64,000 bases of DNA from Epinephelus fuscoguttatus (taxonomy: Eukaryota; Chordata; Actinopteri; Perciformes; Serranidae), in the NCBI RefSeq assembly GCF_011397635.1, contig NC_064752.1:3541501-3605500 (forward strand), read 5' to 3'. The position numbers and the translations under genes were made by a program. The notes beneath the pieces were generated by a model. It ran no database searches and was not told the origin of the DNA. It saw nothing but the letters and a program-made list of their open reading frames with translations. Shown piece after piece: positions 1 through 64,000 of this stretch; position 1 is the stretch's first letter, and each line of letters begins with the position of its first letter.

Positions 1-1135
1 TCACCATCATCTTCATCACCATCATCTTCATCATCTTCATCACCATCATCTTCATCACCATCATCTTCATCACCATCATCTTCATCATCTTCATCACCAT
101 CATCTTCATCACCATCATCTTCATCACCATCATCTTCATCATCTTCATCACCATCATCATCATCACCATCATCATCTTCATCACCATCATCTTCATCACC
201 ATCATCTTCATCATCTTCATCACCATCATCATCTTCATCACCATCATCATCTTCATCATCTTCATCACCATCTTCATCATCATCACCATCATCTTCATCA
301 TCATCACCATCATCTTCATCACCATCATCTTCATCACCATCATCTTCATCATCTTCATCACCATCATCTTCATCACCATCATCTTCATCACCATCATCTT
401 CATCATCTTCATCACCATCATCTTCATCACCATCATCTTCATCATCTTCATCACCATCATCATCATCACCATCATCATCTTCATCACCATCATCTTCATC
501 ACCATCATCTTCATCATCTTCATCACCATCATCATCTTCATCACCATCATCATCTTCATCATCTTCATCACCATCTTCATCATCATCACCATCATCTTCA
601 TCATCATCACCATCATCTTCATCATCACCATCATCATCACCATCATCTTCATCACCATCTTCATCATCATCACCACCATCATCATCATCTTCATCATCAT
701 CACCATCATCATCATCATCACCATCTTCTTCATCACCATCTTCTTCATCATCATCATCATCACCATCATCTTCATCACCATCATCATCATCTTCATCATC
801 ATCACCATCATCTTCATCATCATCACCTTCATCATCATCATCATCACCATCATCTTCATCACCATCATCTTCATGATCATCTTCATCATCTTCTTCATCA
901 TCATCATCTTCATCATCATCACCATCATCTTCATCACCATCTTCATCATCTTCTTCATCATCATCACCATCACCATCATCTTCATCATCATCACCATCAT
1001 CTTCATCATCATCACCACCATCATCTTCATCACCATCTTCATCATCATCTTCATGATCATCAACATCATCTTCATCACCATCATCTTCATCATCACCATC
1101 ATCATCATCACCATCATCATCTTCATCATCATCAT
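1..1135. repeat. TCA/ATC-rich trinucleotide array
   Basis: About 1.1 kb built from TCA, CCA and TCT triplets (CACCATCATCTTCATCA-like units). A block of about 300 bp is repeated internally: the variant CCATCATCATCATCACC occurs at 151 and 454, and CCATCTTCATCATCATCACC at 268 and 571, both 303 bp apart. Open frames here (for example poly-Ile/Phe on the plus strand) are composition artefacts. It probably lies in the last-but-one intron of aldh4a1. Confidence 0.95.
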
Positions 1136-1544
1136 GTGGCTGTCTCTGCTGTTACTCTTCCTCCCTGCCACATTATCAGACTTTCATCTATTGAAGAAAC
1201 GCGGCCAACAACAACGTTCCACTAATTCTGTAATAAACACGTTTCATTTCCTGCAGATTCTTCACGATGAAAGTCTTTTATTTTGTAATGCAAAAACTTT
1301 TATTGTGAAGAAGCAAAATAAGGAAACGTTGAGTTCTCATCAGCAGTAACTTCACACAACTTCTCATACGTCTGATGGTGAAGATGAAACAGTGAAATAA
1401 ATCAGGTATGTGAAGTAAAAACAGGACGCAGGAGAGAAACTAAACTTTAAACCACAGAGAGTTTCAGAGGTGAGTCTCCAGAACACACGGCCTGTTTGAG
1501 GGGGAGAGGGGCCTTTGGACCTACTGCAGAGAAGGTCCATTTTA
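1136..1544. other. no recognisable feature
   Basis: AT-rich unique-looking sequence between the trinucleotide array and a transposon remnant. I searched both strands for the two missing 3' exons of aldh4a1 (NFYINDK, GGARASG, TNDKPGG motifs) and found nothing. Confidence 0.5.
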
Positions 1545-1915
1545 GGGCTGAAACGATTACTCCAATAATTGGATCACTAAAAAGCTTCAACGCTTCGTTA
1601 AATCCAGCACAACTGTACAGCGCACTGTGTTTGGTGCGGATGGTTGTTTCTGTTGAACAGAACTTATGTCACTTTCTCTGTTGACAGCCGGCGCGGCTGT
1701 AACGTCGATGTGAAGCGCGGTTTGCAAGATGATGGAGGACGAGGGACAAGAAAACAGCGAGACACAAAAAGAGACACGCCAAGGAAAAGGACAAAGTGTA
1801 AAGTGTGGGATCATTACAAGTTCAAACAGTTCAGTGTGTGTTGCAAAACAGAGTTAGCGTGTCACGACAGCACGTCCTCAATAAGTAGGAATTACCGGAC
1901 ACTGACAACATGAGG
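1545..1915 (+). mobile_element. degenerate hAT-type remnant with BED-like zinc finger
   Basis: A plus-strand open stretch contains KVWDHYKFKQF followed by VCCKTELACHDSTSS. This resembles the BED zinc finger (W-x-H/Y-F, C-x2-C, H-x-stS) at the N-terminus of hAT/ZBED transposases. The final His is not clear, the upstream frames are broken, and no downstream transposase is visible. Read as an old non-functional fragment; other zinc-finger origins are possible. Confidence 0.4.
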
Positions 1916-2640
1916 CTGAGGCTGAGGCAGGATGACAGCTGTTAGAGATGCAACAAAGACGGAGGCACATGTGTTTTATGGATGAGAGATGGTGACGTCT
2001 GGTCAGCTGTTGTGAAATGTATCAACAACATCCTGTAAACAGACCTGACTGAGGCTCCAGCAGCACGTGTACTGGGCATCTCACCTACAGAGACTGAGCT
2101 GTCCTCTAAAGTACGTTCCTGGGTGAAACCACCCTCGTCACAGGGAACAGGACGGTGCACAGACATTGGAAGTCAAGAGAGAAAACCAGCCTCAGAGAGC
2201 GATGAGCTGGTGAGGACAGTTTCTGCTGAGCAGCTGATTCAGAGTTCATAATAGTGTAAAGGTTTCAGAAATATTTGGGGTCTCTGTCTGGAGACGTTCG
2301 GTAAAGATGATGATCGTGTCAGAGGATATCTGTGGGTCTCATCTTTGCTCTGTGTGCATTCATGTGTTCATGCTTAGTGTGAGAGCGTAACACACAGTAT
2401 GATGTGGTATAACTGTCACATGACAGCCTGTGTTACACACCGCTGAGAAGAATGTGCACGTCTCTTTCTTCTGTCCTTATTTTTTCTATCAGGTTCGTGT
2501 GCTGTTTGACCATCTGATGTTCTGTTTGTTCTAATGCTGGAAAACCAATAAAGACTTAAATCATAAAAAGAAAGGAGGGAAATATCTGCACGCATGTGCT
2601 GGTCTGACTCGTCCTACAGACGTGTGACTGTGGAGATGAA
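1916..2640. other. intron sequence, no feature recognised
   Basis: About 700 bp between the BED remnant and aldh4a1 exon 13. No exon of a known gene, RNA gene or clear repeat is recognised. Confidence 0.5.
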
Positions 2641-2649
2641 CGTGTCTCA

Positions 2650-16625
<13,976 letters not shown>

Positions 16626-16870
16626 GATTCTACCACAGGTGAAAACAGGTCAAGGTGAAGAAGAGGAGGAGGAGGAGGAGGAGGAAGACGAGAGAATCCA
16701 GCCTCTGACACACCTGATCACGGATCAATACCTGATCAGATAACACGTTAGTATCGACTGCGGGAGGACAGGCAGGTTCTCCTCTGACTACAAACCGGAC
16801 AGTACCAACTCTACCGGGGAGCGGGGGGGGGGCGGTTATATTTGAAAGCCACGTTCCCGCTCTTTGTCAA
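16626..16870 (-). promoter_or_regulatory. aldh4a1 5' UTR and proximal promoter region
   Basis: On the minus strand, sequence upstream of the exon 1 ATG has a pyrimidine-rich leader (CCTCCTCCTCCTCCTC, 16659-16684). Farther upstream is a G/C-rich block with a GGGGCGG box near 16833 and an AAATATAA motif nearby. The position fits a promoter; no transcription start can be fixed. Confidence 0.4.
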
Positions 16871-17132
16871 CTGTTGTTCACTTTAACGATCAGTAATTTA
16901 TGATAATTATTATACTTATAACGAATAAGCTTCTTTTTGAAAAAACTCGTTATTATGTGTCGAGAAAAGCTCCATCTGCACCCTGCGGAATGGAACCTTC
17001 CACAGGCGGGTCTGCCACTGGCCAATCAGCGAACAGTAAAGAATCCTCAGCCAATCACAGGCCACAGATGAAGGTTCTATTTCTGAGCCGCTTCTTGAAC
17101 CTTCGACGGTTTCATTGATCATTTCACCGCCT

Positions 17133-17159
17133 CACACACACACACGCACACACACACAC

Positions 17160-17244
<85 letters not shown>

Positions 17245-17249
17245 CACAC

Positions 17250-17298
<49 letters not shown>
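17133..17298. repeat. (CA)n microsatellite, about 165 bp
   Basis: Around 80 CA units with scattered CG interruptions (CACGCACA), upstream of the aldh4a1 promoter. Runs of His/Thr or Val/Cys codons across it are artefacts. Confidence 0.97.
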
Positions 17299-17299
<1 letters not shown>

Positions 17300-17300
<1 letters not shown>

Positions 17301-17875
17301 CACTGAGCAGCATTAAATAACCCTGTGAACATGTGTCAACCTGCTGCTGTTCATCACATTAACACTAGTTTCATATTCCTCTCTTTATTTATGTCCTTGT
17401 GCTGCTGAAACATTATGAGTTATTAGTATTATTGCTGTTGTTGTTGTTGTTGTTGTTGTTCCACCTGTTCCTCTAAACAGTCGTTAGTGTTTTGCTCCTG
17501 TAATCTCTGCTGCACTTCATGTTTAATGACCTGTAATGACAGAGAATGAACACTAGGTGGAGCCACAGCCTTCTGACTGACAGACACATCATCACTTCAC
17601 AAACTCAGCCGTTCATCTTCCACACAGCATGAACCTGTTTGAACCTGTTTGTTGTTGGACTCCAGTTGGTCTCCATGGAAACCAGACGGGGTTCCTGTAC
17701 CGGACGACCTGGACCAGTTCTCCTGACTGTATTTAAGAATCTGCACAACGAGGACACTCTTAATCTTCCTCAGTCACACAGTGATGAAGGTCTGTTCCCT
17801 CAAACAGGAGCTGCTCACTGTCCGCGGACACAAACAGGACTACATCATCATCATCATCATCATCATCAGCAAACC
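17300..17875. other. intergenic, short (GTT)n only
   Basis: Contains a (GTT)9-type run near 17434-17460 and a short (CAT)n at 17842-17868. Otherwise nothing recognised. Confidence 0.6.
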
Positions 17876-17879
17876 ATCT

Positions 17880-18600
17880 ATAACCGTCAGTGTCAATGAT
17901 GTCGTCTCCCCACAGGTGGGTTTCATTCAGGGAAATAATGTCTCCACCCAGTGACTATAAACTGTCCAACCATTCACAGTCTGATGTGCAAGTGAAACAG
18001 TCTCCTGTAACTCTTTGCTCACTAAATCTGAGGGTCTTCAGTCTTCACTCATCTCCCTCGAGGGTCTTCCCTCCGTAGCGCATCTCCTCTTCTTTTCATC
18101 CTCTCTGCACCCTTAGCCAGTATTTTGATGCCTCGGCCCTCGGAGAACATCATATTAATCTTTCCCAGTATGCTTCATTCTTGTCCTGGTGTAGCCTCCA
18201 GACGCACTTGCAGCCGGCCAGTCTCCAGGCTGTGCCCCTCTTTCATTTCTTTCTGGCATCTCTCCATTTCTGTCATGAGCAACTTCTGGCTCTCATGCAT
18301 CATCTTATCCAGTGACTTCTCCAAACTGTCGACCTTACTATGCAGCCTCTTATCAAAGCTAATCTTAAGGTTATCAGTTTTATAGTTTAATTTTTTGAGC
18401 TCTTCTTACCTGTCCGTTCGTCATATCAGCCGCATCTTTGTTGGACTTGCTGCGTAAAGCTCTTTCCAAACAACACAGCAGGCGGCTCTATTGTTTGTTC
18501 GTGCTGAAGACGACTTCACACGTTTCTTGCAAACAGGCCAAACAGGATCGGAGCCGAAAGATAAACTCAAGCTGTGTAAATTGCTCCGAGAACATAGTTT
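17880..18600 (-). mobile_element. degraded LINE fragment (coiled-coil ORF1-like and possible endonuclease)
   Basis: The minus strand reads LHSKVDSLEKSLDKMMHESQ then KEMKEGHSLETGRLQVRLEA, a heptad-like segment resembling ORF1 of L1-type elements. After stops comes GDIISLNETHLWGDDI, which resembles the xLxETHL motif of a LINE endonuclease. Several frameshifts; family uncertain. Confidence 0.4.
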
Positions 18601-19240
18601 TTTATCGTTTTAACGCTTTATTTTAACTTCCTCAACAAACACCGTCAGCGTGGTGTGTCAGCGTGGTGTGTCAGTGTGCTGGCTGGTTCACTAGGCTCTG
18701 TATTTTCAGACGCACATTCACACAGTATGAGCAAAGTCTTAATTTTATCCAGATGTGCTGTCATGATCCTCCTGATATGATCATGATCTGTTGAGCTGCT
18801 TCAGCCTGCAGAGACGATGAGGCTCAGATGTGATCATAGTTAGATAGTTATGATGCTCACGATCTGCCGGGTGTATTAACTGTTGAGCCATTCAGACGAA
18901 ATTTTGCTGACAAGAATTTGTTGACGTCCTTTTGTTTCATGACTTAAACTGACAATCTATACGACCAAAATATTCACGGTGAACTCTCTGTTCATTCTGC
19001 CCTGACGAGCAGAGACAAGATGAAACCACGACCGCATTAATCACAGGCGCCACCTCAAAGCACTGGTTCCTTTTTAACCAACTGACCTATGGCTAAGCCC
19101 CGCCCTCAGACGTGATGAGCCAATCACAGTGCGTATAGCCATCCCCATACACTGGGACATTCTCTGCCTGGACGTCCATTGAAATGCATTACAGAAAGTC
19201 AGTTTGTTGGGTTTTATGAGCTTTTTCTGAGATTTGAAGT
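18601..19240. other. intergenic, no feature recognised
   Basis: Unique-looking sequence up to the THAP exon. A short tandem CAGCGTGGTGTGT occurs at about 18646-18672. Confidence 0.5.
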
Positions 19241-19246
19241 TTAAAA

Positions 19247-19449
19247 ATGGTCAAACGGTGTGCATGGGGTACATGCAACTCTGACACAAGGTATCCTGAG
19301 AGGCTGGGCGACCAGGTGTATTTTTACACTTTAAACCACATCTCAAGCGAGAAAAGTGTCTCCTTTGGATAAAGTTGTGTGGTAACGTTAGACCACAACA
19401 TCAACTCAACGTGAATAAGATTAACAATGATGTCTACATCTGTTCTAAG
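19247..19449 (+). pseudogene. THAP zinc-finger exon with a frameshift
   Basis: From ATG 19247 it reads MVKRCAWGTCNSDTRYPERL, the start of a THAP C2CH domain. After VYFYTL the frame shifts by one base and continues KPHLKREKCLLWIKLCGN, then HQLNVNKINNDVYICSK, ending at a perfect donor AAG/GTAAGT (19449/19450). The domain is a sequence-specific DNA-binding finger found in THAP proteins and P-element-like transposases. A one-base loss plus an extra six bases after LCG argue for a decayed copy. No second exon (HF, AVPTIF box) is recognised downstream. Sequencing error at the frameshift is the main alternative. Confidence 0.75.
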
Positions 19450-19454
19450 GTAAG

Positions 19455-20580
19455 TCAACATTGTGTTTGAGGCAACATATTGTCACTTTGCTGCAAAGAA
19501 ATATAAAGTTATCTTTAACATCTCTAGCTAACGTTAGCTAAAGTTAGCCTAACGTTAGCTCCTAGCTGCGTTGTTCATCATGTCACCTTGTTTGCTGGGA
19601 GTTCATTAGCCTATTTTGTTCTAGTTTTGTACTTTGGTGATGGTACATCATTGTTAGCTGTTGTCCAAAGGGCTCTAGTTAAGCTAACGTTAACTTCTGG
19701 AGCTTAGCTTCATTAACTTATCTGTAATGGCAGAGATAACAAAGGTTGGCAAACTTTTGTGCCTTTGCTAACTGCCTTCATGTGTTTGACCCCTGACCTT
19801 TGGGTTTAATAAACTGTTTTGTGTTTTCCTCTGTTTTTGAACCAGATCGTTAAACCAGCATTCTCAGACGTAATAAATGTGTAGCCTTTACACCAGTTTA
19901 AAAAAGTTTGAACCTTTTGTTGGCTACAATGTGCCTCATACGTCTGCAGCCCGGTGCCTTTTCCTCTAAATCTTACCAAACATCATTAACAGTGACGTGT
20001 CTTGACTCTAGCTAGGCTGTAAGAGAATGTAATATTGTGTGTGCTTTCACCTCCAACGCTGCAAAATTAAAGCACCAAATAATCATCAGCAGTCCACTGC
20101 AGAATAGTTACTTTGTGGTTGGACATATTTATGACTGCTCATTAAGACCTACCTGTTGGTGATGCTGACAGGCTCATTTAGACTCAAAGTCTGTGTTACC
20201 TTCATTATGAGGCTCAAATATGTTTTTTGCAGCTCCAGACAGATTTCTTTGTCTTTTGATAGTAAAGATTGCCGACCCCTGGCAGAGTGGGGGGCCTATT
20301 GCTGACATAATCTAACCATCTGAGAGTGAAAAGTAAAACCACAGGTTATATTTTAATCAGAGTCTGCCTCTTGATCACCGTGATCTTCAAACTGGAAATA
20401 TTCTCCTTCTTCTTGGTTTACTAAGTTAGCCCTCTGAAAATGATGGTGGAGCATCTGGCATTCACGTTACTCTTCAAGGTTCAGGTTTGAAGCTACCATG
20501 AAGGCAGTGGTATCATATGAATCTGCTGATACCAAACATGTCATGCTAGCTCACTGAGAAAGAGGTTAAATGTCACTCTG
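19455..20580. other. intergenic or intron-like, TAACGTTAGC-rich
   Basis: 19520-19700 contains many short GCTAACGTTAGC-type palindromic words. No exon following the THAP fragment is recognised. Confidence 0.5.
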
Positions 20581-20582
20581 AA

Positions 20583-20956
20583 GTTCATTCATTCATTCAT
20601 TCATCTTCTAACCGCTTCATCCTCTTGAGGGTCGCGGGGGGGCTGGAGCCTATCCCAGCTACATCAGGCGAGAGGCAGGGTTCACCCTGGACAGGTCACC
20701 AGACTATCACAGGACTGACACATAGAGACAAACAACCATTCACGCTCACATTCACACCTACGGACAATGTAGAGTCACCAATTAACCTGCATGTCTTTGG
20801 ACTGTGGGAGGAAGCTGGAGTGCCCGGAGAGAACCCACGCTGACACGGGGAGAACATGCAAACTCCGCACAGAAGGGCTCCCACGCCCGGGATCGAACCG
20901 GCAACCCTCTTGCTGTGAGGCGAGAGTGCTAACCACCACACCACCGTGCCGCCCCA
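20583..20956 (-). mobile_element. full-length-looking tRNA-type SINE
   Basis: On the minus strand: head GGGGCGGCACGGTGGTGTGG with AGCACTCTCGCCTCACAGC, B box GCCGGTTCGATCCCGGG, body GTTTGCATGTTCTCCCCGTG and AGTCCAAAGACATGCAGG, tail (GAAT)n (TTCATTCATTCATTC on the plus strand at 20587). This is a very common teleost SINE. Confidence 0.9.
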
Positions 20957-21374
20957 CTCTGAAGTTAAACTGTTTTAACCACAAGATCTACAGCACCTCA
21001 CAGTGAAAGGATATCTTGTAATAGCTGTCAGTAGCGTCTTCATGAGCTCAGTAACATTAACAGGAGATGATGAGGGACCTGCAGCTGCTTCACTCTGTAG
21101 CACCAAATGGTCCATGACGTTAAGCTTTGCTGTTGTTGACTGGTGCAAGATATAATGCCATACAACACTGCAGCTAAACACTTTGTTTAATGTATGATTA
21201 CTGCTGAGTGGACTTTATACAGTCAGGACAAATGTCCTTCATCAGAATCCATCACAGTGTCAAACTGTCTGAGAAAATTAAGACTATCATCACACTAAAC
21301 TTTAATCTGAGTTCCTCTGAGCTCTAAATCTGGACTCAAACTAAACAAAGACTAAAATGTGACTTTGAACCAAC
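20957..21374. other. intergenic, no feature recognised
   Basis: Unique-looking DNA between the SINE and the array. Nothing coding seen. Confidence 0.5.
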
Positions 21375-23943
21375 TGCTCAACACTGAACACAACACCGAA
21401 CACCGAACACAACACTGAACACAACACTGAACACAACACTGAACACAACACCGAACACCGAACACAACACTGAACACAACACTGAACACAACACCGAACA
21501 CAACACTGAACACAACACCGAACACAACACTGAACACAACACTGAACACAACACTGAACACTGAACACAACACTGAACACAACACTGAACACTGAACACA
21601 ACACCGAACACAACACTGAACACAACACTGAACACAACACCGAACACAACACTGAACACAACACTGAACACTGAACACAACACTGAACACAACACTGAAC
21701 ACTGAACACAACACTGAACACCGAACACAACACCGAACACAACACTGAACACTGAACACAACACTGAACACTGAACACAACACTGAACACAACACTGAAC
21801 ACTGAACACAACACTGAACACAACACTGAACACCGAACACAACACTGAACACAACACTGAACACTGAACACAACACTGAACACCGAACACAACACTGAAC
21901 ACAACACTGAACACTGAACACAACACCAAACACAACACTGAACACAACACTGAACACAACACCGAACACAACACTGAACACAACACTGAATACTGAACAC
22001 AACACCAAACACAACACTGAACACAACACCGAACACAACACTGAACACTGGACACAACACCAAACACAACACTGAACACAACACTGAACACTGAACACAA
22101 CACCGAACACAACACTGAACACTGAACACAACACCGAACACAACACTGAACACTGAACACAACACTGAACACAACACAACACTGAACACTGAACACAACA
22201 CTGAACACAACACTGAACACTGAACACAACACTGAACACAACACTGAACACTGAACACAACACCGAACACAACACTGAACACTGAACACAACACCGAACA
22301 CAACACAACACTGAACACTGAACACAACACTGAACACAACACTGAACACTGAACACAACACTGAACACAACACTGAACACAACACCGAACACAACACTGA
22401 ACACTGAACACAACACCGAACACAACACTGAACACAACACTGAACACTGAACACAACACTCAACACAACACCGAACACAACACTGAACACAACACCGAAC
22501 ACAACACTGAACACAACACTGAACACAACACCGAACACAACACTGAACACACAACACCGAACACAACACTGAACACAACACTGAACACAACACCGAACAC
22601 AACACTGAACACAACACTGAACACCGAACACAACACCGAACACAACACTGAACACAACACTGAACACTGAACACAACACCGAACACAACACTGAACACAA
22701 CACTGAACACTGGACACAACACCAAACACAACACTGAACACAACACTGAACACTGAACACAACACTGAACACAACACTGAACACTGAACACAACACCGAA
22801 CACAACACTGAACACAACACTGAACACAACACTGAACACTGAACACAACACCGAACACAACACTGAACACTGGACACAACACCAAACACAACACTGAACA
22901 CAACACTGAACACTGAACACAACACCGAACACAACACTGAACACAACACTGAACACTGAACACAACACCGAACACAACACAACACTGAACACAACACCGA
23001 ACACAACACTGAACACAACACTGAACACAACACTGAACACTGAACACAACACCGAACACTGAACACAACACCGAACACAACACTGAACACTGAACACAAC
23101 ACCGAACACAACACTGAACACAACACTGAACACAACACCGAACACAACACTGAACACAACACTGAACACTGAACACAACACTCAACACAACACCGAACAC
23201 AACACTGAACACAACACCGAACACAACACTGAACACAACACTGAATACAACACCGAACACAACACTGAACACACAACACCGAACACAACACCGAACACAA
23301 CACTGAACACAACACTGAACACAACACCGAACACAACACTGAACACAACACTGAACACAACACTGAACACCGAACACAACACTGAACACAACACTGAACA
23401 CTGAACACAACACTGAACACAACACCGAACACAACACTGAACACAACACTGAACACAACACTCAACACAACACCGAACACAACACTGAACACAACACCGA
23501 ACACAACACCGAACACAACACTGAACACAACACTGAACACTGAACACAACACCGAACACAACACCGAACACAACACTGAACACAACACTGAACACTGAAC
23601 ACTGAACACAACACTGAACACAACACCGAACGCAACACTGAACACAACACTGAACACTGAACACAACACTGAACACAACACCGAACACAACACTGAACAC
23701 TGAACACAACACTGAACACAACACCGAACACAACACTGAACACTGAACACAACACCGAACACAACACTGAACACAACATTGAACACTGAACACTGAACAC
23801 AACATTGAACACAACACCGAACGCAACACTGAACACAACACTGAACACAACACTGAACACAACACCGAACACAACACTGAACACGACGCCAAACACAACA
23901 ACGAACATAACACCGAACACTGAACACAACGCCGAACACGACA
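21375..23943. repeat. 2.6 kb minisatellite of 12-bp and 7-bp modules
   Basis: Made of GAACACAACACT (12 bp), GAACACT (7 bp) and occasional 17-bp versions, differing by whole ACAAC steps. The junction is either ACTGAAC or ACCGAAC. Because no module has a stop codon on the minus strand, all three minus frames stay open, up to 853 codons of Val/Phe/Ser/Cys/Gln; this is not a protein. Confidence 0.97.
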
Positions 23944-23949
23944 CCAGGA

Positions 23950-24840
23950 GAGAAGTTTGCTACATTTATGTTTATTGAAATAAGTTGATGGTCTGAAAGA
24001 AAATCAGATAGCTGGCACTATAAAGGTGCAGCTGCAGCTGGGTGCAGACAGGGAGAACTGAACAAAAGGGCCAGCCTAAATAGACTCAGTCTCCTAGTCA
24101 GCACAGGTGTGAGTCAATCAGGTGATCAACCTACATGGATCAACAACAGGATCAACAGGAAACACCAAAATACAACAGGATGTAAACCCTGAATGTCACA
24201 AACAGACTGCAGTGTGTTGAGATAGAAGAATGTTCCTGACCATGTGCTGCCATCACGTCATCCATCTCATCGCTCTTGTGATTGATTTGAGCTCGTCTAT
24301 CTGAACAGGTCTCCACGCTGTGGAGCCAGATGAGCCTCCTGCACCCAAAATGCTGTCACAACTTTCACCTGTAAATGACAACGCAGCCTCCATAATGATC
24401 AACTGGGAAAGAGACAGGAAAAGGGCGTGGAGAAAACAAAAACCCTGAATCTGACCCCAAATCACTGATACTGATTCACACGTGACCAGCTCTGTCACAT
24501 GACCTCTGTGTTTGGTGAATTCACCTGGGATTAAGATCACAGACAGCAGACAGTGTTAACCACAGACGGTGTTAACCACAGACGGTCATAGGACCTTATT
24601 TGTCTCTTGCTTTAATGATTAATCTATATTTACAACTAATAAAAACACAGATCAGCTCCAGAAGCAGCCGACACACATCTGAACAACACTGACGTTAAAC
24701 TCCTTGAGTTGAAGAGCTGAGACGTAAAATCACACAGGTGTTTAACTTCAGCGACGATCAGAGCGCATGTTGGATTCTACAAGTCTCTGCATGTTGAGCT
24801 TCAGCTTCATCTTTGATGTTACACTGAAGAACAACACAAA
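23950..24840. other. intergenic, no feature recognised
   Basis: Contains a 95-codon minus-strand open frame (24253-24540) with no recognisable homology or exon signals; treated as chance. Confidence 0.5.
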
Positions 24841-24842
24841 GA

Positions 24843-24860
24843 ACACACACACACACACAC

Positions 24861-24902
<42 letters not shown>

Positions 24903-24942
24903 TGTGTGTGTGTGTTCCTGCAGCAGAGCTTCCTCCTGCAGG

Positions 24943-24986
<44 letters not shown>
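24843..24986. repeat. (CA)n-(GT)n-(CA)n with palindromic centre
   Basis: (CA)n, then about 25 GT units, then GTTCCTGCAG - 12 bp - CTGCAGGAAC, then about 21 CA units. The (GT)n plus GTTCCTGCAG pairs with the following CTGCAGGAAC plus (CA)n, giving a stem of roughly 50 bp with a 12-bp loop. Confidence 0.9.
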
Positions 24987-24989
<3 letters not shown>

Positions 24990-24990
<1 letters not shown>

Positions 24991-26250
24991 GCCGCAGTAA
25001 AAACTCTTTACCTATGAAAATAGACTGATCTGTTTCACAAGCTGTAAACGTCACTGCCCACATCTTTCCTCGTGTCCTTTATGATGTCACAGGTACAGCC
25101 AATAGATGACACCCTGGTATCGTATTTCCATGACTGCTGATCGGAGCTGTTAAATCCCTGCAGGGTCGTTTGTCCTGGGAGTGAATGCCAGTTGTTACCT
25201 TTCCCACTGCTGACAGAGAAACACAGAGACCAGCTGTACACACTGATCTGCAGCACACCTGGTGCAGACTATTTACTGGAGTCGTAATAATTACAAGCAC
25301 GCCCGTTCCCAGCTTTCAATGTCCAATAGTCCACCAACATTTATCAACGAAAATCAAACATAGATTTTGTCTTAGTTTTTATTATGAAGATCTATTTTTA
25401 GCTTCTCATCGTCTCGTGTTCGTCATGGAAAAGTAATTTTGAACAGGTAGCAGAGTGAGAAACACCTGTGTGTGACCTTGCACAGGTAAACAGGTGAACA
25501 GGTGAACAGGTAGCAGAGTGAAAGCAGCGCCCTCTAAAGGCTCAGCTGTTCAGGACGGACACTTTGATACAAACTGTAAGGACAAACAGTTTCAGATTTC
25601 ACGTCTACATCCCATAATATCATCAACAGTTTCAGAGACTGCAGAAATCTCTGCATGGAAGGGACAAGGCCGAATGTGGGTGACCTTTGACCCCTCAGAC
25701 GTCACTGCATTACAAACCAACATGACTGTATAAAGGATATTACTACATGGGCTCAGGAACACTTTGGAAAACCACTGTCAGTAAATATACAGACGCCGTC
25801 TCTTTCAGGGACGTCCCGTCTTCTTCCAGTGAGACAATGAGACACATTGTGACGTGTTCCAACAGCGTGTCTTCGTAGTGACAGAGTGCAGGTACCAGAC
25901 TGACCTGCCTGCAGTCCACACCTGTCTCCCTCTGAACATGTGTGGAGCATGATGAAGCGTCGACCCCGGAGAGGTGCATCATGGGACTGTTGAGACGCTG
26001 AAGTCGGATAAACTTCAACAGTTCACAAACACTGACTGAGGTGATGATGTCACACAGTGACAGGAAACAGGCTCCTGTCACAGCTTTATTAAACCTGCTG
26101 CAGAGTGACAAAGAACAATAAAGTTTATCAGTTTGAATGTTAAATATCTTTGGACTGTACTCAGGTGAATTCATTTAGAAACAGATTTACAGATCACTGC
26201 ACTCTGTTTTTATTTATGTTCCTACATAGCAGTTTTGGGAGTTTGGGTTT
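24990..26250. other. intergenic, one unassigned 143-codon open frame
   Basis: Minus strand 26174-25743 is open for 143 codons (ends VFQSVPEPM). An acceptor-like TCACTCTGCAG lies inside it. I recognise no domain. A short GTGAACAGGTAGCAGAGTGA tandem lies at about 25440-25525. Nothing else seen. Confidence 0.4.
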
Positions 26251-26251
26251 T

Positions 26252-28427
26252 AAGCCCTGTTTCCACCGAGCAGTCCAGAACAGTTCAGTTCAGTCGCATA
26301 GTTTCTGTTCCCACGGGCCTTGTCTGTGTTGTTTGGCTCTTTGTGTTCGTGTTGTTTCTCGTCTTGTGTACATCCAGTTGAGCAAAAAACATCTACAGCT
26401 GGCACGATCTCCTTAGAATAGGAATTTGTCACGAGCGGAGTTTTACAGCTGAGTTTCTTCGCTCACACAACATTCTGGTGGATATAGCGAGAAGCCCCGG
26501 CTCTCCCTGCATCACCATCCCCACGGGGAAGAAGCAAAGGCAACGCCATGAGAAGAAGCGGCGGTGAGGCTGCAGGGCTGGCGTGCTACTCAGGCTACGG
26601 AGGCCGCCGCTCCCCAGCCTTTTTCTTACCAACGCCAGATCGCTCGCCAACAAGATGGATGAACTGAGGCTACAGATTACATCCAACAACATCGTAAAGA
26701 ACAGCTCCATTCTGCTGATCACAGAGACCTGGCTTCAGTTATCCATCCCGGACTCTGCTATCGAGCTAGCAGGCAACACCGCACAGCGTTATGACAGGAC
26801 ATTGGACTCCGGTAAGAGCAAAGGAGGGGGGCTCTGTATGTACATCAACAACACCTGGTGTACTAACACAGTGATGGTTGACAGTCACTGCTCCCCTGAC
26901 ATGGAGTATATGACAGAGTTCATTGTAGTCATAATTACAGTTGTGTACATTCCACCAGATGCTAATGCTAACTAGGCTGTTGGACTTCTACATGTCAGCA
27001 GAGCATATATCCTGACTCTGTGCACATCATAGCAGGGGGCTTTAGTCATGTGGATTTGAAGGCAGTGTTCCCCAAATTACACCAGCATGTTAAGTATGCT
27101 ACTAGAGGAGCTAACACACTGGACAAGGTCTACTCTAACATCAAGCTGGGCTACAGGGCTAGACGACTACCGCGCCTGGGCCAGTCTGACCACATGTCCC
27201 TGCTTTTAATCCCTGCATATGCCCCCCTCAGGAAAACTGCTACTACCATTACAAAGACTGTCAAGACTTGGCCGAAAGGTGCCTCTCAGCAGCTGCAGGA
27301 CCCCTTTGACAGGACCAACTGGGATGTTTTTGAACACACAGACCCGGAGGTGTTCACAGGCAGTGTTTTATGTTACATGAAGAGCTGCATAGACACTGTT
27401 ACAGTGGTCTACCCCAACCAGAAGTCCTGGATGACCCAGGAGGTCCAGCAGCTGTTGAAGGAGAGGAATACCGCCTTCAGGTCTGGCAACAGGGCTCTCT
27501 ACAGCACGGCCTGAGCTAACCTGAAGAGAGGCATCAGAGAGGCAAAGTCAGACTACAGGAGGAGAATTGAAGACCACCTGGACAGCAACAACAGCAGTCA
27601 GGTGCAGCAAGGTGTCCAGCATCTCACCAACTACAGGACCAACCTTGGAGCTGCTGAAGGTGACGCCGCGCTGAACCTCTTATTTACCTACTTTGAGGTG
27701 CAGCCACCACAGGCTCCATGGTCCACACAGCCCCACCCTCACAGTTGAGGAACATGACGTCAGGCTGACACTGCGGGCTGTCTACCTGAGGAAGGCTGCT
27801 GTACCCAACGGTGTCAGCTGGCTGGAGTCTTCACCAGGATTTTCAACCAGTCCCTGTCACAGTCCACAGTTCCAACCTGTAATCCCCCTGCCTTAAGAAA
27901 CCCCAAATTTCCAGCCTCAACGACTATTGGCCAGTTGCACTCACTCCAGTAGTGATGAAGTGCTTCGAAAAACTGGTCCAGGGTTACATCACATCACATC
28001 ACTCCTGCCCCGTAGTTTTGACCCCAACCAGTTTGCTTATAGAGCTAACAGGTCTACAGAGGATGCTGTAGCCACTGTCCCACCTGGAACGGCCCGGGAG
28101 CTATGTGCAGCTGCTCTTTGTGGACTACAGCTCCACGTTTAACACCATCCTCCCCCACAAACTGGTGGACAAACTGGGGTACCTGGGACTTCCACATTCC
28201 ACCTGCATGTGGATAAGCAGCTTCCTGTCCAGTTGCAGTCAGGGGGTTAGAGTGGGTCACCATACATCATACAAATCCAGTGAGTGCTGGACGGAGCAGT
28301 GAGTGACAACAACCCCGCCCACATTTAAGAGGACTGTCTGAACAGACCGAGGGTCTAGGTACCATGTCTGAAGGGTCACTCTTGGTTCCATACTGAAAGT
28401 GTTTGGTGGAAACGAAGCTTTAGATTC
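26252..28427 (-). mobile_element. TIR DNA transposon M3, split by a nested LINE
   Basis: The left end AGCCCTGTTTCCACCGAGCA and the right end (reverse complement AGCTTCGTTTCCACCAAACA) are inverted repeats flanked by TTA on both sides. The right part 28262-28427 is the reverse complement of 44088-44240 (shared AGTGCTGGACGGAGCAGTGA and GGTCTAGGTACCATGTCTGA). A LINE fragment interrupts it from about 26430 to 28260. A 3-bp TTA target site would suit PIF/Harbinger, but superfamily is not proven. Confidence 0.7.
26430..28260 (+). mobile_element. truncated, frameshifted CR1/Rex-like LINE (endonuclease + partial RT)
   Basis: Plus-strand pieces in successive frames read as an APE endonuclease: LFLTNARSLANKMDELRLQI, LLITETWLQLSIPDSA, VVYIPPDANAN, then HIIAGGFSHVDLKAVFPKLH and LGQSDHMSLLLIPAYAPL. 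A reverse transcriptase follows: [19 protein letters not shown] and LLFVDYSSTFNTILPHKLVD, ending VRVGHHTS. The catalytic F/YADD box and 3' end are absent, and there are several stops and frameshifts, so it cannot move. The style fits teleost CR1/Rex1-Babar elements; clade assignment is tentative. Confidence 0.85.
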
Positions 28428-28429
28428 AT

Positions 28430-29090
28430 GGTTTACTGCTTACGTCCTGACTGCAGACAAACACACTCCTCGCACTGAACACGGCTGTTTAGTGACAGCG
28501 ATTAACCAGCTGCAGGTTAGCATGAACCGAATAGAGTCATGTGATGACATCAGGCTCCATCTGTGTTGTTTCTTAACTACACGTCAGTATTTTGGTGCCT
28601 TGACTCTGACAGTAAGAAACATGGCCCGTGAGCTGCAGCTGAATCTTTATTTTTTTCAGAATTAGTTAAAAGACGTAGACAATCAGCTGAGCTGGACCTT
28701 CGTCACTGATGATGAAGATAAACAGAGGGTTTGTTACAGTACTCATCATTTCTCATTCATGAAACGTGACAGAATGAATTTGTGTGTAAACTGTTCACAG
28801 ATGGAAATTTCTTCATCAACATGTTAGCAGTTCTGATCTTTTCATAGGAACTGATAAAATCTACAGCTGCATCTGACTGCTCGTCGTGCCTGTGTCAGCA
28901 AGATACTGCACAGAAATGTTGTTATTGTCATTATTAGAAGTCACAGTTTTAGTTTACATTGTGCTCTGTTATGTTCAAGTCATTAGTCTCATGACGGCTT
29001 ATTTATGTTTACAATCAGTATCACACCCGGGTTTACACACACACACGCACACTCTCGTGTGCATGTGTGTGTGTGTAAACAGTCATCAGT
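28430..29090. other. intergenic, no feature recognised
   Basis: Unique-looking sequence. A short CA/GT inverted stretch (ACACACACACGCACAC...GTGTGTGTGTG) lies at 29036-29077. Confidence 0.5.
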
Positions 29091-29104
29091 GTGTGTTGTG
29101 TGAT

Positions 29105-30130
29105 GAGCGAGTCTCAGAGTCATCATACTCAGAGTCATCATCCTCAGCAGTCATCATCCTCAGCAGTCATCATCCTCAGCAGTCATCAGCCTCAGAGTCA
29201 TCATCCTCAGCAGTCATCATCCTCAGAGTCATCAGCCTCAGCAGTCATCATCCTCAGCAGTCATCATCCTCAGAGTCATCAGCCTCAGCAGTCATCATCC
29301 TCAGAGTCATCAGCCTCAGCAGTCATCAGCCTCAGAGTCATCATCCTCAGCAGTCATCATCCTCAGAGTCATCATCCTCAGCAGTCATCATCCTCAGCAG
29401 TCATCATCCTCAGCAGTCATCATACTCAGAGTCATCATACTCAGAGTCATCATCCTCAGCAGTCATCATCCTCAGCAGTCATCATCCTCAGCAGTCATCA
29501 TCCTCAGCAGTCATCAGCCTCAGAGTCATCAGCCTCAGCAGTCATCAGCCTCAGAGTCATCATCCTCAGCAAGTCATCATCCTCAGAGTCATCAGCCTCA
29601 GCAGTCATCAGCCTCAGAGTCATCATCCTCAGCAAGTCATCATCCTCAGAGTCATCAGCCTCAGCAGTCATCAGCCTCAGCAGTCATCAGCCTCAGAGTC
29701 ATCATACTCAGAGTCATCATACTCAGAGTCATCATCCTCAGCAGTCATCATCCTCAGCAGTCATCATCCTCAGCAGTCATCAGCCTCAGAGTCATCATAC
29801 TCAGAGTCATCATCCTCAGCAGTCATCATCCTCAGCAGTCATCATCCTCAGAGTCATCATCCTCAGCAGTCATCATCCTCAGCAGTCATCATCCTCAGAG
29901 TCATCATACTCAGAGTCATCATCCTCAGCAGTCATCATCCTCAGCAGTCATCATCCTCAGCAGTCATCAGCCTCAGAGTCATCAGCCTCAGCAGTCATCA
30001 GCCTCAGAGTCATCATCCTCAGCAAGTCATCATCCTCAGAGTCATCAGCCTCAGCAGTCATCAGCCTCAGAGTCATCATCGTCAGCAGTCATCATCCTCA
30101 GCAGTCATCAGCCTCAGCAGTCATCAGCCA
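29105..30130. repeat. 1.0 kb minisatellite of 15-17 bp units
   Basis: Units CCTCAGCAGTCATCAT (16), CCTCAGAGTCATCAT (15) and a 17-bp form with CAGCAAGTCATC, in irregular order, with CAT/CAG/TAC variants. Open frames of 431 and 352 codons (Ser/His/Gln/Ile) are artefacts of stop-free units. Confidence 0.96.
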
Positions 30131-30139
30131 CCACCGGTG

Positions 30140-30693
30140 TCTGGATTAAGCCGAATGTTTGCAGGTTTTTTTGTGCAGTGAAAGAAGCTTGTGTCACCTT
30201 CTTCACCCCTGGTGAGTTTGACTGGAGATAAATAATAATGAACACATGACTCAGCTGGTCGAAGACCTCTGAAATAAAATGATTTATCATTAGAGATCAC
30301 CTGGCGTAACCTTCAGAAAGAGGTGAAACTCTGTGAACTGGTCTCTTCGTATGTACGAGGATGAGTCTGTTGGTTCTTGTCAGTATTCGTAAGTGTTTTA
30401 ATAATTCTACGTGTTACTGTAAATCTTTTATGGTTTTTATTGTGTCGTTGTTCAGCTCTAACTTTTTCTGTATGCTGCTGTCTTGGTCAGGTCTCCAGTG
30501 ATCTCAGCAGGACTTAGCTGCTTAAAAATGGGTTCAATAATAAATAAATACATTATTATTATTATTATTATTATTATTGTTACAAGGAGAAGAGTGTGAA
30601 AAGCTAAATGTGTTTGAAGATTTTTACCTTAATCACATGAACATGAGCTGCTCAGTTGATGGCAGGAAACTCTCAGATGGCAGCTCAGGTTAC

Positions 30694-30730
<37 letters not shown>

Positions 30731-31080
30731 CAGTCATCAGTGTGTGTTGTGTGATGAGCGGCTGACAGGAAGGGTGTGTGTCGCTGACGCCTTTCATCTG
30801 GAAACTCAGGATTTAGGAAGAGGAAACTGCAAACACTCATTTCTACCTGTCGATGGTCTTTGATGTCTCACATCCGACTGAACGTGAGTCAGAGCGTAGA
30901 TTCACACCTGATCTGAAAACACCTCGTCTCCTTGTCTCCGCCTCTCCTCATCTCCTCGTCTCCTTGTCACCTCATCGATAACTCTCTATCACACCGTGTG
31001 GTTTTAAAACATTTTGTGTTCTTACGGTCGGTCATTTAATGAACCCAAACGTGGCGTGTTTGTTCCTGGTCTCGTTACCT
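30140..31080. other. intergenic with short SSRs
   Basis: (ATT)n at 30550-30579 and (GT)n at 30694-30728. The sequence after the second, AAACAGTCATCAGTGTGTGTTGTG, repeats 29078-29101, so a small segment is duplicated around the minisatellite. Confidence 0.6.
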
Positions 31081-31089
31081 GACGTCCTG

Positions 31090-31192
31090 TCACACCTGGA
31101 GGGGCGGAGCTCCAGGGAGTAAAGCCGGGTAAAGCTTCAGTGTTTCATCGTGCAGCCTCAGACAGGAGGACACACGGCAGCAGCGTCTGAAG
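31090..31192 (+). promoter_or_regulatory. possible promoter and 5' non-coding exon (candidate for ascl5)
   Basis: GGAGGGGCGGAGCTCC is followed by a non-repetitive stretch ending CAGCGTCTGAAG/GTGAGACA, a good donor. Nearest matching acceptor-like site before ascl5 is GTGTCTCTGCAG at 41077-41088. Purely positional inference; an isolated CpG/GC box near a chance GT is equally possible. Confidence 0.25.
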
Positions 31193-31454
31193 GTGAGACA
31201 AAGACAACACAGCATGACTTCACACCTCATCATGTCTCATGTTTTTTACACTGCAGAGCGCATGTTCATATTTCTGTGTTTCATCTGAGAAAAGCTTCAG
31301 TCGTCACTTTGATCGGTTTTGATCTCTCACTGTTTATGACTCTAATAACTCAACAAAAACCAGCGGTGAACATCAGTAGGTTGTTGAATGTTTCAGTCTC
31401 ATACTTTGTCATAGTTTTAGGTCACTGTACATTTACTGCTAAATACAATCAATA

Positions 31455-32046
31455 ATCAATGATGGTTTATTATTATTATTATTATTATAGATTAAATAGT
31501 CATTCAAATGAGCTCCAACTTAACAAGCCGCAACATGAATGCATCAAGTGTTAAAAAACAATTATATCATATATATTATTCTGCAGTGGGTCGTTCAATC
31601 AGTACTAACCCTCCACATGATCATCTGTATCAGGATTACATCAATGATTTCCTGCTCTGATAATCAATAAGTGGTCATTTCACACTTTAACTTCAAACAG
31701 AAGTGTATGAGCTGTAGTTTATGTTCCTGTGACGGGAAGACAGGCTGATTTAATTTTGCACAGCTCCGACTGGACTGAATCAAAATGACATCACAGCTGT
31801 TAACACAACACACACACACACACACACACACACACCAACATCAGCTGTGACTCTTCATACCTGCTGACATCAGCTGTGAACAGCACAGAGACTTCCTGCC
31901 CCCACGTCACCTGCACTACAGGTAAATATCATAAATACAAAGACGTGAAGGTGAAATGACTTTTAATCAGTCAGGTCGAGTGTTACTGTGTAACTCTGGT
32001 TTATGAGAGAGGTGTTTAAACTACACTGCAGACTCAAGTCTCTACC

Positions 32047-32090
<44 letters not shown>

Positions 32091-32240
32091 GGTGTAAAGT
32101 AATCAAGTAGTAATACTTTGTAACAGTACTCAAGTATATTTTGGGAGTATCTGTACTTCACATGAGTTTTTACGTTTCTTCCAACTTTCATTTTACTCCG
32201 AAACATTTCCCCAAGAACTTTAGTTACTTACTGCAAAACA
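31455..32240 (+). mobile_element. fragments of MITE family M2
   Basis: 31455-31640 (ATTATTATTATAGATTAAAT, GAGCTCCAAC, ATATTATTCTGCAGTGGG) resembles the interior, and 32090-32240 (AGTGGTGTAAAGTAATCAAG, TACTCAAGTATATTTTGG) resembles the terminus, of a very common teleost MITE beginning AGTGGTGGAAAGTAAC. (CA)n tracts lie at 31807-31833 and 32047-32088. Confidence 0.6.
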
Positions 32241-32250
32241 GCCTCAGCCT

Positions 32251-33075
32251 GACCAGGAATTTATACTTCCGCGTTGAATCGACACCGTAGCTACGCCGTA
32301 GGCTCCACGTCAACGGAGAGCTTACCCTGCAACCTACGCTGTAGCCTGACGTGCACCTCCTCAGAGATGTAACTCCACGTCACAGTGACGCAGACCTCCT
32401 GTCTGTCTCTGTGAGCTGAAACCATTTCCCTCAGTGGAAACAAAGCTTTGATTTACTTTAATTTTACAGATAAGAAACAATAAATTGTGAAGACAATAAA
32501 GCCTCCACACACTGTGTGTGATTTACCCTGGCTGAAATATGAGCAGAGCAAATCTCTGCTAGCTGCTAGGCTAATTTATACAATGTAAAATGCAATAGGC
32601 TTGTACTAATAACGTTAGCATGTTGTATTTGTTTGGAAAACGTGTTTAGTATAAGACAGTCGTTTTGTCAGTGAACCCTGTGAGCTGTAATGGAGCTGAA
32701 TTTGTAACGTTACCTGTCTTACATGTTGATGACCGTCTCGCTTTGCTGCGTGAAAAAAACCTGCTCAGTGCTGTCTCATAAGAATGCTTGGAGGCTCCGC
32801 ATCCACCGTGCTGACACGAGAATGTATGACAGGGAGCGTTTGAAAACTGGTGATAAACAGCTGACGTTTGAACATCATAGTCATGATGTTAAACGCAACC
32901 TAGCGCATGTTTAATGAAATGTAAATTCTTATTTCAATGTAAATTCGATAGTGCATATTTGACCATTTCTTCTATGAAATTTTTGGGGACGTTCAGCCTC
33001 CCTTGTTGTCTCAGAGCAATCGCCCCAGGCACCACAGTGTAGGCTCTGCTGCACAACTATAAATCCTGCTTGAGC
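32251..33075 (+). mobile_element. MITE family M1, most complete copy
   Basis: The left end CAGGAATTTATACTTCCG and the right end (reverse complement GCAGGATTTATAGTTGTG) are inverted. Flanks CTCAGCCT and CTGAGCCT could be an 8-bp target duplication (7 of 8), as for hAT. The interior matches the copies at 3055, 6975, 14231 and 33240. About 820 bp, no transposase. Confidence 0.8.
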
Positions 33076-33239
33076 CTGAGCCTGATGGTGTGGGTTTGTG
33101 TTCAGATGAAAATGTCCTCCGTCGTCAGAAAAACAGTTTAGTAACTAGGGCCGTAGTCTCCTGGTCAACTAGTTGATTATTTGGTCGCTAAGGTTAAGTT
33201 ACCTGTGAAAATGCTGTTGTTTTTGTCAGAAAGTTGGAC

Positions 33240-33668
33240 TCACCCACCCTCACGCTCAGTGTTGTGGTGACGCAGACCTCCTGTCTGTCTCTGTGAGCTG
33301 AAACCATTTCCCTCAGTGGAAACAAAGCTTGTATTTACTGTATTTCACAGATAAGCAACAATAAATTGTGAAGACAGTAAAGCCTCCGCTAAAATAGCAT
33401 TTTAAGTCTTGTTTGTGATTTATCCTGGCTGAAATATGAGCAGAGAAAATCTCCGCTCGTTGCTAGGCTAATGTATACAATGTAAAATGCCATAGGCTGA
33501 CGTTTTGAATTACTTTGTGTACGAATTGTGCTCTACAAATAAACTTGCCTTGCCTTGCCTAATAATGTTAGCATGTTGTATTGGTGGGGGAAATGTGTCT
33601 GTAATGCTGCGAGTTATAGTGAAGCTGATTTGTGTACTTATGTTTGAAATTGTCTCTATTAAGCCATG
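33240..33668 (+). mobile_element. MITE family M1 copy leading into the giant array, with a nested retroposon tail
   Basis: GACGCAGACCTCCTGTCTG, AATATGAGCAGAGAAAATCTC and AATGCCATAGGCT match M1. At 33499-33560 the copy is interrupted by TGTGCTCTACAAATAAAC plus (TTGCC)n, a retroposon 3' tail; M1 resumes with AATAATGTTAGCATGTTG. It ends GTCTCTATTAAGCCATGTTT, where the 11-bp array begins. Confidence 0.8.
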
Positions 33669-36600
33669 TTTAATGTGTGTTTAATGTGTTTAATGCGTGT
33701 TTAATGTGTGTTCAATGTGTTTAATGCGTGTTTGTGTGTTTAATGTGTTTAATGCATGTTTAATGTGTGTTTAATGTGTTTTTAATGTGTGTTTAATGTG
33801 TTTTTAATATGTGTTTAATGTGAGTTTCATGCGTATTTAATGTGTGTTCAATGTGAGTTTAATACATGTTTAATGTGTGTTTAATGTGTTTAATGTGTGC
33901 TTTATGTCAGATTAATGTGTTTAATGTGTGTTTACTGTGAGTTTGTGTGTTTAATGTGTTTAATGTGCGTTTACTGTGTGTTAATGTGTGTTTACTGTGT
34001 GTTTAATGTGTTTAATGTGTGTTTAATGTGTGTTTACTGTGTTTAATGTGTGTTTAATGTGTTTAATGATAGTTTAATGTGTTTTTAATGTGTGTTTAAT
34101 GTGTTAAATGCGTATTTAATGTGTGTTTAATGTGGTTAATGTGTTTAATGAGAGTTTAATGTGTGTTTAATGTGTGTTTAATGTGAGTTTCATGCGTATT
34201 TAATGCGTATTCAATGTGAGTTTGATGCTTGTTTAATGTGTGTTTAATGTGTTTAATGTGTGTTTAATGTGTGTTTAATGTGTTTACTGTGTTTAATGTG
34301 TTTAATGAGAGTTTAATGTGTTTTTAATGTGTGTTTAATGTGTGTTTAATGTGTTTAATGAGAATTTAATGTGTTTTTAATGTGTGTTTAATGTGAGTTT
34401 CATGCGTATTTAATGTGTGTTCAATGTGAGTTTGATGCATGTTTAATGTGTTTATTGTGTTTAATGTGTGTTTAATGTGTCTAATGTGTGTTTACTGTGA
34501 GTTTAATGTGTGTTTAATGTGAGTTTCATGCGTATTTAATGTGTGTTCAATGTGAGTTTAATGCATGTTTAATGTGTGTTTAATGTGTTTAATGTGTGTT
34601 TAATGTGAGATTAATGTGTTTAATGTGTGTTTACTGTGTCTAATGTGTGTTTACTGTGAGTTTAATGTGTGTTTAATCTGTGTTTAATCTGTGTTTACTG
34701 TGTTTACTGTGTTAATGTGTGTTTACTGTGTGTTTAATGTGTTTAATGTGTGTTTAAAGTGTTTAATGTGAGTTTAATGCGCGTTTAATGTGTGTTTAAT
34801 GTGTTTAATGTGTGTTTAATGTGTGTTTACTGTGTTTAATGTGTGTTTAATGTGTTTAATGTGTGTTTACTGTGTGTTTAATGTGTTTAATGTGACTTTA
34901 ATGTGTTTAATGTGTGTAATGTGTTTTTAATGTGAGTTTCATGCGTATTTAATGTGTGTTCAATGTGAGTTTAATATATGTTTAATGTGTGTTTAATGTG
35001 TTTAATGTGTGCTTAATGTGTTTTTAATGTGTTTAATGTGTGTTTACTGTGAGTTTAATGTGTGTTTAATGTGTTTAATGTGTGTTTAATGTGTTTAATG
35101 TGAGTTTAATGCGCGTTTAATGTGTGTTTAATGTGTTTAATGTGTGTTTAATGTGTGTTTACTGTGTTTAATGTGTGTTTAATGTGTTTAATGTGTGTTT
35201 ACTGTGTGTTTAATGTGTTTAATGTGACTTTAATGTGTTTAATGTGTTTTTAATGAGTTTCATGCGTATTTAATGTGTGTTCAATGTGAGTTTAATATAT
35301 GTTTAATGTGTGTTTAATGTGTTTAATGTGTGCTTAATGTGTTTTTAATGTGTTTAATGTGTGTTTACTGTGAGTTTAATGTGTGTTTAATGTGTTTAAT
35401 GTGCGTTTACTGTGTGTTAATGTGTGTTTACTGTGTGTTTAATGTGTGTTTACTGTGTTTAATATGTGCTTAATGTGTTTTTAATGTGTTTAATGTGTGT
35501 TTCCTGTGTTTAATGTGTGTTTACTGTGAGTTTAATGTGTGTTTAATGTGTTTAATGTGCGTTTACTGTGTGTTTAATGTGTGTTTAATGTGTTTAATGT
35601 GTTTAATGAGAGTTTAATGTGTTTTTAATGTGTGTTTACTGTGTGTTTAATGTGTTTAATGCGTGTTTAATGTGTGTTTGTTTAATGTGTTTAATGAGAG
35701 TTTAATGTGTTTTTAATGTGTTTAATGTGTGTTTAATGTGAGTTTGATGCATGTTTAATGTGTTTAATGTGTTTACTGTGTCTAATGTGTGTTTACTGTG
35801 AGTTTAATGTGTGTTGAATGTGTTTACTGTGTTAATGTGTGTTTAATGTGAGTTTCATGCGTATTTAATGTGTGTTCAATGTGAGTTTAATGCATGTTTA
35901 ATGTGTGTTTAATGTGTTTAATGTGTGCTTAATGTGAGATTAATGTGTTTAATGTGTGTTTATTGTGTTTAATGTGTTTACTGTGAGTTTAATGTGTGTT
36001 TAATGTGTTTAATGTGCGTTTACTGTGTGTTAATGTGTGTTTAATGTGTTTGTGTGTTGTTTAATGTCTTTAATGAGAGTTTAATGTGTTTTTAATGTGT
36101 GTTTAGTGTTTAATGTGAGTTTCATGCGTATTAATGTGTGTTCAATGTGAGTTTAATGCATGTGTAATGTGTGTTTAATGTGTGTTTACTGTGTGTTTAA
36201 TGTGAGTTTAATGTGTGTTTAATGTTTGTTTAATGTGCGTTTCATGTGAGTTTAATGTGTGTTTAATGTGTGTTGTTTAATGTGCGTTTAATGTGAGTTT
36301 AATGTGTTTAATGTGCGTTTAATGTGAGTTTAATGTGTTTAATGTGCATTTAATGTGAGTTTATTGTGTGTTTAATGTGTTTGATGTGTGTTTAATGTGA
36401 TTAATGTGCTTTTAATGTGTTTATTGTGTGTTTAATGTGAGATTAATGTGTGTTTAATGTATGTTTAATGTGTTTAATGTGTGTGTAATGTGACTTTAAT
36501 GTGTGTTTAATGTGTGTTTAATGTGTTTAATGTGTGTTAATGTCAGTTTAATGTGTGTTTAATGTGAGTTTAATGCGTGTTTAATGTGTGTTAATGTCAG

Positions 36601-39600
36601 TTTAATGCGTGTTTGTGTGTTTAATGTGCGTTTAATGTGTGTTTAATGTGTGTTGTTTAATGTGCGTTTAATGTGAGTTTAATGTGTGTTTACTGTGTGT
36701 TTAATGTGTGTTTAATGCATGTTTAATGTGTGTTTACTGTGTGTTTAATGTGTGTTTAATGTGTTTAATGTGTGCTTAATGTGAGATTAATGTGTTTAAT
36801 GTGTGTTTATTGTGTTTAATGTGTTTACTGTGAGTTTAATGTGTGTTTAATGTGTTTAATGTGCGTTTACTGTGTGTTAATGTGTGTTTAATGTGTTTAA
36901 TGTGTGTTGTTTAATGTCTTTAATGAGAGTTGAATGTGTTTTTAATGTGTGTTTAGTGTTTAATGTGAGTTTCATGCGTATTAATGTGTGTTCAATGTGA
37001 GTTTAATGCATGTGTAATGTGTGTTTAATGTGTGTTTACTGTGTGTTTAATGTGAGTTTAATGTGTGTTTAAAGTTTGTTTAATGTGCGTTTCATGTGAG
37101 TTTAATGTGTGTTTAATGTGTGTTGTTTAATGTGCGTTTAATGTGAGTTTAATGTGTTTAATGTGCGTTTAATGTGAGTTTAATGTGTTTAATGTGCATT
37201 TAATGTGAGTTTATTGTGTGTTTAATGTGTTTGATGTGTGTTTAATGTGATTAATGTGCTTTTAATGTGTTTATTGTGTGTTTAATGTGAGATTAATGTG
37301 TGTTTAATGTATGTTTAATGTGTTTAATGTGTGTGTAATGTGACTTTAATGTGTGTTTAATGTGTGTTTAATGTGTTTAATGTGTGTTAATGTCAGTTTA
37401 ATGTGTGTTTAATGTGAGTTTAATGCGTGTTTAATGTGTGTTAATGTCAGTTTAATGCGTGTTTGTGTGTTTAATGTGCGTTTAATGTGTGTTTAATGTG
37501 TGTTGTTTAATGTGCGTTTAATGTGAGTTTAATGTGTGTTTACTGTGTGTTTAATGTGTGTTTAATGCATGTTTAATGTGTGTTTACTGTGTGTTTAATG
37601 TGTGTTTAATGTGTTTAATGCATGTTTACTGTGTGTTTAATGTGTGTTTAATGTGTGTTTAATGTGTTTAATGCGTGTTTAATGTGTGTTCAATGTGTTT
37701 AATGCGTTTGTGTGTTTAATGTATTTAATGCATGTTTAATGTGTCATTAATGTGTTTTTAATGTGTGTTTAATGTGTTCAATGTGAGTTTAATGCAGGTT
37801 TAATGTGTGTTTACTGTGTGTTTAATGTGTGTAATGTGTGTTTAATGTGTTTATTGTGTGTTTAATGTGAGATTAATGTGTGTTTAATGTGAGTTTAATG
37901 TGTGTTAATGTCAGTTTAATGCGTGTTTAATATGTGCTTAATGTGTGTTTAATGTGCGTTTAATGTGTGTTTAATGTGCGTTGTTTAATGTGCGTTTAAT
38001 GTGAGTTTAATGTGTGTTTACTGTGTGTTTAATGTGTTTAATGTGAGTTTAATGTGTGTTTTGCTGTGTGTTTAATGTGTTTAATGTGAGTTTAATGTGT
38101 TTAATGTGTGTTTAATGTGAGTTTAATGTGTTTAATGTGAGTTTAATGTGTGTTTACTGTGTGTTTAATGTGTTTAATGTGAGTTTAATGTGTTTAATGT
38201 GAGTTTAATGTGTGTTTACTGTGTGTTTAATGTGTTTAATGTGAGTTTAATGTGTTTAATGTGAGTTTAATGTGTGTTTACTTTGTGTTTAATGTGTTTA
38301 ATGTGAGTTTAATGTGTTTAATGTGTGTTTAATGTGAGTTTAATGCGTGTTTAATGTGTTTAATGTGTTTAATGTGTGTTTAATGTGTTACTGTGAGTTT
38401 AATGTGTGTTTAATGTGTTTAATGTGTGTTTTTAATGTGCTTTTAATGTGAGTTTAATGCGTGTTTAATGTGTGTTTAATGTGAGTTTAATGTGCGTTTA
38501 ATGTGAGTTTAATGTGTTTAATGTGAGTTTAATGTGTTTAATGTAAGTTTAATGTGTGTTTAATGTGTTTAATGTGAGTTTAATGCGTGTTTAATGTGTG
38601 TTGTTTAATGTGCGTTTAATGTGAGTTTAATGTGTGTTTACTTTGTGTTTAATGTGTTTAATGTGAGTTTAATGTGTTTAATGTGTGTTTAATGTGAGTT
38701 TAATGCGTGTTTAATGTGTGTTTAATGTGTGTTGTTTAATGTGCGTTTAATGTGAGTTTAATGTGTGTTTACTTTGTGTTTAATGTGTTTAATGTGGGTT
38801 TAATGTGTGTTTACTGTGTGTTTAATGTGCTTTTAATGTGAGTTTAATGTGAGTTTAATGCGTGTTTAATGTGTGTTTAATGTGTTTAATGTGCGTTTAA
38901 TGTGTTTAATGTAAGTTTAATGTGTGTTTAATGTGTTTAATGTGCGTTTAATGTGTTTAATGTGAGTTTAATGTGTGTTTACTGTGTGTTTAATGTGTTT
39001 AATGTGAGTTTAATGTGTGTTTACTGTGTGTTTAATGTGTTTAATGTGTGTTTAATGTGTTTAATGTGAGTTTAATGTGTTTAATGTGTGTTTAATGTGA
39101 GTTTAATGCGTGTTTAATGTGTGTTTAATGTGTGTTGTTTAATGTGCGTTTAATGTGAGTTTAATGTGTGTTTAATGTGTTTAATGTGTGTTTAATGTGT
39201 TACTGTGAGTTTAATGTGTGTTTAATGTGTTTAATGTGTGTTTTTAATGTGCTTTTAATGTGAGTTTAATGTGAGTTTAATGTGTGTTTACTGTGTGTTT
39301 AATGTGCTTTTAATGTGAGTTTAATGTGAGTTTAATGCGTGTTTAATGTGTGTTTAATGTGAGTTTAATGTGCGTTTAATGTGAGTTTAATGTGTTTAAT
39401 GTGAGTTTAATGTGTTTAATGTAAGTTTAATGTGTGTTTAATGTGTTTAATGTGAGTTTAATGCGTGTTTAATGTGTGTTTAATGTGTGTTGTTTAATGT
39501 GCGTTTAATGTGAGTTTAATGTGTGTTTACTTTGTGTTTAATGTGTTTAATGTGAGTTTAATGTGTTTAATGTGTGTTTAATGTGAGTTTAATGCGTGTT

Positions 39601-40205
39601 TAATGTGTGTTTAATGTGTGTTGTTTAATGTGCGTTTAATGTGAGTTTAATGTGTGTTTACTTTGTGTTTAATGTGTTTAATGTGGGTTTAATGTGTGTT
39701 TACTGTGTGTTTAATGTGCTTTTAATGTGAGTTTAATGTGAGTTTAATGCGTGTTTAATGTGTGTTTAATGTGTTTAATGTGCGTTTAATGTGTTTAATG
39801 TGTGTTTACTGTGTGTTTAATGTGCTTTTAATGTGAGTTTAATGTGTGTTTAATGTGTTTAATGTGCGTTTAATGTGTTTAATGTGAGTTTAATGTGAGT
39901 TTAATGTGTTTAATGTGTATGAATGTGTTCACTGTGAGTTTAATGTGTGTTTAATGTGCTTAATGTGAGTTTAATGCGTGTTTAAAGTGTGCTTAACGTG
40001 TGTTTAATGTGTTTAATGTGTGTTTAATGTGCGTTAAATGTGTTTAATGTGTGTTTAATGTGTTTAACGTGTGTTTAATGTGTGTTTAATGTGTTTAATG
40101 TGAGTTTAATGTGTTTTTAATGTGTGTAATGTGTGTTTAATGTGTGTTTAATGTGCGTTTATTGTGTGTTTAATGTGAGTTTAATGTGTGTTTAATGTGT
40201 GTTTA
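33665..40205. repeat. 6.5 kb megasatellite of an 11-bp unit (TGTGTTTAATG-like)
   Basis: Roughly 600 units of TTTAATGTGTG (11 bp) and TTTAATG-GTG shorter forms, with GAG, GCG, CAT and ACTG variants. Larger tandem duplications are visible. A ~850-bp block repeats (TTCATGCGTATTAATGTG at 36121 and 36971; TGTCAGTTTAATG at 36541 and 37391). A ~880-890-bp block repeats (ATGTAAGTTTAATG at 38541 and 39419). A 332-bp block repeats (GCGCGTTTAATG at 34779 and 35111). Stops in all frames; not coding. Confidence 0.97.
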
Positions 40206-41019
40206 CCGCAAAATCAATGTTTCCGTTTTTTTCTCAAAGTCTATGTGGCGGCCATTTTGGACTTCAAAATGGCGACCTGTTCCTAGTTGGATGAGACATG
40301 ATACATCTGATTGGTTCTGAGTTTAGGAGTTAATTTGTAAATTTTTGCGAGGAAACAAACAGAAACATTTCCAAAACAATAAAAACAGTTTGTTGTTTCA
40401 GGTAAATAATTGCTGTATCTTTTGTTATTGTTTCTCTTATTACCACGCTGGAAAACTAGCTACGTAGCATTAGCAGTTAGCTTTAGAATGTCAGCACCTG
40501 GTTGACATACTGAGCAGATGTTAAACACAATAAGTGATGTAGACAGACAGCGTCATGATTTCATCCTATCAGATAACTGTGTAAAATGTCAGCATATGAA
40601 TTCTTGAGTTACAGACAAAAAGATGTTTTATGAGGTTACAGTAACCTTTGACCTTTGACCACCAAATTCAATTCCTTCATATCAAAGTGCTTGTTCTTAG
40701 TTCATGTGAATCATCTGAATAACTAAAAAGGAAGTTTAGTCATTGACAGTAAAAACCTGCTGAACTGAACCTGACATTTAAAAAAGGTGTTTTGAACATT
40801 CGCTACGTTTAAAAAAAAACAAAATGGCCGTCACAGAGAGTTTAAAAAAATAGAAACATTAGTTTTAATATTCCTCGTTTTCTAACGATTTAAAAATGTT
40901 TAATTTGTTAACTCCCCGAGAAACTTAAATGAAAATATTCAAAATACATCGGGAACTGTGTCACAGGTTCAAACCCTCTGTGACACGTGTACAAAACATA
41001 AACATAAATAAAACATCAT

Positions 41020-41020
<1 letters not shown>
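40206..41020. other. intergenic, no feature recognised
   Basis: AT-rich sequence after the array. GCGGCCATTTTGGACTTCAAAATGGCGACC at 40247-40277 is a short imperfect inverted repeat. No exon seen. Confidence 0.5.

Positions 41021-41021
<1 letters not shown>

Positions 41022-41055
<34 letters not shown>
41022..41055. repeat. (GT)n microsatellite
   Basis: About 17 GT units, 20 bp upstream of an acceptor-like CTCTGCAG. Confidence 0.9.
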
Positions 41056-41058
<3 letters not shown>

Positions 41059-41129
41059 CTCTCTCATGTCTGTTTGTGTCTCTGCAGGTCAACAGGATGA
41101 AGCTTCACTGAAGTCTGCGTTGTGTTGAC

Positions 41130-41312
41130 AGGTGTGTGTTTACAGGTGTGTGTTGTGTTGACAGGTGTGTGTTGACAGGTGTATGTTGTGTTTACAGGTG
41201 TGTGTTGTGTTGACAGGTGTGTGTTGTGTTTACAGGTGTGTGTTGTGTTGACAGGTGTGTGTTGTGTTTACAGGTGTATGTTGTGTTGACAGGTGTGTGT
41301 TGTGTTGACAAG
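41130..41312. repeat. 19-20 bp minisatellite immediately upstream of ascl5 ATG
   Basis: About nine units of ACAGGTGTGTGTTGTGTTG and a variant with TTTACAGG. The array stops about 5 bp before the first ATG of ascl5. Each unit holds a TTGACAG/GTGTGT word that looks like fused acceptor and donor sites. Confidence 0.95.
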
Positions 41313-41316
41313 TCAC

Positions 41317-41802
41317 ATGATGAGCTCCACCTTCTCTCCATCATCTTACCTGAGCTTCGGCGTGTCTCCCCCTGCTGCTCACCGTGAGGATCGCAGCGTC
41401 TCTCAGCGCTCTCTGTCGGGCCCCGTCCCCTTCCTCCTCTACTCGTCTGGAATGGACCCTCTGAGGGGCCCCGGGCTCCTGCCCTACCTGGCCCCCTTCC
41501 ACCACCATGGACACTTCAGCGTCTACGAGTGTCCCTTTGAGCCGGCGTTCATCCAGAAGCGTAACGAGCGGGAGCGTCAGAGGGTGAGGTGCGTGAACCA
41601 GGGTTACGCCAAACTGAGGGACCACCTGCCGGGTCAGAGCGCCGACAAGCGCCTCAGCAAGGTGGAGACGCTCAGAGCCGCCATCAGGTACATCAAATAC
41701 CTGCAGGGCCTGGTGGAGCTGGAGGAGGGCGGAGCCAACACCTCGCCTCCTAGACGGGACTGTGGAGGAGAATCTGACGGAGAACTGAGAACACTGAACT
41801 GA
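41317..41802 (+). CDS. ascl5: ascl5, achaete-scute family bHLH transcription factor
   Basis: Single-exon CDS of 161 codons. A class II bHLH protein, expected to bind E-boxes (CANNTG) as a heterodimer with E proteins in the nucleus. The bHLH spans residues 79-131: basic region KRNERERQRVRCVN, helix 1 QGYAKLRDHLP, loop GQSADKRLSK, helix 2 VETLRAAIRYIKYLQ. Upstream, VPFLLY and YECPFEPAFIQ are ASCL5 hallmarks (human VPFLLY, EPAFIQKRNERERQR); ASCL4 and ASCL3 lack this combination. Two tandem ATGs (41317, 41320) could start it; the longer open frame lacks an earlier ATG. Convergent with ppp1r15b, its neighbour region in human 1q32 as well. Residue 95 is Gln where family members usually have Glu. 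The 5' leader is a minisatellite. ASCL4 is the main alternative. Confidence 0.9.
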   Translation: MMSSTFSPSSYLSFGVSPPAAHREDRSVSQRSLSGPVPFLLYSSGMDPLRGPGLLPYLAPFHHHGHFSVYECPFEPAFIQKRNERERQRVRCVNQGYAKLRDHLPGQSADKRLSKVETLRAAIRYIKYLQGLVELEEGGANTSPPRRDCGGESDGELRTLN

Positions 41803-41805
41803 GGC

Positions 41806-42720
41806 GGAGCCACCTGGAGAAACAAACACACCTGTCTGTGAACACGTGTCTCGTTTGCATGTTAGAAGGAACATTAGCTGTCACAGTTCACGGCTCCCAC
41901 ATTCAAACTTTTCCACAACATCTGACCCCATCACCATGACTAACGTGTCGATGTCCGTCACCACACAGCCGTACGTTATTAACCCAGCTCTTCTCAGACG
42001 TACGGATGAGCACCTGCTGACTTTACTCACACGTTAGACATTCTTGCCGCCAACTAGTTGCAAACGTCAACACACCATATTGCCACATGCTGTCGCTTGG
42101 CTAAACGCCAAGGCCACTCCCCTTTTAAAGAACAGAAAACAGAAGATCCTGTAGATGTTGATGCAGCCTGACGTGTCTGGATCACAACTGACATCTGCAG
42201 TTATTTCATCTGAAATATTTCAGAGACGCCAAATTGTTTTTCCATCTGAGCATTTCTCTCCTGATGTGACACCACATTTCTTTCCCCAAAAAGTGGGCGT
42301 GGCCTTGGCAGTGACGTGATGTTGGTCTGGTCTGTATATCATGTGATATGTGTGACGTTTTACCGGTCACGCAGCGCCACACCACATTTGAAATGATTCG
42401 CACAACAATCATATTTCATGTCATTTCCAATGTTTTGGGGTTTTAATGACTTTTGACTGATTTTTTAAACGGCAGCTAAAACAACGTAAATTCAAGAGTT
42501 TTCCAAAACATCCTGTTAATTCCAAACCATTTCCAGGCCTGGAAAACTGTTTCATGACTTCCCTGACTATGGGAACGCTGACATTAATAATGGGCTGCGA
42601 ATACTGAAACAGTCTCTCTTTATTTTTAATATTTGTTAACGCACAAACTGCAGAGGAAGAACTGAGACACTGCTAACATGTGTCCTGTGAGCTAACGGGA
42701 GCAACGGCCTCGGCCCTGAT
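41806..42720. other. ascl5 3' flank, no clear feature
   Basis: GTTTTCCAAAACATCCTGTT with TTCCAGGCCTGGAAAACTG (palindromic core) at about 42497-42550 resembles a dispersed fish repeat. No poly(A) site could be assigned with confidence. Confidence 0.5.
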
Positions 42721-42849
42721 CTGGTCGTCAGCTGCACGTCTTGGGCAACCAAAGCGACTGGAGCGGTCTGGAGGGGAGTTCAAACTCGTTTAACTTTATG
42801 GTAATGAGCTCTGACGCAGTTCGGTGACAACCAATCAGAATGTTGACGT

Positions 42850-43190
42850 GCTTCAATGAAGCAGGTCCCAGAGAACAAGCCATGTAACTGTGGTTCCTAC
42901 AGCACACTTGTTCCCACAATGGATATCAAGAAGTTTATTACTTGCGCTGGCGCCAGCTCAGTCCTTTATAATGTGTCGCTGTTCAGTTACAGAGACCAAA
43001 ATAAAAAGAATGAGGCTTGGGACGGCGTCGCGGAGGTCGTTGGTCTGGTGAGTTTTAAAGTGTGTAATGTTCATAATAGAGGAGAGAACTGCAGGTTTGA
43101 TGACATGCGTTTTCTGTTGGCCAACTATGAGCTTTTTGACTGGACAACAACAAGCAGCAACTACGCTGCTTTCAGCCAGTAGTCGCTTTG
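42850..43190 (+). pseudogene. MADF-like domain fragment, probably transposon-derived
   Basis: From ATG 42919: MDIKKFITCAGASSVLYN, then SLFSYRDQNKKNEAWDGVAE and VVGL. The pattern LYxxSLxxYRDxxKKxxAWxxVAExVG is that of a MADF (Myb/SANT-like) domain. At 43049 a GGTCTG/GTGAGT donor follows VVGL, so the open frame beyond it is probably intron. No second exon with the CKKKW-x-LRD half is recognised. PIF/Harbinger elements carry such a protein. A functional host exon cannot be excluded. Confidence 0.5.
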
Positions 43191-43194
43191 TAGC

Positions 43195-44085
43195 TCCTTT
43201 AAAGTGACAAGCACGATTGAACGTTCAGTGATTCACGTGATGAGCGACTAGAGCGACCAAAGCTGCCACAAATATTTTTGACACCCGTGCTTCTTGGGCG
43301 TCCGCGACAGACATTGCCTCTTTGGAAGCTTCTGGTGTGAACGTACAGGAAGTGATGATGATTGGTTTAGGGAGAGTAAAATTTCATCATAAACCAATCA
43401 GAGGCAGAGTAGGGCGGGGATTCACAAGCACACACAGCAACTTGTTTTTCTGTAAAGTCGCTTACAAATATTGGTAGTCGCGGGTTGTGTTTTTGGGCTC
43501 ATTTCTAAAGTGGAGTTGCTTATTTGTTGGATTTGTTGGACTGCAGGATGTTTCCACAGCTCCGCCCCTCTCCTTCTCCACATATACACAACTGACGGTC
43601 AGTCAATCAGACTTTTCACATTTAAATTGCACATTTAATGGAGGTTCTTTAACTAGTGTAGATAAGTGTACAATGTTTTATAATAATGCGTTATTCTATT
43701 AAGTGTCAGTTTCATTCATTTAACATATTCAGTGTTGAGTTTCATTACATACAGGTTCATCACGGGGAGGTGTCCAAGCAATTTGACATATTTGAGCATT
43801 TTATAAAAAAGTAAGACTATAGTTATAGTTTTGATATTTACAACAGTTTTGTATCTTTATATAATTTAATAACACAGTTTGTTAAAGTGCAGCTAAAATG
43901 AAACCGTTTGTATTACTTAGATAATAACATTGGATATTTTAAGGATATATTCACTGCTGAACTGGAAACACCCTCAGTTTTTATTTCTGAAAACTGGTGT
44001 GACGCACTGCCAGGAAATTGAAAGGTAGCTGTTAGTAGTTAGCAGCTAACTCAAAGAAGAACAGCAGCTGAAAATGTTCACATTA
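43195..44085. other. intergenic, no feature recognised
   Basis: 43253-43330 repeats words from 42735-42770 (CTTGGGC, GCGACCAAAG-like), so the MADF fragment may sit in one larger element, but clean termini are not visible. Confidence 0.4.
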
Positions 44086-44086
44086 G

Positions 44087-44936
44087 CCCCGTCTCCACCA
44101 AACCCTTTCAGTCCAGTCCCTTTGGAACCAGCAGTAAGCCTTCAGACATGGTACCTAGACCCTCGGTGTGTTCAGACAGTCCTCTTAAATGTGGGCGGGG
44201 TTGTTGTCACTCACTGCTCCGTCCAGCACTCGCTGTATTTCCTCATCAGCGGTGACACAGATGGAAGTCTGCACCTGGTTTATCGTCCACAGAACGAGGC
44301 TGCACGCCCACATTTTCACAACAAAATAGAACAGGCTGCAGTGAGAGTCTCTCTCCATGGGATATTTCAAAATAGCAGCTTTGTGCATTTAGTCCTTCTC
44401 AGGCAAGCTCAGGGGTTTAGTGTTGCTGTAGCCCACAGGAAGTGAGGATTAGAATATATGACCTTCACATAATCCGCTCCAAATCAATCTATATTTTTAA
44501 AGTCATTACTAAAAGTGTGTGTCATATAAAAACTAAAGTGATGGTCAAAGTTGTCACAGTGAAATTTAAGGTGTGCTGATGGATTCACGTCATCAACTCA
44601 TGCATTGAGTAACATTACAAGTTAACGTTCCACCTTAAAAGTTGCCGGCAGTCGGCCCAGTGAATGAAGTGATTTTTTTCTCTTTCATTTTATAGTTGTA
44701 GTTTACTGATGTATGAACAGAGGTTACATAAAACCAGAGTGAGCGTCCTCTCCTGACCAATCAGACTGCAGGGTTTCTAGCTCCACCTTTTAGTACCAGA
44801 TCTGTGTGCTAGGTACCCCAACAGAGGGGGGACCAAACATGGGGACGCTAAGGAACGCTTCTGTTGGGACCATCCACAACTTTACACTGTGGAGACAGAA
44901 ACTATTAACTGTTGGGTGGAAACGAGGCTCATGTGG
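44087..44936 (+). mobile_element. TIR DNA transposon M3, non-autonomous copy
   Basis: The left end AGCCCCGTCTCCACCAAACC and the right end (reverse complement AGCCTCGTTTCCACCCAACA) are inverted. The first 150 bp match 28262-28427 in reverse orientation. About 850 bp. A 123-codon open frame inside (44074-44445) covers the terminus itself and has no transposase motif, so it is not called as a gene. Confidence 0.75.
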
Positions 44937-44939
44937 AGA

Positions 44940-47370
44940 CAAATGTGAGGTCCAGGAGCTCCTTAACGCCCGAGCAGAGGACGAGATGCTAAATGATTGT
45001 TACTGACGTGTGATGTCATTGTTATTGTTTATGAAGAGCAGCTGACACGTGTTATATGTCACTGTCAAACGTCACACAGCAGAGCGACATGTTGCTGCTG
45101 TCGTTTGGCTCTGTGTGAAGCAGGCGTACAGACGGGATGTCGTTTTGCACCATCTGTGTGTCAAAGGGGGTTTGTGATCACCTGTGTGCAGTAACTCACC
45201 TGTCCTGTAGGTGTCAGCAGCTCCCCCTGCTGATCATCTGTTAGTGACATAACAGCAGCCACATTATCACCAACATGTCAAACTGTTGCGTTCGTGTTCG
45301 GCCGTCAGAGTCAGTGAAGAAGCAGCAGGACGCAGCGTGTGCTCATTAAATATTGATTTAATATGTAATATTCAGTTGAGGAAATGAAGAAGCAGAACCT
45401 GTTACCCACCAAACAAACGATGCATTAGAAAAATAAAAAGCATTTTCTGACTAAAAGAACACCAAAGGTTCATCCTGCCCCCCCCCCCCCCCCCCCAGCT
45501 TTCCCTTCTGATTATTGATTATTAGTCAGCTGACAGAAACAAACACCAAACAGCCATCACACGTTTCCTGTGTTTGACAACACGCACACACGATAGACTC
45601 TTGAGTCTGTTTTTAACTTCCTGTATAATGAAAGTCCATCGCCATGACGACAACAGGACAAACACTGACTCAGCATTAATAACTGACATCATCACCATCA
45701 CCATCATCATCAGTGGCACGAGCTTCACCTGCGACATGACGTCAGTCTGTTTCTCATTAAATCCTTCAACAGGAAGTTTCACCTGTGTGACATCACAGGA
45801 AACTGAATCACAAATACAGTGTGAGGAAGGTTCGTGACAGCGTTAATGTTCGGACATTTCAACCTTCACACAGCCTTTGTTTGGATTCTTGTTCTGCTGA
45901 TTTTAAGTTTTACTCGACCAACAGTTTAATAAAGTTTTTCTTTTTTAAATAAAGAGCAGATCTGAGGACAGTCGGTCAGTTTGAGATCAACAGATGAATG
46001 AAAGGTTTCAATCATCATCATCATCATCATCATTAATGATCTGTTTGTTATCATCCTGCATTTTACCCATTCATCACTATGAACTCATTAATTAATAAAA
46101 ATAAGAGTTAGTGGCGGTCGATGTGACGCGTTCACCTGTGGAGGAAGGGTGTGGCTGAATTTCAGAATAAAGTGATGAATTGATTGTTATTGATTACTGA
46201 TTCTTTAGTTATTAGTCAAATGAATGATGATTGGATATAAAACACTAATAATCTCTGTTCTTAATTTAATGATCATTTTGTCTGTTTTCTAATAAAAGCT
46301 GAAGTCTGACAGAATAAACTCAGTTCATCTCTTCTTCTTCTTCTTCTTCTTCTTCTTCTTCAGGTGTCAGCGACGCAGCTGACGTCTTGGAGGTGACTCA
46401 TTAAAGGGACTTTAACACCAGGGACTCATATACTGATTATTAGAGGCTAAACACTGTGTATTGATTATCACTGATTATGTGAGAGCAGGTAGAGGAACAG
46501 ATCAATTCATGCAAATCGATCAGCTTCAGTTTCTCGTCCCGTCGCTCACAGGAGCTTTAAATCTTTGGCTTTAAAGAGAAAACTCAAACATCTGCAGTTT
46601 GACCCACAGCTGATCAGTAGTTTACACCGAGACACAGGAGACGCTGCTGCTTTCAAATCACTAACAAACCTCAGTGTGATTCAGCTGAAACATCAACGAT
46701 CATCTCCTGTGAGTCCAGCTGCAGATCATCCGTCCACATCTTTAATACTGATTCACTGTTTTCAGACTTTCTAAACAAAGAAAATTCTCTAAATTAAAAA
46801 TAAACATTTCCTGGAAACAAGATGTCGTCTTACACTCTGAGACTCTCTGCTGATTTTCAACCAGGTGTGTGTTTCTGTTGGAGGACGGGCGCTGAGCTCA
46901 GCAGCTATCTGTCACTATTTTACCATGATAAATTAATGACATGCCAAATTATTCTACAGATGAATCAGACGTGAGAAATATCTTCTCTGGTGTCGACTGC
47001 TGAAGCTGACGTTCGAGGAAAAAAAAACCCCTCAACATTCATTTAATACATTTTCTTTTTCTATCTGTGATGAAAGCAGCAGCTCGTCTCTGTGTCTCTG
47101 TGAACGGGACGATCCCGAGGACAAACTGAAAATAAAAAGGAGACGCTGTCCGACCACGACACAGTGACGACCTCTCAGAGAACAGAGAGTAAAGCCCTTC
47201 AGATCAGGTTTACTAAAGGAGTCGCTCCTGAATCAGGTTTCAGTCCACAGAGACACCAAACAGGAAGAAGACATCAGTCAGTCTGTCCACCTGTCCTCTG
47301 TGTCTTTGTCGTGTCTCACTGCTTAACAAGTGCAGCTTTTCATTTCCTCAGTACGACAGGTGTTGAACTA
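44940..47370. other. downstream of ppp1r15b, SSRs only
   Basis: Contains (C)18 at 45479-45496, (CAT)n at 46014-46033 and (CTT)n at 46328-46362. On the minus strand an ATTAAA at about 47041 could serve as a poly(A) signal for ppp1r15b. No exon seen. Confidence 0.5.
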
Positions 47371-47375
47371 CAAGG

Positions 47376-47660
47376 ACGTCTCAGGCGTCCTGGATGTGGA
47401 GGACAGACGGTCCTCAGGCGTCCTGGACGTCTGGACGTAGAGGACTGACTGTCCTCAGGCGTCCTGGATGTTGAGGACTAACGGTCCTCAGGCGTCCTGG
47501 ACGTAGAGGACTGACTGTCCTCAGGCATCCTGGACGTAGAGGACTGACGGTCCTCAGGCGTCCTGGACGTCTGGACGTAGAGGACTGACGACCCTCAGGC
47601 GTCCTGGACGTCTGGACGTAGAGGACTGACGGTCCTCAGGCGTCCTGGACGTAGAGGAGG
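47376..47660. repeat. 32/42-bp minisatellite overlapping the ppp1r15b stop codon
   Basis: About eight units containing TCCTCAGGCGTCCTGGACGT and AGAGGACTGAC, some with an extra CTGGACGT step. The right-most unit (47630-47655) is coding: on the minus strand it gives CTC TAC GTC CAG GAC GCC TGA, the last residues and stop of ppp1r15b. Confidence 0.95.
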
Positions 47661-47851
47661 GAGGTGAGGCGGCGGTACACCAGGCTGCGGTGCTGCGGCT
47701 GCAGGCAGTAGGCGATGCTCGTCTCCACCTCCTGGCAGCGGCGCAGGAACCTGCAGCGGTCCCGGGCCAGCTCCTCCCAGGGGCCCCGCCGGTCCTCCTC
47801 CTCCTCACCACAGCTGGCAAAGAACTCCTCCACATCATCACAGAAACGAAC
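47636..47851 (-). CDS. ppp1r15b: ppp1r15b coding exon 2 (PP1-binding C-terminus)
   Basis: 71 codons plus stop after acceptor CTTCTTCAG. VRFCDDVEEFF, an acidic EEEED, RRGPWEELARDRCRFLRR and SIAYCLQPQHRSLVYRRL follow the conserved PPP1R15 C-terminal order (human GPWEEFARDGCRFQKR). The last residues and the stop lie in a minisatellite unit. Confidence 0.96.
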   Translation of the reverse strand, partial: VRFCDDVEEFFASCGEEEEDRRGPWEELARDRCRFLRRCQEVETSIAYCLQPQHRSLVYRRLTSLLYVQDA

Positions 47852-50800
47852 CTGAAGAAGAAGAGTTGAGGTAGTGAGTTCAGGAAGTCAGGGCGACTCT
47901 TCAGACCTCCTGTATCAGAGTTTCAAACATATTCTGTGAATAAAGATGTACGACATGCTAAACTAAGCCCCGCCCACTCCATGTTTGCAGTCACCTGCAG
48001 AAAGCTGTGTAACAGGTAAAAATATGTATCTATATGAACTCACGGGTAAGATCAATGTCCACGCCGGCAGGCAGCAGGTGACAACATGAATGTGTGCAGT
48101 ATGTGTGTAATATTGTGACTGTTCCTTTTATTTTGACACAAGTGGAACCTTTGACTCTTTAAAAAGGGGTGTGATGTCATGATTGACAGCTGTGTGAGCC
48201 AATCAGTGTGCTCTTATCTATGGTGCTGCTTGTGATTGGTCAGACGGGTGTATGGATGGAAACTCGACACCAGCACAGTTCACTACGGCGCAGACTCTGA
48301 CTCCGAATGACGTCACCAGCTTGAGGTGGCGGCGGCAGTATTTGAGATATTTTGGCTTCAGTTTTGGATCAAAGTGGAGACACGTGGTCATCTTCACAGA
48401 GTCTGTGGTTCACACACTTTGAGAACAAATGTTGACAGAGCATAAAGTAAAAAGCCCTGTTTATTCAAATCACATGTAGAGCAGAGCAGTGACGTCTGAC
48501 TGATCAATAAGTCTGATTTTAGTCATCAGTAGTTAACCTGTACCAGATGCTGTAGTTCTGCTGTGAGCCACAGGGGGCGTCTGTCTCTTCATCGCCATCA
48601 TCAGTTTGATTTTTACTTTAAATCTGAATTAACAGTTTCAATTGGTTCAGTTTGATCAGGACAATTAACTTTTTCAACCCTGCAGCTCATTAAGGCTGCT
48701 GCAAAGTAACTAAGTACATTTACTCAACTACTGAACTCAAGACACTTGAGATACTTGTACTTGAGTATTTTTATTTTCTGTAACTTTATCCTTGTACACG
48801 ACATGTAACTGTAGGAATGAAGTCTTCTGTTTTTATTAAGTCACATGTTCATGTCAAACACTGCTCTAACTTTATTCTCTTCACAAATAAACCTGTCTCA
48901 TATCTCACAACTTTTTACTACAGCACATTTATTTCAGATTATTAATACAAATCTAATCAATCACAAAGGATAATGTTATTATTATCAGCAGGATATACAG
49001 TCACTAAGCACCGATATAGTACAGATATCTGTACTGTATCTGCTTCTCTACTGTACTTGTATGTGTACAGTATCAGTATCTGTACCTGTATCTGTACAGT
49101 ACCTGTATCTGCATAGTACCTGTACCTGTATCTGTACAGTACCTGTATCTGTACAGTACCTGTATCTGCATCTGTACAGTATCTGCATCTGTACAGTACC
49201 TGCATCTGTACAGTACCTGTATCTGTACAGTACCTGTATCTGTATAGTACCTGTACCTGTACAGTACCTGTATCTGCATCTGTACAGTACCTGTATCTGC
49301 ATCTGTACAGTACCTGTACCTGTATCTGTACAGTACCTGTATCTGTATAGTACCTGTACCTGTATCTGTACAGTACCTGTATCTGCATCTGTACAGTACC
49401 TGTATCTGCATCTGTACAGTACCTGTATCTGTATAGTACCTGTACCTGTATCTGTACAGTACCTGTACCTGTATCAGTACAGTACCTGCATCTGTACAGT
49501 ACCTGTATCTGTATAGTACCTGTATCTGTATCTGCATCTGTACAGTACCTGTATCTGTATAGTACCTGTATCTGTACAGTACCTGTATCTGTATAGTACC
49601 TGCATCTGTACAGTACCTGTATCTGTATAGTACCTGCATCTGTACAGTACCTGCATCTGTACAGTACCTGTATCTGTATAGTACCTGTATCTGTATCTGC
49701 ATCTGTACAGTACCTGTATCTGTATAGTACCTGTATCTGTATCTGCATCTGTACAGTACCTGTATCTGCATCTGCATCTGTACAGTACCTGTATCTGTAC
49801 AGTACCTGTACCTGTATCTGTACCTATACACTACCTGTACCTGTACAGTACCTGTATCTGTACAGTACCTGTACCTGCATCTGTACAGTACCTGTACCTG
49901 TATCTGTACACTACCTGTACCTGTACAGTACCTGTACCTGTACCTGCATCTGTACAGTACCTGTATCTGTACAGTACCTGTATCTGTATAGTACCTGTAC
50001 CTGTACAGTACCTGTATCTGCATCTGTACAGTACCTGTATCTGCATCTGTACAGTACCTGTACCTGTATCTGTACAGTACCTGTATCTGTATAGTACCTG
50101 TACCTGTATCTGTACAGTACCTGTATCTGCATCTGTACAGTACCTGTATCTGCATCTGTACAGTACCTGTATCTGTATAGTACCTGTACCTGTATCTGTA
50201 CAGTACCTGTACCTGTATCAGTACAGTACCTGCATCTGTACAGTACCTGTATCTGTATAGTACCTGTATCTGTATCTGCATCTGTACAGTACCTGTATCT
50301 GTATAGTACCTGTATCTGTACAGTACCTGTATCTGTATAGTACCTGCATCTGTACAGTACCTGTATCTGTATAGTACCTGCATCTGTACAGTACCTGCAT
50401 CTGTACAGTACCTGTATCTGTATAGTACCTGTATCTGTATCTGCATCTGTACAGTACCTGTATCTGTATAGTACCTGTATCTGTATCTGCATCTGTACAG
50501 TACCTGTATCTGCATCTGCATCTGTACAGTACCTGTATCTGTACAGTACCTGTACCTGTATCTGTACCTATACACTACCTGTACCTGTACAGTACCTGTA
50601 TCTGTACAGTACCTGTACCTGCATCTGTACAGTACCTGTACCTGTATCTGTACACTACCTGTACCTGTACAGTACCTGTACCTGTATCTGCATCTGTACA
50701 GTACCTGTATCTGCATCTGTACAGTACCTGTACCTGCATCTGTACAGTACCTGTACCTGCATCTGTACAGTACCTGTACCTGCATCTGTACAGTACCTGT

Positions 50801-53800
50801 ACCTGTATCTGTACCTATACACTACCTGTACCTGTACCTGCATCTGTACAGTACCTGTACCTGCATCTGTACAGTACCTGTATCTGCATCTGTACAGTAC
50901 CTGTACCTGTATCTGTACCTATACACTACCTGTGCCTGTACAGTACCTGTATCTGCATCTGTACAGTATCTGCATCTGTACAGTACCTGTATCTGCATCT
51001 GTACAGTACCTGTATCTGCATCTGTACAGTACCTGTATCTGTACCTATACACTACCTGTGCCTGTACAGTACCTGTATCTGCATCTGTACAGTATCTGCA
51101 TCTGTACAGTACCTGTATCTGCATCTGTACAGTACCTGTATCTGTATCTGTACAGTACCTGTACAGGGTGGTGTCAGTACATTTACTGCAGTACAGGATC
51201 TGAGTACCTGTTCCACCACTGCTGTAACCTGACACCACAGTACGCTCTGCAGGAACAGGTGTGGCGTAGGGCTCAGCTCTGAAACACACGTGTGTTATGT
51301 ATGAACTGTTGACCTGCTCTGATGCTTTATCACATTTATTCTGTTGGACTTGAGTTTTAATAAAAACACATTGAATCAAACATCCTGATCAGATGATCAA
51401 TAACAGGGTGTCAGCAGGTACCACACACTTCTTCTAATTGATTTATGGGACAGATTTTCGGACACATCCTCACTGTTTAATGAAAGCACTGCAGGTGAAA
51501 ACAACATAGAGGTCAGTATGTGCACACGGTGCTGCACAGAGGGAGGGTCTGTATGAATATGGCTCATCTACATTTTACCAGCCTGTATGTGCAGAAGTAA
51601 AACACAGAGCAGGTTTAAAGAGACGTTGACACAGAAGAGCTCAACAACAAATTAAATAAGACAAAATGTGTGTGGCAGATAAGACCTCACACATCCTAAT
51701 TCAATGACTTTAAAGGCCTTATATTTATAACACTGAATTTAACACACTTTCAGACTTGTTATGGACCCACAGACGACCTGAGGGACCAACACTGACATTG
51801 AAGGGACACTGACGGGACTCTGAAGGGACACGGTCCCGAGTCCTGATAACAAATTGGTCGGTGAGTTTCAGTTTGAGTCAGCCTGCGTCATCAGATGAAA
51901 CGCAGCAGTAAAATGTGACGCTGCAGCAAGGAAGCAGTTTGTGTTTCAGTTTCAGGATGACTGACCGTCATATTTACAAGAAAAGACGTGAAGACGAGCT
52001 GCAGAGACAGAAAACTCTCACTGTTCACATTTAAAATGTCCCAAACTGTCCTCTCAGCCTGAAATATGTCAACGTCTGTGCTGCTTAGAAAGTTGGAGTA
52101 AGCACTCTAAAATAATACCATGACTTCTGATCATTATTATTATGATTATTATCATCAGTGTGTTCAGTCTGGAGAAAGTCTTTACGATCTGTCGTGTTTT
52201 GTTTGAACCAAAACAAACAATATTTTCCTTTACATTTTATCTCTGAATATTTGACATCTGGCACTAACAGAAAATTATTTTGCACCGATTCTGATAATAA
52301 ATCAATAATTTAAAATCATGTATTCTCTCTGGTGTCCCTGTCTTTGTCCTTTAGGACTGAAACTCTTGTTTTGGACTGTTGGTCCAACAGAGGACAGAAC
52401 GGACGTGTCTCTGGTTGGTTGATTTGACGGAGGTTTACAGGCCTGAGGAAACCATCAGATTCTGGATTTTACTCTAAATTAATATTGTGACTGAATGGTC
52501 ACTGAGGGAGGGGACAACTCTCTGAATGACATAAGAAAACAAACGCACCTTTTTGGTGGTGCTGCAGCTCTGGGTGGAGGAGGTGGAGGGTTCAGAGAAG
52601 CCGCTGTCCAGCCTCTCCTCAGCCTCCTCCTTCCTGTACTCGGGTGGAAATGCTGGGTTATGGCGGGGCGAGCGAGGGAGGGTTTGGGAGCCCTTCTTAG
52701 CCCTGGTCCTGGCCCTGGGCCCTGCCTCGGCGGGCCCTTGAGTCCTGAGTGGGGCCTGGAAGTTAAAGGGGCTGTAGGGGTCCGGGGAGCAGCTGAAGGA
52801 GCTCCACAGGCGGAGGCTTTCTGCTTCGTCCACCTCGCTGGCCGAGGTGGAGTCGTCCCAGACGTCTTGGCCGGATGGAGGGGAGGAGGAGGTGAGGAGA
52901 GGGGAGGCTCCGAGGGTGGAGGGAGGGTCAGGAGAGGAGGCGGGGGTGGACTGGGTGGACGAAGGAGGCGTGGGGGTGGGGATGGTCCTGGGCGGGGTGC
53001 TGGCGGTGCGCAGCCGGGCAGTGAAGTTTCGGGGGTTGTACGGGTCCACCGTTTGGCACAGTGAGTTCCACAGGCGCTCCGCCTCAGAGTCTGCCTCGCT
53101 GTCAGAGGCTTCATCATCGTCTTCATCATCTTCATCAGTTGAATCGGACAGATCAGACGAGCCCTCGCTGTCAAAGCCATCATCATCATCATCATCTTCG
53201 TCATCACTGGACTCCTCGTCTGATTGGCTGCTGTCGTCGTCATCATCATCACTGCAGGGGCAGCCCATGATGAAGGCTATGGCTTTATTCTGGCACTGAG
53301 GGGTGGTGAGGGCTGTGGCCTGATCCTCCTGAGGGGCCGCGACCTGCTCTTCCTCCTCTTCCTGCATCCTCTCTTCCTTGTCCACCTGTCCTGATGCAGA
53401 CGCTCCCTCCTCTGAAGTCTCCTCCTCCATTTCCGTCTCGATGGTGACAGCAGCAGTGGCGGCGGTGGCGGCAGTACTTTCTGTTGACTCGGCCTCCTGC
53501 TCTTCACTCAGGGCCTTCACCATGTTCAGGTGGCACACCTGGAAGTGTTCCTCCTCCAGACTGGAGTAACCATTGTCCTGATCAGGGGTCAGCAGTGCCA
53601 CCTCACTGCAGGCGGCGGCAGCTCCTGACCTGCTCAGGTGGGTACTGATGCTGAGCCGGCGCTCCGTCGTGGAGCCCTCTGTGTTCTGGACTGTTTGAAG
53701 GCCTCCATTGTTCGCCGGCTCCTCTTTGTGGTCAGTCGGTCCAGTGTTTTCTCCCAGCGTCCACCCTCCACCGCCACTCTGGACAAACACATCGGTTGTT

Positions 53801-54507
53801 TCGGGAGCTTTTGTTTCAGTCACCGGTTGTTGAGGACAAAGCCTTCCTGTGCCGGTCCCGTCCTCAGCCCAGGACAGGTCTGACATCAGCCCTCTGTGTG
53901 AGCTCTCCTCGCCCCCCCACAAGCTGCCCCACCACGTCCTGCTCTTCATCGAGCGCCCCAGCGGCTCCCAGTCCTTCCCTCCTGTCGGTTTAATTTCCTG
54001 AGATGACACCGAGCTCAACAGAACATGACTGAAAAAAGTCCTGACAGAAGACAGGTATCCGATCTGAGTTTGCTGGCACAGATTTAAATCCATTTCTTCT
54101 GCGCTCTGGATCCCCATCTCCCGCAGAGAGTCAGCGCTGAGCCACGGTAAAGTGCTGCCGCCGCTCGGCTCCAGCAGGCCGGCGGCTCCGTCGTGCTGAC
54201 ACCGCAGGACGGTCAGGTGGGGAGCCGCGTGCTGCAGCGGCATCATGCCGTCCAGCTGTCTCAAAAACTCACTCTCCTCATCAACGAAGCTGGTTTTAAC
54301 CCAGCCGGCTCCCGTATCAGCCCGGGCCGGGGCTCGGGGCCGCCCCGGGAGATATCTCTGCAGAAATGACAGCGCGGGCCTGGAGAGCAGGCCGATCCAC
54401 GAGCTTTCCTGGCTGTCAAGCCCAGGAGAGGCGAGTCCCCGCCCGGCCGGAGAGGACGAGCTCTGCCCGCCGGATAAATGTCCCTCCCCGCTCATACTGG
54501 TGAACAT
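47636..54507 (-). CDS. ppp1r15b: ppp1r15b (CReP), PP1 targeting subunit for eIF2alpha dephosphorylation
   Basis: Joined exons 54507-52549 and 47851-47636 give 724 residues (human protein about 713). The product brings protein phosphatase 1 to phosphorylated eIF2alpha at the ER and restores translation. Visible family features: TPDQDNGYSSLEEEHF (307-322), NKAIAFIMGCP followed by a long Asp/Glu/Ser-rich tract (about 415-475), and two repeats ending in LWNSLCQTVDPYNPRNF (479-495) and RLWSSFSCSPDPYSPFNF (566-583). The PP1-docking KVRF (653-656) is created exactly at the splice junction, then RGPWEELARDRCRF (675-688). The upstream in-frame TTG is not used: the first ATG is 54507, with a second at 54495. 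The C-terminus departs from the family, ending in minisatellite-encoded LYVQDA. Several upstream ORFs precede it. Confidence 0.96.
48694..51221 (+). mobile_element. MITE family M2 in ppp1r15b intron, carrying a minisatellite
   Basis: The left end GCTGCAAAGTAACTAAGTAC then ATTTACTCAACTACTGAACT, and the right end GGATCTGAGTACCTGTTCCACCACTG (reverse complement CAGTGGTGGAACAGGTACTC), are the two termini of a very common teleost MITE with CAGTGGTGGAAAGTAAC ends. Interior TTATTAATACAAATCTAATC (48939-48958) also fits the family. The stretch between 49070 and 51170 is tandem repeat. Confidence 0.75.
49070..51172. repeat. 2.1 kb minisatellite of CTGTAC/CTGTATCTG modules
   Basis: Built from 6-bp steps (CTGTAC, CTGTAT, CTGCAT) joined as ACAGTACCTGTATCTG-like units. 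A 744-bp block is duplicated: TACCTATACACTACCTG occurs at 49821 and 50565. Both strands are open for long distances (570 codons on minus, Tyr/Arg/Gln/Thr-rich); no protein is implied. Confidence 0.96.
51225..52470. other. ppp1r15b intron, distal part, no feature
   Basis: AT-rich intron sequence between the M2 element and the exon 1 donor. No exon or repeat recognised. Confidence 0.5.
52549..54507 (-). CDS. ppp1r15b: ppp1r15b coding exon 1
   Basis: 653 codons, ending STTKK at donor AAG/GTGCGT in phase 0. Reading on into the intron gives 24 spurious codons (VRLFSYV...). The intron's GTGCGT imitates the Val-Arg that exon 2 really supplies. Contains the acidic low-complexity tract encoded by GAT/GAC/GAA runs at about 53100-53260. 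Confidence 0.96.
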
Positions 54508-54873
54508 TTCCGAAAACTCCAAAGTGCAAAATGTGAAATTTGTGACATTACCTGAGCAGCAGGTGAGACACGTGACAGCTGTCAGACTGTGGGAGGCAGC
54601 GGCGACTCAACACGAGCTCTCATTAATATCCATCAATACTCACAAACACACACAAGTGATTAATTAGTCAAACATGGTCTTTTACACCGACTGGCTCTCA
54701 CAGCCGCCAGCGCAGACACAGGGAACCCGGGGGAGACTGTCCGTGACACCGTTAGCGCTCCTCTGAGAGTGGTGGTTGGACTTCTTTCTGGTGGAGAACT
54801 TTGTGACGACGGTAAACACGGTGGAATCCCGGTGTGAAGATGAATCCCGGTGTGACGACGACAGAAGAGCCAT
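54492..54873 (-). promoter_or_regulatory. upstream ORF cluster in the ppp1r15b leader
   Basis: Minus-strand ATGs upstream of the main start: uORF1 54873-54682 (63 codons, context AAAATGG); uORF2 54633-54607 (8 codons); uORF3 54623-54582 (13 codons); uORF4 54548-54492 (18 codons). uORF4 overlaps the first main ATG out of frame and ends TGA inside ATGA at the second main ATG (54495). Mammalian PPP1R15 mRNAs are known to be controlled by uORFs. An acceptor-like CTGCTGCTCAG at 54550-54560 means part could be spliced out. Confidence 0.5.
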
Positions 54874-54879
54874 TTTGTC

Positions 54880-55100
54880 TGCTTTCAATGTCCGTGAAGA
54901 AGGCGGCGGCGGCGGCGGCGGGATCTGCTCCGGCGTCCAACGGCGGCCGGTGGCGCTGACTAGCAGGTTAGCTTAGCAGGAGAAGCTAACTAGCTTAGCG
55001 GTCAGTTAACCGGAGCGGATTCAAAATGTTTGATCCAAAAACACGATCCGTTGGCTTCGTTATCGAGGTTACACCGTTTTACCTCCTTCCGGTGATAACA
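54880..55100 (-). promoter_or_regulatory. CpG-rich region, probable ppp1r15b promoter/5' UTR
   Basis: A (GGC)n run and dense CpG at 54900-54960 lie just upstream of uORF1. The composition stands out from the neighbouring AT-rich DNA and fits a housekeeping-type start region. No TATA box seen. Confidence 0.45.
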
Positions 55101-55104
55101 ATGT

Positions 55105-55770
55105 TCCGGTGTTAGCTAATAAAGTCTGATTTTAACCGCCGTGTCGCTTCCGTGTGTCGGTCTGTCTGTCTTTAGCTCTGGTTAGAGATTTCATCAGAAA
55201 CTTTAGGGACCGTCAACAATCACTCGTCTCCGCTTTATGGTGAAGCAGCAGCCAGGGAGCGTCGCGGTGTTACTGAGGCGGAGGGCGCGTTACTGCAACC
55301 GTGCACACTGCTCCCTGTTACGTAATGGAGAAAGTCCAAGGTCTCACTGCTGCCACGTGTTTATCAGCTGAGAGACTCCCACACAGACTGACGGCCCCTT
55401 ATCTGGAGCCACAGCTCCCACACCAGCTGCAGCCGATCAGGTCCCTGCTGCAGCCCCCATATATCCCCACACCCCGTAATCAGGGTGCATGTACACACAT
55501 GCACCTCCACATGCATTAGATGGAGTGATGTCAGAGGTTGGCCATGGACAGGCCCCTGAGTACTTAGTGTTTTGCACAGAGGCACTTTGGCAGCGCACAG
55601 GAGGTGAACTGGCGCCTCTCCAACTGACAGTCAACACTCCATGTTTGGTCTGGAGGAGAACTTGACCCGCCGGGTTCCAAAACCAGGTCTCTGTCGACTC
55701 AGCTGCTGCTGCCCCACCATTGAAAACCCACAACCTGCAGAGCATCACTGAACCCTCAGCAAACACACAG
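55105..55770. other. intergenic, no feature recognised
   Basis: Mixed sequence before the long array. Open frames here are short and unassigned. Confidence 0.5.
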
Positions 55771-55774
55771 CAAA

Positions 55775-58700
55775 CTGAACTTTATTTATATAGTGTAGAC
55801 GACACCTTATTTATATAGTGTAGAACTAAACTTTATTTATATAGTGTAGACTAAACTTTATTTATATAGTGTAGACTTAACCTTATTTATATAGTGTAGA
55901 CTAAACCTTATTTATATAGTGTAGACTAAACCTTATTTATATAGTGTAGACTTAACCTTATTTATATAGTGTAGACTTAACTTTATTTATATAGTGTAGA
56001 CTTAACTTTATTTATATAGTGTAGACTACACCTTATTTATATAGTGTAGACTAAACCTTATTTATATAGTGTAGACTAAACCTTATTTATATAGTGTAGA
56101 CTTAACCTTATTTATATAGTGTAGACTAAACCTTATTTATATAGTGTAGACTTAACTTTATTTATATAGTGTAGACTACACCTTATTTATATAGTGTAGA
56201 CTAAACCTTATTTATATAGTGTAGACTAAACCTTATTTATATAGTGTAGACTTAACTTTATTTATATAGTGTAGACTTAACTTTATTTATATAGTGTAGA
56301 CTAAACTTTATTTATATAGTGTAAACTACACCTTATTTATATAGTGTAGACTAAACCTTATTTATATAGTGTAGACTAAACCTTATTTATATAGTGTAGA
56401 CTAAACCTTATTTATATAGTGTAGACTTAACTTTATTTATATAGTGTAGACTACACCTTATTTATATAGTGTAGACTAAACCTTATTTATATAGTGTAGA
56501 CTAAACCTTATTTATATAGTGTAGACTTAACTTTATTTATATAGTGTAGACTTAACTTTATTTATATAGTGTAGACTAAACTTTATTTATATAGTGTAAA
56601 CTACACCTTATTTATATAGTGTAGACTAAACCTTATTTATATAGTGTAGACTAAACCTTATTTATATAGTGTAGACTAAACCTTATTTATATAGTGTAGA
56701 CTAAACCTTATTTATATAGTGTAGACTTAACTTTATTTATATAGTGTAGACTACACCTTATTTATATAGTGTAGACTAAACCTTATTTATATAGTGTAGA
56801 CTAAACCTTATTTATATAGTGTAGACTTAACTTTATTTATATAGTGTAGACTTAACTTTATTTATATAGTGTAGACTAAACTTTATTTATATAGTGTAAA
56901 CTACACCTTATTTATATAGTGTAGACTAAACCTTATTTATATAGTGTAGACTTAACTTTATTTATATAGTGTAGACTACACCTTATTTATATAGTGTAGA
57001 CTAAACCTTATTTATATAGTGTAGACTTAACTTTATTTATATAGTGTAGACTACACCTTATTTATATAGTGTAGACTAAACTTTATTTATATAGTGTAAA
57101 CTACACCTTATTTATATAGTGTAGACTAAACTTTATTTATATAGTGTAGACTAAACTTTATTTATATAGTGTAAACTACACCTTATTTATATAGTGTAGA
57201 CTAAACTTTATTTATATAGTGTAAACTACACCTTATTTATATAGTGTAGACTAAACTTTATTTATATAGTGTAGACTACACCTTATTTATATAGTGTAGA
57301 CTAAACTTTATTTATATAGTGTAGACTAAACTTTATATAGTGTAGACTAAACCTTATTTATATAGTGTAGAACTAAACTTTATTTATATAGTGTAGACTA
57401 AACCTTATTTATATAGTGTAGAACTAAACCTTATTTATATAGTGTAGACTAAACCTTATTTATGTAGTGTAGAACTAAACTTTATTTATATAGTGTAGAC
57501 TAAACTTTATTTATATAGTGTAGACTAAACCTTATTTATATAGTGTAGAACTAAACTTTATTTATATAGTGTAGACTAAACCTTATTTATATAGTGTAGA
57601 CTTAACTTTATTTATATAGTGTAGACTAAACTTTATTTATCTAGTGTAGACTACACCTTATTTATATAGTGTAGACTAAACCTTATTTATATAGTGTAGA
57701 CTAAACCTTATTTATATAGTGTAGACTTAACTTTATTTATATAGTGTAGACTAAACTTTATTTATATAGTGTAAACTACACCTTATTTATATAGTGTAGA
57801 CTTAACTTTATTTATATAGTGTAGACTACACCTTATTTATATAGTGTAGACTAAACCTTATTTATATAGTGTAGACTTAACTTTATTTATATAGTGTAGA
57901 CTACACCTTATTTATATAGTGTAGACTAAACTTTATTTATATAGTGTAAACTACACCTTATTTATATAGTGTAGACTAAACTTTATTTATATAGTGTAGA
58001 CTAAACTTTATTTATATAGTGTAAACTACACCTTATTTATATAGTGTAGACTAAACTTTATTTATATAGTGTAAACTACACCTTATTTATATAGTGTAGA
58101 CTAAACTTTATTTATATAGTGTAGACTACACCTTATTTATATAGTGTAGACTAAACTTTATTTATATAGTGTAGACTAAACTTTATATAGTGTAGACTAA
58201 ACCTTATTTATATAGTGTAGAACTAAACTTTATTTATATAGTGTAGACTAAACCTTATTTATATAGTGTAGAACTAAACCTTATTTATATAGTGTAGACT
58301 AAACCTTATTTATGTAGTGTAGAACTAAACTTTATTTATATAGTGTAGACTAAACTTTATTTATATAGTGTAGACTAAACCTTATTTATATAGTGTAGAA
58401 CTAAACCTTATTTATATAGTGTAGACTAAACCTTATTTATGTAGTGTAGAACTAAACCTCATTTATATAGTGTAGAACTAAACTTTATTTATATAGTGTA
58501 GACTAAACTTTATTTATATAGTGTAGACTAAACCTTATTTATATAGTGTAGAACTAAACTTTATTTATATAATGTAGACTAAACCTTATTTATATAGTGT
58601 AGACTTAAATTTATTTACATAGTGTAGACTAAACTTTATTTATCTAGTGTAGACTAAACCTTATTTATATAGTGTAGACTTAACTTTATTTATATAGTGT

Positions 58701-61700
58701 AGACTAAACCTTATTTATATAGTGTAGACTAAACCTTATTCATATAGTGTAGACTTAACTTTATTTATATAGTGTAGGACTAAACTTTATTTATATAGTG
58801 TAGACTAAACCTTATTTATATAGTGTAGACTTAACTTTATTTATATAGTGTAGGACTAAACTTTATTTATATAGTGTAGACTAAACCTTATTTATATAGT
58901 GTAGAACTAAACCTTATTTATATAGTGTAGACTTAACTTTATTTATGTAGTGTAGACTAAACTTTATTTATATAGTGTAGACTAAACCTTATTTATATAG
59001 TGTAGAACTAAACCTTATTTATATAGTGTAGAACTAAACCTTATTTATATAGTGTAGACTTAACTTTATTTATATAGTGTAGGACTAAACTTTATTTATA
59101 TAGTGTAAACTACACCTTATTTATATAGTGTAGGACTAAACTTTATTTATATAGTGTAGGACTACACTTTATTTATATAGTATAGGATTAAACTTTATTT
59201 ATATAGTATAGCAGTAAACCTTATTTATATAGTGTAGGACTAAACTTTATTTATATAGTATAGGACTAAACCTTATTTATATAGTGTAGGACTAAACTTT
59301 ATTTATATAGTATAGGTTTAAACCTTAATTATATAGTGTAGACTAAACTTTATTTATATAGTATAGGATTAAACCTTATTTATATAGTGTAGGACTAAAC
59401 TTTATTTATATAGTATAGGACTAGACCTTATTTATATAGTATAGGACTAAACCTTATTTATATAGTGTAGGACCAAACTTTATTTATATAGTATAGGACT
59501 AAACCTTATTTATATAGTGTAGGACTAAACTTTATTTATATAGTATAGGACTAAACCTTATTTATATAGTATAGGACTAAACCTTATTTATATAGTGTAG
59601 GACTAAACTTTATTTATATAGTATAGGACTAAACTTTATTTATATAGTGTAGACTAAACTTTATTTATATATTATAGGATGAAATCTTATTTATATAGTG
59701 TAGACTAAAATTTTATTTATATAGTGTAGACTAAATTTTATTTATATAGTGTAGACTAAACCTTATTTATATAGTGTAGACTAAACTTTATTTATATAGT
59801 GTAGGACTACACTTTATTTATATAGTGTAGACTAAACTTTATTTATATAGTGTAGACTAAACCTTATTTATATAGTGTAGGACTAAACTTTATTCATATA
59901 GTGTAGACTAAACTTTATTTATATAGTGTAGGACTAAACTTTATTTATATAGTGTAGGACTAAACTTTATTTATATAGTATAGGACTAAACCTTATTCAT
60001 ATAGTGTAGGACTAAACTTTATTTATATATTATAGGATTAAATGTTATTTATATAGTGTAGTACTAAAATTTATTTATATAGTGTAGGACTAAATTTTAT
60101 TTATATAGTATAGGACTAAACCTTATTTATATAGTGTAGACTAAACTTTATTTATATAGTGTAGGACTACACTTTATTTATATAGTGTAGACTAAACTTT
60201 ATTTATATAGTGTAGACTAAACCTTATTTATATAGTGTAGGACTAAACTTTATTCATATAGTGTAGACTAAACTTTATTTATATAGTGTAGGACTAAACT
60301 TTATACAGTGTAGACTAAACCTTATTTATATAGTGTAGGACTAAACCTTATTTATATAGTGTAGAACTAAACTTTATTTATATAGTATAGGACTAAACCT
60401 TATTTATATAGTGTAGGACTAAACTTTATTTATATAGTGTAGACTAAACTTTATTTATATAGTGTAGGACTACACTTTATTTATATAGTGTAGACTAAAC
60501 TTTATTCATATAGTGTAGACTAAACTTTATTTATATAGTGTAGACTAAACTTTATTTATATAGTATAGGATTAAACTTTATTTATATATTGTAGACTAAA
60601 ATTTATTTATATATTGTAGACTAAACCTTATTTATATAGTATAGGAATAAACTTTATTTATATAGTATAGGACTAAACCTTATTTATATAGTGTAGGACT
60701 AAACTTTATTTATATAGTATAGGTTTAAACCTATATTATATATTGTAGACTAAACTTTATTTATATAGTATAGGATTAAACCTTATTTATATAGTGTAGG
60801 ACTAAACTTTATTTATATAGTATAGGACTAAACCTTATTTATATAGTGTAGGACTAAACTTTATTTATATAGTATAGGACTAAACCTTATTCATATAGTG
60901 TAGGACTAAACTTTATTTATATATTATAGGATTAAATCTTATTTATATAGTGTAGGACTAAAATTTATTTATATAGTGTAGGACTAAATTTTATTTATAT
61001 AGTATAGGACTAAACCTTATTTATATAGTGTAGACTAAACTTTATTTATATAGTGTAGGACTACACTTTATTTATATAGTGTAGACTAAACTTTATTTAT
61101 ATAGTATAGGACTAAACCTTATTTATATAGTGTAGGACTAAACTTTATTCATATAGTGTAGACTAAACTTTATTTATATAGTGTAGGACTAAACTTTATA
61201 CAGTGTAGACTAAACCTTATTTATATAGTGTAGGACTAAACCTTATTTATATAGTGTAGGACTAAACTTTATTTATATAGTATAGGACTAAACCTTATTT
61301 ATATAGTGTAGGACTAAACTTTATTTATATAGTGTAGACTAAACTTTATTTATATAGTGTAGACTACACTTTATTTATATAGTGTAGACTAAACTTTATA
61401 TATAGTGTAGACTAAACTTATTTATATAGTGTAGACTAAACCTTTATTTATATAGTGTAGGATTAAACTTTATTTATTTATTTTATGACTAAACTTTATT
61501 TATATAGTATAGCACTAAACCTTATTTATATAGTGTAGGACTAAACTTTATTTATATAGTATAGGACTAAACCTTATTTATATAGTGTAGGACTAAACTT
61601 TATTTATATAGTATAGGTTTAAACCTATATTATATATTGTAGACTAAACTTTATTTATATAGTATAGGATTAAACCTTATTTATATAGTGTAGACTAAAC

Positions 61701-63622
61701 TTTATTTTTATAGTGTAGACTAAACGTTATTTATATAGTGTAGTACTAAACTTTATTCATATATTTTCGACTAAACTTTATTTATATAGTGTAGGACTAA
61801 ACTTTATTTATATAGTGTAAACTTAACCTTATTTATATAGTGTAGGACTAAACTTTATTCATATAGTGTAGGACTAAACTTTATTTATATATTATAGGAT
61901 GAAATCTTATTTATATAGTGTAGACTAAACTTTATTTATATAGTGTAGGACTAAACCTTATTTATATAGTGTATGACTAAACTTTATTTATATAGTATAG
62001 GACTAAACCTTATTTATATAGTGTAGGACTAAACTTTATTTATATAGTATAGGACTAAACCTTATTTATATAGTGTAGGACTAAACTTTATTTATATAGT
62101 GTAGACTAAACTTTATTTATATAGTGTAGGACTACACTTTATTTATATAGTGTAGACTAAACTTTATTCATATAGTGTAGACTAAACTTTATTTATATAG
62201 TGTAGACTAAACTTTATTTATATAGTATAGGATTAAACTTTATTTATATAGTGTAGGACTAAACTTTATTTATATAGTATAGCACTAAACCTTATTTATA
62301 TAGTGTAGGACTAAACTTTATTTATATAGTATAGGACTAAACCTTATTTATATAGTGTAGGACTAAACTTTATTTATATAGTATAGGATTAAACCTTATT
62401 TATATAGTGTAGGACTAAACTTTATTTATATAGTATAGGACTAGACCTTATTTATATAGTATAGGACTAAACCTTATTTATATAGTATAGGACTAAACCT
62501 TATTTATATAGTGTAGGACCAAACTTTATTTATATAGTATAGGACTAAACCTTATTTATATAGTATAGGACCAAACTTTATTTATATAGTGTAGACTTAA
62601 CTTTATTTATATAGTATAGGATTAAACCTTATTTATATAGTGTAGGACTAAACTTTATTTATATAGTATAGGATTAAACCTTATTTATATAGTGTAGGAC
62701 TAAACTTTATTTATATAGTATAGGACTAAACCTTATTTATATAGTGTAGGACCAAACTTTATTTATATAGTATAGGACTAAACCTTATTTATATAGTGTA
62801 GGACTAAACTTTATTTATATAGTATAGGATTAAATCTTATTTATATAGTGTAGGACTAAAATTTATTTATATAGTGTAGGATTAAATTTTATTTATATAG
62901 TACAGGACTAACCCTTATTCATATAGTGTAGGACTAAACCTTATTTATATAGTGTAGGACTAAACTTTATTTATATAGTATAGGACTAAACTTTATTCAT
63001 ATAGTGTAGACTAAACTTTATTTATATAGTGTAGACTAAACTTTATTTATACAGTGTAGACTAAACCTTATTTATATAGTGTGGGACTAAACTTTATTTA
63101 TATAGTGTAGACTAAACCTTATTTATATAGTGTAAACTAAACTTTATTTATATAGTGTAGGACTAAACTTTATTTATATAGTATAGGACTAAACTTTATT
63201 CATATAGTGTAGACTAAACTTTATTTATATAGTGTAGACTAAACTTTATTTATACAGTGTAGACTAAACCTTATTTATATAGTGTGGGACTAAACTTTAT
63301 TTATATAGTGTAGACTAAACCTTATTTATATAGTGTAGACTAAACTTTATTTATATAGTGTAGGACTAAACTTTATTTATATAGTGTAGGACTAAACTTT
63401 ATTTATATAGTGTAGACTAAACCTTATTTATACAGTGTAGACTAAACTTTATTTATATAGTATAGGATTAAACCTTATTTATATAGTGTAGGACTAAACC
63501 TTATTTATATAGTGTAGGACTAAACCTTGTTTATATAGTGTAGAATTAAACCTTATTTATATAGTGTAGGACTAAACTTCATTTATATAGTGTAGGATTA
63601 AACCTTATTTATATAGTGTAGG
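55775..63622. repeat. 7.8 kb megasatellite of a 25-bp unit
   Basis: About 310 units of 25-26 bp with the invariant core CTTTATTTATATAGTGTAG followed by ACTAAAC, ACTTAAC, ACTACAC, AACTAAAC or GACTAAAC. Array zones differ: 55.8-57.3 kb is mostly 25 bp; from 58.7 kb the 26-bp AGGACTAAAC and TATAGTATAGG forms dominate. An 850-bp block repeats exactly in register (truncated CTTTATATAG unit at 57331 and 58181; TATGTAGTG at 57461 and 58311). Confidence 0.97.
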
Positions 63623-63624
63623 AA

Positions 63625-64000
63625 ATGTCAGCGATCCGCTCAGCGTTCAAAGGTTTAAATACTTGTGAGCGGCGTCTGAAAGTGATGTTGCCCTGGGTTT
63701 AAAAGGGCTAAAGTGTGATGGTGTTAGAGAACACCTGACATGATGTGTGTGGCGTCTTCCTGCAGCCTGAAGGAAAAAGTCCTTCACACTCCACTCACAC
63801 TCTCGTTCACTCAGTCATGCGCTAGTTCACTCAATCACTCACTCACACGCTCGTTCACTCACTCACGCTAGTTCACTCACTCACGCTAGTTCACCCACTC
63901 ACACTCGTTCACTCACTCACTCACTCACTCTTACTCATAACTGAACCAAATTCTTTTTCAGTTCAAGTTTATTCTTTAGTGCAAATCATACAAAACATGT
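63625..64000. other. right flank with (ACTC)n repeat
   Basis: Unique sequence 63623-63780, then CACTCACTC/CGTTCACTCACTC-type tandem repeats to about 63935. The window ends in AGTTCAAGTTTATTC, which looks like an inverted retroposon tail. Confidence 0.6.

Follow-up and report, generated by a model that had tools for sequence, protein, structure and literature searches.

The 6.5-kb array of short tandem units in the window (the whole stretch of 64,000 nucleotides analysed here, C1:3541501-3605500) is a minisatellite attached to a dispersed transposon, and we consider it very probable that such arrays grow from the transposon's own sequence. We suggest that a single unit inside a hAT-like element served as the seed, that this seed was duplicated in place and grew by slippage and unequal exchange, and that this happened repeatedly, with larger arrays towards one end of each chromosome. 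The repeat is found at the same insertion point over a whole series of sizes, an intact copy with its target duplication holds an array of intermediate size, the arrays are specific to their loci, and unit number is graded along the chromosomes.

The array and the element that carries it

TRF describes the array with period 11, 620.5 copies, 77% matches and 10% indels, and gives the consensus TGTTTAATGTG. A simple segmentation yields 535 anchors, mostly at intervals of 11 bp (326) or 9 bp (117), and the units are 11-mers, TTTAATGTGTG and its variants, mixed with 9-mers, TTTAATGTG. With these two counts the about 600 units of the initial annotation are a fair estimate. Its term megasatellite has to be given up: megasatellites have units of roughly 100 bp or more, and minisatellites or VNTRs have units of about 10-60 bp in arrays of hundreds of base pairs to kilobases. 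With units of 11/9 bp the window array, like the array copies elsewhere, is of minisatellite size both in unit and in array length. Block duplications are present within the array, the closest long pair being listed in Table 1. We claim no function for the array, which is most likely neutral baggage.

All genome-wide searches were made in the assembly of 1.047 Gb and 26 contigs, the long contigs of which we take to be chromosomes. The pattern of three exact units in a row is found 135 times and its reversed form, used as control, 0 times, so that chance is excluded. Immediately before the window array lies the flank GTCTCTATTAAGCCATGTTT (33652-33671). As initially annotated, this flank is common to three copies of the element then called M1, and in the copies at 7 kb and 14 kb it is followed by 2.5 and 3.5 units, respectively.

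Elsewhere the flank copies are held by an element of about 0.8-1.2 kb that has terminal inverted repeats and the ends TAGGGCTGTAGTC...GACTACAGCCCTA. An exact target duplication of 8 bp is present in 7 of the 15 copies with both ends, and at least 7 of the 8 positions agree in 11/15; the remaining copies have 6 of 8 (L020, L035, L040) or 4 of 8 (L007). One copy (L009) was excluded from this count in advance, as its end pair looked spurious. When the flanks were re-paired as a control, 1000 shuffles produced 0 exact duplications. We take ends of the TAGGGCTGTAGTC...GACTACAGCCCTA type to be hAT-like, and because of these ends together with the 8-bp target duplications the element, as judged from its sequence, fits a hAT-like non-autonomous transposon. 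Tc1/mariner elements duplicate TA on insertion; membership in this family, to which miDNA4 belongs, was rejected for an element with 8-bp duplications and TAGGGC ends. In the viral contigs, scanned with the M1 core pattern, 0 matches were found.

The window copy of the element begins at 33146, after TTAGTAAC, and not at 33240 as first annotated; the transposon is larger than M1 as first described. The insert in its left arm is absent from the other copies in the window (Table 1). There is no right partner of TTAGTAAC in the window, and the right element end is missing as well. That the right side of M1 is not found after 40205, as noted initially, was borne out by a BLAST search of the window with the right half of the copy on C8 described below, which returned the 7-kb and 14-kb copies, an 18-bp motif repeated within the 25-bp array (55774-63621) and a few short matches at chance level. 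In the place of the missing half the array adjoins M2, a second dispersed element. Three of the larger left-side matches of M2 (on C22, C10 and C2) begin at query base 16, which corresponds to 40205, and one (C14) at base 1; by this comparison the junction between array and M2 probably lies at or near M2's own terminus.

Table 1. Positions in the window of the array, its element and related copies
Feature	Position	Strand	Basis
Minisatellite array, 11-bp (TTTAATGTGTG-like) and 9-bp (TTTAATGTG) units	33667..40205	+	TRF 620.5 copies, segmentation
Recent internal duplication, 35832-36821 vs 36679-37673	35832..37673	+	97.4% identity over 995-column alignment, lag 847
Left half of candidate 8-bp target duplication, TTAGTAAC	33138..33145	.	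directly before element end; sole exact copy in window
Left arm of putative hAT-like non-autonomous element, terminal TAGGGCCGTAGTC to array	33146..33666	+	homologous to left arms of dispersed copies
Insert of ~60 bp in left arm	33499..33558	+	alignments to 3-, 7-, 14- and 32-kb copies break there
M1 copy, 2.5 units, ordinary right side	7061..7304	+	TRF, BLAST/alignment; flank counterpart starts ~7199
M1 copy, 3.5 units, ordinary right side	14229..14602	-	TRF, BLAST/alignment; flank counterpart starts ~14428
M1-related copy without flank and 11-bp repeat	32334..33080	+	alignment
M1-related copy, truncated before repeat site	3064..3374	+	alignment
M2, second dispersed element, imperfect inverted repeats of ~50 bp (40210-40259 / 40820-40866)	40205..40940, right limit approximate	+	

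Repeat size and its distribution along the chromosomes

Allowing up to 3 mismatches, the flank with the first unit matches 3,448 times in the genome (reversed-pattern control 0). Among these, 935 copies with the standard right flank have one unit, 1,206 have two and 107 have three, again with up to 3 mismatches and with reversed-pattern controls of 0; the remaining 1,200 matches, which differ in unit number, contain 9-mers or have a diverged right flank, are unclassed. Further copies that were examined hold 4-10 units at the insertion point. The tabulation of copy number at this site, which the initial annotation had proposed, thus gives a series from one unit upward, and the internal repeat spans one monomer to arrays at a single site of the element. 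The same annotation had named M1 copies without the repeat as evidence against expansion. Taken literally, the 935 one-unit copies and the 32.3-kb copy are of this kind; we regard them as most likely the unexpanded state or another subfamily, and not as a refutation.

The most complete case is the copy on C8. It consists of the left end, the left flank, 114.5 units (1,245 bp), the right flank and the right end, with GTATTAAC on both sides as a perfect 8-bp target duplication. Because this copy combines both ends and a perfect target duplication with 114.5 units, growth in place is nearly proven, and the initial proposal that the array is an expansion of the transposon's own short repeat stands on the single insertion point, the size series and this intact copy. 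The window copy is without its right half and its right target duplication, so that its own in-place history is suggested by analogy with the C8 copy and others.

The number of units rises towards one end of each chromosome. Measured to the nearest contig end, the median distance is 13.3 Mb for one-unit copies (exact matches, 100 listed of 935, from C1-C12), 7.7 Mb for two-unit copies (exact matches, 100 listed of 1,206, from C1-C11), 3.8 Mb for three-unit copies (98 of 107; 100 listed, two on C16 left out) and 2.0 Mb for run loci, with three exact units in succession (69 of the 70 grouped loci, one on C16 left out; the matches listed reach C18). For the 17 run loci with two or more such runs it is 0.93 Mb. 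One-unit positions do not differ from a uniform distribution (KS p 0.32), and Mann-Whitney tests give p values of 8.7e-5 for one versus two units, 8.1e-5 for two versus three and 2.5e-21 for one unit versus runs. Within 5 Mb of an end lie 59/69 run loci and 15 of the 100 one-unit copies listed. On each of 16 chromosomes (C1-C18 without C5 and C16) the run loci are all at the same end, C2 having one locus only. If the ends are set from the runs, the near half contains 88/96 two-unit and 48/87 one-unit copies. The gradient is also present in a sample chosen by similarity of the left arm and not by units: in 31 copies unit number and distance are correlated with a Spearman coefficient of -0.55 (p 0.0015), after 8 places without a scorable repeat and the window copy had been dropped from 40; with the window copy rho is -0.50 (p 0.004). 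The window array is the longest seen, yet it sits 3.6 Mb from the end, and array length therefore does not strictly follow distance.

It is conceivable, if somewhat doubtful, that this gradient reflects subfamily history, in that a one-unit subfamily spread evenly, whereas those of two or more units preferred one end for insertion or survived better there. The flank matches listed irrespective of units are themselves end-biased: on C1-C3 the first tenth of the chromosome contains 46 of the 86 places (C4, with 14 listed places, was excluded because the matches listed stop before its array-bearing end). Such a list would not arise if copies had inserted uniformly and then grown. Copies with two or more units must also have been favoured there in insertion or survival, and part of the positional pattern is left unexplained by growth in place. 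In addition, on a tree of 72 flank sequences, made by a quick method and weak with stars on 4 of its 69 inner branches, one-unit copies are the sole class that is clustered (5 changes against a shuffled mean of 7.8, 1/500 shuffles as low), and three one-unit copies far from the ends form a clade. Against a purely historical gradient, the trend persists among two-, three- and many-unit copies and is seen in the left-arm sample, and the same tree shows no clustering of copies with three or more units (21 changes against a mean of 21.9, 198/500 as low), nor of the two-unit copies (24 against 24.4, 270/500). The data do not separate position-driven growth from subfamily history.

Two other repeats of the window served as controls. 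The transposon M2 leans to the opposite end (median 0.78; 35 places, four on C16 and the window having been dropped from 40), so the end bias is not common to all dispersed repeats. A two-unit stretch of a 25-bp array matches 155 times genome-wide and the 100 among the matches listed are all at the window locus; being confined to one locus in the matches listed, this control minisatellite is uninformative on the end bias of other arrays. The telomere pattern gave two overlapping matches, both on C21: there is a TTAGGG run on the side with the arrays, 85 kb short of the contig end.

With confidence that is nearly even we suggest that one seed present in thousands of copies reads out local tandem-repeat growth, with mostly one unit in chromosome interiors and arrays near one, presumably the distal telomeric, chromosome end, such that minisatellite birth would be controlled by position and not by sequence. 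The origin of minisatellites is usually studied with unrelated sequences at different places, whereas here the same seed is found at thousands of places. Unit number is the read-out, the one-unit state is the control and intermediate sizes are present, which makes the element a natural experiment on where arrays grow. A position-driven gradient would allow growth to be regressed directly on recombination rate, and a gradient due to subfamily history would still show transposons loading one chromosome end with repeat seeds.

Recurrent growth at different loci

Long arrays are found elsewhere at C2:50.72M (132 copies), C3:430k (68.5), C3:446k (63.2), C4:46.4M (49.5), C6:46.33M (142.5), C6:46.50M (91.6) and C12:42.9M (135.2). 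We compared 11 array sequences, the C12 entry being the whole 1.9-kb stretch and some others being cut at the end of the examined stretch. The longest exact segment common to arrays of different loci is 25-52 bp, as compared to exact repeats of 66-547 bp within an array. The exception is the pair C3:446k and C3:447k, a segmental duplicate with 555 bp in common. As the arrays of different loci share so little, growth must have been recurrent. It is thus very improbable that the array expanded once in a master element and was spread by transposition, each long array being a transposed copy. Such a history could account for the arrays at C3:446k, C6:46.33M, C6:46.50M and C12, which group with one two-unit copy on the flank tree (SH-aLRT 89), but apart from the segmental duplicate no more than 52 bp are shared exactly between loci, the unit variants differ, and the tree, weak as it is, shows the copies of three or more units scattered.

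Element sequence lies beside the run in 19/19 inspected loci with a run of three or more units. These are 17 distinct loci among L072-L101 together with C12 and C8, that is 18 of 70 hand-grouped loci if C3:446k and C3:447k are counted as one, the grouping being based on 100 of the 135 places. The element is on both sides in 10 of them, including the arrays on C2 (132 copies) and at C3:430k (68.5), on the left only in 8 (C1:727k, the window, C3:446k, C3:447k, C3:718k, C6:46.33M, C6:46.50M and C12) and on the right only in one (C3:924k). A missing right half is common among long arrays; at C6:46.33M and C12 the sequence beyond the array comprises only 28 and 169 bases, and the right half may lie further off. 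The 9/19 loci with the element on one side, some of whose other sides are barely or not covered, are what one would expect if the transposon had captured, or inserted into, a pre-existing minisatellite. This is very unlikely, however, in view of the single unit at the same internal point in 935 copies and of the array inside both ends of the C8 element with its perfect target duplication. Long near-identical blocks are hard to assemble, but that the long array is an assembly artefact is hardly credible with arrays of the 11-bp unit in element context at several loci and an internal divergence that is graded and not that of perfect copies.

We thus return to growth in place from a seed within the transposon. 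The one-unit sequence CATGTTTAATGTGTGTTTTGAATC contains TGTTT twice with a spacing of 11 bp, so that one event of slippage or microhomology-mediated repair could add one unit; with further units unequal exchange would become possible. According to this model, the hAT-like non-autonomous transposon would have carried the seed CATGTTTAATGTGTGTTTTGAATC as one unit, which after insertion would have been duplicated in place, the TGTTT microhomology being the site of slippage or repair. From two units upward, slippage and unequal exchange would have led to further growth. The window copy would have reached about 600 units with block duplications and have lost its right half by deletion, which would have left the array against M2. 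The same growth would have been repeated at other copies, with array size greater towards one end of each chromosome. This gradient would most simply come from a more recombinogenic array-bearing end. According to the cited reports, terminal chromosome regions recombine more in stickleback (PMC6553505), and male crossovers are biased to the chromosome ends in brook charr (PMC5555479).

Two of the inspected regions have further peculiarities. The arrays at C3:446k and C3:447k (L088, L089) lie in a local segmental duplication, the first being bounded by gene-like sequence on its right. At C1:727k (L072, C1:725864-728894) a second array of 57.5 copies is found about 800 bp beyond the run with the left flank. 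The 120 bp before it, the one side examined, hold no element-like sequence, and the two stretches may have been one array that was separated by an insertion.

Known systems and neighbouring repeats

The birth of satellites inside MITEs has been published for miDNA4, for Xstir in Xenopus and for others, as covered in PMC12628747 and PMC9659126. In these accounts, miDNA4 is a Tc1/mariner MITE of Xenopus tropicalis (Scalvenzi and Pollet 2014), a non-autonomous element whose internal satellite motif is present as one monomer or as an array of variable length, as in our element. Flanking direct repeats of at least 5 bp around the monomer are proposed there as the cause, and the TGTTT pair is a repeat of this type; long arrays of miDNA4 may lose the element ends, likewise here. 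On the other hand, miDNA4 is found in a frog and is said to have captured a pre-existing repeat, whereas the present element has hAT-like ends, an 11-bp unit, 1 to about 600 units and an array size graded along chromosomes. On the sequence features compared, the process is apparently of the same kind in a different family. For the Xstir / Xmix MITE of Xenopus (Hikosaka and Kawahara 2004; PMC12628747, PMC9659126), tandem repeats from internal MITE sequence are similarly described, with MITE, array and composite forms; the mechanism proposed there differs, being stem-loop joining of two neighbouring elements. A minisatellite inside a MITE is likewise reported from Porphyromonas gingivalis, a bacterial case (PMC4596501). 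In Tetris of Drosophila virilis transposon sequence also seeds a satellite, but according to the same two sources the seed, TIR-220, is located in the terminal repeats of a foldback element and not at an 11-bp internal site (PMC12628747, PMC9659126). In the open-access literature searched by topic and by unit and end motifs, we recognised no paper describing the element or a positional gradient of unit number. MITE-born satellites are therefore already known, and the positional gradient is the new part.

Other tandem repeats occur near the array and within the element. The transposon has a second tandem repeat in the left arm of the C8 element (L029, C8:613000-622900), where about 2.5 copies of a 210-bp block follow one another, and another long minisatellite with TCTGTAGCGTCAGCGTGG-like units lies about 1.3 kb from this element (L029, ~3.3-4.85 kb of the reverse strand). 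The window contains at least 7 further minisatellite arrays with different units (1-1135, 15571-16533, 21379-23945, 29113-30126, 47380-47658, 49026-51163 and 55774-63621). The last is the 25-bp array, with 309 copies, the unit of which contains ACTATATAAATAAAGTTT, an 18-bp motif that the C8 copy of the 33-kb element also has in its right half. Three reading frames were noticed in the window: an aldehyde dehydrogenase stretch at 5165-5548 (-), a PP1c-binding region at 52477-54606 (-), and an HLH domain (bHLH), ASCL-like by eye, at 41290-41802 (+), which starts about 1.1 kb to the right of the 6.5-kb array.
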